From contig MU004182.1 in assembly GCA_010093605.1 (NCBI GenBank), positions 254,231-318,230 of the forward strand: a stretch of 64,000 bases of DNA, in the 5' to 3' direction. This DNA is from Lophium mytilinum (Eukaryota; Ascomycota; Dothideomycetes; Mytilinidiales; Mytilinidiaceae). The notes beneath the pieces are model-generated. The model had not been told where the DNA came from. It made no database searches and saw only the letters and a list, made by a program, of their open reading frames with translations. Each line of letters starts with the position of its first letter. The first letter of the stretch is position 1. The position numbers and the translations under genes are program-made. Of this stretch, positions 1 to 64,000 are shown piece by piece.

Positions 1-12
1 GGACTGTACTAG

Positions 13-1419
13 TGGAATAACATACCTGCTTCACATCATGGTGTCTTCAAGGGCCCAGCCCAATCGAGCTATCACGGACAAGAAGTAAATGCATTCGAGG
101 CCTCAATTGATAGCGTCCACACAACCAGCGCAGCCTTACAGAGCGAACAACACCTTCAGTTACCAACAACAGACCCACCTTCCGTCGATCTGACCAAGCC
201 TTTTTGGAGTCCGACTCCTACCTCGTGCCCGGTCAAGACAGAGAGCGAGAGGTTCTTCGACGTCCAAATCAATGCTGCCAACTGGGACACCTCCAACTTC
301 TTCGACAAACCTTGCGACGTGACCCTTGCAGACCACGACTTTTTTGGCATACCTTTCACGGCAAGCTCAGACCGCGATATACACGGACTATCCCCAGCCG
401 CCACCACTTGGAACTTCCCCAGTTCACTCAGCGACCAGTCTGATTGCAGTCGGGCATTCAGCTTCACCGGGAGCCTCGACCATCCTTCGCCAACCAGCAC
501 ATACCTGAGTGATAGCACATACACCAATCCAAAGAACGGCCTGAGGGGCAGATACGATACAACGCATTCGCCAGATCCCCGGCTCTCTCTGGGAGCTCAT
601 CTCCTCGATTCGACAAGACTCTCCTCACAGCACAAGCTTGACATCCCCGCATATCAACCGGAACACGATGGCGAGATGTCGTGCGACTCAAACTTCGGAG
701 CCTTAGAACACTGTCAAACTACTCCGGATGCATTCCAGACACCAATGACCGCTAGGATATCATGGCCACCAGAGGATTGGGATCCAAATGCATGGGAACA
801 TCCGCAGGCAACTCCTAGCCAGAGCATAGCCCCGTGGAATAGCAGCGACATATTGCTCACTAATTATCGCGCCCAGAGCATTCAGAGTAACGACACATTG
901 CCACAGCGCCCATTCGAACAGATCAACCACTCACAATATGCCAATCCAACACAGGATGACCCTCAAACCATCCGGTTTCCGAACTCGCGGCGAAAGAGAG
1001 AAGACCACTTCCTGGTGACCTCTAAGCGAAAGGGAATGACATACAAGCAGATCCGCGAGAAGGGAGGGCTCCAGGCTGCAGAATCTACACTGAGAGGGAG
1101 GTTTAGGGCATTGACGAAGGATAGGAGGGACAGGGTACGAAAGCCAGTGTGGACGGACAAAGATGTGAGTATATTATGAAACGCAAGGGTAAAGACCTGC
1201 TTGCTAAACATGCGGCCGCAGATTCAACTCCTTCATCTCGCAGTCCAGCGGGAGATTGAGGGACTGGAAACCAGTGGTTTCTCCAGGGCGGCAGACATCC
1301 AAGCGCTTGGATCGAAAGTGTCCTGGAAGAAGGTGGCCGACTGTATCATGGCGAAAGGCGGGTCTTACCGTTTCGGCAACGCAACGTGCAAGAAGAAGTG
1401 GAAGGAATTGATGCACTAG
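13..1419 (+). CDS. Myb/SANT-like DNA-binding protein, 5' truncated
   Basis: The reading frame is open from just after an in-frame TAG at 10-12, which probably is an intron acceptor, so the start lies outside the window. There is no in-frame ATG until about position 676. Exon 1 ends at 1164, a 57 bp intron covers 1165-1221, and the last exon is 1222-1419 (phase 0). Most of the protein is Ser/Thr/Pro/Asn-rich low-complexity sequence. The C-terminal part has a basic stretch (SRRKRE), then a motif reading GMTYKQIREKGG, and after it a WTDKD...VSWKKVADCI...CKKKWKELM pattern, which is the Trp-spaced helix pattern of Myb/SANT-like domains in fungal transcription regulators. I infer a nuclear DNA-binding role; no target can be named. 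The protein ends directly after the domain. Confidence 0.7.
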
Positions 1420-1829
1420 GCTTGCGACTTATTTCGACGATTTGGCAGTATTGGGTAGCTGTGTACATTGGTACGATGGTGACTGGGAGTATTGAACTAA
1501 TGGATTCCGGGCGTGCTCTTACATTCACCGGCATTCTGCAATGCGAAAGCATCAGCGAGGCTCGATTTGTGTAGCGTTTACGCGTGCTTTTTGCATCACA
1601 CGATATAGATAGACCCACTAGGTAGCAAGCAAGGCATCGAATGCCTTCCAATGAAATAATATCTGGAAGACAACACCAAATAGGAACAATCGTGAAAGTT
1701 TGTAGAGCTGATGTCCGAACAAACTTGGGATCTTCACCTAGCACCAAGCCCGCGCCATCACACCAAGCATCTCTCAGCACCCATCGCGTCACCACCAACA
1801 GCCTCAATTGCTCTCTCCAACCGCCCATA
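1420..1829. other. Intergenic spacer, tandem genes
   Basis: This is the 3' flank of the Myb-like gene and the promoter of the Ap4A phosphorylase gene, both on the plus strand. I see no RNA gene, repeat or conserved ORF in it. Confidence 0.5.
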
Positions 1830-2974
1830 ATGCTACTCGGTCTCTCCGAACCTCTCCCACGTCTTGTGAACACCAAGTTCAGCGTCGCAAAGGCCGCGCA
1901 GCACCTCCTCTTCTCATCCACCGAACTCGCCGTCGTCCAGACCACAACGGGCATCCCGGTGAGTAAGTTACTTCCCTTTGCCGCTTCAGCTTTCTATAGA
2001 TATTGACTTCCTCCGAGTTTCAACTCCGGTACTGTCCAGCTCTCGCCAAGAAGCCCACAGCCTCGAAAGATGATGCGCCCCGCGAGAAGAAAGACCCGTT
2101 CGACAATCCCTCCCCCGATCTCTGGATAGCAGATATACCTGCCGCCAACCCAACACACCTTCTTGTTCTGAACAAGTTCCCAGTGATCGCAAATCACTTC
2201 ATACTCGCTACGAAACAAAGCAAGCCGCAGACGCATATGCTGGAAGATGATGATCTTGACGCGACGTATGCTTGTCTGAAGGCATGGGAAGAGGACAATC
2301 CGGCCAATAAAACACAGAGGCTATTTGCATTCTTCAACTCGGGAGAACATAGTGGAGCGAGTCAACCGCACCGGCATCTCCAGTTTCTCCCCGTCGAGAG
2401 CATGAGGAACGACAAGGCGTCTGCAGGATGGGACCCTCTCATCGACATAATTGCGTCAAGTCCAGATTCGTCGCAAACGGGTCAGCAATTCGCGAATATG
2501 ATGCAAGAGAACCGCACTAACAGCATCACAGAAGCCCAAGACTCCCTTCGGCAAGACCCAAGACTACCATTGACCCATTTCGTGTCCTCGATACCTACCA
2601 CCCCTACAACCTCCCAGCTCTTCCAAACCTACGAAGCTCTCTACAATGCTGCAGCAAGATCCGTACAGGCCTATAAACAGGCCTACCCCTCAATCGATCT
2701 CGCGCTACATGCGACTGAGGATGGTTCGCTCCCCATTAGCTACAATCTGGCGATGACAACAACGACGATGGCAATATTACCTCGAAGGAACGAAGGTAGT
2801 ATGCTACGAAGAGACGACGGGTCAGATATCGGCTTTGTCGCTTTGAATGGGACGGCGCTTGCTGGCACTCTCATGGTCAAGTATCAGGAAGAATGGGATG
2901 TGCTGAAGTCGCGGCCGGAGAAACTAGACAAGATATTGGAAGCAATTGGGTTGTCGCATCATCCTAGCTCCTGA
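1830..2974 (+). CDS. APA2: Ap4A phosphorylase (ATP adenylyltransferase)
   Basis: The two exons are 1830-1958 and 2018-2974, with a 59 bp intron between them, giving 361 aa. The family cleaves diadenosine tetraphosphate by phosphorolysis to ATP and ADP (yeast Apa1/Apa2) and so limits alarmone levels. The join gives the family sequence G-I-P-FQLRYCPAL. The HIT-like catalytic region is visible as SGASQPHRHLQFLP, around residues 155-168, preceded by LFAFFNSGEHSG. The N-terminal FDNPSPDLWI and NKFPVIANHFIL segments are also typical of the family. Length matches family members (about 320-370 aa). The start is the first ATG, upstream of the conserved LVNTKFSVAKAAQHL segment. Function is confident; assignment to Apa2 rather than Apa1 is by name convention only. 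Confidence 0.9.
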
Positions 2975-4272
2975 CTCTATGGGCATGGCCCGAAGCTATA
3001 ATCGAAGTTACTAAATCTCGATAGTGTGGGTTCCACGTCTTTGAACGAAACGAAAGAACTTTCGTTCCATTGAAACAACATTAGGGTACAACGCCCCATT
3101 ACCAAGGGAATTTTCTTCGGCACAACTCACTCGATGGATGCGCTATGATGTTTTCAGACAACGTAACCTTGTTTGAGCGTCGGTAAGGCTCGCGATGCGT
3201 CACACGAATTCTCCGATTCAGATCAGGGTAAGTCTTGAATGTAAGATGAATGCGCTTAGACGCCTTAGCTTGTCACGTAGGAGTTCTATCAAATCCTTAC
3301 CCTCCAAATTTTTATCCTGCTTGCGAGTGGCACGTTGATCTGGGGAAATGCGTGTGGACTCTGATATGATTTCTTGGGATCGCGTCCAACCCTACATTAA
3401 ACCAAATCGGCACCCGTACCTTCAAATTTCAGTGCAAGTATATCTTTGTACCATTCTATCCTTCAGTCTATGTACACTTTTACCACCTCTGCTAGGCTTG
3501 TGAGCCTGTAGGATTTTCAACTTCGGCGAGTTCGCGATCCTACGGTCCTTCTCTAAATCCGAGGATACGAACTTTCTGAGCGGCATCGAACGCATGCAAA
3601 ATGATTAGCTCATACAATGCATAGTATACAGCCCCAGAATTCAGACAGCAACTTTGCCCTCATCTTTGTCTATTTATGTCGCTTTACTGTACCTAGTATG
3701 TTCACGCCGCATGCACGCTCAGCCCCATCCTGAAACCCGGGAACCTCATTTTAGCCGCTCCCATATTCCCCGACCTAACGACGTTTCAGACTTTCCTGTG
3801 CCGCAACCAAGCCCCGCGGAATGATCAAAGAACCGGGCGGCGAGCATCATCCCTACAAATTGAGTGGATGTGCGTAGTCCGTCGCAAGGCGCCTAGGCAT
3901 CAGTCGGCAGTGAAGGCTTAGCCCATCCTGCACAACCAAATCGTCGTGCCACAAGGCGGGGCGTAGTTTGGGGTGAGGATGGAGAATGGGCAGATAAAGA
4001 TGGGCTGTGCCGCCTTCCGTGGTAGTGGTATATCTGGCATGTCTCTCGTCTTGAAACCTGTCTTATATTCCAATCTTCAACATCTCAACATCCTCGCGTG
4101 ATTTCTACTCTTCCTCCTCACCTTTCTTCACGTTGACTCATGCGGTGAAGAGTTTCTGAAGCTTGCGCACCCGAATTGTATAGACTAGCTCTTCTCCTCG
4201 CTGCCCACAACATTAACCTCATCGCTCCCCTACAACAAACACACCTACACGTCTCCAACCCTAGCCGCCATC
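2975..4272. other. Intergenic region of 1.3 kb
   Basis: I see no conserved ORF, tRNA or long repeat. The part next to 4273 carries a pyrimidine-rich stretch (about 4080-4260) typical of a fungal promoter and leader. The plus-strand ORF starting near 4176 has Arg/Pro/His-rich content and is a shadow of the downstream gene. Confidence 0.45.
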
Positions 4273-4967
4273 ATGATCATTGCAATCATCCTCCGCGTTG
4301 TCCAGGTCCGCCTCCCCACCTCCAAACAACCGCCCACACAGCTAACACACCCCCAGCTCATCTTCGCAGCCGTCGTCCTCGGCCTCTCCGTCGCCCTAAT
4401 CAAAAACCAGTACATCGGCAGCGCCCCAGCCACAATCAACTACAACGCCTTCTGCGGCGGCTTCGGCCTGCTCGCCGCCTTCCTCGGCATCGCCGCCATC
4501 TGGGTCGAAGCCCTAGGCGGGCTCGTCATGGCCGCCATCGACGGGCTCGCCAGCCTCTTCTTCCTCGCCGGAGGCCTGGTACGCACATCCTTCCCACCGT
4601 CCCTCACCATCCCACATCTCCTTTCCCATCCACATATGCCAACAGCATTCCCCGCCCTCAATTCGTTCGCTAACATCTAAAACCTCAGGCTGTCGTCATC
4701 ACCCTCCACGGCATCAGCTGCACCTCCAACAGCGAATCCAATTTGGAGAAGATGTTCTCCAACGCGCTGCTCAACAAAGGCTGTGCGCATTTCGAGGATG
4801 TCGGCTGGCTCTGCGGCGCGGACTTCGCGGCTGCGAGCGGGCGCTGCAAGAAGAATGAGGCGGATGCTGCGTTTGAGTTTATGAGCTTTGCGCTGTGTGC
4901 GGGTTGTGCGGTGCTCTCGTTCTTGGCGATGAGGAGGGGGAGCGGGACGAAAGGGGCGTTGGTTTAG
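4273..4967 (+). CDS. MARVEL-domain (NCE102-like) membrane protein
   Basis: The three exons are 4273-4305, 4357-4578 and 4689-4967, giving 177 aa. Four hydrophobic segments are visible: LIFAAVVLGLSVALI, then FCGGFGLLAAFLGIAAIW, then LGGLVMAAIDGLASLFFLAGG running into AVVITL, and FMSFALCAGCAVLSFLAM. The loop before the last segment carries Cys residues and ends in the short motif GRCKKNEADAAFEF. This matches fungal MARVEL/NCE102 (non-classical export) proteins, which in yeast sit in plasma-membrane eisosome domains. The first intron is 51 bp, divisible by three and without an in-frame stop, so its retention would only add 17 residues; I remove it because of good GTCCGC/CCCCAG ends, a gctaac branch site and continuity of the first membrane helix. 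Confidence 0.75.
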
Positions 4968-5537
4968 GGGGTTGGTGACTGCCTGGGGGCATTTGGGACG
5001 CGATTAGGAAGTTGCAAGAGCGTGGTTTGGGGGGGGTTAGTGGTGAGCTGAGGGTTCTTAGTTGGAGCTGGATAGGGGCGGGAACGGGGATGGGTTGGAT
5101 GGTTGCTTGATGCTTGGGAAATGGGTTTTAGGGGGGCGTTGTGGTTTATAGAGCGTGGCGCTCTTAAACGGATGATATTACACGAGGCATAAGTCTGTCT
5201 TAGCAGGAAAAGGTGGCATAGCAGATCCTAGCTCCTAATTTCATTAATTTAAAGTCAAACTGGTATACTCTGGCTTGCTCCTGCACAATGTGCGTCAACA
5301 ATCTATTAGGATCGCAATCGCGAGAGAAGTCTGTAATCCTAGATAATCAGTAGAGTGGCTCCGCCACCTCTGACAATCGCAACATCAGGTACACATGCAT
5401 AGACTGGATGCGTGCAGCATCGCTCCAGACGCATATTAGTACATCACGGCACCGCCACAGCCAAGACAGAAAATTGGATACAGATCTATACACTTTTGAA
5501 CTCCGCCAATGAATGCGAATCAAGCAAACGAGCCATA
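4968..5537. other. Convergent 3' spacer
   Basis: This is the space between the ends of two convergent genes. Its left part (about 4968-5160) is G-rich on the plus strand. I see nothing else in it. Confidence 0.4.
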
Positions 5538-7102
5538 TCATAGCTCGCTCATCTCAACACTCTCCCCGCGATAATGTCCGGCTACCAAGAACGCTAACTC
5601 TAGGGCTTGCTTCTCATTGAGCCGGGGATCGCAGTATGTCGTGTAGTTTAAACTTAGATCCTCTTCGTTGAGGCCCTCGCTCCCACCTACGCACTCAGTG
5701 ACTGCGTCGCCGGTTAATTCTAGGTGCATGCCTCCGAGGAAGGAGCCGTGCTGTTGGTGGATCTTCAGCGCGGAGGAGAGCTCGGAGAAGATGCTGCTGA
5801 AGTGGCGGGTTTTGATGCCGCTGGGAGTGCTGCGGGTGTTGCTGGGGGGAAAGTGAGCATATACCGTATCATAGTGACCTCGATACAATTTGGGGAGAGG
5901 GGGAAGGAGATAAACATACCCATGCATAGGATCACATTGCCAAACAACCACATGGCCGCTCGCTTTTACCGCTTCAATATGCGGTCCAAGCATGCTCTCC
6001 ACCTTGTCCTCCCCGTACCGCGTGATAAGCGTGATCTTCCCGACCTCCTTGCGCGGATTCACGATATCAAGAAGCTGAACTAGCTCCGCGTTCTTCATCG
6101 ACGGACCTACCTTAATACCAATCGGGTTTTCCAGCCCACGGAAGTACTCAACATGCGCGCCGTCGATCTGCCGTGTCCGGTCGCCTATCCAGAGGAAGTG
6201 GGCCGAGGTGTTGTACCAGCCTTTCCTATCCGCAGAGGTAATCGACGAGTCGTAGTTTGCCGGATGCCGCAAGCGTCGAGTAAGACACTGCTCGTACTCC
6301 AGCACCAAGCCCTCGTGACTCGTGTACAGATCGACGGTTTGAAGCTGTCCGGCCGTGTCCGCGCCAATGGTACGCATGAAGCGGAGAGAGTCTGAGATGC
6401 TCGTAACAATGCGCTGGTACTTCGACTGCAGCGATTTGTCGCGGACGTGCCCGAGGCCCCAGTCCATAGGGTTGTGCAGGTCCGCGACGCCGCTTGAGAG
6501 CTGGGCGCGCGTGTAGTTGAGCGTCGTGGCAGAGTGGAAGTACGCACTAACAAGCCTCTCCGGGTTTGGTGTGCGATCAGCGATGTCGAAGCCGTTCAAG
6601 ATGTCGCCACGGAAGCTAGGCATTTGAACACCGTCGATGGTTTCCATAGGGCTAGATCGCGGTTTGGCATATTGGCCGGCCATTCGTGCTATGCGGACGA
6701 CGGGCTTGTTCGCTCCCCAGATGAGCACTAAACTCATCTGGAGAAGGAGCTTGATCTTGGAATCGATCGGATCGTCAGAACAGTAGGAGAATAGCTCGGC
6801 GCAGTCGCCGCCCTGGAGGAGGAACGCTTTGCCGAGAGCTGCATCGTGGAGACTTTTCTTGAGCTTGATGATTTCAGTGGGTGTGACGATTGGGGGGAGG
6901 CTTTCCAATTTAGTCAGGGCGGCTGTGAGAGCAGATGCTGAATCGTATGTGACATCTTGCTTTATTGGTTTCGTTCTCCAAGCTGTTAAATAGAGTTAGA
7001 CAGGTTCTTAGTCTGGTCTTGGATGAGATAATTGTAGCCCTCACATGATGGTGTCCATTCAATTTCTGAAGGAGCTGAGATGCCAGCCCCATCATAAGCC
7101 AT
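5538..7102 (-). CDS. Class II DAHP synthase
   Basis: The exons on the minus strand are 7102-7045, 6982-5920 and 5841-5538, giving 474 aa. The enzyme condenses phosphoenolpyruvate with erythrose 4-phosphate, the first step of the shikimate pathway. This is the plant/microbial class II fold, distinct from the class I enzymes Aro3/Aro4 of yeast. Motifs seen are EWTPSSWRTKPIKQ at the N-terminus, LPPIVTP, FLLQGGDCAELF, RIARMAGQYAKPRS, THEGLVLEYE as TSHEGLVLEYE, FLWIGDRTRQ, GIKVGPSM, ITRYGEDK, VVWQCDPMHGNT and GGMHLELTGD. The small first exon (19 codons) is supported by those family residues. The second intron is 78 bp, in phase and stop-free, but it interrupts the conserved DPMHGNT motif, so it must be removed. 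It is divergent from the HYPK-like gene. Confidence 0.93.
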
Positions 7103-7717
7103 TCTTAGCTGCAGCGAAACAGAAACAAGAACGTTTGACGAGAGCTGAGTATCAAGTCGCGTTAGAACCTTGAAATTTGTCCCTAGACAATGCGTTAGAC
7201 TCTTATTGACGTTCGCCAGACAAAAATGTCTTTGATCTTGGACAGCTTGAGAATTTGACAGTAGAAAACAAAGAAATCAGGCACCAGACACGAATCATCA
7301 AAAGCACAAGAACTTGATATCAACAGACTGAGAGCACATCGCACTTACTCGGCCCTCAGGAGTCCTAGATGAAGAGGACAGATGCTATATCACAATGAGT
7401 CACCTAAATTTCCGAATAGATGAAAAGACCACCGAAAGAACGAATAGAGGTAAATTAAACCCCACAGATTATCGCAACAGTATCAGCACCTTTATTGCAG
7501 CTTTCAAAGCAAGTCGCAGCGCCGATGAGATTGATGTAGAATTCCAAAGCATCCGAGCCACAAAAACACAATTAATTGGGGAACCCCACCGTGAAAATTG
7601 CACCAATCACCATTCCCGCTTCCACAACTCTCATTCAACCTCCAAATCACCTTCAAACTCCTCTCAGACTCAACCTGCACTATCCTCTCCGTCCTCAAAA
7701 ACCTCAATTCCTTCAAA
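7103..7717. promoter_or_regulatory. Divergent promoter region
   Basis: A 615 bp space between the divergent DAHP synthase and HYPK-like genes must hold both promoters. A pyrimidine-rich run, about 7600-7715, precedes the plus-strand ATG. No specific binding site can be claimed. Confidence 0.4.
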
Positions 7718-8162
7718 ATGGCCGAACCCCAACCCCCCGACGTCCACGAAGGCGCCTCCACCCCTCCCCCACCGACCGGCACAGCCGAAGACCGCAAAGC
7801 CGCCGCCGCGCTCTCCTCCCTAGACACACACGACGACGACGGCAGCTCGAAGGCGAACACCGATGCCGCGGCGCTAGGGGAAGCGATGAAGAACCTGGGT
7901 GTGGGGGAGAAGGCGGAGACGGTGAAGAAGGTTGAGGAGGCGCCGAAGAAGGTAGTCAAGGTCGATGCTGCGGATGTGGGGTTGTTGGTGAGTTTACGCA
8001 CCTTTAGACAAGGCTGAGGCACAGAGAGCGGGTATGCTAATATGCCGGGGGTCACAGGTTGAGCAATTAGAGCTCTCGAAGGCGAAGGCGACGGAGCTGT
8101 TGAAGGCGCATGAGGGAGATGCGGTGAAGGCTATGACGGCGTTTGTGACGGCGTCTGCGTGA
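7718..8162 (+). CDS. HYPK-like protein with C-terminal UBA domain
   Basis: The exons are 7718-7987 and 8058-8162, giving 124 aa. The C-terminal part, VEQLELSKAKATELLKAHEG followed by DAVKAMTAFV, is the NAC-alpha/HYPK type UBA domain. In other eukaryotes HYPK binds the N-terminal acetyltransferase NatA (Naa10/Naa15) at the ribosome and acts as a chaperone-like regulator. The N-terminal half is Pro/Ala/Lys/Asp-rich and looks disordered. The intron (70 bp) has GTGAGT at its 5' end. The stop codon TGA overlaps a GTGAGT sequence at 8160, so a further 3' exon is formally possible, but the continuation I read does not look like protein. An NAC-alpha identity is unlikely because the NAC domain is absent. 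Confidence 0.8.
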
Positions 8163-8598
8163 GTGGGAGAGGGGGTCTGGGATGGCATATATACTTGACA
8201 GGTGTTCAGCATTGCGATGGCGTTTCGGATTAGAGAAAAGCCCGAGGGAAACCTCTGACGGTTGCGCATGAGGGTTAGAGCTTGAACATTTCTCCTCAGG
8301 CCCGATATGTGTGTATTGATACATCATCCAAGTGCGGTTATACGTGCTTGCTTGAAGAACGCCTGATTTGGTATGAGGGTGATATTCATACGCTTGATCT
8401 GAAGGTCTAACCTATATGCCTCAACTCATATATTGAGAGTAGGCATTTTTAAGTGTGCGGAGGGCTTGTCTTCTCTACAAATTAACGATCAGACCCTGGT
8501 ATATATACGAGTCGTGCGCTCAAGTCTGATACTGCCACAGTTTTCTCCAAACTTCTGTATCCAACAGGTAGCACATAATCATGTTTGCACACCACGCT
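8163..8598. other. Convergent 3' spacer
   Basis: The space lies between the ends of the HYPK-like and fasciclin genes. No feature is visible in it. Confidence 0.4.
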
Positions 8599-9906
8599 CT
8601 ACAACAGCATACGCGCAACCCACATCGCCATCCCAATGATCATTGCCTCCCCACTTCCTGATCCTCCACCCCTTCCACCCGCACCACCCTTCGAGTTTGT
8701 ACTCGTAGCACTCACACCTCCATACCCTGTCGTCGCCGCCTGCGTCCCAAATCCGTACCCAGCCACCGAACTCGCCGCGGCCTGCGGGACTTCTGTAACA
8801 ATTACCCATGGCATCCATGTGGTGAATGGCGCGGCGCTCACGCTCGGCTTGCCATCCGCACTGTACAATGGCAGAGCCGTCGCGCGTGTCGGCTGGGGCT
8901 TATTATCCGCCTCTTGGGGATCTAAGACAGCATCGATGACGTGCATAACGCCGTTTGCAATGAGCAGATCCTGTGTAAGGATGCGGGCGGAGTTGACAAA
9001 GAGCGAGTTCGAGGAGAAAGAGATGGTAAGCGATTCGCCAGCAAGGGTGGTCAGGGTAGTGCTATTGCCATCGGTAAAGTTTGTACTATACCAGGGCCCG
9101 AGGGGGGAGCTAACGATGTGGTATTTCAGGAGTGTCGACAGGGCCGTTGGGTCTTTAGCTATGTTCGAGATCGCATTGTTGATAGTGTTCAAAGCCGCGT
9201 TGTTCGGCGCGAAAATGGTCAGATCGGAAGTTGAGTTGAGTAAGGCGGCGACGGCTGTGACGCTCTTATTGGGCGAGTAGTATGCTGCACCAAGGAAAGA
9301 CGTAAGCTGGAACGGCTCGGCGGCAGTGGAAAAGAGCTCAGCAGTGTCCGGGAAGTGGGTCGGGGGCGTGACAAGAGAGCTGATGATGTGGATAATACCA
9401 CCGGCGAATTTGATATCGGTTTCGACTGCAGGCGAGCGCGAAGATTGTCCCGAAACCCAGATCATCTCTTTCGTGTTCTGCATGACGCCGCCAATGCGCT
9501 GACCGGCCGTCACATTGCTCATGGTGGCATTGTTGAGCCAGGTCGGGAAGTACTGGAAGGTTGGCTTCAGGTCATCAGACCCAATGGATCCTGGAACAAT
9601 GTGGTAATTCAAGATGTTCTGAATAGCGACCACATCATTGTGGTCGAAGGCAGGGCCCACAACAGGGTAGTATATCGTCTTTGCGAAGGCATCGTTGTTC
9701 GGCGCGAGGACAGTGATGGGCGAAGAGGAAGGCTGCTTTTCGAGGCGCGCAAGAAGGTCGGGATACGAGTTCTCGAGAACGTTTTTAAAGGTGGAGAGAT
9801 TTGCGGTCTTATCAAGGATGTCACTGAAGGACGGGAGATCGGCGGCTAGGGTGCATGATGCGAAGAGGAGCGAGGCACTGAAGGTGAGGAAACGACTGGA
9901 TAGCAT
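8599..9906 (-). CDS. Secreted fasciclin (FAS1) protein, two domains
   Basis: A single exon of 435 aa. A signal peptide (MLSSRFLTFSASLLFASCTLAA) is followed by two FAS1 domains: the first about residues 25-185 (with ITVLAPNNDAFA and ILNYHIVPG), the second about residues 190-330 (with LTIFAPNNAALN, LLKYHIVSS and NGVMHVIDAVL). The tail is Ser/Gly/Ala-rich and ends in a hydrophobic segment after GSGSGEA, the layout of a GPI attachment signal. FAS1 proteins act in adhesion or at the cell wall; in fungi they are cell-surface or secreted. Several N-x-S/T sites are present, mostly in the FAS1 domains. The specific function is unknown. Confidence 0.88.
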   Translation of the reverse strand: MLSSRFLTFSASLLFASCTLAADLPSFSDILDKTANLSTFKNVLENSYPDLLARLEKQPSSSPITVLAPNNDAFAKTIYYPVVGPAFDHNDVVAIQNILNYHIVPGSIGSDDLKPTFQYFPTWLNNATMSNVTAGQRIGGVMQNTKEMIWVSGQSSRSPAVETDIKFAGGIIHIISSLVTPPTHFPDTAELFSTAAEPFQLTSFLGAAYYSPNKSVTAVAALLNSTSDLTIFAPNNAALNTINNAISNIAKDPTALSTLLKYHIVSSPLGPWYSTNFTDGNSTTLTTLAGESLTISFSSNSLFVNSARILTQDLLIANGVMHVIDAVLDPQEADNKPQPTRATALPLYSADGKPSVSAAPFTTWMPWVIVTEVPQAAASSVAGYGFGTQAATTGYGGVSATSTNSKGGAGGRGGGSGSGEAMIIGMAMWVARMLL

Positions 9907-11030
9907 AGTGCAGCTATGTTGTGGCTACGCGCATCACACGGCGAGAAAGAAACGAGCGTGGTGTTGAGGACGACAAGGTCCTTGGAAATGCGATTGACGA
10001 GGACGAAAGCGGAGAGGCACACGCTTGACCTTATGAAAGGACTTGTGGCGCTGTCGCAAATGTTTATTGGCAAGATAAGACCGCCCGGCATCTAAATTGG
10101 GCACCAAGCCACAGAAAACCATGGAAAGGGGTGAGCTAGCTAAGACGGGGGCAGGTCTGGGCACAGGGCTGAAGGAGAGGGCCATCGTCCTACCGGCCTG
10201 GCCGTCTTGAGCTGCCGTTGTGCATTACAGTCTGTCCACGCAGGATGGAATAGAATGCTACGAACAATATCAAGATATTCTGTGGCTGTGGTTGTCGGTC
10301 AGTCATGATGGAGGTGTGGTTGATGATTTGACGCAGGGATTCTACCCGCTAGCACTAGTACAGAGACGGCGGCCGGATCTGTGGCACTAGCCCTGAGTGA
10401 GGGGCAGGGGGAACAGGGGTGCCAAATGCTCCGCCGAGGCCCACTCATATATTTTATATGTCTAGGTAGACATGCACATTTGCTTTAGACGTCTCGTATA
10501 CGTGCGCTCTTTGAGTTGTAATAGCTGATCCATAAGCAAAGGCGCTACTTATAATGGGATGCGTTCAGCGTTGAGGGTTGGCCGCTATCTCCCAACCTTG
10601 CGACGAAAAGTGGCATTGCATGAGAGAGACTCTGCCTCGCCATATGCTACCTCGTCGCACCAGCCTTGATGAGAAGTATTTATAGCACCATAAATAGATG
10701 TGGAATAAATCCTGTTGCTGCCATGTCTACCGAGGCCGGCTTTGTCGCTTGCTGAGGCTGTATCATGCAGGGGAAGTCAGGCGCTTAATGATAGATGAAT
10801 CAACACGCCAAAACGCCATATAATTATAGCTTCTGCAGGATAGTGCGTCAGTAAGACAAGAACCAGTCGCTAGATTGTGATATTGCATGATCGACGAAGC
10901 CAGACACTGCCGAGAGAATGGCCGAGTGATAGCGCACGTGACCCAATCTAATCAGATCCGACAAATCGTCATCGACATCAAGAAATTCGAGCTTCACAAT
11001 TATGCCTCAGAAATTACCCTCGATCCCACA
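9907..11030. promoter_or_regulatory. Divergent intergenic region, 1.1 kb
   Basis: This region holds the promoters of the fasciclin gene (left, minus) and the small plus-strand gene (right). I see no RNA gene or long repeat. An upstream in-frame ATG at 10887 would add 48 residues to the right-hand gene but is not favoured. Confidence 0.4.
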
Positions 11031-11690
11031 ATGGGCTCCTCCGCCTCCAAAGGTGCGCGCGCAGCCGGTAACGCCGCTCGCAAGTACCCAACGCGGGTCA
11101 CAAATCCCACAAACGCGCCTCCGTCTGCTCCTCCAGTAGCACCAGGCGGCCGACCTGGACCTACAGTACATCCAGCACCGCAGGCAACCCAGACGAAGAC
11201 TGAAGGTAAGCCAAGTCACTTTTCTGACCTTGACACGGAACTGTTTGCTAATCATCATCCCTCCATAGCAGTAAACCTCGACGGCCAAGACCCAACCTTC
11301 GCCGCTCAGCTCCGCTCCCTCGGCGCCGTCCAACCAAATCCCCACTACTCCTCCACCTCGACATCCCCTCTAGACCCCCAACGCTCTGCGGATATAGACT
11401 ACACCTCCCAGCCCACATCGCAATACTCTTCCGCGTACCCCGACCCGAGCACCAACCCCGCGCTGACCGTGCTTGTGGCACGGACGAGACTCCAGCAGCT
11501 GGCGGAAGATGAGCTGTCGCAAACAGGCCGTAGGGGCTTTGAGGGGCGGTCGTTTGTGGATGTCACGGCTGTGAGGCAGGCTATGATGCTTGTGCAGCGA
11601 GGGGATACGCAGAGTAAGGCAGAGGAGACAGTGGGGTTAAAGAAGGGGCGGTTAGGGGCGCTAGGGAGAGGCATTGTAGAGGCTGTGTAG
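11031..11690 (+). CDS. Conserved-looking protein with N-myristoylation motif
   Basis: The exons are 11031-11205 and 11269 (or 11272)-11690, giving about 198 aa. The chosen ATG gives an N-terminus MGSSASKGARAAG, a good fit to the N-myristoylation pattern MGxxxSK; the alternative ATG at 10887 would bury it. The first half is Pro/Ala-rich and likely flexible. The C-terminal half contains a charged helical region (VLVARTRLQQLAEDEL) and, after a Gly-rich turn, a segment FVDVTAVRQAMMLVQRGD with KGRLGALG at the end that looks like a helix-turn-helix. I do not recognise the family with certainty. Membrane anchoring is inferred from the N-terminus only. The intron is in phase and its acceptor has two choices three bases apart. 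Confidence 0.65.
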   Translation: MGSSASKGARAAGNAARKYPTRVTNPTNAPPSAPPVAPGGRPGPTVHPAPQATQTKTEGKPSHFSDLDTELFANHHPSIAVNLDGQDPTFAAQLRSLGAVQPNPHYSSTSTSPLDPQRSADIDYTSQPTSQYSSAYPDPSTNPALTVLVARTRLQQLAEDELSQTGRRGFEGRSFVDVTAVRQAMMLVQRGDTQSKAEETVGLKKGRLGALGRGIVEAV

Positions 11691-11990
11691 ATATGATGCT
11701 GGAATATCAAGATGTGTATGATACTGTATACGTAAAAATCGGCGCACTTTACACGGGGGAAAGCCTAGTTACAGGACGTAATGTTACAATAGAGCAGGCG
11801 CACGGTAAGCATTGTCTGGAAGACTGTAGTCGAACGTGTGAAGAAGCATAAGGAAGTGGGTCATGCGCAGTATTGAGCCCTCCTTGGGTCATGGAGAGGC
11901 TAGGTCTGTAGACATAGGATATGATTTGTCTGAATCAGAAGCACAAATTCCGTTTCATTTGGTCATCTTGAAGCATCTCAATTCTATGCC
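11691..11990. other. Convergent 3' spacer
   Basis: A 300 bp space between convergent genes. No feature is visible in it. Confidence 0.4.
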
Positions 11991-14900
11991 TCAGCCATCC
12001 AGAGCACTGATACGGAACACCTGCATCCCAACCCCACAAACGAGCACACCCACGCCTCTCCCTCCTTCGGCATCCAGAATAGCAAGATCGCCAACGTCTG
12101 CCACAGCTGTATCTGTTTTGCCTACTTTTTTTACTTGCAATCCTTCGACGCCTGGCTGAGTGCAGTCGATGCAGATAGTCCACAATATAACGCGCTGATC
12201 AGTTCCTGATGTGATAAGCTGCAACTCCCGCGCAAGCGCTTGATCCGAGTCGGCAGTTACTCGAAATTTAGTCGGGTCAGTAGGCAGGAGAGCACATGCC
12301 GTCACAGCGGCTGCGTGGGCGCGTGGGACTATGAGTGTTGCCACGCTTCGCGGCGATGGCTTAGCGGGTGAGTGGATTAGCGTAAAGCCTAGTGCTCCAT
12401 CATCGCCACCTGTGACTAGTAGTGTGATATCAAGCGATATGTGCTGGTATGCAAGCGTTTTGGTCGTGTTCTGGTGGATCTTGGTGCGCGCAGCGTGGAT
12501 GAGAGGGTCGGCTGTGAGATCCCAAAATACAACGTGCCCGTCAGTTCCTGACGTGAGCAGTACCTGGGGCGAGAGGAATATGGACTGAGTGAGGCATGAG
12601 GCGAGATAGACTCCAGTGTGGAGGAGGCTCCATGGAGAGGCGGAGGAGGGGGTATATGAGTAGATCTAGAAGGAAACATTAGTATTAAGTCTAACATTAA
12701 TGTAAAGAAACGGAACTTGCCCTTATTGTGGAGTCGGAATACGCCATCGAAATGACATATTGCTCCCCTTGTTTTTGGATATTCTCCACGCTCTGCTTGT
12801 GTACTGAGAAGCTCATTATGCGTAGGTCTGGCACGTCACTTTCCGACTCGCAGGTGGCCTCGCATACGGCACCTACACCAATGATCGGAAGCATACGGAT
12901 ACGCCATACGAAGAACTCCTCGCGGCCACCGCTACTAAAGAGATACTTACCGTCCTCGGACCACATGAGGTGCTGTATACCAGTCATGTGCTTCCGCAAA
13001 GTTCGTAGACATCGGAGGCTGGATGGCGCTGTTGATGTCAGTCCATGGGACGTATATTCAAAGATTTTGATATCGGTATCCTCAGCGCCGGTTGCAATCA
13101 GCTGCAGGGGTCTGTCATTGTTTGGGACAAGCGGCGAAACGGCGACGGCCTTGATCTCCCGTCCATGCCCACCACTTCGAAGGACCTTGTGTGATGCTTC
13201 GACGCGACGACAAACTCTCATTTTGGCTGCCTGTGTCCAAACAAGAGTGCCCCCAGGGCCCGAAGGGCTAGGGTCGAAGGCCCAATTCCTGTGAGCGCCT
13301 CCGCATTCCACAGTCATGACCTCTTCTTCATTGCTCTCGTCGAGGAGGACAAATTGGGTACCCCGGAAGCCATACACCATCAAATTCTTATCTCGAATGT
13401 AAGCCCCCTCAATGTTTGGACCAAACGGGAGGTGTGCTTTGTGAACCAGTTTTGCTTTTGCGCTTTGGAGGTCGACTTGATGAGCAGCGCACGAGCCGTC
13501 TCTACCAACAGATATCAAATAGCCAGAGGACGTTGGCTCCTCAGAATTGGTGGAGGTGTACCAAATCATCGAAGTGACTGTATCTTTTCCATGAACGTTT
13601 GGTAGCACATCAATCAAAGGTGCCGGTAAGTAAACATCCCGTCCTGTATTTCTTAGGCCAGCTGGAAGCGCGTAACAGGCAACTGATCCCGATCGGCTTC
13701 CGACAAACATATACTCTTCAGTTCCAGTTCCCTGAGCCTGTGCAAGAGTCATGCTGGTGGCCACGAAGCTTGGGTGTTCTGGTATAGATAAGGGTGACCT
13801 ATACACCACACTCAAGATCGACCCGGAACTCCGCTCAGCTGCGGGCAACTGGTTAGAAAAATATCCCTTCCCTTTCGGGCCAGGTATGGTAGATTCAGCA
13901 TTGATATCATGGGATTTGGAGGGGCTCAGTAGAAGAAGATTGGCCGTTGGTGCCCCAATCGAAGTGACCAAAAGATAAAGGCTCCCGTCGTCCCCGCGAG
14001 CATTATACGGGAACAAGCCTCCTACCTTTCCACCCGCCGAATAAATGTGGTATGGGCTAGAAGATTCTGATATGGCGTATACGTCTCCCGTTGTGCCAGC
14101 AAAGAAGGAAATCCGGTGAGATGACAAGTTGGCAGTGATTGAATACCCTTTAAGAGCTGGTATCTGATGAGACGATAAAACGGTTGTGTTCTGTTCCCTA
14201 ACCAGCAGCTCAGGGGCGCCAACGGTAGAACTACCATTCGCTTCCACGCCACGGCCTCTTCGGTCTTGTATCACGGAAGTACAGTCGACAGGCGAGCTAT
14301 GCGCCAATTGCCTTGTGATTACCCTCCCCTCGTTAGTTGTGAGTAAAACCAACCCTGGAGCAATGAAACTGTAGCTGCGAAAAATGTCTGTTTTTTGGGA
14401 CGACTGGATGCTCCCGACAATATCTTCCATTGCCTGAGTATCATCAAAAGATTCGTTTGATGTGTAGACCTTTGTTGTAGAAGGGAAATACATAACGATC
14501 TTGCTATCCGCAGCTCCAGTTGCAATCTGGCACAGGTTTTCTTTCGAGTATTCTGGCGCTAAGGACCATACATTTTTGCCCGTGTGGAATGCTGCAGACC
14601 TTAATTCCTTCAGGAAGAACGGTAGTGTCGAAGTGTCAGCCACAGAATCAAAGCTTTCACTGGGTACCAAATCCCACGTCCTTGAAGTTGCGTCTTCTCC
14701 GGTTGACATAAGTTGAACGGCACCGGTGTTATGGCCATCAATGGACCCTGGTTTAAGGAATTGTGCGGTCCAAACTCGGGAGCTATGGGCCCAACCGATC
14801 GCCAGACAAAGCCGATCGGACTCTCCTGTGATTGGTAAATTGGCTCCGAATCCAGTCTCACGCTCATATGGCGAGTCCAAAATGTTAATGGTAGGAAGCT

Positions 14901-15834
14901 CAGATACATCCCAAATGCGTATTGAGCGATCATCGCTACAACTAGCGAGTAGCCGCTTGACCTTGGTAGCGTCTCCCAAGACTAGGTTCTCGGATATCTG
15001 GACGCCGAAGACTGAGCCCTCATGGCCTGTAAATACGTGATGCAATTGGGCGCTTGATGAGCTCTCGTGTGACTCTGACCAAGACCACACAAGTATCTCG
15101 CCAAAGGCTGTTCCTGCAGCAATCAAAATGTGATTTGCTGAGGCCCATAAGAGATGAGCCGCGTATAAGATACATCTAGAGCTAGCAGTGAGCTCATCCA
15201 GATGGATTTCCAAAGCGCTATACCATACAGTCAGCAATTGTTCGATCTTTGCGCAGTCTAAGGTAGACGGAAATAATTCTGGGTTATTACCTTGAAGTAA
15301 TCAAAGCTGTGGACTTTGAAGAGGCTTCATATTCTAGTTTCAACCGAAGGAGCGCATTATGAGCGGTGATTGCGGCCACAATCCGTTGCTCGACGAGAGT
15401 TGAAGAAGCTGAAACACTGCTGGGAGCAAGACAAATATCAAGTATCCAATCAGGACATCTCAAGGCTGGAGATAGATGAAAGACTGCGTACTGCCCCTGA
15501 GAAATACTACCTTCTCTGGAATTATCCAGTAGTAAGAAGCATAGCCTCACTAGACGAACATAGCAGCCTCCGTGAACTAGAAGTACAATGGAAGAGGCTG
15601 ATTGGGAGCAAACCAGTATTCCATGGATTGCTTGTTTCGAAAAGACTTTTTGAGAGGCTATTAATCTGGTAGAACTGTGATGAAATAGTTGAAGAAAAGG
15701 TCCTTCTGCGGCGAACAAATATTGGTCGCAGAATGCCAAAGCCGTCACCGGAACACGAATGCATTCATACTAGGATGGGTCAGTAAGCCTTCAAGATGGG
15801 GCGAATTTTGACGCACATCTATTGACTGCGACAT
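11991..15834 (-). CDS. RTT10: WD-repeat protein WDR6/TRM734 (RTT10) homologue
   Basis: The exons are 15834-15817, 15769-15291, 15217-12721 and 12665-11991, giving 1222 aa. The protein is built of WD repeats, for example GHEGSVFGVQ...LASCSDDRSIRIWDVSEL near the N-terminus and KHMTGIQHLMWSEDGKYLFS near the C-terminus. The family partners the Trm7/FTSJ1 methyltransferase for 2'-O-methylation of tRNA position 34; in yeast it also affects recycling. The tiny six-codon first exon is supported by the join leading into the conserved RVPVTALAF...EGPFL segment. The intron after 15291 uses the acceptor at 15219-15218 with a CTGAC branch site; other acceptors break the frame. The last intron (12720-12666) starts with GCAAGT, not GT; no GT donor keeps the frame, and the join restores STIR-IYSYTP. 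Confidence 0.88.
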
Positions 15835-16012
15835 TGAAGAGTGTGGCGATCAAAAGCCGTGACAGAAATGTGGTGTTGAGACTGAGTCAGCCACTCCGGG
15901 AAAACTTCCCCTCCGTGGCGACGTCACACCAAAACTTTGTCTCTCGACCTCGGACGTGCTTTTCATCGACAGAAGCTTATATTAATACCAAGTACGACAC
16001 TCGACCGTCAGG

Positions 16013-16674
16013 ATGTCTCTCGGCCCATCAGAAGCAAATGTTGACAGCCTAACGGCTGAACAGCAGGAGAATTTCGAGGATGTGAGTACCGCAGAGATCG
16101 AGTACCCCACCAGAGTGGAATACGTTGGCTCACGTTCACTACATGCAGATCGAGAAGCAATTTGCAGTCAAAGGTCAGTATATCGAAATGGCCAAGTCAC
16201 GCCAAAGCTAACTGCCTCTAGTTGTACAGCATATGGAAGCATACTGGTCCATACTCGAGAAAATGCGCGGATCGACCCTACGCCTCACGAAACTAGACAA
16301 CGAAATATACGAGCACTTTAAGGAAGAGTTCCCCGACTTCGATGCGAAAGCTACAATCAATGAGGATGAGATGAAGAGCAAAGCGGGCAAGGAGCGGTGG
16401 CGGAACTTCATCAACACATATGAGGAGAAGGTGGCGGACTACAACTTCGGGACAATGGTTCGGGCGAATCCCAAGTTCGAATACGCCGAGAAGGATGAGG
16501 TTATATTTGCAGTCCGCATGCAGTTCTACGCGATAGAGATCGTCCGGTAAACCCAATCCTGTCTGATACATTACCGTGCTTGCACTAACATCCGCAAGAA
16601 ATCGTGAAGGACTCAACGACTGGATCTACGAGAAGGCGGAAGCTGAAAAGAAAGATAAGGCGAGCAAGAAATGA
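16013..16674 (+). CDS. CHP1: PBDC1/CHP1-type eEF1A chaperone
   Basis: The exons are 16013-16081, 16149-16173, 16222-16546 and 16599-16674, giving 164 aa. After the joins the protein has the family's IEKQFAVKVVQHMEAYW, LRLTKLDNEIYEHF, INEDEMKSKAGKERWRNFI, VADYNFGTMVR, AVRMQFYAIEI and GLNDWIYEKA motifs. The family (human PBDC1, yeast YPL225W) was long called polysaccharide biosynthesis domain protein, but yeast work describes a ribosome-associated chaperone for folding of the eEF1A GTP-binding domain. The 25 bp second exon is needed to keep IEKQFAVK intact. It is divergent from WDR6 with only about 180 bp between starts, so the two genes share a promoter. Confidence 0.92.
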
Positions 16675-17198
16675 AGCGCGAGCCCATACACTATCGATAC
16701 CTATTCCCTACAGCCACGTGCTGCCATGCGACATGAACAAAGCCGATATAAATCTTTTGATCGTCATGGTAGGTGGGCCTTTGTTCTCTCTCACCAGCAT
16801 ACATAGAATGGGGAAGAATGGACTTCCGCACCACCACCTCAATATTTCAGCCTCGAGGTGTTGAAGTGGATATGACTTACTGTGGAGGTTGGCTAGTCAC
16901 ATCATGAATGTGGTGAATGAGTTAGAATGAGTAGTGGTTTTGCTCAAAGTGAACAAAGTGAGCGGTGAGATCGATTAGCATTCGAGACCGAAAGCCTTGC
17001 CGGGCGGCGCAGAACAATATTAAGCCAAAACAATGGGTTTTCTGAACCCGGCCAATCAAAAACGCCTTCAAGCCATCCGTGTGGGCAATCCTCGAAATAT
17101 TCATTGCCAATGCCCATCTCTACCGCAGCGTCTGATCGATAGACCTGCTCCTCCTATTTCATCGCGACGTTCGACACCGCATCTCCGGTCGGCCATCA
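16675..17198. promoter_or_regulatory. Upstream region of the STE6-like gene
   Basis: A 524 bp space between tandem genes. I see no RNA gene or repeat. It should contain the STE6-like promoter, but I could not identify a pheromone-response element by eye. Confidence 0.35.
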
Positions 17199-20100
17199 AT
17201 GGGACGCGCGAAGCTTACCGAGGAGCGCAAGTCGCCAACGGAATCCCACGAATTGGAAGAAAGCAAAGAGCAGGATGTGGATACTACTGAATTAGAACAC
17301 ATCCGCAAGGCGGGCTGGAAGGCGCTGTTTAGCTTCACGACCAAAGCGCATCTAGGGATCCTGGTGTCTGCGACGATCTCATCCATAATCTTCGGCCTGG
17401 TCCTCCCAGCAGCCTCGGTCTTGCTAGGCTTAATAGTCAACCAGTACACCAACTTTGGAGCGGGCAGGATCTCCGGCGGCGAACTTCTGGGGAATGTGTC
17501 AAAATATTGCATTTACTTGACAGTCTTGGGAGCAGCTTCCTGGATCACAAACATATTCAGTCAAACGCTATGGTTGACCTTTGGAGAACTGCAGGCGAGA
17601 AGCGCCAGGGACCGCATGTTCAATAATCTTCTATCGAAAGATATTGAATGGTACGACATGAGGAGGAATGGAATAGGCGCCTTCCTGCCACGAGTCCAGA
17701 CGTGAGTCTGACCTTATCTTAGCCAGTGCACAGATTTACATCAGTCAGGCAAATCCGCGAGCTTCAACTAGCAGCATCTCAACCTATGGCAGAAGCGGTT
17801 CAATGTCTTTCCACAGGCATTGGAGCTATCGTGCTTGCACTTGTCTTCTCGTGGAACCTCACCCTCGTCATCATAGCCACGGTTCCAATCGTTTTCATCG
17901 TCATGACAGTCCTATCGTCTAGAATCGGCCCACACGTTCACGAACAAGGGGAGAGGCTTCAAGGAGCGATGAAGTATGTCACGAACGCCTTCCAGAGTAT
18001 TGAAATGGTCAAATGCTTCAACGGACAAGACTCTGAGCTTGGGAGGTACACCGGAGCTATCAGAGAGGCTGCAAAGAGCTATACCAGACAAGCCAACCTA
18101 AAATCCTTACAGTTAGCGTTTCTGCAGTTTTGCACGCTTTCAGTCTTTGTACAAGGATTCTGGTATGGCAGCACACTCATTGCTCGTGGAAAGCGGAGCC
18201 CTGGCCAAGTCATAACGACCTTCTGGTGTGCTTTGGTGGCGGTCCAGGCTGTGACTTCGTTCATTCCTCAGCTGATAGTCATTGAGAAAGGCCGAGTTGC
18301 AGGTGCCAAACTTCGAGCGGTAATGGCTCAGATGCAAGCGCAATCAAACACAACAGGGCATGTTAGTGGAATCAAACCAGGTCTGTGTAAAGGAGATATC
18401 GAGTTCGATAAAGTAAGCAGCGCCTATCGAGGGAATATTTGGGCTATACTTACCAACTACTAGGTATCCTTCGTCTACCCAACGCGTCCTTCACAGCTGG
18501 CGATCAAAGATGCGACAATGTTCTTCCCTGCCGGAGATACTACATTCGTTGTAGGGAGAAGCGGCTCTGGGAAAAGCACTCTTGGGCAGTTACTCTTACG
18601 ATTCTACGATCCCCTAAAAGGTACCATTCGACTGGACGGACAACCTCTTAAATCAATTGATGCTCACTGGCTCCGTGAAAACGTTACCCTGGTGGAGCAA
18701 CATAGCGTGCTGTTCGACGATTCAATATACAACAACATTGCTATCACAAAGTCCGAGGGCGGTATGCCCGATCTAGATGCCGTCAAGGACGCTGCTCAGT
18801 TTGCTCTACTCCAACAAACGATCAATGACCTTCCCGATGGTTTCGGCACGATTGTTGGCTCCAAAGGGAGTGCATTGAGCGGCGGCCAAAGACAACGTAT
18901 CGCTTTAGCTCGGGCCCGAATTCGAGATACAGCAATCCTTATACTAGATGAGTCTACTAGCGCGCTAGACTACATCACAAGATCGCTGATGCTCGAGTCC
19001 ATTCGAGCCTGGCGTCGTGGCAGGACAACGATCGTCATTACGCACGACATATCTCAGATCCAGGCCCAGGATTATGTCTTCGTTCTTGACAATGCCCAAG
19101 TCGTCCAAGAAGGATATAGGAAAACGATGGAGGAAGTGAAGGGCTCGCCATTCCATACATTCCTCACGGAGCCGGTGCCTTCACCAACGCACTCGCTAGA
19201 TGACGCGGACCCTCTAGATAACCTCGAGGAACAATCATCCTGGACTGTGTCGGGTTTAGGCCTCGAAGGGATATCCTTTCCAGCGCAATGTGATCATCGT
19301 CTATCAAACGAGTCAATTGATCCTCTGGACATGTACTTGCAAGAGCGTACCGAAACTTCCTTACGGCCTATCTCAGCCGTATTTGCTAGCCCTCTGACTC
19401 AAGACACCCGAAGATTATCTACTGCTCATCACACATCGCCATATTGGAGGCTCACCGCGAACAGCCTCAGTGCAGAACCATCAGCAACCGTTCGTCACGG
19501 ATCTGTACACGACCTCGAGGAGTATACCTTCTTTGATCCAGATCCCAAAGTCTTGCCAAAGCCCTCTCCTAAAGCGATAATCCGCTCGGGGACACCAGTA
19601 CAGCGAGTCGTCTCAAGTGCAGATCGAATGGCGGCTAGAGAGGGGAAGTTGACACATGGCGACAGCCCACCAGACAATATCTCGCGTGGTAGAAGTGTAC
19701 GCCATTTACTACGAAACCAGCAGCATTCACGACCCCAGGCTGTGAAGCCAATCAGCACGCTGAAGATTCTATCCAGTGTCTGGCCACAACTAGATTGGCT
19801 AGGTCGCCTATATCTTGTTTTAGCATTCCTCACCGCATGTGTGCATGCTGCTGCTACCCCCGTCTTTTCGTATGTCTTCGCTCAACTCATCTCGACGTTC
19901 TACATTTCGAACAATCGCAGCCAGAAGGCCATGATTTATTCGCTATCAATCCTAGGCTTAGCAATCGTTGATGGCGCCGCGACCTACGCCTTCCACTTTC
20001 TTTTCGAGTATAGCGCGCAGATTTGGATCACCAGTACGAGAATCGAAGCAATGAAACGACTGCTCGACCAACCTCGACAATTCTTCGACGAACAGGGGAA

Positions 20101-21688
20101 CGAGGTGTCTATCTTGGCTGAATGCCTGGATCATTTCGCGGAAGAAACTCGCAACATGCTCGGCCGTTTCACAAGCATCATCTTTGTTGTGGTGTTGATG
20201 ATGCTGATTGCCTTGGTCTGGAGTCTGATCACTTGCTGGAAGTTAACTCTAGTCACCATTGCCATTGCTCCAATCATGTACGCCATAAGCGCAAGTTATC
20301 ACAGGATTAGTGGTAAGTGGGAGGGCCACTCAAACGAGGCGGACGAAGCTGTCGGGATAGTACTCCATGAGACCTTGACGAATATCCGCACTGTTCGAGC
20401 TCTCACACTGGAGAAGGCTTTCCACCGGAAATACGTGGATGCCACCACCGCCGCCCTCACAACTGGAATGAAAAGAGCACTCTACTCGGGAATTTTCTTT
20501 GGACTCAGCAACGCTTGTATGCTGTTCTTCCAGGCCTTCCTGTTTTGGTACGGAGCTACCCTCATGAAGTCAGGCGCCTTCAATGCCACCGATGTTATTC
20601 AGACCCTCACAATCCTTCTTATGAGCACAAATTATGTTACCACGACGATTGTGTTCATCCCTCAGATTGGAGCGGCGAAAGATGCAGCGGCGCGCCTTCT
20701 ACGTCTTGCCAACTTGTCACAAAACTCACACGAGCATGTTGGCACAGTACAAATTCCATCTGCTGGAAGCATCGTCTTGCAAAATCTCCAATTTGCGTAT
20801 CCTTCGCGTCCCACCCACCCAGTACTTCACCAAATCAATTTGGAAATCCCCCCCAGTAGCTGCATCGCCATTGTAGGTGGTTCAGGCTCCGGAAAATCCA
20901 CTATCGCCTCCCTACTCCTCAATTTATACCCATCCGACCCCAGCAGCTCTAAGCCGACCGAAATCACCGTCTCTGGTCGCGACATCAAGCGCATCCACAC
21001 ACCCACCCTCCGCTCTCTCGTCTCGATAGTCTCTCAAACCCCAACTCTTTTCCCTGGCACAATCGCCGACAATATCGTCTACGGCCTTCCCTCTTCTTCC
21101 CCACACACAGCCCTGCCAAACATCCGCATGGCAGCCGCGGCCGCCGGCATCGACGACTTCATCGAGAGTTTACCATCCGGCTACTTCACTGGCGTGGGCG
21201 AAGGCGGCATGGGCATCTCCGGCGGCCAGGCCCAGCGCATCTCTATCGCTCGAGCTCTTGTTCGCCATCCCGACGTCCTGATCCTCGACGAAGCGACCAG
21301 CGCTTTGGACGTTGAGTCTGCGACTATCATACGTGAATCAATCCGAAGACTCATCGCAGACTCGCAGAACGACGCGGCGTCCTCGTTCCGGAGGCCATCC
21401 GTGGTTGACACTTCGAGCTTGGCCGGAAATCACGAGCGGGAAGTTTCAAGGAGTATGACTGTGATCATTATCACGCATTCGCGCGCGATGATGGAAATTG
21501 CGGATAAGATAGTCATGCTAGATCAGGGCTGTGTTGTTGAAGAGGGTGGGTTTGAGGAGCTGAGGCGGCGGAAAGGGGAATTTGCGAGGTTGTTGGAGTT
21601 TGGAGGGCTGGATGATGGGCAGATGCAGGTTGAGAGGGAGAAGCTGGAGACGGGATGGAAGGGGAAGGCGAAGGATGCGAGGAGTTGA
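17199..21688 (+). CDS. STE6: STE6-like a-factor type pheromone ABC exporter
   Basis: The exons are 17199-17701, 17749-18412 and 18464-21688, giving 1463 aa. It is a full-size ABCB transporter: membrane domain 1, nucleotide-binding domain 1 (Walker A VGRSGSGKST, signature LSGGQRQRIALARA, Walker B ILILDESTSALD), a long linker, membrane domain 2, and nucleotide-binding domain 2 (Walker A VGGSGSGKST, signature ISGGQAQRISIARAL, Walker B VLILDEATSALD). The domain 1 signature and the R-x-R-R-Q-F-F-D-type segment (LLDQPRQFFDEQGNEVSIL) fit fungal STE6-type proteins, which export farnesylated mating pheromone at the plasma membrane. A multidrug role cannot be excluded from sequence alone. The linker between the halves is about 240 residues. 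Both introns are supported by motif continuity (RVQT-QIRELQ and EFDK-VSFVYPTRP). Confidence 0.87.
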
Positions 21689-22724
21689 GGTTGCTTGAGC
21701 GGTAAAAGACTGTTTAAGAGAAGGTGAATGCAAAAGTATTCACTCGCTCAACGTCCGAGGAGCAAAAGAAACTGGCCACTTTGCGATGTACAGTTTGAAA
21801 TATCGTGAGATTTAACACATTGTGCAATTGCTTGCGATGATTGAGTGTGCTATGTTCAGCGCCCAATACGGTGCTATTAGGTCTCAACTTCTGAATAGGT
21901 TCTTGGGCGAAGTAGTGATATGAAACTTTAGTAGTGAAGCATTAGGGGGGAACTGACGGGCACTGATATAGTAGCATCATGGCCAACGACAACATCTGAC
22001 GCGTCGTAGTATATGATATCTAGGAGCAGTACCCAGGGACATCCTGCACTTAGATAGGCCCAACTACCTGCAGAAGAAGGGGGCCGCCAGCTCAGCCCCA
22101 CCACATACTTAGCCGCAGCACCACCTAATATATATATAGAACTTCCTCAATTTCTCAGCCACAACCCTAGTTTCTGCTTATGCACGCAAAGAAATCAAAG
22201 TCTCCATAGCCGTGCGCGCCTATTGGGCTGGATCTTATACGTTAGTAAAGACAGCAGCGTTTGAAAATAATACTAAGCCTTCATACATTTAAGTGCGTCT
22301 CCATAGTACTAAGTCGAGGATAGAGCGCCTAGCAGCCAAAATGCTCCTTCAGTTGCAGAGGAGGCCGGCCTTAACCTCTAACTAGACCATAGTATAGCTC
22401 TACGGCTTAGACCTACTATAGAAATATTAGAAAAGGATAGATATGCGGCATTGTGCTAAGTACCTAGGTAAGCCAGTGGACAGGAAGGAGCGCCACTGGC
22501 AATACCGTCGGCTAATCAGGAAAGGCGTGGCAAATGTGATAGGAGAGGCCTTATCCGACTTTTTAGGACGATGAGCGGCAATAAAACGGAAACGCAATCA
22601 AGACTAGATGTGGGGCTAAAGGCTGTTGCATTGATGATGGTGAGGAAGCTAGCTAATGAGCGGAAGGAAGAAAGACACACAGAAGATGCTAAGTAATCCT
22701 GCTGAACAGAAGGGGTCTGACAGC
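21689..22724. other. Gene-poor decayed stretch
   Basis: After the STE6-like stop the sequence has no open frame of note. The part from about 22010 to 22480 is rich in TA and TAG steps (for example near 22130 and 22380-22440), a look shared with the AT island at the window end. A segment at about 22455-22495 reappears near 25238-25268 (aagccagtggacaggaaggag against aagccagtaggcaggaagggg), showing that pieces of this block are duplicated. Confidence 0.5.
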
Positions 22725-23305
22725 GATGAAACAGGCGCCTTGTGGAGACGCTGAGAGGAGAGCAGATTTAAAGGGCTGTGTCTCAGGCTCGCTAGTAGCA
22801 GGTTAGATCGGGTACAGTTTGGAGGGCAGGAGAGGTCCAGCCTTGCAGGGCGATGTAATTGGGGCCTTACTAGGCGAACAAGACAGCAGGGTGAAAATCG
22901 GAGCCTCTGGTTGAGTCTCGCTGGCAGCAGTTTGGGCAGGTCGGGGCGGTAAATCTAACCGGAGAGGCCTTGCAAGGGGAAGCTGATAGTAGGGAAGGAT
23001 GTAGCTTAAAAGGTAGGAGATACCCGACCTTCCATAGCGACGAAACTGGGGCCTTGTGAGGAGAGGCTGATACCAGGGCAGATTTGAAGGCTTCGGCTTC
23101 AGCTTCTCTGGTAATAGCTTGGTCTGCCTGAGCGACCCTAGACGGTAGGAAGGAGGTGGCAATCTTGACCGGAAAAGCGCTCAAAAGAGAGACTATGGAC
23201 CCGACCTTCACGAGCGTTTCGGTAGAAACACTCACAGGAGCTAGCACACTCTAGGGGAATGTTATGACCGGAAGCTTCTAGATTGTGGCCGCTTTCGTTG
23301 TCGGA
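22725..23305 (-). pseudogene. Decayed relative of the BRCT gene, relic 1
   Basis: Read on the minus strand, this stretch parallels the middle of the intact BRCT-domain protein at 26003-27685. It has KLPVITFP, then PVSVSTETLVKVGSI, then IATSFLPSRVAQ, and SASPHKAPVSSLWKVG with LLPFKL, where the intact gene has KLPVVTIP, PVSASSETPVKVGAI, FATSFLPSGVAR and SASPRKAPIQSPWKAG with LLPPFKL. Two in-frame TAG codons stand at about 23278-23280 and 23251-23253. The SASP module is repeated: further versions, in shifted frames, are SCSPSKAPITSPCKAGPLL near 22810-22890 and SASPQG near 22745. It has frameshifts and no BRCT part. I read it as a pseudogene; whether it was once a full gene is open. Confidence 0.7.
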
Positions 23306-23357
23306 CTAGATCTAATTAAAGTGCAGTGGATTGGAGGAGGGAGACGATGGCTCCGGG

Positions 23358-23705
23358 CTAGATCTGAAGGTTGGGCAGGTGGGGCCCTGGTTGTTTGACC
23401 GTGTTGGTGGCTACGGATGGCGAACTCGAGTAGCTATCCTTACTGGCGTCGTCGGGTTTGACAGTCGCACACTCTGTGCATATCATGCCCGTAAATGGGC
23501 GGGTCCTGTCGCTCAGGCGGAGATTAGTGTTTGTGCGGGTGAGGCCACAACTCGAGCATGTGGCAGACTTTGGTAGCCCAGCATCCTCCTTAACAAGAAG
23601 GCGCGTGTTTCCAGGCAGCCATTCACATTGTCTGCCTGGCGATCTGGCCTCGACAGAAGTTTCGAGGCTGACCATCAATACAGATGCGATGAGCCACGTG
23701 CACAC
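23358..23705 (-). pseudogene. Unrecognised ORF remnant with paired cysteines
   Basis: An open minus-strand frame carries CEWLPGNTRLLVKEDAG and then CSSCG ... GMICTECATV, two Cys-x2-Cys pairs about 22 residues apart, as in zinc-ribbon or GATA-like fingers. No clean start or flanking exon is visible, and the surrounding block is decayed, so this is probably a gene remnant. The family is not recognised. Confidence 0.35.
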
Positions 23706-24002
23706 TCGTGGCGTCTCCGGTGTAACCTTCGCAAGAATCCGCCAGTGTTAACGTTCATCTAAAGCGTCGAAGTCCTCGACGGTCTCGCAGAAAATTATTG
23801 CAGTGCGAGGCCGATTTCGATTATCTAAACACATGGTAATAAGCGTGGTCTGGATATCCCAGTCGTCCTCAATACAGATAAGCGGTAGCATGTAAAAACC
23901 TTTAACCGTAAGGCTTTACGCTTGTATCAGGGATACAGTCGCGTTAAACATCGCGGACGTTAACATCCCTATAACCCATCCCATACCCGCATCGTGAAAT
24001 AT

Positions 24003-24310
24003 TTATTGGAATGGACTGGTTACAGCTAGACGTGTAACTTCGCAATAGAAGTGGCCCAGTATCTCGTGTTGATTTAGCTGTGCCTCTATAGTGGTCTGCA
24101 GCGGTAGATCTATGCGAGGGGTTTTGACGTTGCTCAGCGTCTCTTGCATCTTATAAACAGACGTTTGGATGTCCTTCCAAGGTAGCATGCTTGGGTGAAT
24201 GTTTGCCTCGGGTTCCTTTGCTCCGCTACAAGAGTTCAAACGTTGTAGGACGAAGGAGGTGTTGGTGTTGCAATCGGCTAGGGAGGTGTATGTGTCGCTC
24301 AACTAATATC
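24003..24310 (-). pseudogene. Unrecognised ORF fragment, protein-like
   Basis: A minus-strand frame of about 100 codons has normal protein composition, with segments such as ANIHPSMLPWKDIQTSVYKM and IEAQLNQHEILGHFYCEV. It begins right after a TAG at about 24303-24305, which closes an upstream open stretch reading ETPPRKQRRREESSVSPVRY. The two may be exons of one former gene downstream of relic 2 on the same strand. I do not recognise the family. It lies in a decayed block and is given as a fragment. Confidence 0.35.
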
Positions 24311-24499
24311 GGACGGGCGACACAGAGGACTCCTCGCGACGGCGTTGTTTTCGTGGCGGGGTTTCAATTTGAGGACGCTTCTCCTATAAGAGCAGTTAGT
24401 AAGGGAAGCATAGATAGGAATGTAAGCACAAACTCGTTTGGGCAGCTGTGCAGAGGGCGGGGGCAGGATGTCCAGACCTGGCGATCTCGCCGATCTATG

Positions 24500-25075
24500 G
24501 CGGTGGAGACTCTAGCGCGTAGTTGAAGGCCCATGTGTGTTGCTCGTAGGGTGCTTTTCCTGCCTGGGGCGGGTGCGGAGGTCGTTGTTGTGAGGCGGCT
24601 GCCTCGGCGTCGTCGGTGAGGCGTAAGCGGTTGCTGGCGGCGATGATAGAACTTCGGACTCGTCTCTCGGCCGTTTTGCGGGCCTTGTGGGTGCAGTAGG
24701 CGGGGACAGGGCGACGTTGCTAGAGCTTCTTGGGAGAGGCAGATGGGGGGTGGCAAAGGGAGACTGAAACGGCTGCAATTTGAATGGTGGCAGAGTACTC
24801 GCTTTCCATGGCGACATTATCAAGGCCTTTTTAGGCGACGCAGACAGTAGAGTGTGAATCGAGGCCTGGGATTCAGGGTCTTTGACAATGGGTATGGCTG
24901 CCTGAGCCACCTCAGACGGTCGCAGCGAAGCGGCAAATCTGAGGGGGAAGCCTTCAATATAGAGGCTATAGTACCAACCTTTACAGGCGTGGCGTTGGAA
25001 GTAACTGGCACCTTTTCGGGGCTTCTTTTCACCGGAAGCATGGAGAAAGTAGCCGCTCTCGCCCGTGTCGTAAAA
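24500..25075 (-). pseudogene. Decayed relative of the BRCT gene, relic 2
   Basis: The minus strand encodes TTRARAATFSMLPV, VTSNATPVKVGTIASILKAS, then after a one-base shift FAASLRPSEVAQAA, then LLSASPKKALIMSPWKAS with LPPFKLQPFQSPFAT. The intact gene at 26003-27685 has VTRARAATVSKLPV, VSASSETPVKVGAIASILKAS, FATSFLPSGVARLA, and LLSASPRKAPIQSPWKAG with LPPFKLNQIQSPFAT in the same order. The frameshift is near 24935-24945, where the relic has one base less. Beyond this module the frame continues into a different, Ser/Pro/Arg-rich tail (AKRPRDESEVLSSPP), so the two genes share a module but not the BRCT end. I call it a pseudogene; a diverged family member with a sequencing error is the alternative. 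Confidence 0.72.
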
Positions 25076-25333
25076 TGATGTGGTTCGAGGTCGCCCGCGT
25101 GGGTGGGCTTGTAATATGGTGTTCGCTGGTGTGATAGAGTACGTCGACAGCGACTTAGTGAAAGGTTAACTGCTGTGTTGTTCTATGAGTGAGGGAGGAA
25201 GCTAGCTATAACGGAAGAATAGGCATACGTTATTATGCTAAGTAAGCCAGTAGGCAGGAAGGGGCGCTACATTGGGGTGTCCTGCCAAGTTTAATAATAC
25301 TTAAAAGTAGTAAAGTGCTATTAGGTTTAGATA

Positions 25334-25760
25334 GCCTGAGGCACCTCCAGCAGCGACAAGATGGTGTACATAGTATCAAATTATTGAGAGAGCTGCAGGC
25401 GTCGGAGGTGGCCTGTCAAATCCAACGGTACTCCAAAGTGAATTGGTGTTGTTGAGTTTGGGACGCCTGAGGCACCCCTAACGGCGGCATCACGGTGTGC
25501 GCCGAATCAAGTATCCAGAGGCCTGCAGCCGTCTGAGGTGCCCTGTTGTGTTCAACTGGTACTCCAAAATGATGTGGTGTTGTTGATTTGGGAGGCCTGA
25601 GGCACCTGTAGCAGCGGCAAGATGATGCGTACAGTATCAACTATTTACAGGCCTGCAGCCGTCTGAGGTGCCCTGTTGAGTTTAATGGTACTCCAAAATG
25701 ATGTGGTGTTGTTGAATTTGGGAGGCCTGAGGCACCTCTAACGTCGGCATCAGGTGGTGC
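25334..25760. repeat. Minisatellite array, about 130 bp unit
   Basis: The marker GCCTGAGGCACC recurs at about 25334, 25465, 25595 and 25725, i.e. with periods of 131, 130 and 130 bases. Each full unit also holds TACTCCAAAATGATGTGGTG (or a close variant) before the marker and GCCTGCAGCCGTCTGAGGTG after it. The last unit ends about 240 bp before the BRCT gene ATG. Confidence 0.85.
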
Positions 25761-26002
25761 CGACATGCCGATCGGCAGACGCGTCGCGTGGGCGGCGCCG
25801 ATCTAGGCAGCAGCGGGGTGGCTGGGAGTCGGAAAATAAAACGGTTGCCCGGCCAACGCTCTTTCTTCTTTCCTCCACCACACTTCCCACAACCATCACA
25901 ACTGCCACGCTTTCATCTCCCACCAACCCCACACCACCCCGCAAAGCTCCATCGCAACTCCCTCCATCTCCAATCCATCAATCACCCTTTGAAGGAGCCA
26001 CC

Positions 26003-27685
26003 ATGGTCCTTACCCGCGCGCAAAGAACCGCGCAGTCGGCAGCGGTCGCCGAGCCAGCCCCGCCAGCTCCGAAACCCGCCCTGAAAGCTGCACCCCGAAA
26101 GCCCGCCAAGGCTGCTGCTCCGAAGCCTGCTCCCGCGAAGCCTGCTCCCAAGAAGCCTGCTCCGAAAGCTGCTGCTCCCAAGACTGCTCCAGCCCCGAAG
26201 CCTGCGCCAAAGACCACGTCGAGGGTGGCAAAGGCTCCCAAAGAGGCCCCAAAGCCTGCGAAGAAGGCCGCAAAGCCTACCATCAAGACCACGAAACCGG
26301 CCGATAAAGTCACAAAAACGACCGCAAAAGCCCCCTCAAAGGCCCCGATCAAGGCCTCAACAGCCGCCAAAAGGCCGCAAAAGGTGGCTGTTATCACACC
26401 TGGCGTCCAGGCAACAATGCGAGTAACACGGGCGAGAGCGGCCACTGTCTCAAAGCTCCCGGTCGTAACAATTCCCCAAAGCGTGACAGTTCCTGTGAGT
26501 GCTTCTAGCGAAACGCCTGTAAAGGTTGGAGCCATAGCCTCAATCTTGAAGGCTTCGCCCATTAGGTTTGCTACCTCTTTCCTACCGTCTGGGGTGGCCC
26601 GACTTGCTTTGCCTGCTGCCAATGAGTCTCAGTCAGAGGCTCCGATTCCGACCCTGCTGTCGGCTTCACCTCGAAAGGCCCCGATTCAGTCTCCGTGGAA
26701 GGCTGGACTCCTCCCGCCGTTCAAATTGAACCAGATACAATCTCCCTTTGCCACGTCGGTTGCCCCGTCGAAGCCAGCCCAACTTGTCGAATCACCCCTC
26801 AAAGCCTCTGCCTTACGCTCTCCAATTAAGATGTCCTCTCCAAAGAAGAGCGTCACCTGGAACCAAGCCGCTCCACAGGCCAAATCACCCGAACCTCTAC
26901 CTGCCATGGCTGGACCTCTTGATGGCGCTGTAGTCTACCTCGACATTGTCCATCATGGCGAAGATGCCAGCGCCTTGTTCGCACCACTGGTCGAGCCGCT
27001 TGGAGCTTCACTTGCCTCCACCTGGACAGCTGATATCACGCACGTGGTCTTCGGCCAAGGCAGTCAGGCGACGCTGGAGAAGGCCGTCGCAACTCACGGA
27101 GCTGTGAAGTGTGTGAGCATTGGATGGCTCATCGAGTAAGTTCCTTCCAAATATTTGATTCAAAACTCTGCTAACTCTACGTTTTACAGCTGCGACAAGC
27201 ACAAGACCTGGCTCGACGAGACTCACTACCGGACCGATTTGTCCCATATTCCTGGAAGCTTGACCTATCAGTCGCCATTCCCCTTCACAGCTGCCACTCC
27301 GCTCGCTGCTCGCGCTCCTATGCAGACTCCTTCAAAGGCTGCTGCAGGAGATGTTGCAATGGACGACACTCTCGATGACTTCGGCAACAGTACGATCAGC
27401 GACACGCACTGGAGCTTCCCGACTCCTACTATGCAAACTCCCGTCTTCATTCGCAGACTCAACGACGAAGACAAGGAAAACAAAGCCCCAAAGTCCCTCA
27501 CCGACTCGCCCGAAGAGAGACTCGTTCAGAAGTCGGCCCCACCCAAGCAGATAGGAAGAACACTGCTTGACGTCGGCACACCGGCCCACAGCGCGTTCAA
27601 GAGGCGCTTGATGGCAGGCAAGAGACGCAGCGAGGAGTTTGCCCCAAACATTGGCAGCCCTTTGAAGAAGATGAGGATGTTTTAG
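26003..27685 (+). CDS. BRCT-domain nuclear protein with Ala/Lys/Pro-rich N-terminus
   Basis: The exons are 26003-27135 and 27190-27685, giving 542 aa. The first 130 residues are Ala/Lys/Pro-rich, like a histone H1 tail, and probably bind DNA or chromatin. The middle has SP-rich modules (PVKVGAIASILKASP, LLSASPRKAPIQSPWKAG). One BRCT domain lies at about residues 305-400 (GAVVYLDIVH..., VTHVVF-like ITHVVFGQG, and VKCVSIGWLID, where the intron falls inside the motif). The C-terminal tail has a KEN-box-like DKENK, many SP/TP sites and a basic end (KRRL, KKMRMF). The layout resembles microcephalin-type or mitotic chromatin proteins, but this is inference. The ATG fits the Kozak context GCCACCATGG. 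Minisatellites lie on both sides, and two decayed relatives lie upstream on the other strand. Confidence 0.8.
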
Positions 27686-27832
27686 ATGGACATTCGGAGA
27701 GAATTGTTGGTTTTTTAAAGCACGGAGTTGGACGGATTAGCATAATACCCGGAGGCTTATGATGGTTTTTCCGGCGAAAAGGTTCTTGTTTTCGGGTTTG
27801 TTTCTTCCTTTTCTTTCTGGGTTTTTGTATGA

Positions 27833-28060
27833 AGCTGGGCCCCGTAATGGAGGGCCAGGTTTCCGGTTCTTGTTTGGCGTTTTTGGGGTTTTTATAGCTG
27901 GGCCCCGTAATGGAGGGCCAGGCTTTGGGCACTTGTTTTCACGGTTTGGGGGGTTTATTATAGCTGGGCCCCGTAATGGAGGGCCAGGCTCTGGGTACTT
28001 GTTTTTCTTTTGGTGGTTTATAGCACTGAGCCACAGCGGGCCAGGCTTTTTGTAGATTAA
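27833..28060. repeat. Minisatellite array, about 63 bp unit
   Basis: The marker AGCTGGGCCCCGTAATGGAG recurs at about 27833, 27896 and 27962, and a weaker fourth copy (AGCACTGAGCCACAGCGGGCC) starts at 28022. The periods are 63, 66 and 60 bases. The core GGGCCCCGTAATGGAGGGCC contains GGCCC and GGGCC, which can pair as a short hairpin. The array starts about 150 bp after the BRCT gene stop codon. Confidence 0.88.
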
Positions 28061-28287
28061 TGAACTGATGATGACGAGTCTCTTGATTCTGTGCTGTGTG
28101 ATGAGTGGGTTGCTGATTGCTTGACACCGTCTGAAGTCCTCCAGCATGGACTCAGAAATTAGAGCTGGATGTCACGTTTTGGAAAGCGTGAATTGGATCG
28201 GGGTGTTGGCCGGTTTTGAGCAGTATGATAGCCACTTGAAGCGTCTTTGCAGTGCCATCTAGCAACGCAAACCAATCTGGTCCTCAA

Positions 28288-28700
28288 GCAGATTCTGGAG
28301 TTCCGAACACCACGTTTCCACCCGACGCCCAGATCTGGGTGGACAATACGAGGTATTTGATCGGTGGGCTACCTTTTTGAGCCACCTCAGACGGTGTCAA
28401 GCCCCCGTCAAAATCATGTACCAACCCAGCAGATTCTGGAGCTGTCTACATTACATCGTCTTGCGACGTCTGATATTGGCTATAAGTCTCCATACTTTTT
28501 CTCATCAGTCTACCTCCTTGAGACACCTCAGACAGCGCCATGTAGCTGTCAAATCAATTGACAGACCAAGCAGATTCCAGAGCCCATCACATTGCATCGT
28601 CTCACAAGCCTTCATTCTGAGCAGAAAACTCCATGCTTTTGATCATCAGGCTACCTCCATGAGCTACCTCAGACAGTCTGGACCCATAATATATACACTC
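28288..28700. repeat. Minisatellite array, about 141 bp unit
   Basis: Units begin with GCAGATTC(T/C)(G/A)GAG at 28288, 28429 and 28570, exactly 141 bases apart. Each unit later carries CTACCT...GAG(C/A)(C/T)ACCTCAGAC(G/A)G. Copies differ at many positions, so the array is old. Degraded similarity may extend left to about 28120. It ends about 60 bp past the stop end of the sulfurtransferase gene region. Confidence 0.8.
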
Positions 28701-28761
28701 GCTAGTCTGCTCTGGGTTGAAGGGTATCGCATCATTTCATTCGTATCCTCTCCCATTCCTC

Positions 28762-29853
28762 TTACTCAGTTTTCACAATCAGATTCTCAGATGGCTGGAC
28801 CCGCTGCGCCCACTCCGTCCAGCTCCCATCGTATAGCCGCCGGCCTTCCTCTGGGAACCCAGCCTCCACGAGCGCGGCGTCAATGACAGCGGCTGTGACG
28901 CCGGTGCCGCAGGAGCTGATTATAGGCTTCGTGGGATCGATGCCTTTGGACTTGAAGAGAGTCTGGAGCTCAGAGGCGGGAAGGAGGGCTTTGGTAGTGG
29001 GGTCGAGGAGATCGGAGACTGGGACCGATATGGAGTAAGGGATGTGGCCTGAGGAGAGTCCTGTACAGCACCATATCAGCACCAAAGAACTTCAAGAGCG
29101 TGCAAGGAATGAAGGGGCGTTCAAGAGGCACTCACCAGCTCTAGGCTCCGGATCCACCCCCTTCCACCGCCCCAAGCTCCTCGCATCCAAAATCTGCACC
29201 TCCTCCGCGCCCTCCTTCCCCTGCTCCCGCGCTATCTCCTTGACATCCTCAAACGCCACCACCTTCACCGCATCCAGCTCAGGCACAGGATAGTCAACCG
29301 CGTCCACCTCCGCAGGCGTCCCGCTCTCCAGCGGCAGCCCCTCCTCGCACCACAGCTTGAAGTTGTTGAGCACATGCACATTCGGATGGCCAAACACCTT
29401 CAGCGTCCACCCGACGCGCGGCGCGCTGAAGATGCCCAGCTCCTTGCTGTCGTAGACGACGACGCTGTCGTCCTTGCGGATGCCGAGCCGGCCCATGGCG
29501 GCGGCGAAGTCGGGCGCCGAGGGCAGCATGTGCGGGTACGGCGAGGCCGGGTCTTTGACGGCGTCGAGGTCGAAGAAGCGCGCGTGCGGGATGCGCCCCG
29601 CGGTGAAGGTGTCGCGGCCGGTGCGGCCGTCGTTGGGCAGGAACCAGGTCGCGCAGAGGGGGATGATGCGGGGCGCGGTGGAGAGGCGGGAGTGGATGTT
29701 CTTCTGCAGCGCGGCGTGGAGCTGCGAGGGCGTGACGAGGTAGGTGGGGAGGTGGTGCTGGGAGGAGTCGGACATAGTGCGGCGGGCTGCGGTGGTGAGA
29801 GAGAGGGAGGGGGAGAAGAGGCGGGTTGTGCGGCGGATGCTGGTGAGGAGCAT
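28762..29853 (-). CDS. TUM1: Mercaptopyruvate/thiosulfate sulfurtransferase (TUM1 type)
   Basis: The exons are 29853-29136 and 29060-28762, giving 338 aa. There are two rhodanese domains. The N-terminal one has RIPHARFFDLDAV and VVVYDSKELGIFSAPRVGW; the C-terminal catalytic one has ILDARSLGRWKG, GHIPYSISVPV and the active-site loop SSCGTGVTAAVI, with the persulfide-forming Cys in CGTGVTA, the loop type of 3-mercaptopyruvate sulfurtransferases. In yeast Tum1 feeds sulfur to tRNA thiolation. The first 25 residues are rich in Arg/Ser/Thr without acids, a likely mitochondrial presequence, and a second Met (MSDSS) about residue 27 could give a cytosolic form. The intron (75 bp) joins EPRAG to LSSGHIPYS. 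Confidence 0.9.
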
Positions 29854-31511
29854 GGTGGAAGCTGGAGAGGATTGCGGTGGAGGGATTACGGGGGGTTTGG
29901 AGTAGTGGGGAGCTTGGAGAGTGGGGCAAGAGCTTGGAATTTGTAGATACGGGGGGGCAATTGAGGGTGAGGAGCTCCGGGGAAACGGGTTGCACAAAGC
30001 ATGCCGATCGCAAGGAGCTCCGCACGCCTAGACTTCAAGTCGGGCCGTTGCTCACATGGCCAATTCACTTGGGGAGTGCAGACTTGGGAAGTGACGAGGG
30101 GGTTGTTGCGAGTCTTTTTCTATCAAAGGTAAGGATGGGAAGGGAATATACGTGAATTGACGACATGCCAAGCATAAATTGCGATAGGCATTACAAACTC
30201 AACACCAGATGGACCGTGCGCGGCATCCACACAGTCATCTCTACCTCTCAAGTACTATTTCAATCACATTGTTCCTCCAGATCTACCAAAAACAGATCAC
30301 ACGTTCAACCGGCCTCCAACATGTCACGGTAATGGCTGGTTCACTCCTCTTCTTTCCTACCGACCTGCCCACCATTACTATGCCGAGGAGAGTTACATAA
30401 GCCCACCCATGATCTCCTTTTCTTTTAGAGTTACTAAAGTGCATTGAAGCACTCTGTTTACTAGCGAAATGGCGTCATATGAACTTGAAGGCAATCTCAT
30501 CCTTCCTCGAATGCAGCATCTCGTCTAGCGGTGTCCGCGATTGCGGTCCAGTCTGCCGTCCACCGAAATGTGCAGTTATGGGCTTCTCTGAGATCGAAGA
30601 ACCTCGGAGAATACATATCGGTGCGCAGTGCAGCATGACCCCTCAGTCTTCGGCCTCGCTCAACCCTCATTCGACGGAACAGCGCAATGAGGTTGCACGA
30701 CACCAGTCTCGCATCTGCACCGACCATGCGCCCAGATTGACGCCAGCATCTGCCACTGCATTCTTGCATTACCTTCTCCACTCGATGTTGTTTGCTAGCT
30801 CAAGCTTCTCTTATCATCTCCTTGTGATAGATCACATTGGTGGTGTAGACCCTGATTATCATCATGCAGGAGCTCGGATTTCTCTATTCAAGTGTTCTGT
30901 CTCTTCAAGCCACCATCTGCACGAAGCCGTCGGCTAGCCCTGTCTGAATATTCATCATATGCGGGCCCAGAATTGCTTCCTGCCAATGGCATCGCCTATG
31001 AACTCGGAACTCGAACGCACGTAGCCGTTTCATGGCAAACGCCCTATTAAAAGGGTGCAGATGCGATTCCCCCGGCTCTCGCCCAGCTCACTTCTGACCA
31101 GTGTTCCTGTCTCAGGGCGGCTATTCGTTGCGCAGTCAGAACACGCTTTCGATTGTATGTCAAATCTATAACAACTCTATACTCATTATATACCCACTCT
31201 ACTCTCTGGTATTCTATAGCACAGATATTGGAACTTCTAGCGAATTTGACTGAACCCGCACTTCGTCACCCTCGATCTCAATCATCGATATACTCATTGG
31301 CCCGTTGCCGTGGAGCTACGCTGTCCTAATCTGGACCTTATAAGGTCAGCTACTGTTTTCCATCTTGAGTTTAGAAAAGAGTGATTCCTGGTTCCAGCGG
31401 CATGATGTCAAATGTCATAGCCGACTTCCCGATGATTGAAAGTGCAAGCAAGCTAACGCATATCAACAGGCGGGCGACAAGGACGTAGAAGGGCGAGCCC
31501 GACTCGCCAAC
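29854..31511. other. Intergenic region of about 1.7 kb
   Basis: The left end is the sulfurtransferase promoter. A plus-strand ORF from 30479 to 30937 (152 codons, ATG start) has no recognisable domain and an unremarkable composition, so I do not call it. Near 31440-31470 a GCTAAC...CAACAG sequence looks like an intron 3' end and may belong to a 5' UTR intron of the coiled-coil gene. Confidence 0.4.
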
Positions 31512-31729
31512 ATGTCGTCTCTTTCTACCCAAGACAAAAGCCCGCGTAAATCACGTCGCTCGGCATCCCTCAACAGAAAGCGCTCCCTTGAAGCTGAAAG
31601 GATTCGAAGACCAATCTTTAGCCAAGAAAACGATGGCGAATCCTTTACTGGAAGACTCCCAGCCCCGACCCGGAAGATTCATATGATGTCCAAGCATCAT
31701 CGGGAGCAATTTCAGATGCTGTCCCAGAT

Positions 31730-32869
31730 ATGGAAGAAGGATTTGAGGCTATATCTACATCCTACGCCGGCGCCTCCAGGATGGGCATGCGAGAGCAAAT
31801 CAACCGACAAGCGTGTGACGCATTGACATCTTGTTCACCTTCTGGGGATTCGGCCCCACCACCATCGATGGAAGATGGGTGTGACGAGTCTCTAGCCCTA
31901 CGAGTAGCAGCTACAAGGGTAGAGGAAGAAAGGGCTCTGTCGAAAAAGCTGCAAGAAAGGGACTCTCAGATCGCGGCATTGATGCAGCAATCTGTAGTGA
32001 AAGCTCAGCTCCTTGAAATGTTTAGAGCCGAGAAGGACCAGGCGGAAAAGGACTATGAGGAGGCCAGCAAAAAGTGGATAAACCTTGTCCGTGAGAAACT
32101 GTTAATTGGTCGCGACGGATCTAAGCTGAAGGTGCAAATAAGAGAACAGGAAGTGTCTTGCAAGCGCCTCCAGGACAAGAACAACGATCTCCGAGCCTGT
32201 ATAAAGCAACACGAGTCCAACGCCAAACTTGCCCATCGAGAAATAGAGCGGGTTCGGGGGGACCTAAAGATCCTAGCTGATAAGCATAAAGAAAAAAGGA
32301 AAGACCTTCATGCTAGAATTGATGTACTCCAAGCGGAGTTGGACGAATCACGAGGACAAAAAGAGACGATACAGGCTGAGCACGAATCAAAACGAGCTCG
32401 GCCCCAAACGGCAAATGACAAGCTTCTCATCGACAACGAGAGGCTCCGACAGCGAATGGCTCAACAAGAAGACCCTCGAGAAGAGCGGCTACCGCTACAA
32501 TCTCGGCCTCCAAGAAGAAGCAAACTCGAGAAAGCTCGACAATACAGGCTTGAAATCGAGCAGGAGGTCCAGAATCACATTCCTTGTAGACAGGCACGAG
32601 CTCGCCAACTCGCTGAGAGCGGCGAAATTGCAGCTTCAGAACCAGGGAACCCATCTGCAGCCGAAATCGGGAAGTCGCCGCCTCCATTTCTCTCAACAGC
32701 GCCGGTAGATGCGGTTCAGTTTGATGTTGTCACCTCCCCAGCCTCAGTCAAGTCAGAGTCTAGTGTATCTCCGGTACCGTCTGTTCGGCCCGCCCAGTCT
32801 GACGATGGGGAGCCAAGTCCGTGGGACTTATGCTTAAAGACTGGCAACCCACGTCAGAACATCGAATAG
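31730..32869 (+). CDS. Coiled-coil protein, N-terminus uncertain
   Basis: The open frame of 379 codons encodes a long charged coiled coil, about residues 60-260 (Glu/Lys/Arg/Gln-rich, for example LSKKLQERDSQIAAL and LHARIDVLQAELDESRGQ), then a Ser/Pro-rich tail. No family is recognised. A good ATG at 31512 starts a different frame that also looks coding for its first 45 codons (MSSLSTQDKSPRKSRRS) and ends at 31823. The two would need to join between about 31620 and 31690, where there is no plausible GT donor, so a frameshift or sequencing error may separate the true N-terminus. The start at 31730 is the first ATG in the main frame and is a conservative choice. Confidence 0.6.
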   Translation: MEEGFEAISTSYAGASRMGMREQINRQACDALTSCSPSGDSAPPPSMEDGCDESLALRVAATRVEEERALSKKLQERDSQIAALMQQSVVKAQLLEMFRAEKDQAEKDYEEASKKWINLVREKLLIGRDGSKLKVQIREQEVSCKRLQDKNNDLRACIKQHESNAKLAHREIERVRGDLKILADKHKEKRKDLHARIDVLQAELDESRGQKETIQAEHESKRARPQTANDKLLIDNERLRQRMAQQEDPREERLPLQSRPPRRSKLEKARQYRLEIEQEVQNHIPCRQARARQLAESGEIAASEPGNPSAAEIGKSPPPFLSTAPVDAVQFDVVTSPASVKSESSVSPVPSVRPAQSDDGEPSPWDLCLKTGNPRQNIE

Positions 32870-33294
32870 GCAAGCTCACGAAGCGACACAGTGGCGAAGT
32901 TGGGTTTAGTAGAAGGGACGGTGACTCTGTGCTGATGGTACTTAAGGTGTTGTGAGCTTTCCTTGAAGATTTGAACGAAACGGAAGCCTTCTTGTTAATA
33001 CCCCACTGGCCCACCCCAAGCGGAGCCTCTACTGATGCTGGACTTTAGGTCGGTTCTTGGCCCATGGAAGAAATTTGAGTAGTGTTGATATTAGCTTACG
33101 AATACATACTATATTCCTAATCATGGGGTGACAAACTCACACTACGCTGCAGTAGTGAAGAAGACCGTGTAAATAACGCTGCGGTGATGCCTACCAGGCT
33201 TTTTGAACATTTATGACCAAACATATACTCATACACATTTTCGGGACTCAATAACCTCCGCGCCATATCTTACACTAGCACTGCTCAATCCCGT
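32870..33294. other. Convergent 3' spacer
   Basis: A 425 bp space between convergent genes. No feature is visible in it. Confidence 0.4.
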
Positions 33295-34488
33295 CTATGA
33301 ACTCTCTCTCACCCACTTACTCAACGCCCGCCTCAACTCCACTCCCGACTTCTCCAACGTCTCATAGCCCCTCTCTCCACACGCAATCTTCACCTCCTCA
33401 TCATTCAACCCCGCAACACCCCCATCGCGCCTAATCAGCGCATCATCCGTCTCCAAGTACTCAAACCGCCGTCTCACACTCCACCTCAGAAACGCCGCCG
33501 GCGGATCGAAATACAGCAAGTCCCACGCGCCCGCATGCACATCCAGCTGCGCCGACATAGCCAGCAAATCCGGCTTCTCCATGACCGCAATAGCAGCCGC
33601 CAGGTCGTCCGCCGCCGGCTGCTGCGCGACATGTTTCTTAGCCTTCGCCGACGACATAAGAATGCGTTCCCTCCGCCTCGCCCGCCGCCGCTCCGCCTTC
33701 TCAGCTTCCTTCCGCGTCTGCGCCGGTATCCGACACGGGCCTGGCACCAGCGGCGTGATCCACAACGCAACCAGCGGCATCCACTCCCCCAACAGCAGCA
33801 CCAGCGCTCCGAAAGGCACTAGGCGCTTCATGTCCCCCCGCGACCGCCTCAGCAACTGCCAGTCCCCGCGCGTGATTGGCGGGAGAAGCTTTTGCGCACC
33901 GGCTTGCCCCCCCTTCCCATCCTCACCGGCCGCCATTATCGCCGTCTTCTCCCGCATCTTCCGCTTCACCTCCCCTGCGTACTTGTAGTTCTTCCTCACA
34001 CGCCCGATCCCGTCCTTGTAGAAGCGGATATACGTCTTCCCCGACTTCCAGAGGTACGAGAGCCACCCCTGGCCCGGCGCGCGGGGCGCAACGTGCAATG
34101 GAGGGGGGTATGCGGTTTCGGGGGGGTTGAGGCGGAGGGTGCTTGCGTGGAGGGCGGAGGCGCGTTCAGAGTGGTCGCGCTGGCGGTCTGATGTTGAGGG
34201 TTGCGCCGCGGGGGTGGTGCTTAATTTTGGGTTTGTAGGATGCACCGGGGAGGACTTGGGATTTGTGGGGGCGGGTTTCGCGGCGGCGGCGGTGGAGGCA
34301 GAGCGACGTGAGGTGGTGAGGAGTATGGGTGATATTAGGATTGGTGGGCGAGTTATTGCGTGCGTGGGTCGGTGGTAGAGCGTAGTGGAGAGTTTTCGGG
34401 CTTGGAGAGCGTTGAGATGGCATTGGAGGGGAGAGATGCGTAGAGGAATTGGAAAAGAGAGCCCTAGAGCAGGCGGATGGAGCTTCAT
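33295..34488 (-). CDS. LETM1-like mitochondrial inner-membrane protein
   Basis: A single exon of 397 aa. The N-terminus is basic and Ser/Thr-rich, a probable mitochondrial presequence. The LETM1 core begins at WLSYLWKSGKTYIRFYKDG, followed by LPPITRGDWQLLRRSRGDMKRLVPFG and a membrane helix (FGALVLLLGEWMPLVALWITPL). The ribosome-binding-like domain follows, with LLAMSAQLDVH, LRRRFEYLETDD as VRRRFEYLETDDALI, and LNDEEVKIACGERG. Known members (yeast Mdm28/Ylh47, human LETM1) handle K+/H+ or Ca2+ balance and bind mitochondrial ribosomes. The protein is shorter than LETM1 and lacks its long coiled-coil tail, as in Mdm28-like members. The ATG at 34488 is the first in frame. Confidence 0.85.
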   Translation of the reverse strand: MKLHPPALGLSFPIPLRISPLQCHLNALQARKLSTTLYHRPTHAITRPPILISPILLTTSRRSASTAAAAKPAPTNPKSSPVHPTNPKLSTTPAAQPSTSDRQRDHSERASALHASTLRLNPPETAYPPPLHVAPRAPGQGWLSYLWKSGKTYIRFYKDGIGRVRKNYKYAGEVKRKMREKTAIMAAGEDGKGGQAGAQKLLPPITRGDWQLLRRSRGDMKRLVPFGALVLLLGEWMPLVALWITPLVPGPCRIPAQTRKEAEKAERRRARRRERILMSSAKAKKHVAQQPAADDLAAAIAVMEKPDLLAMSAQLDVHAGAWDLLYFDPPAAFLRWSVRRRFEYLETDDALIRRDGGVAGLNDEEVKIACGERGYETLEKSGVELRRALSKWVRESS

Positions 34489-34988
34489 GGCGCCAGAGGC
34501 CCAGTACAAGACAGGAGGTTGTTGGACAAGATGAAGCGCAACAGCTCCTTTACGGAGGCACGAATAAGATTTCTCGGTACTGTACGTCAGACGCCAGGTC
34601 GCGCCGTCATCAACCTTCGCGATTGGCGCTAGCTGTTAAGAGTGCACACGTGATGCAAAGCCTCAGTTCAAGACCATGGCTCTGAATTACCCAAGTACAT
34701 TACGACAGTGAGAAGTACCCTTGATATACTTTAACAGCTCTGAACCTGCTGTCATTTGCTATCTTGATCTATCAAGTCATGCGCTGGAGCATATTAGACG
34801 GCAAACGAGAACTCGCGATTGATAAGTTTGTGCGAATTCTTTTACTACATAGGCATAGTCAATGCCAGCAAACCCCATAACCTCCGGTTATTCCACGATT
34901 ACAGTAATAGCGCCACACGTTCTCCGCCACTGAAACTCCTTGCACTATAGGGACGACCAGGGCGCTTATATACAGAAGAAGAAATTGC
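34489..34988. other. Spacer between tandem minus-strand genes
   Basis: A 500 bp space holding the LETM1-like promoter and the 3' end of NAB3. No RNA gene is visible. Confidence 0.4.
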
Positions 34989-37757
34989 TTACCTCCGATA
35001 TTTTGCCAATTGCGCCATGATCTCATTCATGTCTGGCTGTGGTGCCGGTTGGTTTTGTGCTGGGGGAGGCCGAGACTGCAGAGGATTCGGCTGTTGGCCT
35101 CCCAGCAAGGACGCAAATGCTGGATTGTTTGCTAGAGCGGCATACGCATTCTGATCTGGTCCACCTCTGGATGGTGCTTGTTGGCCGTAACCCTGCTGCG
35201 AAGGAGGTCCCGCAGCGGCACTCAAAAGTCGAGCCAAGTCCGGACTTAGGCCTGTCTGAGCCTGCTGAGCCTGCTGTGCGTTTGGCTGCTGTATCACACC
35301 GAGCAGCTTTTGCAATCCCGAGGTATCGAGAGAGGAAATTAGGTTGGAGAGATTTGCATTCGTAGTCGGTGGCGGAGGGCCTTGACTCGGAGGTCCATGC
35401 ATTTGGGAGTAACCAGGTTGCGACAAGCTGTATCCTGATTGCGGCATGCCGTATTGTGTCGGCGTAGGGGGAGCGATGGGCAAGGCGTGAGTTTGTTTCG
35501 CATTGACAACAAGCTTAGCAGCTGTAGAGGGCTCAAGATCGGCGTATTCTACGCGTTCGGTCAGTCCTGGCGCTTCAAGAACGGTCAGGGCGAAATACCT
35601 TCATATCTGATGTTGTTCTCCCCTCCTCTCCTGTCGAATATCGTGAGCGGAATCTTGCTTGTCTCAAGCGATCTGCGATCGAGTTTAGAGACAGCTTGAA
35701 CGCCCTCCAAGATCTGCCTTCGAATAACTGCTTCCTCTGACAGACGAGGACTAAGAAGAAGGACATTGCAGCGCAGGCCTTCTCGGTGGAAGGCTCCCTC
35801 GACCCATGCAATGAAGTCCCTAGTTGAAATAGATTAGTGACGATATCTTTCAAGTGAGCCGTAAGTCGACGAACCGAACTAGATCATCTACGACGATGAC
35901 CTGAATGTCAGGAATCTCATGCAGTGCCCTTCGCGGAAGAGGCAAGTTATCTTCGGTATCTCTCCTAGGCGAAGGACTCCGGTACCTTCCTCGTCCAAAT
36001 CCTGGCGGAGACCTAGATGGGCTTCTCCTCCGTCCATCATACCGATCACGACTCCTGTCTCTTCCTCGGCCGCCGCGGGCGCCACCGCCACCGCCACCTC
36101 CGCGAGGCGATGGGGAGCGTCCAGGACGATAGTCATCACGACTCCGACGGAACTCCCTGTCTCTTGGAGACGACCCATTTGGCTGGCTGCCATACCGATC
36201 CATCCCTCGGCCTCCCTGAGAGCCTGATCCCCCTCGCGTGTATTCTGGTGATCGCGATCTACGTCGAGCTCCGGCGCCTCTAGCATTATTGCCTCCGTCG
36301 TCTGCCTTACGGGTATTGCGCTGAGGTTTAGAGATTTCGAGGTCTACAAGGGTCAGAACTGTTCACTGATGGCCATACAGTGCACATCAAACTTACGCAT
36401 CTTTCTACCCCGAATGGATTGTCCCTGCTCCGCCTGTAGAGCAGCACGACATTGATCCGCATCTAGAAATTGGACAAAGCCATATGCTTGCTTAATTGAA
36501 ATCTGTGCGAGTCTGCCGTGCCTGTAGAACCTATGGAAAATATCGCGTTTGGTGACCTTTTCCGTAGGAAGATTGCCTGGAAGATGAGCACATAGAAAGA
36601 TCAGTGCAGAGGATTGAGCGCCTACCTATGAATAGCCTAGATCCGAGAGGGAACTGATCCCATTGACCATCGGTAACAAATTTTCTCTCTTGATCCAGAA
36701 ACTCGTCGTATATCTTGTTTATAGCTGGGGGCCATTTCGCATCCTCATCATCGAGTAGATCCAGGTCTTGTCTCTGGTCAATCGAGTCGCCTCGCCGGGA
36801 ATTGGAAGTATTAGGGCTTTGGTTCGATTGTGTGGCGGACATTGGAGGCTGCTGTGAGTAGGCCGAACTGGAGGCCCCAGATCCGGGGGCATTGCCAGTC
36901 ATCAAGGGTTTCAGGCCGGGTTGGCCACGATAGGCAGAATCGGGGGCTTTGCGGCTATGGGGATGATATGATCTGATATCGTCTTCGGGGGCATAATTCG
37001 GATGGGTGGCGGGTTTTGCCTGGGGTGGAGGTCGAGGGGGGAGGTTGGGAGCGGGTGGTAAAGTGGACGTAGCAGCCAAAGCATTGCTGTGTGTCTGGGG
37101 AGCTTGAGAGGGAAGGGTCGCAGCAGCATTTCCATCATTTGGGGCGATGTTCCCCACGGGAGTTGAAAGTTTGTCCATTATGGCCTGGAAGACGGCCCCT
37201 CCACCACCTCCAACTCCATTCCCATAGCTCTCATTAGAGTGATCAGCGTAGCCCTGGGGAGGTTGGGGCTGTGAGTCTGCGCCGGGGTAAGGGCTACGAG
37301 CAGTAGGGTCATAGGACATGGGATAGGAAGATCGATCTTCGTGCTGGGGAGCGGAAGCGGCGTCACTGAAGGAAGCGGCGGCTTGCTGCTGTTGGGCAAA
37401 TGTCTGTATTGCGGAAGTATCTTGGCTGCCCGGCGCAGCATATCCCACTGCCCTTCCATACTCATCGTGCCCGCTGGCCGAAGCGCCTCCACTTTGGGCG
37501 TTGTGGTAGACAGGCGCAGACTGAGCCTCGCCATAGTACGAGCGGAGGGCTTGGTCGCTTGGAGGGTTCTGGTGGGGAAAGGAGCTGTACGGGGAAGTGC
37601 CCTCGACACTCAGCGCGGATTCATGGAACAGAGGGTCCATTTGCTTTTCTAAGATGGGGATGTTGGACGGCGAAGGGTAGTAAACGGGCTTTGGCGACTC
37701 GGGCGTCAGAGTTTTGCCTCGAAAGTGTTCTGCTTCTTGAGGAGGGCTGGGGGTCAT
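34989..37757 (-). CDS. NAB3: NAB3-like RNA-binding protein
   Basis: The exons are 37757-36626, 36576-36397, 36343-35875, 35819-35599 and 35548-34989, giving 853 aa. A Pro/Gln/Ser-rich N-terminal region of about 350 residues leads to the RRM (SRLFIGNLPTEKVTKRDIFH, ISIKQAYGFVQF, GRKMHLEISKP), then an Arg/Ser/Gly-rich linker (SPSPRGGGGGGG), then a C-terminal region with VVDDLVRDFIAWVEGAFHREG and a Gln/Pro-rich end. This is the layout of Nab3, the partner of Nrd1 in non-coding RNA termination in yeast; in filamentous fungi the role is inferred. The fourth exon is defined by the IRYEEYADLEP join. The stop codon TAA at 34991-34989 is preceded by AG, making a GTAAGC donor-like sequence, so a further 3' exon is possible. 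Confidence 0.85.
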
Positions 37758-38176
37758 GTAGGCTAGCAAGGCGCGCGGCCTCTTCAAGCACGCACAGCCA
37801 GAGAGAGGAAGTCAACTCAAGTCATCAAGAGAGTAGCGTGGACAGAGGAAGCGCGGGCTGCGCGGGGTGGTGGTGTCTGGGAGCAGGTCAGAGGGCAGCC
37901 GTGGCCGGAGGGCGAGGCCGTGGATGAGGCGCGAGCAGCTACTGTAGTGGTAACAGGAGGAGAGAGTCAGTGCGATGGGCGGTGGGAGGACTGTGGGTGC
38001 TGTGGATTGTGGTGATGGTGAAGAGTCTTGCTGCGGTTGCGGAGCAGAAAGTGGACGAAGAACGCCATGCAGCTAGGTGGAGAAAGCCGTTTGCGCTTAG
38101 TCAGTCCATAATAAATCACGACTTTAGCCTCGCGTTTGCACAAGCATACAATCTCGCTCCATGTCTCTCCACCACC
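37758..38176. promoter_or_regulatory. Divergent NAB3/ICT1 promoter
   Basis: A 419 bp space between divergent genes must hold both promoters. I could not assign any site. Confidence 0.4.
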
Positions 38177-38873
38177 ATGTTGCGCTGTCTGGCGCGTCCT
38201 CTCGTTCCGCCCGCTCCGCTTGTGTCTACGCCGTCCCTGCTGCTGTCTGCTACGCTGAGGTTCTTCGCATCCCAGCGATCTGCGAGTGACGCGACTGCAG
38301 ACGACATCCAGGCGGCGCGACGCTGGCTCGAGAAGCTCGACCCCGACACTATTCCCAAGGCCATCTGTGATCTGTCTTTCAGCAGATCTTCGGGACCGGG
38401 CGGTCAGAATGTCAACAAGTATGCCTTTCCATACGCACTGCTGCTGCAACTTTGGCTGAGTCCTCAAGGGTCAACTCCAAGGCTACACTGAAGCTGGAAG
38501 TCAGCAAGCTGCTAGCTCACGTCCCAGGCCTGCTCCATCGTCCAATTCGCAGCTCGCGCTACTATGCGCCTCGTTCTGATTCTATCATCATACAGGCAGA
38601 TGACAGCAGAAAGCAGAACGACAACACCCATAGCTGTTTTGCCAAGCTCCACAACCTCATAGTCGAGGCTGGTCGGGAGGCATTACCGGGGCAAACATCT
38701 GCTGAACAGTCTCGGCGCGTCAAGAATCTGTGCGTAGTACCGTGCTCTGTGTAGCTTCCATCCCATGCTAAACGTCCCTCAGCCAGAAAGCAGAGAACGA
38801 GCACAGGCTACATGCCAAAAAGATGCACAGCAGTAAGAAGAGTACACGACGTGCAAGTGGGAATAGTGATTAG
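38177..38873 (+). CDS. Mitochondrial peptidyl-tRNA hydrolase, ICT1/RF-I type
   Basis: The exons are 38177-38418, 38469-38729 and 38783-38873, giving 197 aa. The protein has the class I release-factor motif SGPGGQNVNKVNSKATLKL, with GGQ at residues 75-77, but lacks codon-recognition domains. It ends in a basic tail (KKSTRRASG). This is the ICT1/YaeJ type that rescues stalled mitochondrial ribosomes by hydrolysing peptidyl-tRNA. The N-terminus (LRCLARPLVPP...RFFASQRS) is a likely mitochondrial presequence. Two introns are placed by phase and by the NVNK-VNSK continuity. It is divergent from NAB3. Confidence 0.9.
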
Positions 38874-39507
38874 CTCCAATGCCTAAACAAGTCAATGGAA
38901 ATGGTCCGTGGTTCTTTATGCCATATCTGAACAACGTGGCAATTGAAGAACCTAGGGGGATGTGCTAGACTAGATATTGCACACATATTGAGCGTTGATA
39001 GCACCCTTCATCAAGCACTAAGAACCCCTACAGAGTGGTCTCTGATTCTGCCCAAGGAAAATTTCTTGTGAAGGACCTCGGGATGATGGCGTGAAGAGCA
39101 CGTGAAGATGTCGTCGGGATTCCGGGCTATCCCTTTTCCGAAAAGAAGTGGTATTTTATACATCGTATCTACTTCGAAATTAGCGGAGGAGAATATAGAC
39201 AGTACATAGAGGTCATACGTTAGAAAGAGGGTGTCCTCATATCTCTAAACGAGTCTCTACACGTCTTCCTATCCAAAGATAGTAGTCTCGAGAGTACGAG
39301 GAGCGGCCCCTGCTACCCAATGCGGAACATGCCACTTTCTAAACTTAGCTGCGGGCATCCGAATCTTGTCGCGTCCCTGAACGATGCTTCAGGAGCGTCC
39401 GCACCGACCTTCCTCGCTGTCCACATCTTCCCTCCCCCCTTCTCGACACTCCTTTCTCTTTCTTGTTCATATGGGGAGCTGCTAGGTGAATTGTTTCTTC
39501 GATCCTG
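38874..39507. other. Intergenic region of 0.63 kb
   Basis: The space lies between tandem plus-strand genes and includes the CWH43 leader. I see no RNA gene or repeat. Confidence 0.4.
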
Positions 39508-42500
39508 ATGGCGCCCAAATTCAAAGACGGAGATGTCGTCGCAACGGTACGAGATCCAACCCTGCCCTCCGCGTCCAAAGACTTGCGCTTATTTCACCAA
39601 CAGTTCTCCGGGAAGTGGATATCTTGGGCTCATACTGGCGCAGCATATGGTGAGTCTCCTTGAACCTCAATACTTCGACGCGTGCTAATTGTTGCAGCTG
39701 CCTTCCTCGGGGCTCTAATTGTGGGAATGTAATGCGCTCTCTGCTCGCTCGCTACTATCGAAGCTCACGCCACACAGAGGCCTCCACTACAAGAAGATTG
39801 TGCAGAATGAATACTATGTTAGTTGAACAGGCCCATGGGGCAAGCTTCTGCTAATCTGTGCCAGGGCTACCCCGATGAATGGTTCCCCTCGGTCTCAGCA
39901 ACGATTGGAGACAGGTATCCGGAGCGATCCGTCTTCATGGTCTTCATTGCCATAACCTCTGGTACGCTTCGCTAGAATGTTATTAGGACTGCATACTGAG
40001 TTTTTCTAGGACCGCGCTTCGCATTGGTCGGCCTGTACTATATCCTAACGCGGAAACACAATTCCTCCTTGCCCAAGTTCATTGCTGGTGTGGGGGTATT
40101 CCGGACACTGACATGTGGCGGCTGGACATACGTGACATCCACGGACGATCACCACTGGCATGATATCTTCATGGTTTCGTACCTGGTCGCGACAGTCCCT
40201 TGGACGTTGGGGTGCATAGCACTGAGCCCTCGTAATCCCACGGCAGTAAAGTACCGCAAGATATTCGGCGGAGGTTTCTTCGTGACATTGGTGCCTTTGA
40301 CCTACTTCTTTCTCCAACACAAGGTTCACCGAGTGGCAGGAGGTAAGCGATCAGCTCCCCGATTATGTCCGCAAGCTGACTTGACTCCAGCCTACACAAC
40401 ATACGCCTTATTTGAGTGGTTAACGGTTCTTCTTGATGTCGGCTTTGATGCGGTTACTGTACTAGATTTTGCTAGCCTTGAGATTGTGATCAAAGACGTA
40501 CGAGGACTAAGTCGCGGGTACGTTACCTGGCTACCCAAGTAGATAGTCACCCTGTCAGCTTCACAATGAAATGATCAACGAGAACCATTCTGATTCCAAT
40601 GCGTATCCAGTAATTACCCTACCGTAGCCGATTCTGTTTTAGAGAAACAGTACGTAAGAAAAACATCCTTCGCATTTAATCGTCTCTTACAAATGTATAG
40701 GAAAGATAAGGAAGTTGGTGCCGTCTTTTCTGGAGCGTTTTCGTGGTCAGCTGCCATCGATGCTGCTGCAGACGTCTACACTGGGGTCAGTCATCATACT
40801 TCGAGCTGTACTAATCCTTTTCTGACGCTATCCAGTTCGTCTTCTGGTCGATGCTCACTTCTCTTGCTCTGTTGATCTGGTGTAAGTCAGCTTCTTCGAT
40901 GTGCAGATTACATGCTAATGATGCAGATTTCCCGCTGTGGTATATGGGCCTCTGTGGTTACGAGATCGCGATTCTTGTCACTATCTCGCCATTCTTACTC
41001 GGAATCAAGCCTCTGCGTTTTCTCGCAGTTCGCCAAGTCCGCTTTTGCCATCTTCTTTCCCTTGTTGGCCTCCTTTCCTTTCTCACAAAAACTCCCGAGA
41101 GCCGCCTCTTCACCACTGCATTCGGTGTTGGCATGTCAACCTTGTCATGGACGGCCACATTCTATGGCGAGCGGTCTCAACCCCACCGCCTCGAGGCCCG
41201 CATTTCAGCCTTCGTCCTTGGCTTGCTGGCCTCCAGTATCGCCAAATTCGCCTTCTGGACAAACAATCCTATTTGGCCAATCATGCACGGCCCTAACGGA
41301 GGCTGGAACAAAGTTGGACTTGCCCTTGCTGTCCTAGCCATCCTACGATCCACGCGTGCCACTGCAAGCTCTGGGGCCGATATGCCTGCGCCTGGCTCCT
41401 CCAAGGGGTCTCGGACTCTCGCTGCCCTGGGTCTAGCTGGCTTGTTCTTCGCCCTGCACACTCTCCTCTCGGACTCAAGCACTATGATTTCATGGGGTTG
41501 GGAAGGGTTCCCCGTGCGTGGTCCTCTCGCCGTCCCACATGGCGCCTACACTCTTATAGCTATGGGACTCGGCCTCATCATTGGACTGTTTTATCCTACA
41601 TTCACTCGGAGCTGGACATTCTACGGTATAGGTTCCATTGGTGCTGCAGTTTTGACAACCTATAGCCACTGGACCGGATACTACGGTGCTCTGGTCATCA
41701 CAGTCTACATCATGGCGTTATCTCCCGTCTTGATTTCGTCCGCTGCAAGATTCCCGCCTGGGTCAACGTTTGGGCTCGCCTTTCTGGTCTACAACCTCGC
41801 CCTTCTTGCCCATGTATGGACTGTCGCATATGCCTTTGTACCAGGTGGTCCATTGCTGCGCGAGCGCACCGATATCGTTATGACCGTCATGATGCTTTTG
41901 ATCGGGTGCGGCGTCTTCGGGGCCAGCTCTCAAAAAGTCTCTCCCTCCAATGCGAAGTACCGTGCCAAGCTTGGCAGTATCAATCCTGCAGCGCGGAAAC
42001 AACGATCATACTATCTCTATATTCTCCTTGGACTCGAGCTTCTAGCGACGTCAGTAGCGTACCTGCGATTCCCTACCTATGACTACACGCCTTATCATGC
42101 TGAAGATAAAGTCATCACGGCTGGCATATGGACCATTCATTTCTCCGTCGATAACGACATGTGGAGCTCCGAGCACCGCATGCGCGATGTAATCAAGGAG
42201 CTTGAACTGGATGTCTTCGGCCTCCTTGAAAGCGACACTCAGCGCATCCTCATGGGCAACCGCGACGTGACACAGTTCCTAGCAGAAGACCTTGGAATGT
42301 ACGTCGATTACGGACCAGGCCCTAACAAGCACACATGGGGAGCGGCACTGCTGTCCAAATTTCCTATCGTAAACAGCACACATCATCTCCTACCTTCCCC
42401 AGTCGGCGAGCTTGCACCTGCCATCCATGCGACGCTAGATTGTTATGGCACTTTGGTCGATGTCTTCGTTTTCCACTCCGGACAAGAAGAGGATCCGGAA

Positions 42501-42975
42501 GACCGTAGATTGCAATCTGAGTATCTATCTAAGCTTATGCGCGAGAGCCCCCGGCCGAGTATTCTGCTCAGTTATCTGGTTACTAAACCTAAAGAAGGAA
42601 ACTACAACACATACGTTGGTGAAAAGAGCGGGATGCGCGATATCGACTCTTCTGATTGGGACCGCTGGTGCGAATACATCTTGTACAAGGGCATCAAGCG
42701 GATCGGGTACGCAAGGGTCAGCAGGAGCACGATTACTGACACTGAGATTCAGGTAAGTGGCCTCAAACTTTCAGTCCCGATTTTTGCTCTTCGAAAAGCT
42801 TGCAGCTAACACAAACTAGGCCGGCAAATTCCTCGTTGGCGCTCCCGAGGGAACTGATGATCAAATCCCTGAGGCCCATGTGCCTTATGGCCAAAGATGG
42901 CCGGCGTTGTTCAGAGGGCAGGGTGTCAGAGACCATCGGTATCATGTGTTCGAGGAGCCAAGATACTACGCGTAG
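39508..42975 (+). CDS. CWH43: CWH43 GPI-anchor lipid remodelling protein
   Basis: The exons are 39508-39546, 39604-39649, 39698-39728, 39778-39817, 39865-39961, 40010-40342, 40391-40517, 40701-40785, 40836-40881, 40927-42752 and 42820-42975, giving 941 aa. The N-terminal half matches the Frag1/DRAM/Sfk1-type membrane region ([44 protein letters not shown]-like [14 protein letters not shown]); the second half has more membrane helices and then an exonuclease-endonuclease-phosphatase-like domain ([52 protein letters not shown]). In yeast Cwh43 replaces the GPI lipid with ceramide in the ER. The intron 40518-40700 (183 bp) is long for this locus but in phase. The 57 bp intron 39547-39603 is in phase and stop-free, so exon 1 may read through. 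Confidence 0.88.
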
Positions 42976-43649
42976 GAGAGGTTTGGAGGAGCACGAAGAG
43001 GTCGTGATGAGAAAAGGGCTGTGCACGACTTGCTGCCATAGTCCATGCACATATAACTCGGTCTCAGGCGGATCTTTCGTGCTACATAGAAATAATGGCA
43101 GGAGAGCAGATACTTTACTAGTGCCTTGATAGAAACGAAGTGAAACACAAGTTCAGTTGTCCTTGATACGTGCCTGGTGGTGTAGTGCATTGATCTCACT
43201 TGTGAACCCTCCCGTACCAGAACCAAATCTAGAGGAACCGGTAAAATCATATGTCACGTGGTAACGTGGCCGTCGCGTTTCCTCCCGTGCCCCCTCGTGT
43301 CACAACTCTACGGATGCCCTCCTCCACACTCTCTCCAGCTTTGTCTATGCGATGCGCGACAACACCATATCTTAGCCCAACCTTTTGGCTTGTTAGTCAG
43401 GACAATACTAGCTATGCGACATAGTGAGAACAGCCTCGTATCTACTCAACGTGCATAATCCCAATTCTAGCTCCCCTCCCATCTCACTAAAAATTCCGCG
43501 AGTCTAGATTCCTTTAGCCACTCTCAGGCGCCTATCGCAGCAACATCCAACTATCCACGCGCCTACTCACTAGGAGTTCCACCGCCTGTCAATATCTTCC
43601 AGCGCATCGCCTTGCAACACGCTTGACGTGTCGTCAGTCCCGCCCCGCC
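42976..43649. other. Intergenic region of 0.67 kb
   Basis: The space lies between tandem genes. The right side, from about 43470, is a pyrimidine-rich leader region of the PIF1 gene. No RNA gene is visible. Confidence 0.4.
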
Positions 43650-46144
43650 ATGTTCAAACGAGCGCTCGCTGCTCACGAGAAGGAGAAAGCAGCAGGCTTA
43701 CTCGCTGAGGACAGCGTAGGCGAAGCGCCTGAAAGAAAGAAGGCAAAAAACCAGTCTGTCGTGCAACCGGTGGACTTAGACAGATCAACGAACGGGGCGC
43801 ACAAGAGAACTGCGGAGGATATGAGAGGAGAACGATGGCGCATGCCCAACCATACAGCTCCTGCGGCGCCCGACTTTGTGCTTCCAGAAATCGCATATGG
43901 GACCAATCTCGATGATGTGCTGAGTTCCAGTGCTCCAAAGCCCCTACAACAACCCGTCAACGCCATTGCGCATAACCCGCACTTTGGAACTACTTATGGA
44001 TCACACAGGCATGAAATGCTTACCGAAGGACCAGTGGTGGACGGAGACTGGAGTAACCCTCGTCATCCGAATAGAGAACCAGAAAAGGCACATGAGGCCC
44101 AACGCAAAAGGAAGAGGGGTCAAAATGAGCATCCGCCCGTCATCCTAGAATTAAGCTCGGATCCTCCTACCCCGGAAGCAACGTCTCCGAAATATACAAC
44201 TTTCCAGGCTGGACCTCCGGATAGTCCCCCAGGCGTGGTCAATCTGGTAAGCTCTGACGATGAGGAGCCGTCCCCGGATCTTTTACGAAACCCTGCAGGA
44301 CACGTCCAAGCCCGGACGTGGAGGAACTATACAACAACCAGTTATGGCTCAGACGCCAAATTTTCTCAGTCGGACAGTTCTCTCCATGTTGCTCCACATG
44401 CTGAGCCCTCGGATTCCGCAGGTAGTGTATTTGTTACAGAGCAGCGATCAGACCCACAGCAGAACGTCCAAGCCGCGGACATTGTGGCGATCACAGAGCC
44501 AGAGCTCTGCAAAGAACAAGCAGATCTCGTGGACCTAATTGTCAGTGGAAGGAATGTTTTCTATACTGGATCTGCAGGATGTGGGAAGTCCACGGTCCTC
44601 AAAGCATTTGTTAAACGCCTCCGAGCAAGAGGACTACAAGTGGACATCGTAGCACCAACAGGTCGTGCAGCATTGGATATCAACGGCTCAACCACTTGGA
44701 CCTACGCAGGATGGACTCCTAACCACCACGGACGGCCTTTGAAAACTCTGAAAATGGCCGCCCATGGCAAGTTTGTGCAAAAGAGACTGAGAGCGACTGA
44801 TGTTTTGGTCATCGACGAGATATCCATGGTTGAAAACCTCCACTTTGAACGACTCAATGAGATCATGAAGGAAGGCAGAGACAGTGACCTGGCATTCGGT
44901 GGCGTCCAAGTTGTCGTCACGGGAGACTTCTGTCAGCTGCCGCCGGTGAAGCCATTTGGACATTGCATCAAATGCGGAAAGGTATTGCGGGCAAATTTGG
45001 CTCGAAACGAGTTTACGTGCCCTGAGGACGGTGCAGTATACTTCTTGAAGGATCAATTTGCATTCAGAAGCACAGCGTGGAAAGAATCGAACTTTGTCCA
45101 CGTGAACCTCACGAACATACATCGACAGAGCGATGCCGTTTTCATCAACATACTGCAAAAGTGTAGGATGGGCAAGGTCTTAACTCAGGCGGACCAAGAT
45201 CTCCTCCTCAATCATCATTCTGAGACTAGGGGGGCGGTACGACTTTTCGCAACCCGAGAAGAAGTAAGGCGGACCAATCTAGAAGCATTCAACCGACTTC
45301 CTAGTCGCGCCCGCTTGTTCACGTCTATCGACACCTTCAAATGGAACAAAGAGCATCGCAATCTAGAGTTCAAGACGAAGCAAAATGAGGATGGCTCGTT
45401 GCAAGCACTGCATGATCATCGCTTCGACAGCACACTACGTCTGAAGCAAGGAATGAATGTCGTTCTTCTTGTGAACCTTGACATTGGTGCTGGACTAGTC
45501 AATGGTAGTCAAGGCGTAATACAAGGTTTTGAGGCGTACGATCCGCAACAACTGCCGAAGACTATCGAAAATGCAAGCAAAGTACCGGCAGTATCGAAGG
45601 AAGGGGTACCCATGCCCCCAGTACCAACACTTTCAGGCGATCACGCAGCCTTCAGAGAGGGTCAAATCAAAGACTTCATCACCAAAGCTGGGAACAAAGA
45701 GTGGCCCATCGTCCAATTCAACAACGGAGTGAGGCGGACAATCTACGCTGATTGTACGGTGAACGAGCTCGGCGACGAACAACCACATTCCTTACTTTGC
45801 CGAACGCAGATCCCACTCACAGCTGCTTGGGCCCTCTCCATTCATAAGTCTCAAGTTCGTTCCATGATATTTCTTAATCAGCACACTATCTAACCAGAAA
45901 CTTAGGGAATGACGCTGAATCGCGTGATAGTCGACTTGAGTAAGAGTTTTGAAGAGGGTCAAATGTATGTTGTAATCCTCGAATTCAGATTTCTACGTAC
46001 TAATTGCTTTACTCTATCAGGTACGTTGCTCTCTCTAGAGCTAGAAGTCTCGACGGACTGAAAGTGGAAGGGCTAGGCCGAGGAATGAAAGGCGGAGACG
46101 AGCAGGTTCGGGAATTTTTGCGCGAAAAGTTTGGAATCACTTAA
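43650..46144 (+). CDS. PIF1-family DNA helicase
   Basis: The exons are 43650-45854, 45906-45964 and 46021-46144, giving 795 aa. The helicase has Walker A GSAGCGKST at residues 307-315, VAPTGRAALDI, Walker B VLVIDEISMV, GDFCQLPPV, and the C-terminal motifs AWALSIHKSQ-GMTLNRVIVDL and YVALSRARSLDGL. The last two are restored exactly by the two introns. A Cys-rich insert (CIKCGK...FTCPEDG) lies after the GDFCQLPPV motif. The first 280 residues are disordered, basic and Ser/Pro-rich. A hydrophobic-acidic stretch, VVNLVSSDDEE (about residues 196-206), resembles a SUMO-interaction motif. PIF1 helicases act on DNA ends, forks and quadruplexes; whether this copy is nuclear or mitochondrial cannot be decided. 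Confidence 0.9.
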
Positions 46145-46487
46145 GGAAGCTAGCTACCTGCTGTGCATGATTGACTATACTGAGCCTTTTTGTTGAGGTC
46201 TCAGTATCTTGGTATAGCTTTTGCCTAGTTCATACTTCTTTTCGGCGTCAGGCTTCTAGATATATTGATACCCCTGTTAGTATGCTCATCTATTCGGTCC
46301 AAAGTCGTGATTCATCCAACAATCACGTAAAGACTGCGAGCGGAGCACAATGAAAAAAGTTCGGAGTATCACATCGTGCTCCAACTTTTCTCCGTCCTTT
46401 TTCAACCTCAGTTGGCACTGGTGAGGCTGTTGACTACTAGTTGCTCCATAGGCAGTGAGAACAACACGTGCGAGCAATACGCCTGGG
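46145..46487. other. Convergent 3' spacer
   Basis: A 343 bp space between convergent genes. No feature is visible in it. Confidence 0.4.
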
Positions 46488-47669
46488 CTATTCGTTCACC
46501 CTCACGACGACCTTCCCAAAATGCCCTCCACTGAAAAGATATTTCAACGCCACCTTACTCTCCTCAAAGGAGAAGACTTTATCGACGGCTGGCCGAATGC
46601 CATGTTCCTCATAGAACCCCAACATCTCATCAAATCGATCTTTGGGTCCATTCAGAATCCCTTTCAACGTAACGTTCCGCCGCAACGCAAGCACGTTCGC
46701 GTTCAACCGATCTCCGGGATCGTCTTCTTTGCCAGAAAGGTACCCGACGCAGTCAATCAGACCGCCAAAAGCGACGCAATCGAAGCTTTTTCGGAGAGTG
46801 CGTGCACCTCCGAGCTCGAAGATGATGTCAGCGCCGTAGTTAGAGGTGATTTTGAGGACTTCTAGCTCCCAGTCGGGGTTTGTGGTGTAGTTGATGGTGT
46901 GTGTGGCACCTAGGGCTTTGGCTTGGGCGAGTTTGGCGTCAGAAGAAGATGTGATTATTGCTGGAAAAGTCAACTTGTCATCTTTAGAGTACAATGAGAG
47001 AGCCGTCAAGTCTTACTTGTTGCGCCAGCAGCATTGGCTATCTGTAAACCCGCTATACTCACACCGCCTGTGCCCTGCAAAAGGACTACCTCCCCGTTCC
47101 CGCCTGCCTGGCCCATCGGTCTCATGCCGTTGAGAGACATCCAAGCAGTCACACTAGCGATTGGTAGGGTGCAGACTTCCTCATCTGTTAGATACTCGGG
47201 CACTTTCAAAAGTCCATAAGTCGGGAAAACCCTATGAGTGGTCAAAACGCCTGGATTTGGGCCACCTAGACCAGAATCTAGCATTTCCGCATTGATTTGG
47301 CCCGTAAGATGCTTTGGGGCAAAGGTCGAAACAACTCGGTCGCCCACCTTCAGAGGGCCGGGTGAAGTTGATGGACCGACTGCCAGGATGACGCCGCACA
47401 TGTCGGAGCAGGGCACAAGAGCAGGCGGGGAATTTACTGATTTGTGGTGAGTATAGAGGCCCATTACGACTGCCTGTTCTTAGCTACACTGTCATTTCTG
47501 CGAGAAGATGTTCATGGGGGCTCAAACCTTCTGTGTCTCGATAGTTCAACGACACAGTCCGTACTTCCACCAGGACTTCATCTTCAGCTGGAACTGGCAT
47601 CTCCCCTTCTGTTATCATCAGGTAGTCAAGTCCATCCTGCTTCGTCATCCATTGCTTGATCTTGACCAT
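46488..47669 (-). CDS. MDR-family zinc-type alcohol dehydrogenase-like oxidoreductase
   Basis: The exons are 47669-47528, 47469-47017 and 46960-46488, giving 355 aa. It is a medium-chain dehydrogenase/reductase: a GroES-like N-terminal part (VLVEVRTVSLNYRD, LVPCSDMCGVILAVGPS, VGDRVVSTF) and a Rossmann part (VVLLQGTGGVSIAGLQIANAAG, IITSSSDAKLAQAKALGA, then ELGGARTLRKSF). The coenzyme loop GTGGVS fits NADPH-dependent quinone-reductase-like members; substrate unknown. The first intron's acceptor lies after GGCAG, which gives the RDTE-VVMGLY join; the nearer AG breaks the frame. It is divergent from a Zn2Cys6 regulator, so it may be its target. Confidence 0.87.
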
Positions 47670-48090
47670 GATGAGGATGTATGCAATGTATCATCTAAGC
47701 TACAGTTTAGACAGCGGATATTTGCCTTTTCATAGATGATTCGTTCCTTATCAACATTCATCGGATCGGGAGTACAGCTTCCGAAAGCGTTACGTGGGTC
47801 TATTACAGTGTTTGGTTTCCATCCCGACCTGGAGCTCGCACGATGGCACCCTTGATTATAAGCGACGTGATACAGGTACGGGCGAAGAAGAGGGAGGCGT
47901 GGAAAGAAGCACTGAAATCAATAGCATGATGGAGATGGAGTTTACGCTAGGACACAAGAAGCCTAGTGCGTCGCGTCCTCCAGGCGTCATTATCTCCATG
48001 GTGCTGGTCAGCTTCGAAGCTTCTACCTACATACTTTCTTCATGCCTTCGCAGGAAAACGGCCGCAGTAATCTGAAAGCGCCTAGTAGAA
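47670..48090. promoter_or_regulatory. Shared promoter of oxidoreductase and Zn2Cys6 gene
   Basis: A 421 bp space between divergent starts. Zn2Cys6 proteins often bind CGG half-sites; CGG occurs here, but the number and spacing do not let me assign an operator by eye. Confidence 0.4.
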
Positions 48091-49788
48091 ATGGTGTATT
48101 GTGGGAGGCCGAGCAAAGGGTGCCAACCTTGTCGTTCCCGGAAGACAAAGGTGGGCTCATCTTTCCCTTTAAGATTCTACTTCAGCTTTGCTAATCAGAC
48201 TTCAGTGTGACGGAATTGTTCCATCCTGTTCCCAATGCTTGAAAGCCTCCCGCGAATGCTTTGGCTATCGCGATGAGCAGTCTATGATATTTAGAGATGA
48301 GACACGGAAGGTCATGCAGAAAGCCCGAGGCCGCAATTTCGAACTATCAGGGAAACATAGCAAGCCTACTTCCCCAGAAAGCCATATTGCGACCCAGGAG
48401 CCTTCACATTCTACTCCAGAGACTAGTTTGATGACTTTAGCTTTTCTTACCCCCTCCCATTTCGTAGAAGATGATGCGGCATCTTTTTTCTTCTACCATT
48501 ATGTACTAAAAGAGCCCGCATTCGCGAATGGGCTCTACGACTTTCTTCCCACGCTATACTCTCAAGGTTCATCGGCTGTGTTTCAAGACATCGTGACTGC
48601 AACTGGCCTAGCAGGTCTCGCGAACCTGAAAAGATCATCTACGCTCATGCATGCCGCGAGGGCCAAGCATAGCACAGCACTTCGCAGCGTCAATGCTTCC
48701 CTTCAAAATCCAGAGACGGCAACCTCTGACTCGACATTGATGGCGGTTCTCTTGCTCGGGCTTTTCGAAGTAGGTCCACCTCCCTCCTCTTAAATTCGGT
48801 AATTAAACATCACGAGCAGAACATTACTTGCTCGTCTCCAAGTTCTATTCAAGCATGGGCTAAACACGTGAGTGGAGCCCTTGCGATCGCTCGTCTGCGT
48901 GGACGGCAACAACTTGAAAATGACCTTGGCCGTCGGTTGTTCCTCCATCTACGAAACCAAGTGGTATGGCTCTTTTCCTTACAGTAATTTTAAGAGGTCC
49001 CTAATCATACGTAGTTGATCGACTGTATTCAGAGGCAGGAGGCCGTACCAGACATCATTAACGAATGGAACGCAAGCTCAATACGTTCTGGGCACTTTGA
49101 AGAAGCGGATGGGGCTGGGTTCGTGGAACCTCGCCTTTTCCAGATCATGGCTCAGCTTGCCGCTCTCCGTTATAAAGTCAAAGTCAAAGGACACTCACAT
49201 GAAACTACTGCAGAAGCAGTATCCATTGATAATGACCTTATTACATGGGCAGCGACAGTTCCTCCAGACTATGCATACACTACGGTTTCTCATAACAGCT
49301 CCGACTTCCCATTCCCGTCTTACCACGAATATAAGTTCATATGGAGTGCCACATGCTGGAATATCTATCGCACTGCCCGGATTTTTGTCGCTGCGAAGAT
49401 AATCCACTGGTACTCATCGTCAAACTCGACTACCGCGTCACAACAAATACTGTCCGGATATCTCCAAAATGAAGCGGTGCTTGCAGACGAAATTTGTGCC
49501 AGTGTACCTTACTACTTTGGCGGCAACCCAGACTCCGTTTATTCTCTGCCAACCCCTCCTAAAGCAGCATCCGGTTTTGCTTTACTCTGGCCTCTGTACG
49601 CAGCTGCTACGACATTTCACAAAAGTAAATTTCGAACTGGTTGGATTGTAAAGCAGTACGACGTTATTGGAGACGTGCTAGGTATACGAATAGCTTCTGT
49701 GTTTGCGAGTACCCTCAGGAAGAACCAACATATCAGCGTCTGGGATCGTGACCCGTCCGATCGCATTGAAGATGAAGAGGCTTGGTGA
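48091..49788 (+). CDS. Zn2Cys6 transcription factor
   Basis: The exons are 48091-48150, 48206-48769, 48820-48963 and 49015-49788, giving 513 aa. The zinc cluster GCQPCRSRKTK-CDGIVPSCSQC, with a last Cys in ASREC, has the spacing C-x2-C-x6-C-x6-C-x2-C-x6-C; the first intron lies inside the cluster, between RKTK and CDG. The rest is a fungal-specific regulatory domain with hydrophobic helices (AVFQDIVTATGLAGLANL, ALLWPLYAAATTF). It probably acts as a nuclear homodimer regulator. A C-terminal tail ends in acidic DRIEDEEAW. It is divergent from the oxidoreductase gene. Confidence 0.88.
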
Positions 49789-49992
49789 ATAGAAAGCTAG
49801 TCGGCGATAAGCGTGCTATCAACGTCTCGGTCCGCATGCTCTGATATATGCACTAGCAAACAAGGATGGTGGGTCTGATTTTTCCCCCGCTATCGGCCTC
49901 GCTACGGATTTCGATCTCTCAACTTCGTGCCCCGGCGATAGCTGAGCTATCATATTGCTGGTTATTTCCTGTACCTTCAATTCAACCAATCA
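49789..49992. other. Spacer before tRNA
   Basis: A short space between the regulator gene and the tRNA. Nothing is visible in it. Confidence 0.35.
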
Positions 49993-50071
49993 GACTGAGT
50001 GGTTTAGTGGTAAAATTAGCCGTTGCCAAAAGCACAATCGGCTAGCCCCGGGTTCGATTCCCGGCTCAGTC
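49993..50071 (+). tRNA. tRNA-Gly(GCC) with a 9-base intron
   Basis: The acceptor stem pairs GACTGAG with CTCAGTC. The D-arm reads GTTTAGTGGTAAAA. The anticodon stem pairs AGCCG (50017-50021) with CGGCT (50039-50043), leaving a loop of TTGCCA, nine extra bases (50029-50037) and T; splicing them out gives the anticodon loop TTGCCAT with anticodon GCC at 50025-50027. The T-arm is CCGGG-TTCGATT-CCCGG. The order of the conserved positions agrees with fungal tRNA-Gly(GCC). The intron is in the canonical site between positions 37 and 38. Confidence 0.92.
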
Positions 50072-50995
50072 AATATACTTTTGCGTCTCATGGCTTCGAG
50101 AGTCTGTACTTTTTTGCCTCGTCGGTGTATATTCAGTATCGTGTTCTTGTGGACTACGACATCCTCGATCAAATCCACTTGACTCCAAGCCTGTTCAGTA
50201 TCTCACTTAAATTGTTTAGAGATCGATACGGCGGAGAGCTATCGACTTTTGGGCGGTCAAACCACCATACTGAAGGCAGGGAAGACGTAGGAGGCTTGTT
50301 TGGGTCTTAACGTGCTACCTAACTACAGAGGTTGTCAGTCTCTACACTTTGTCCAGCTTGAATATGAACTGATTCGGCTTAGTCTAATCCAGTCCGCATC
50401 TCTCGGTTCACCCTTTCTGCGGGTTCTGAGCTCCCTCAATGGTAACGTGATGTTGTCTTGACTAACTCTCCTACGATTTTGTCAAACCAGTGCTGCGTAA
50501 AGCACCGGGGTGGGGCACCCGGGGTCAAAGCTAGGACAGAGCATATGCACATGGGCCTTTCGAGGTAGCGTGAAGACTGCTGCCCTATCCTATCAAAGAC
50601 ACGAGAGAGCCATATTACCACCCGCAGTGTCAATTTAGAGGACCCTGCTTGGTATGTTGAAAGCCTGCAAGGTGCCGAACCTGGCGGGGAGGGTTGTGAC
50701 GGATGATGGACGCTTTCATTTAAGACTTCGATGAGCGGCACAGCTAGCGCATTTGACATGCATATCGACCACCCGCTGGCATTTCCATGTCTTCATCATC
50801 AACATGTCAACATCGCAGTGATGGCTTTGTTGCTGGTTGTATCCAGTCTTGAGCAAACAAATTTCATGTTGTTGCAGAATAATTATCATTTTTAACAACA
50901 TATTGTTCAATTCAGGTTTTATCTTCTCCACCACCTCTCTTCCTCACGTGTAATTTCCGCAGCATCCTCTATTCAATTCAACGCAACCTACTGAC
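50072..50995. other. Intergenic region of 0.92 kb
   Basis: The space lies between the tRNA and the phosphotransferase-like gene. It holds short unrelated ORFs only (for example minus strand 50436-50759), which I do not call. No repeat is visible. Confidence 0.4.
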
Positions 50996-52542
50996 ATGAC
51001 TTTGTTCGACGAGCTTGCCGAGAAGATTGGGGATGATCAGTGGGAAGGGTGGAAAGAACGGGTCCTCGATGCAAAAGAAGAGATTGCGGCATTTGTTGCC
51101 AGTCGCTGCCCAGGACGTGGAGCCGAAGTCCTCGATTGGTTCCAGGGGTCGTTCAACTTCTGCCTCCAGATTATGTACAACGACGGAACCCCAGATACCG
51201 TAATTCGGTTCCCAGGCCTAGGACACACGACGTTCAGGGACGAGAAGACCGTGAACGAGGTCCAGGTCATTCAATTTCTCCAAGAGAACACCACCATCCC
51301 AATTCCGCGTTTGATCAGCTGGGGGCTGACCGAAGACATCCCCCAGCATTTTGGACCTTTGATCATCTCAGAGTTCGTGGAAGGAGTTCATCTCTCTGAT
51401 GTCCTCAAGGATTCTGCTGATAAGAAGCAACTCTACTTGAATCCTCAGATTGACGGAAAAATACTAGATAATGTGTTCTCTCAAATCGCTCATATCACGC
51501 TTCAACTCTATAAATTCAATTTCGACCACATCGGAGCCATTTCAAAGTCTCCTTCCACGGGCTCTTGGTCTGTCACAAGGAGACCCCTGACCTACAGCAT
51601 GAATGAGCTGGCAACTACAGCATTCTATCCTGTGGACAAGTTCCCCACGGCACCGTTTGCATCTGCAGGCGAATACTTCGATCTCTCACGTTTGAGCAGA
51701 AAACGCATCTCTGGACCCAGCGTAACCTCTGTGGCAGTCCGATGGAGGCTCACGATCGATACATCTCCCGCCATTTGTTTGCGCAGTTAGTAGACAGGCA
51801 TTGTATTGACGACCGCGGTCCTTTCAAACTCCGCTGTGACGACTTCCGACCTCAAAACATTCTTGTGGACCCAACGACTCTCTGTATCAAAGCCGTTCTG
51901 GATCTCGAATTCACGAACGCCATGCCTAGCCAGTACGCTTCCGAACCGCCCTGGTGGTTCCTACTGGCGGGGCCTGACTCCTGTCCTCGTCGAGATCGGA
52001 CCATCGAACAATTCGTGGAGGCTTACGAGCCTCGCTTGGAGCAATTTTTGCAAGCAATGGAACGAGCTGAGTTAGGAGGAGAGAGCTCAGATGGTGAAAT
52101 GCCTCTTTCTTGTCTTATGCGTGAATCGTGGGCTACGAAACGTTTCTGGTTCAGTTATGCGGCTCGGAAACCGTTCGATGTCGAAGTTCTCTTTGATAGT
52201 TGCTTGAAGGAGGGCAGTGCCGGTGTTGAGTCGCTAGATGCAGAAGCATGTGCGGGCTTGGAGCCCTTCGTTGAGATGAAGATGAAGCAGTTAAAGGCAT
52301 ATGATAATGAATGCGCGAACTCTCTCCAGTACGCTTGTCATCCTATCCATTCTTTGAATTCGAGTCTTAGGAAGAGCTACCTCTTACCACTTGACCTATT
52401 GATTAATGTGACCTCCAACGCTATCATTAGATTGGTGAAAGCGCTTATGGACAGATGCTTACGCCAACACATTACTCGGATCAAGATGCATGTCAAGCTG
52501 TATACCCTACATCATAGGTATGGTGCAGTGGCTGTAGGGTGA
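50996..52542 (+). pseudogene. Aminoglycoside phosphotransferase-like gene with a frameshift
   Basis: The 5' part is open in one frame from ATG 50996 to about 51690; the 3' part is open in another frame, from about 51687 to 52542. Across the border the family sequence continues only if two bases near 51682-51688 (in gatctctcacg, likely a duplicated TC) are ignored. No intron fits the phase. The kinase features are a nucleotide region with WFQGSFNFCLQIMYNDG and VIRFPGLGH, and the catalytic segment LRCDDFRPQNILVDPT followed by VLDLEF. The region before it reads RTQRN-like TQRNLCGS. Fungal APH-family proteins are many, mostly of unknown substrate. The gene is either a recent pseudogene or has a sequencing error. 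Confidence 0.7.
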
Positions 52543-53013
52543 TATGCAGAGCTCTAAACAAAGATGCAGCCGCAGAATTAAGGGAGCACATACTCAGACC
52601 TTGCTGTCAAGCTCTCCGAACTACTACTCTAATCTAAGTGGGAACACCTCAATGCGACAGAGTGCTCCATTCGGACGAAGACAGGACCGTTGAAACCGTG
52701 CCTAATAGAACGAGCCTGTAGCTCAGCGAGGAATTCTGCGAAGTTCTTGAGTCAAGGGCAAAGGCTTCATATTCCAGACGGCTCTTGGACAACCATAAAG
52801 ATATATACAATCTACCCAATGCATGACTCGACTAAAGCCTCTGCGTAACAAAAACGGACATCCAAAACCGGACTATTGAACCCAACACATAACTCCGCCT
52901 ATATGATTTGAGAGAAGCATGTTCTATACCGTGTGTGACTGTTGCCTACTCCCATGATTCGACCAGTGAATCCTCTATAACCTTCGCTACGTTAGGGTGA
53001 ATCGCGACTCGGA
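52543..53013. other. Convergent 3' spacer
   Basis: A 471 bp space between convergent genes. No feature is visible in it. Confidence 0.4.
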
Positions 53014-54816
53014 TCATGCGCCCAACTCCTTATTGGGTTGTAAACGGAAGTTGTTCGTGTGCAGTCCTTTCAGTACATCTTCTCCATCTTTCGTCAGATC
53101 TGGCTTTCCAATCGGCGTTGTTGCTCCTGTGAAGAAACGCGGTTGCCATTCTGAATTTCTCGCTTTCCGGTCTGCTGCCTTCTCCCGTTGACGCTCCTCG
53201 AGCTCTTGCTTCAGCTGCGTCGCGAGCCCGAATTGTTTGTTGAGAATCGCATCAGTGACGCCAGCCCAAAACTTTCGGGATTCATTGCTGAGTTGATCCT
53301 CAATCGGTGGAACCAGTTTCGCAACAGGGAAAAGGGGGTTCAAGTCTATGAGGAGAAGTTTTTCCTGAAATGAAGTGTTAGCAATATCTTTTCGTGGCAT
53401 TGGATATATTACGCACTGCCGTTTTCGCAAATGCCTGACTCCCAAGAGTGTAATAAACCTTGTCCTGCCAATTTCCTTCGATTCTACCCAGGACGTCTTT
53501 GTCTGGCACATCTTTTATCTTGGCCTTGGTATCATTCTCGGGGTCGTACGTGAATATGACGCCTTGAACCTTATTCTGTGTTCGTCCTAGCCAGCCCTCT
53601 TCGAGATATTCCAGGATGACTTTTATTCGAGTTTTCGCGCAAGTAACGTAGCAAGTGTCGGCAACGCTTACGCTGAGAGAGCCTAATGTTTATTGTCAGT
53701 ATTTGATCCATCAGTAAAACGAGTAACTCAGACGCACCTCTCAGTAGGCCTCCTAAATGAGCAGCCGGATGAGTTAACTGATATTGCTCGCCGCCCCAGT
53801 TTTGTAGTTCTATGAAGATGCCCAGATTGTGGGCCCCCGGAGTGACACGGATGCTGGTTCCGGTGAATTTTGCGCTCAACTGGTCGAAGCCGCGTGCAAT
53901 GACTCCCTTCTCTGGGCAGTCGACAAAGAATGCTGAAACTGGCGGATGATGTGATGTTTGCTCTGTGAGGTATGAGATCCTAACGTTCTTCGTAGACTTC
54001 GTCGAGGCCGTGCTGGCGGCGCTGCTGGTGGATTTGGCGTCCGGGGCGTGTTTGATAGGCGGGGCAGTGTCTTCGACTTCCCAGTTACACTACGGGTCTG
54101 TTAGTTTTGAAGAATTTGAGGGGTATATCTTATGCGCACCCGGAAGAATTCCCCGAGCGTCGAGTTGTAGGGTTTACACGGTTTCCCTTTTACATATTTC
54201 TAGCCCGATTGTCAGTGCATATCTCGCCATGACGCGGCCATGCGTACCAAGTCCTTCGTAAACCAGAAGCGTAGCGTTCCAAGCATGCGGCCCAGGGCAT
54301 CTTCCGAGTCGCCAATACTGAGAAGGTCAGCGGTTTGTAATTACAGACATAGGAGAGTGTGTGAAACCTGATGAATGTCTCGGGTCGGTCCAAGTAGTTC
54401 CAGTATTCTAGTATCCAAATCAGATCGGGCCCTCTGGACGTGACGGGGATTGCAGCTCGACGCGGAGGAACGGGACATACCCAGATTCGGGGTGGGCTCT
54501 AGCAGTTGGGCAGGCAGGGAAAAGCGGACAGCAGCAATATCTGCAACGCCCATAAATCTATTGTGAGGGCACAGACATTAGCAGTGCCTTAAGACATCGA
54601 AGACGTGGACGAGCCGGCGAAGCGAGACTCGGACTGTGCCACCTACTTCCGCAGTATCCCTAGGAAGGTCCGTAGTTTCGAAGTGTCATCTGGGGCCTTC
54701 TCAACTGGGGCAGTTGCTGGGGTCGCAGCCCTCGAGGCCTCTGTTGAACTGGCGGCAGACGGAGCTGGAGACGGCTTGACCGCCACCTCTAGAGCAGCTG
54801 GGGCCTGTTCCGCCAT
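53014..54816 (-). CDS. KES1: Oxysterol-binding protein KES1/OSH4-like
   Basis: The exons are 54816-54647, 54557-54481, 54407-54368, 54317-54248, 54199-54140, 54089-53738, 53682-53417 and 53364-53014, giving 461 aa. The protein has the signature EQTSHHPPVSAF at about residues 180-192 and then FVDCPEKGVIARGFDQLSAK, GGLLRGSLSVSVADTCYV as a join, and ESRKFWAGVTDAILNKQFG with EEWQPRFF-like SEWQPRFFTG at the end. Kes1/Osh4 carries sterols and PI4P between membranes. The N-terminal 40 residues are Ala/Pro/Ser-rich and replace the lid-region start; a short insert after KHAPDAK is Ser/Thr-rich. Seven introns of 49-89 bp make this the gene with the second-most exons in the window. Confidence 0.9.
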
Positions 54817-55552
54817 GAGGGGCACGGCGGTGTTCTGGTGGGTGAAGGCGTAGAGATGGAGGAGGCGGCAATTCTCGAGAGTGACGGGGGGCGAGTCCGG
54901 CGTGGTGCTGTAGAGTAGCGGCGTGGAGGCGGGTGGTGGAGTGGTTGAGTGATCGAGTCGGGCGAGGAATACGGCCCTGGACTATAGATGACATCAACAA
55001 TACAGAGCTTAGGTATCGCGCTTGGCACACACACCCTTCAGAGCACGCCTGAGACACGCTCTCCGACTCTGCGCCGGCTGCATTACAGGTGCCGGGTGGG
55101 CGCGTATCTATCGTTGTTGACCTCGAGCATTGCGCGGCATCAGGAAGCCTGGGGCCAATCAATCTTCCACGAAGCACGCTGACGGCTAGCCATTGCATGT
55201 GCACATTGGCATGGGAACACCTCCTTGCGTCCATCTGCTCGCTATCACCTGCTCGCTATCAACGTACCCAAAGGCCCCTCGCATCCATTCCAGGGCCATT
55301 GTCACCATGACGAACCGCCAGCCTCGCGGGCACAGCCTATACGGGGTCAAGCACACATCAGAGAACCCCAAGGGCTGGTTTGTTATATAAGTTGATCAGT
55401 TACTGTGTATCGCGTCTACTTGATCATGAACAGTAGCACGAGTTATCCTCAGAGTTGCGCAAGACTCTAATATGCCAATATACACGGGTCAAAAGAGGAA
55501 CGCCTGGAGCCCAAATCGGAAAACGGTGAATAGCAGCACATAAATCCCAAGT
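54817..55552. other. Spacer between tandem minus-strand genes
   Basis: A 736 bp space including the KES1 promoter. No RNA gene is visible. Overlapping short ORFs are Pro/Arg-rich shadows. Confidence 0.4.
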
Positions 55553-56775
55553 CTACTTTACAAGGATAGGGGCCGATGCCCTGGCCCTTTCCGCGGCCAG
55601 GTCTGCCAGTTTCTGAAGCTTCTCGGTGCGGATTTTGCGCAAGTATCGGAACAGGAGAATGAAAAGCAATTCGACCCTGTTTGCATTGTCAGTATCCCGC
55701 GGCGTGCATATCGGGCCCGTAGGCGGGTTGCATACCTCTCCTTGGTCATCATTAGGAATCCTTGGACTAGTAGTCCTTTCAAGATTTGTGGCCCAATACC
55801 CTTGAAGAGCCCAAGAAGGCCTTCATGTTCAATGATGAAGGACATCACCTCTATGAAACTCTTGAATGGTTTGCCGTCACGCGCTGGCGGTGGTTTCGAC
55901 TGAAGGCCAACCTTGGCCACGATGAGCGGCTGGGTTGCAATCGTTGCCAGTGCTTTCGACATAGACCCTAGAACTACAGAGAGCGTGAGCTAGCGTTAGA
56001 TAATGCAGTGAAGCGGCTTACTGAATGCCTCCCAGGGCCTCAAAGTCGTCTTCCCGGGGTACAATACATCCCGTAGTCGCTGATACGCGCCGTATGTGAT
56101 GGCCGGATTCACGACTAGGACCAAGCTTGCCTTCAACCCCCGCCAGAGGCCTGTCCATCCATCCTCGCTATTCACGACTTCACGACCTGTGGCTATGAGC
56201 CCTTTCCTTTCCAACTTGGATACTGTCTGTTGTCGGGTGGTTACCACGGCCACTGGGATTGTAAAAAGCTGAGCAACGGCTCCCGCGACGGCGCCCAGCG
56301 AGAGCTCAATGGCGGTACTTGGTTTGCCCTGGATCTTCTGCGAAGAGATGTAGAGCGTTCGGACTACCGTATACCAGTAAAAGTATGCAAAGTTCGTGGA
56401 TGCGACTCCGATCAGAGAGCCCGTCAAGCCGGCGTAAAGGCCTGCAACACCATCATCCCTCACAATCTTGTTTATAGCGTCTAGAGTCGAGGTGTAGTGT
56501 TCTCCATCGGCCGGGTTGGTAGGTTCTGCGGAGGGCTTGCGTTTGACTTGTACTTGGAGCCGCGTCTTGACTCTATAGAAGTGTTAGTCTTTGGTCTAGT
56601 TTATAAGCTCGCAGTGTCCTCGACTTCCGAGGGCCATAGGATCTGTCCTTCTCCTAGCTTGATGTACTTACATGTCCAGCGGGTAGACAATGGCATTCGC
56701 CAACACAGCACCAGACGCACCGGCTATAGCACTGCCCCAAGGGGGTAACGGCGCGATCTTGGACTGCCCAGCCAT
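55553..56775 (-). CDS. ANT1: Peroxisomal PMP47/ANT1-type nucleotide carrier
   Basis: The exons are 56775-56672, 56572-56022, 55973-55736 and 55676-55553, giving 338 aa. Mitochondrial-carrier-family repeats are visible: YPLDIVKTRLQ, IPVAVVTTRQQTV and QPLIVAKVGLQ, each a P-x-D/V-x2-x-x-K/R type motif, with G-x-Y/WGL stretches (GLYAGLTGS, GLWRGLKAS, GLFKGIGPQ). The family member at peroxisomes (yeast Ant1, Candida Pmp47) exchanges ATP for AMP to support fatty-acid activation. The basic C-terminus ends in ILVK. The three introns are defined by motif continuity; the first joins YPLD to IVKTR. Confidence 0.88.
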
Positions 56776-57441
56776 TGTTGCGGCCCGTGAGGAAGCCGTG
56801 CGGAGGAGGGAGGTTGGAGGTAACGGAAGCGGGAGACAATGGTATAGATCGTGGTTAAGTATTCATACCAAGTACTACTGATATGAAGATACGACGGAAC
56901 CAAGCATGTGAGGAAAGCAAGGTGGGAAATTCTAAAAGGGAAGCGGCAACAAGAGGCATGGTTGGAGTGGTGGTTAAGCACTTCCAACCCGCTACAGCCG
57001 AGGCAATGCTCTAACGGAGGTGTCTCTTCATCACGTGCTTGGGAGCAGCTCTTTGAGATTGGAAAGTGGCTTAAGGAAAGTGTACCCTGCCTTTGATTCC
57101 TTCGGACTGCGCGGTACGTACTAATATGTCCAAGTGCTCTAGGAAGACGCGTTTGTGGATAGGTAGTCAGTCAGTTCGTGGCTCTCCAGTAGACAGAAGG
57201 GTCGAAATCAGGTGGCACAGTGGGGAGAGTTTGACAGGTCGGATACGCTAACTCGGGACTCTGGCTTCTAGGTAAAGCGTCATGCGCTAGTATGAAGCAT
57301 AGACCACATTTGGCGAAGTCCGAACGTGAGCCGCAACCACAACACCCATTGGCCTGCTTATGCGAATAACGTTGCTTTCAATGCACACAGTTCCTCGACT
57401 AGCGTTCAACAGGACCTAGCTGATGGGAGAATCGGGTGAGC
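56776..57441. promoter_or_regulatory. Divergent carrier/PalB promoter
   Basis: A 666 bp space between divergent starts. I did not find a clear GCCARG PacC site in it by eye. Confidence 0.4.
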
Positions 57442-60400
57442 ATGACAGACCGCGCACGGGAGCGGTTGGAGACGCTCGTCGGCGAGGTTAAGGTAGATTA
57501 TTATTCTCAACGTCCATTTCCGTCTATTGATCTAACGTTGACAGAATCAAGAACGCTATCTCGCCACCGCTAGAACCAAGGACGAAGCGCTCAATCATGC
57601 ACGTCTGGCCGCAGAGTTCTCCTTTAGAGCTTTCGAGCTGTCCGCGGAAAAAAACGAAAAGGCTGACCTGAAAGCTAAATTTGAAACATATCTAGATCGG
57701 GCTGAGCGGATCAAAGCAGCAAACTGCTGGCCTCTGTTGACATCCGGCAGCATCTTAGTCAATGACTCCATATCTCCACAGTCAGGCAATGCTTTCGATG
57801 ACCTCTCGAAGGTCGCTGCCAATGAACCGCTACCGCGTGCTTTTGTCAACAAACTTACCATTGGAGAAAATTCGTCTCTCACCAAGACTATCAGTCAGCC
57901 CACTCATGATATACCCATCAGGGCTAGCAGATCATCCTCACCACCGGCATCAAAAGTGGAAGATTCGCCACTTTTGTTGTCTGATCTCTCACTTGAGCCA
58001 AGGTCTTTATCTCTGGAGAAGCTTGACTCAATTCCACCGAACGGCAATGCTTTGACTTATGCGCTATTCGATGTAGAGCATGAGGTAATAGTCAGCAGTC
58101 AAGTCAGCGCACTGCCTTCCGTCCAGCATACCGCGCGCCTAGTAGACCTAAAGCACCAGGGTAATGGCTCCGCGCCTTCCATGGATGTCAAGCCGCTCAA
58201 GGAACCGATTTCAAGCCGGACACTCACCAAAAAAGAACAGATCATCTTACTAAAGGCTTCGAGAGTTAACGGCTTTGTTTTTCCCCCTTGGAAGGAGTCA
58301 CCCGGTCCGTCCGAATTTGTTCTCGAAAATCAGGCTGAACCCTACCTGTAGGTTGCGCTCTCTCTATGTATCACCATTGCCTAACATGTGTAGGGATGCT
58401 GCGGAATTGAAGCTGTCTTCACATCAGATGGACCACTTCCTTTCCTGGGCACGCGCTAAGGATGCACTTCCGCCTCCGTCCTGGTTCCCTGGCGATCGAC
58501 AAAACCTGGTTCCAACTATGCGAGCAAGTCGCTCCGTAGACCTTGTTCAAGATGCTGCCACAGACTGTTCGGTCGTCGCCAGTTTGTGCGCGGGCATAGC
58601 AAGGACAAAACGGGGGCATGATTCGGTCAGTAGTTCCCCCTCGTTTCCAATCTTGGTCTCATACAATACAGGTATTCTACCCGATATTATGGCCGCGCGA
58701 TCAGCCGAGTAAACGGCCTAAGATCTCTCCAAACGGTAAATACATCGTTCGCCTCAATTTCAACGGCTGCTGGAGAAAAGTGATTATTGACGACCGACTT
58801 CCATTGTCAAAAACAAATCGGACCTTGCATGTGGTCGATCGAAAAAATTCTGGGCTCTTGTGGCCTGCCCTCCTTGAGAAGGCTTACCTCAAAGTAAGAG
58901 GAGGCTATGATTTTCCTGGAAGTAATTCTTGTAGTGACCTGTGGGCATTGACCGGATGGATTCCAGAGCAGATCTATCTACAAGAGTAGGTGCGTTTAAT
59001 CAACGTTTATAAAACATTGCTAAAATATACCATAGAGGCGACCTCGTTCCAAGCCAGCTATGGACACGTCTTTATGCTGCCTTCCTTTACGGCGACGTTC
59101 TCGTTACATTAGGCACTGGTAAAATGGCACACCGGGCAGAACGAGAACTGGGCTTAGAAGGCCAGCACAGCTACGTTGTCCTCGATATGAAGGAGACTGA
59201 CCAAGAGAAAGCCTTTCTGGTCAAGAATCCTTGGCTTGATGGGAAAGGCTGGAGAGGCCGTCGCCCGTCATTAGACTTTCTAATGGAAGACTCGTCGCCA
59301 GGTGGGACTTATCCAAGGTCGATAGAAGCAACAAAATCAAACGCAAAGAACAATCCTTACCCCTCAACATTCTGGATTGGTCTGGATAGCGTGGTACAGC
59401 ATTTTGAGAGCTTGTACTTGAATTGGAATACAGGTCTCTTCAGCCATCGACAGGACATCCATTTCTCGTGGGATCTGGCAGAAAGCTCCACTGCGCCTGG
59501 CAGTGTGGCTGACCATCCTCAATTTTCCTTTACTTCTGACGTTGGCGGGATAATTTGGTTGGTTCTAAGCCGCCATTTCCGAGACACAGCTGTAGATGCG
59601 CATGATCAGTCGGACGCTTTCAACGATGGCACGGTCCGCTCTAACCAGGACAAGCCCACCGGTGACGACCCTTTGAAGGGCTACATGAACATTTATATTT
59701 ACGATCGACAAGGCGTGCGGGTGTTTATCAAGGACAATTACATCGAAAGAGGCCAATACGTTAACACGCCTCAGAGCTTACTTCGCTGGCAGTGCGAGCC
59801 AAAATCTACCTACACCCTAGTGATAGACCAGGAAGATTTGCTCCCATCGCTCTACACGTTTACGCTTTCGGCGTTTTCGAGCTCTACAATAAGACTCGAG
59901 CAGGCCTGGAAAAAGTACCCACTCGAGAAGAGGATATCCGGCAGGTGGACAACTGAAACAGCCGGAGGAAATACACATTCCACGAAGTACTTTGACAACC
60001 CACAGTATAGTCTGACGATCGGACACCACACGCCTTTGGCCATTCTAATCCAAACGCGTGACGGCCGCCATCCTGTTCATGTAAAATTGGTCCATGGGCA
60101 CGGAAAGCGTATTCACAGCATTCAAAGCCGAAACATTCTGGTAGATTCTGGAGAACATCGCGACGGCTGTGCTCTGGCCGAAGTACATGACGCTCCTCCA
60201 GGAACCTATACTATCATTTGCTCAATGTTCGAGGCAGACCAAACCGAGGAGTTCTCATTGACCGTATACAGCGTGTCTGAATGTCATATTAGACCTATAC
60301 CTCGGGATGGGGCCGGGATGGTCTCAACAAGGTTGACTGATGCTTGCTTTAACAGTTTGGTCAACAAGGTTGCAGCTCCGCTCGTACCTCGCAGGATCGC

Positions 60401-60752
60401 AGGCCTCACCGTTATCGTCAAGTTTCTTTATGCTAGAACAACCAATACAACGGCAGCGCTAGGAAAAGACGTGAAGAATCGAAGCCCATTGCGGGTATTG
60501 ATTGAAACGGGGAGAGGACCACAGAAGAAAACCGTTGCAAGCAGTGACAATGGTGAATTTAGTGACGCTGGGACGGTCAGAATACAGAGCGTAGATTTGC
60601 GACCGGACATGCTGTACGACGGAGATATCTGGCTGGTTTTAGAGAGGCTCACCACTCCCGGCAGCGCTATTGAAGAGAGGTTTACCGTCGAGGTACTCGC
60701 AGATGCGCCTCAAGCGTTCTCGGCAGGACTTTGGAGAATTTGGGAAGATTGA
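57442..60752 (+). CDS. palB: Calpain-like protease PalB/RIM13
   Basis: The exons are 57442-57492, 57545-58347, 58394-58625, 58672-58985 and 59036-60752, giving 1038 aa. PalB processes PacC/Rim101 in the ambient-pH pathway at endosomal ESCRT sites. An MIT-like domain is expected at the N-terminus (ARERLETLVGEVK..YLATARTKDEALNHARLAAEF). The catalytic residues fit the calpain triad: C343 in ATDCSVVASL, H511 in GQHSYVV and N531 in VKNPWLDG. GLLWPALLEKAYLKV and the C-terminal domains (beta-sandwich-like) are intact. The intron donor at 58986 is read as GTAGGT, joining YLQE to GDLVPSQLW. Divergent from the peroxisomal carrier. Confidence 0.93.
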
Positions 60753-61079
60753 GAAGTGAGCGCACGATGTGAGGGAAACGAGCACCTCTAAGGTGCGAAG
60801 GTTTAACGTATAGCGCATAGAACTGCTCCTAGTCGATGTTAATAAACCACCTTAAAACTAGTTCCTATAACCTTTTTAAATGGTAATGTGTTGAGGTAGA
60901 TCGGTGCAGGTATGTGAGCGGCACTTGATGAGTGTTTCCGCCCCTTCACGATTACGGAGGGCAGGGCTCTATCATCTATCATCCCTTCTTCTTTGATATA
61001 ATACAGTTGGAGTTATACTCTCCAACCCTCTCTCTCCTCCAACGCCACAGTAAAGGCTAGTTATAGGTCCTCCTAAGGT
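60753..61079. other. Transition into AT-rich island
   Basis: This stretch follows the PalB stop. It changes from normal base mix to AT-rich toward the right. No feature is visible in it. Confidence 0.4.
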
Positions 61080-61316
61080 TTAGTAACAGTTTAGATATAA
61101 TGGTCTAGATTAGTCTATCTAATATAGGGGAACTAGGGTCTACAGTAAGCTTAAGAGTATGTAGATAATTACTAATAATCAATAAGAAGAAAGTAGATAG
61201 TAGAGAGAGGTTAGATTATGGAGAATATACTATTTTAAGGTGTATTAAGTTAGCTTATATATAACCTTATACTATAAAAAGATTTAAGAAAAGAATATAT
61301 AGAGTAATAGATACAC

Positions 61317-61397
<81 letters not shown>

Positions 61398-61426
61398 CAT
61401 AAATAGATAGATAGATAGATAGATAT
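61317..61426. repeat. GATA tetranucleotide microsatellite
   Basis: A run of GATA/TAGA units with a few interruptions (AAAT, ACAT), followed by a TTAG run at about 61430-61450. Shorter GATA runs occur at about 61940 and 63830, inside copies of the 200 bp repeat. Confidence 0.9.
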
Positions 61427-61454
61427 TTTATTAGTTAGTTAGTTAGTTAGTATA

Positions 61455-61722
61455 AGTTTTATACTAAAATAGGTATTATATCCTTATATATAGTAGGCTT
61501 AAAAGCCTCTAGATAGAAATAGAACTGTAAGTGTTTAAATATAATAGAGTAAGTATTAGATAATATTTATTATAAGAATATTGGAGAAGCATTTTATAAC
61601 GCATTAAATAGTATATATATATAACTGTATTACTATTAGTATAAAATAAGACTTAAGTAATATAAGTTGTATCTATCTCTCTATCTATCTATGCTTAGAC
61701 TAACTCTATATCTTTAATAGGA
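61455..61722 (-). repeat. AT-island repeat family, inverted copy A
   Basis: Its reverse complement lines up along its length with copy B at 61918-62175 (for example AAAGATATAGAGT against AAAGGTATAGAGT, and TTTAATGCGTTATAAAA against TTTAATGCATTATAAAA). Most differences turn C or G into T or A. Confidence 0.75.
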
Positions 61723-61917
61723 AGGAATACTAAAATTGTAATTCGACCCGTATTATTATACGGGCGTTTCTTTCCGTCTTATTTAACTTATAAGGCCTAG
61801 ATAAGAGTAAGAATTACATTAATTACTTGTGTATAATGTTATCATTACTAGCGGGTGCCTTTAAAGATATTACTTACTGCTTATAGCTAGAACTATAGAG
61901 TTTTTACGGGTCTTAGT

Positions 61918-62175
61918 ATTAAAGGTATAGAGTCGATGGGAGAATAGATAGATAGATAGATAGGAATTGTATTGCATGAGTTTTATTCTATATTGACAGC
62001 AATGGAGTATATATACAGCATTTAATGCATTATAAAACGTTTCTCTAACGTTCTTGTAATGTTATCTAACGTTCGTTGTATCACGTTTAAACGCTCACGG
62101 TTTCGTCCCGTTTAAAGGCTTTTGAGCCTATTATGCGTAAGGATATAACGCTTATGCTATTGTAATCCTTACACT
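61918..62175 (+). repeat. AT-island repeat family, copy B
   Basis: It contains AAAGGTATAGAGTCGATG, a GATA run, GACAGCAATGGAGTATATAT, and ACGCTCACGGTTTCGTCCCG. It is a direct repeat of copy C at 63808 and is inverted relative to copy A. Confidence 0.88.
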
Positions 62176-63252
62176 TAGTACTGCTAATATTAGGCTTAAT
62201 ATCTATAGATAATAGAATAAATAGAGGAAAAATATCTAAAAACTATCTAATATCTAAATTACCTAGAATATAACCTAGGGCTATACCTAGCGCCTATTTT
62301 ACTAGCAACGTAATTATTCTAATAGAAAGATAGAACACCTCTCTACTAGCTACGTTGAAAGCCCTTATATCTACAACCTAATAATACTAGAACTAGAAGG
62401 ACTAGAGGAGTAAGAGTAAAGATAGTAGCGGTTTAGTTAGTAGATAATAAGGGATAATAGCTACGCGGCGTTAAGTTATTAAATATCTTTTATCTATAAA
62501 ATATAGTTAGCCTATTATTAGAAGAATATTACAGGTAATATAAAGGGGCTATTAGTGCCCGGGCTAGCAGCCGTAAGGCGTAGTATATAATAGTAGTAAT
62601 AGTTAGCTCTAGGCCTCTATAGACGCCTAGTAGACTTATAGTAGATAGTAGCTAGCTATTAATAGTAAGTATATATATATACTTTCTATTTATTCCTCTT
62701 AAGTATAGCTATAGAGCTCCGGCTTATAGTACTTCTACGCGCTAAGAATAAATAAAAAGTATATAGTAGCCTTTCTATAATAGTAAGTATATAGCTTTAG
62801 CCTAGCTATCTAGTAGTAAGTATAGAATGCAGCCTTACTACTTTAGCCGGCTAGAGTCTATTATATAGAGAGGAGGATTAATACCTTACTAGTAATACTA
62901 TCTATATAGCCTAAAAAGATAGATATATATTAGTCTATTAAGAGGTAGAGGTAAGCTATAAGATAGGCTTATAGAGTAAATTAGGGGTAGATAGATAGAA
63001 TAAAGTCTAATACAGCTAGATACTATAGAAGCGCTCCGCGTGGAAAATTATAGTAGAATAGCTAGATAGGTAGCTTTATATCTATCTTACTATATATTTA
63101 GCTAGCTAGATATATCTACTTCTAGATAGAATAATGCATTTTAATAGCTTATTCTACAGTAGCTCTTATAGATAGACCTACTATATATCCCCTATAAAAA
63201 AAATATAATAGAGAAGGGCGCTTTACGCTAGATATAATAGAGAATAAGGTTT

Positions 63253-63360
63253 TTACCTAAATACTACCTAGTAGTAAACAGTTATCCCTTATAAATTAGC
63301 CTAGATAGAATAGCTATATAGACCCTAATAGAAACTATACTAGCGTAATAGAATCTAATA
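63253..63360 (+). repeat. Left arm of an inverted repeat
   Basis: Starts TTACCTAAATACTACCTAGT and runs through CCCTTATAAATTAGCCTAGA. It pairs with the arm at 63697-63802 over about 105 bases. Confidence 0.85.
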
Positions 63361-63696
63361 AAAAAAATATAATAGTATTTTTAATAGTTAGCTAGTTAGG
63401 TACTTAATTAGTTAGTTAGATTGTTAATTAACTACTTAGTTAGCTAGTTAGTTACTAATAATAGTAGGTTAGATAGATAGTATAATAGATAGATAGATAT
63501 ATAAAAAGGTTAGAGAATAAAGAGATATATATAATATATCTACTTTATCTTTTAAGGTATTATATATACTTAGAGGGTAAAATAAGTACTTATAATTCTA
63601 ACCTAGATAGTAGATAGAGATATAAATAGAGATAAGTAAGTAGCAAATAAAAATAGAAATTAAATAGAATTAGGTATATTATTATTACTACTATTA

Positions 63697-63802
63697 TTAA
63701 ATTCTATTAAGCTAGTGTAGCTCCTGTTAGGGTCTATATCGCTATTCTATCTAGGCTAATTTATAAGGGAAAACTATTTACTACTAGGTAGAGTTTAGGT
63801 AA
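63697..63802 (-). repeat. Right arm of an inverted repeat
   Basis: Its reverse complement starts TTACCTAAACTCTACCTAGT and follows the left arm closely. It ends six bases before copy C of the 200 bp repeat. Confidence 0.85.
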
Positions 63803-63807
63803 ATGTC

Positions 63808-64000
63808 AAAGGTATAGAGTCGATGTGAGAATAGATGGATAGATAGATAGGAATTGTATTGCTTGAGTTCTATTCTACATCGACAGCAATGGAGTATATA
63901 TACAGCATTTAATGCATTATAAAACGTTTCTCTAACGTTCTTGTAACGTTATCTAACGTTTGTTGTATCACGTTCAAACGCTCACGGTTTCGTCCCGTTT
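63808..64000 (+). repeat. AT-island repeat family, copy C, cut by window end
   Basis: It is nearly identical to copy B and keeps more C and G than B, for example AACGTTATCTAACG where B has AATGTTATCTAACG. It is the least mutated of the three and continues past the window. Confidence 0.88.

Follow-up and report, generated by a model that had tools for sequence, protein, structure and literature searches.

The two relics upstream of an intact BRCT gene in the window (the whole stretch of 64,000 nucleotides of Lophium mytilinum DNA analysed here) are likely pseudogene copies, inverted and truncated, of a single part of that gene, amino acids (aa) 142 to approximately 251, derived from an array that was once longer. 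Relic 1 comprises about four tandem units, split by the LTR-like dispersed repeat E1 (22565-22725), and probably preserves as a fossil a longer array than that of the living gene, which has one clear unit. Both relics are best filed under a known kind, truncated local pseudogenes. The features of the locus are:

26003..27685, plus strand: intact BRCT gene, open frame across a GT-AG intron, 542 aa
26426..26754, plus strand: module of the living gene copied by the relics, aa 142 to ~251, from alignments, site count and shuffles
25130..25271, unstranded: E2, a 142-base LTR-like repeat located ~60 bases upstream of relic 2
24750..25068, minus strand: relic 2, decayed module copy with a one-base shift at about 24943-24958 and one 9-base deletion
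24512..24749, minus strand: open tail after relic 2, unrelated to the BRCT gene
23360..24301, minus strand: orphan gene in decay (314 codons with three TAA), located between the two relics
23131..23297, minus strand: relic 1 part A1, two TAG stops; 126/166 to the gene, z 56.5
22986..23130, minus strand: relic 1 unit B1; matches the gene unit at 58/88 positions, D3 at 56/79 and C2 at 77/121
22801..22985, minus strand: relic 1 unit C2, in a different frame; matches the gene unit at 95/124 positions, z 41.7
22726..22805, minus strand: relic 1 partial unit D3, terminated by a dispersed repeat; 56/79 to B1, z 17.4
22565..22725, unstranded: E1, LTR-like dispersed repeat separating D3 from F4 in relic 1, related to E2 and present at 20 further places in the genome
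22517..22552, minus strand: F4, start of a further relic 1 unit (KASPITFATPFL); 26/35 to the gene, z 6.6, and 22/29 to C2, z 4.4
22433..22501, unstranded: fragment of the LTR-like repeat of E1, past F4

The living gene and its copied segment

The BRCT gene consists of two exons (26003-27135 and 27190-27685) separated by an intron at 27136-27189. Its product matches the PF12738 profile (E 1e-6) with 29.1 bits, above the curated cut-off of 22, and the best sequence match of its BRCT is to microcephalin BRCT chains (PDB 3pa6, 2wt8, 3ktf; E 3.3e-7), a likeness that concerns the sequence of the BRCT alone. The protein has a strong Ala/Lys/Pro bias at its N-terminus. The protein contains 9 [ST]Px[KR] sites, 7 of which fall within aa 142-300, a number that none of 5000 shuffles reached (shuffled mean 0.54); this region is a predicted cluster of CDK-type sites. 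The copied residues 142-251 include 4 of the 9 sites and no intron of the living gene, and three of the seven clustered sites (264, 273, 279) are located past the copied segment. From family knowledge, the living protein would be a chromatin or cell-cycle protein with a partner-binding BRCT, a predicted linker-histone-like Ala/Lys/Pro-rich tail and a CDK-controlled linker whose repeats would determine how many phosphorylation sites there are. A search for a second, vestigial unit past residue 245 gave P values of 0.05, 0.01 and 0.24 for protein and 0.34 for DNA.

Relics 1 and 2

Both relics repeat, on the minus strand, the middle module of the BRCT gene, as a preliminary description of this DNA had claimed. 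Relic 1 aligns at 23297-23006 with gene positions 26433-26724 (202/294 identical, score 102, shuffled maximum 16) and, ungapped, at 22945-22800 with 26598-26743 (108/146, score 70, shuffled maximum 15); relic 2 aligns at 25068-24750 with 26426-26754 (232/330 columns identical, score 126, shuffled maximum 15). The DNA alignments score far above shuffles. An alternative, a chance likeness of low-complexity Ala/Lys/Pro/Ser coding DNA, could draw on the biased N-terminus, but it is refuted by the length of the DNA alignments, their identity of 69-76%, scores many times the shuffled maxima, and the fact that the matching part is not the low-complexity N-terminus.

The disabling changes in relic 1 comprise two TAG stops, a change of frame from unit to unit and the inserted repeat; the stops and the repeated SASP modules reported earlier are both present. 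Its supposed end at 22725 is instead the edge of the dispersed repeat, and F4 lies beyond it at 22552-22517. Full [ST]Px[KR] sites are kept in relic 2b (two), A1-B1 (one) and C2 (four), with none in D3 or F4. Because the relic units keep few full sites and three of the seven cluster sites were not copied, more units do not necessarily mean proportionally more sites. In relic 2, tblastn finds two reading frames that switch at about 24943-24958 (E(2) 1e-17), and the DNA alignment with the gene has a one-base gap at the same place, which bears out the one-base shift proposed previously. The tail of relic 2 is different, as had been noted: three comparisons with parts of the gene gave no match (P 0.13-0.36), and a displaced gene piece was rejected on that count; against the whole genome the tail finds itself and one match at E 0.75, with nothing better.

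Neither relic carries the BRCT, in agreement with the original reading; in a comparison of the other parts of the gene with the intergenic DNA, the best E was 1.1. When a BRCT altered by 30% substitutions and two deletions was planted as a control, tblastn recovered it in 40/40 trials and blastn in 40/40, so an equally decayed BRCT would have been detected. A protein search of the 43.2-Mb genome yields six matches, namely the gene, four relic pieces and one weak match elsewhere (contig C9, E 0.053), which spans residues 330-491 and does not touch the module. All four matches of the module DNA in the same genome are at this locus, with no other copy. Relatives in prokaryote genomes and viral contigs were not confirmed, an Rfam scan of 20000-30000 gave no match, and among the literature matches listed none concerns the BRCT gene or the relics.

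These results divide the proposal of a recombining gene family with shuffled ends, in which members exchange ends around a common middle module. Recombination within the repeat array is likely, given the tandem units of relic 1 and the partial, opposite-strand, decayed copies, and to that extent unit turnover stands. The module starts alike in both relics (26426, 26433) next to unlike flanks, which also fits an exchange of ends. However, the genome-wide search finds the module at this locus only and no family members elsewhere, and the flanks, made up of repeats, the decayed orphan gene and the unmatched tail, are unrelated and match none of the gene ends tested; truncation explains the relic ends without exchange. 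A gene family of this kind is therefore very improbable.

Decay, constraint and origin

The number of stops and shifts in the relics equals the expectation for neutral change. Mismatches of the A part to the gene are distributed over the codon positions as 10,11,19 and 6,7,13, which we read as what would be expected of free decay in this part of relic 1. Between B1 and D3 the distribution is 7,1,13 (P 0.002), and some units of relic 1 diverged while coding constraint acted. Relic 1 compared with relic 2b gives 17,11,25 (P 0.0085), and B1 compared with C2 gives 14,11,17, where the excess is not significant (P 0.158). In the best unit tree the gene unit pairs with C2 (bootstrap 65%) and D3 with B1 (97%); by identity, C2 and the living unit are more alike than B1 and the living unit or C2 and B1. 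The likeness of C2 to the living unit could stem from gene conversion.

Relic 1 could also have been a working paralogue, whose array expanded on its own after the split from the BRCT gene, which lost the BRCT or never had it, and which died later. This is possible, though doubtful. In its favour are the excess at third positions when two of its units, B1 and D3, are compared, the tree grouping all relic 1 units (tree 2), which is not rejected over three models (AU P 0.25-0.45), and the gap events (8 per 212 mismatches), fewer than in the repeat yardstick (48 per 530). It is opposed by the A part, which behaves like free decay, by the position of C2 nearer to the living unit than to B1, and by the lack of a start, a BRCT or another domain in relic 1.

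If the relics are truncated pseudogene copies, the segment would formerly have been a tandem array of units of ~60-70 residues in a working coding gene, with the number of units altered by unequal recombination. Copies of the segment would have landed inverted in the 4.3-kb gap from the ABC transporter gene to the BRCT gene and then decayed there under little or no constraint. The locus as a whole is bounded by the ABC transporter gene and a rhodanese-like gene. Intragenic tandem repeats occur in fungal coding genes, and their units are gained and lost through recombination. The units here differ in being long (~60-70 aa) and diverged, and in that the longer array is found in the dead copy only. 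Disordered phosphosite regions change rapidly in evolution, and little record of it is left; an older, longer array preserved in a pseudogene beside its living parent would show such a region in the course of shrinking, which is rarely seen. The locus also gives a warning that short homologous intergenic pieces can mimic shuffled genes while being no more than truncated copies.

Duplicated pseudogenes of yeasts decayed after duplication and are often truncated at either end, and pseudogenes close to retrotransposon sequence are also described (Lafontaine and Dujon, 2010, PMC2876123). In contrast to those cases, both copies here lack both ends, leaving the disordered segment alone, one copy has more repeat units than the parent gene, and the host is not a hemiascomycete.

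Surrounding repeats and base composition

The relic block is flanked by E2 on one side and by the fragment at 22433-22501 on the other, both with the same orientation. At one place in the genome, the family has two identical 142-base copies 801 bases apart; these direct repeats have TG...CA ends, and a TGGCGCCCGACG stretch adjoins one of them. In these respects they resemble solo LTRs or miniature LTR elements. A retroelement may have captured and moved the segment, with the LTR-like repeats bracketing the block and the relics as cargo, and the paired family copies would suit such a capture. It is nevertheless improbable: the bracketed block has no second copy in the genome, it contains the orphan gene and an unmatched tail, and E1, within relic 1, looks like a later insertion. 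The flanks inspected around the LTR-like repeats have no target-site duplications. Contig C1 contains three matches to the orphan gene (best E 5e-12), and Pfam gives no family for it. In 28 comparisons among the flanks of the relics and the gene, the one significant result is a dispersed repeat. An inversion of the gene between the left 130-bp array and the right 141-bp array was rejected, as the arrays align over 21 bases only (z 1.3).

RIP as the cause of decay gave no clear signal, despite an asymmetry of TG to TA (11/50, reverse 1/41); in the relics CA to TA accounts for 7/40 vs 28/204 for other C to T, and CG to CA for 14/45 vs 13/86 for other G to A. For TpA/ApT, the region's two 2-kb bins give ratios of 1.16 and 1.01, compared with 0.52-0.93 for the 28 bins outside both the relic region and 60001-64000. 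This rise may simply reflect non-coding DNA.

Relic 2 contains an exact copy of a 17-base core that occurs 194 times in the genome with at most one mismatch (reversed control 6); the element that holds this core has inverted ends. At the corresponding position, the gene and relic 1 carry versions with two and three mismatches. The CDK-site module might itself undergo birth and death as a repeat, having started with the insertion of a small dispersed element into the gene and then been amplified as a coding array, with the dead copies keeping the longer state; we consider this origin unlikely. Titles of the papers that contain pieces of the 17-base core point away from fungal repeats.

The BRCT gene and its partial copies

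The locus belongs to a genome of 43.18 Mb in 24 contigs (window, contig C2:254231-318230); gene content and introns suggest a filamentous fungus. To the left of the living BRCT gene is an ABC transporter gene that ends at 21688, and between the two lie two decayed minus-strand copies of part of the BRCT gene, relic 1 and relic 2. The main features are:

26003-27685, plus strand: BRCT gene, two exons with a GT-AG intron, 542 residues
24301-23360, minus strand: decayed orphan gene between the relics, with three TAA
22565-22725 (E1), 25130-25271 (E2) and 22433-22501, no strand assigned: putative LTR-like repeat family with genome-wide matches, present also at locus L032
24903-24919 and 28378-28394, minus strand: 17-base core CCGTCTGAGGTGNCYCW, also found genome-wide

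The BRCT part of the protein matches PF12738 (E 1e-6; 29.1 bits, above the profile cut-off of 22), and among solved structures microcephalin BRCT chains are the best match (E 3.3e-7). The N-terminus is Ala/Lys/Pro-rich and may be read as resembling a linker-histone tail.

The alignment proposed as a check in the preliminary description places both relics far above shuffled sequence. Relic 2 (25068-24750, minus strand) is identical to gene positions 26426-26754 in 232 of 330 columns (score 126, shuffled maximum 15); relic 1 aligns in two stretches, 23297-23006 (202/294; score 102, shuffled maximum 16) and 22945-22800 (108/146; 70 and 15), and tblastn finds both as well (relic 2, E(2) 1e-17; relic 1, 2e-15 and 5e-5). 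The stops described in relic 1 and the shift in relic 2 are present. Across the whole genome the protein finds six matches, namely the gene, four relic pieces and a weak one on contig C9 (E 0.053, residues 330-491), and the copied segment as DNA finds four, every one at the BRCT locus. The copies are local and do not form a family, so the gene family suggested earlier is not borne out.

No gene part outside the copied segment was detected in the intergenic DNA (best match, E 1.1), in line with the earlier remark that neither relic carries the BRCT end. For the BRCT part this absence is not due to low power, because BRCT copies planted with two deletions (40 trials per substitution level) were recovered by tblastn in 39, 40, 31 and 20 trials and by blastn in 40, 40, 40 and 37 trials at 25, 30, 35 and 40% substitutions, a control that covers the BRCT part alone.

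The relics begin at almost the same point of the gene (26426 for relic 2, 26433 for relic 1), which suggests either a partial copy that was itself duplicated or two copies sharing a breakpoint. Their upstream flanks resemble neither each other nor the gene; one of 28 flank comparisons is significant (z 9.6) and corresponds to a dispersed repeat. The different tail described for relic 2, 74 open codons, matches in the genome only itself and one place at E 0.75. The orphan gene matched no Pfam family; contig C1 carries three matches to it, the best at E 5e-12, in what look like two adjacent copies.

The relics are best read as truncated pseudogene copies, ordinary in kind. Truncated copies of the same kind are catalogued for yeasts (PMC2876123). 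Less ordinary are the copying of a single disordered segment, twice and in inverted orientation, and the apparent retention in one dead copy of more units than the living gene has.

Tandem units, coding constraint and decay

In its own direction, relic 1 consists of A1 (23131-23297), B1 (22986-23130), unit C2 (22801-22985), D3 (22726-22805), the dispersed repeat E1 and the beginning of another unit, F4 (22517-22552). Because E1 lies inside it, relic 1 is read as older than the E1 insertion. A1 is identical to the gene at 126 of 166 positions and F4 at 26 of 35 (z 6.6). Identity to the gene's unit is 95/124 for unit C2 and 58/88 for B1; within relic 1 it is 77/121 (B1-C2) and 56/79 (B1-D3). A five-unit tree joins B1 and D3 at 97% and splits the gene unit plus unit C2 from the others at 65%. 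Six topologies were compared by AU P under three models. The two in which B1 or D3 is the partner of unit C2 are rejected (0.003-0.013), and the one joining relic 2 to B1 is borderline (0.043-0.060). Not rejected are a topology that groups every relic 1 unit and pairs B1 with D3 (0.25, 0.449, 0.409) and one that pairs relic 2 with unit C2 (0.051-0.103). The results favour, without proving, an array that predates the separation of relic 1 from the gene.

Codon-position mismatches, counted from frame-blind DNA alignments and tested against a neutral null, amount at positions 1, 2 and 3 to 7, 1 and 13 for B1-D3 (P 0.002), 17, 11 and 25 for relic 1 and the second part of relic 2 (relic 2b; P 0.0085), and 14, 11 and 17 for B1-C2 (P 0.158). 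Two of the three comparisons support coding constraint on the units in the past. In the A part, gene-to-relic mismatches (10, 11, 19 and 6, 7, 13) are consistent with constraint on the gene and free decay of the relic. Stop numbers in both relics agree with the neutral expectation: two in 99 codons of relic 1 (neutral means 0.8-2.0) and none in 107 of relic 2 (P 0.11-0.41). Gap events in the relics (8 per 212 mismatches) are fewer than in the dispersed-repeat yardsticks (E1, 48 per 530; E2, 13 per 146), a low count that is not relied on, since it also takes in the gene branch and some of these events are compensating one-base pairs.

The copied segment, residues 142 to about 251, includes four of the gene's nine [ST]Px[KR] sites (171, 185, 222, 230), this motif being the CDK consensus. 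Residues 142-300 hold seven (shuffled mean 0.54; none of 5000 shuffles reaches seven), with none in the N-terminus (1-141) or the BRCT part. Few full sites are left in the relics: two in relic 2b, one in A1-B1, four in unit C2 and none in D3 or F4.

Dispersed repeats at the locus

The 4.3-kb intergenic stretch has at least 32 genome matches, including itself and the gene: E1-like at no fewer than 20 places, E2-like at no fewer than 7, another short repeat at 2 or more and a 130-bp array at 1 or more. The 30 places counted outside the BRCT locus fall in 29 loci. E1 and E2 are mutually related. At L032, a locus of the same family, two identical 142-base copies with TG...CA ends lie 801 bases apart, and beside one of them is TGGCGCCCGACG, which we take to be a primer-binding-site type of sequence. 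For these reasons the family is termed LTR-like; it is perhaps a miniature LTR element, whose recent activity the identical copies would suggest. Target-site duplications are not evident in the flanks examined.

A stretch of 18 bases in relic 2 (24903-24920) is found again at 28378. When no more than one mismatch is allowed, its core, CCGTCTGAGGTGNCYCW, has 194 occurrences genome-wide and the reversed control has 6; at the 20 loci examined the core sits in a short dispersed element, in several cases followed about 75 bases further along by an inverted partner. A 22-site profile run on the window finds relic 2 (E 5e-7), gives the gene 4.4 bits only (E 0.1) and does not match relic 1, a result that serves as a lead only because the score lies mostly in the core, which was picked for its presence in relic 2. 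Among the papers listed by a literature search, none is by its title about the core.

Just upstream of the BRCT gene, 25334-25763 holds a 130-bp tandem unit in about three copies, with one further copy on contig C18. Downstream, at 27833-28005 and 28285-28700, come first 66-bp tandem repeats close behind the gene and then, farther along, repeats at 141-bp spacing that contain the 17-base core or its variants. Across 60001-64000, G+C drops to 38% and then 30%, TpA/ApT rises to 1.23 and then 1.66, and (CpA+TpG)/(ApC+GpT) falls to 0.8 and then 0.3, a pattern as in RIP-mutated DNA.
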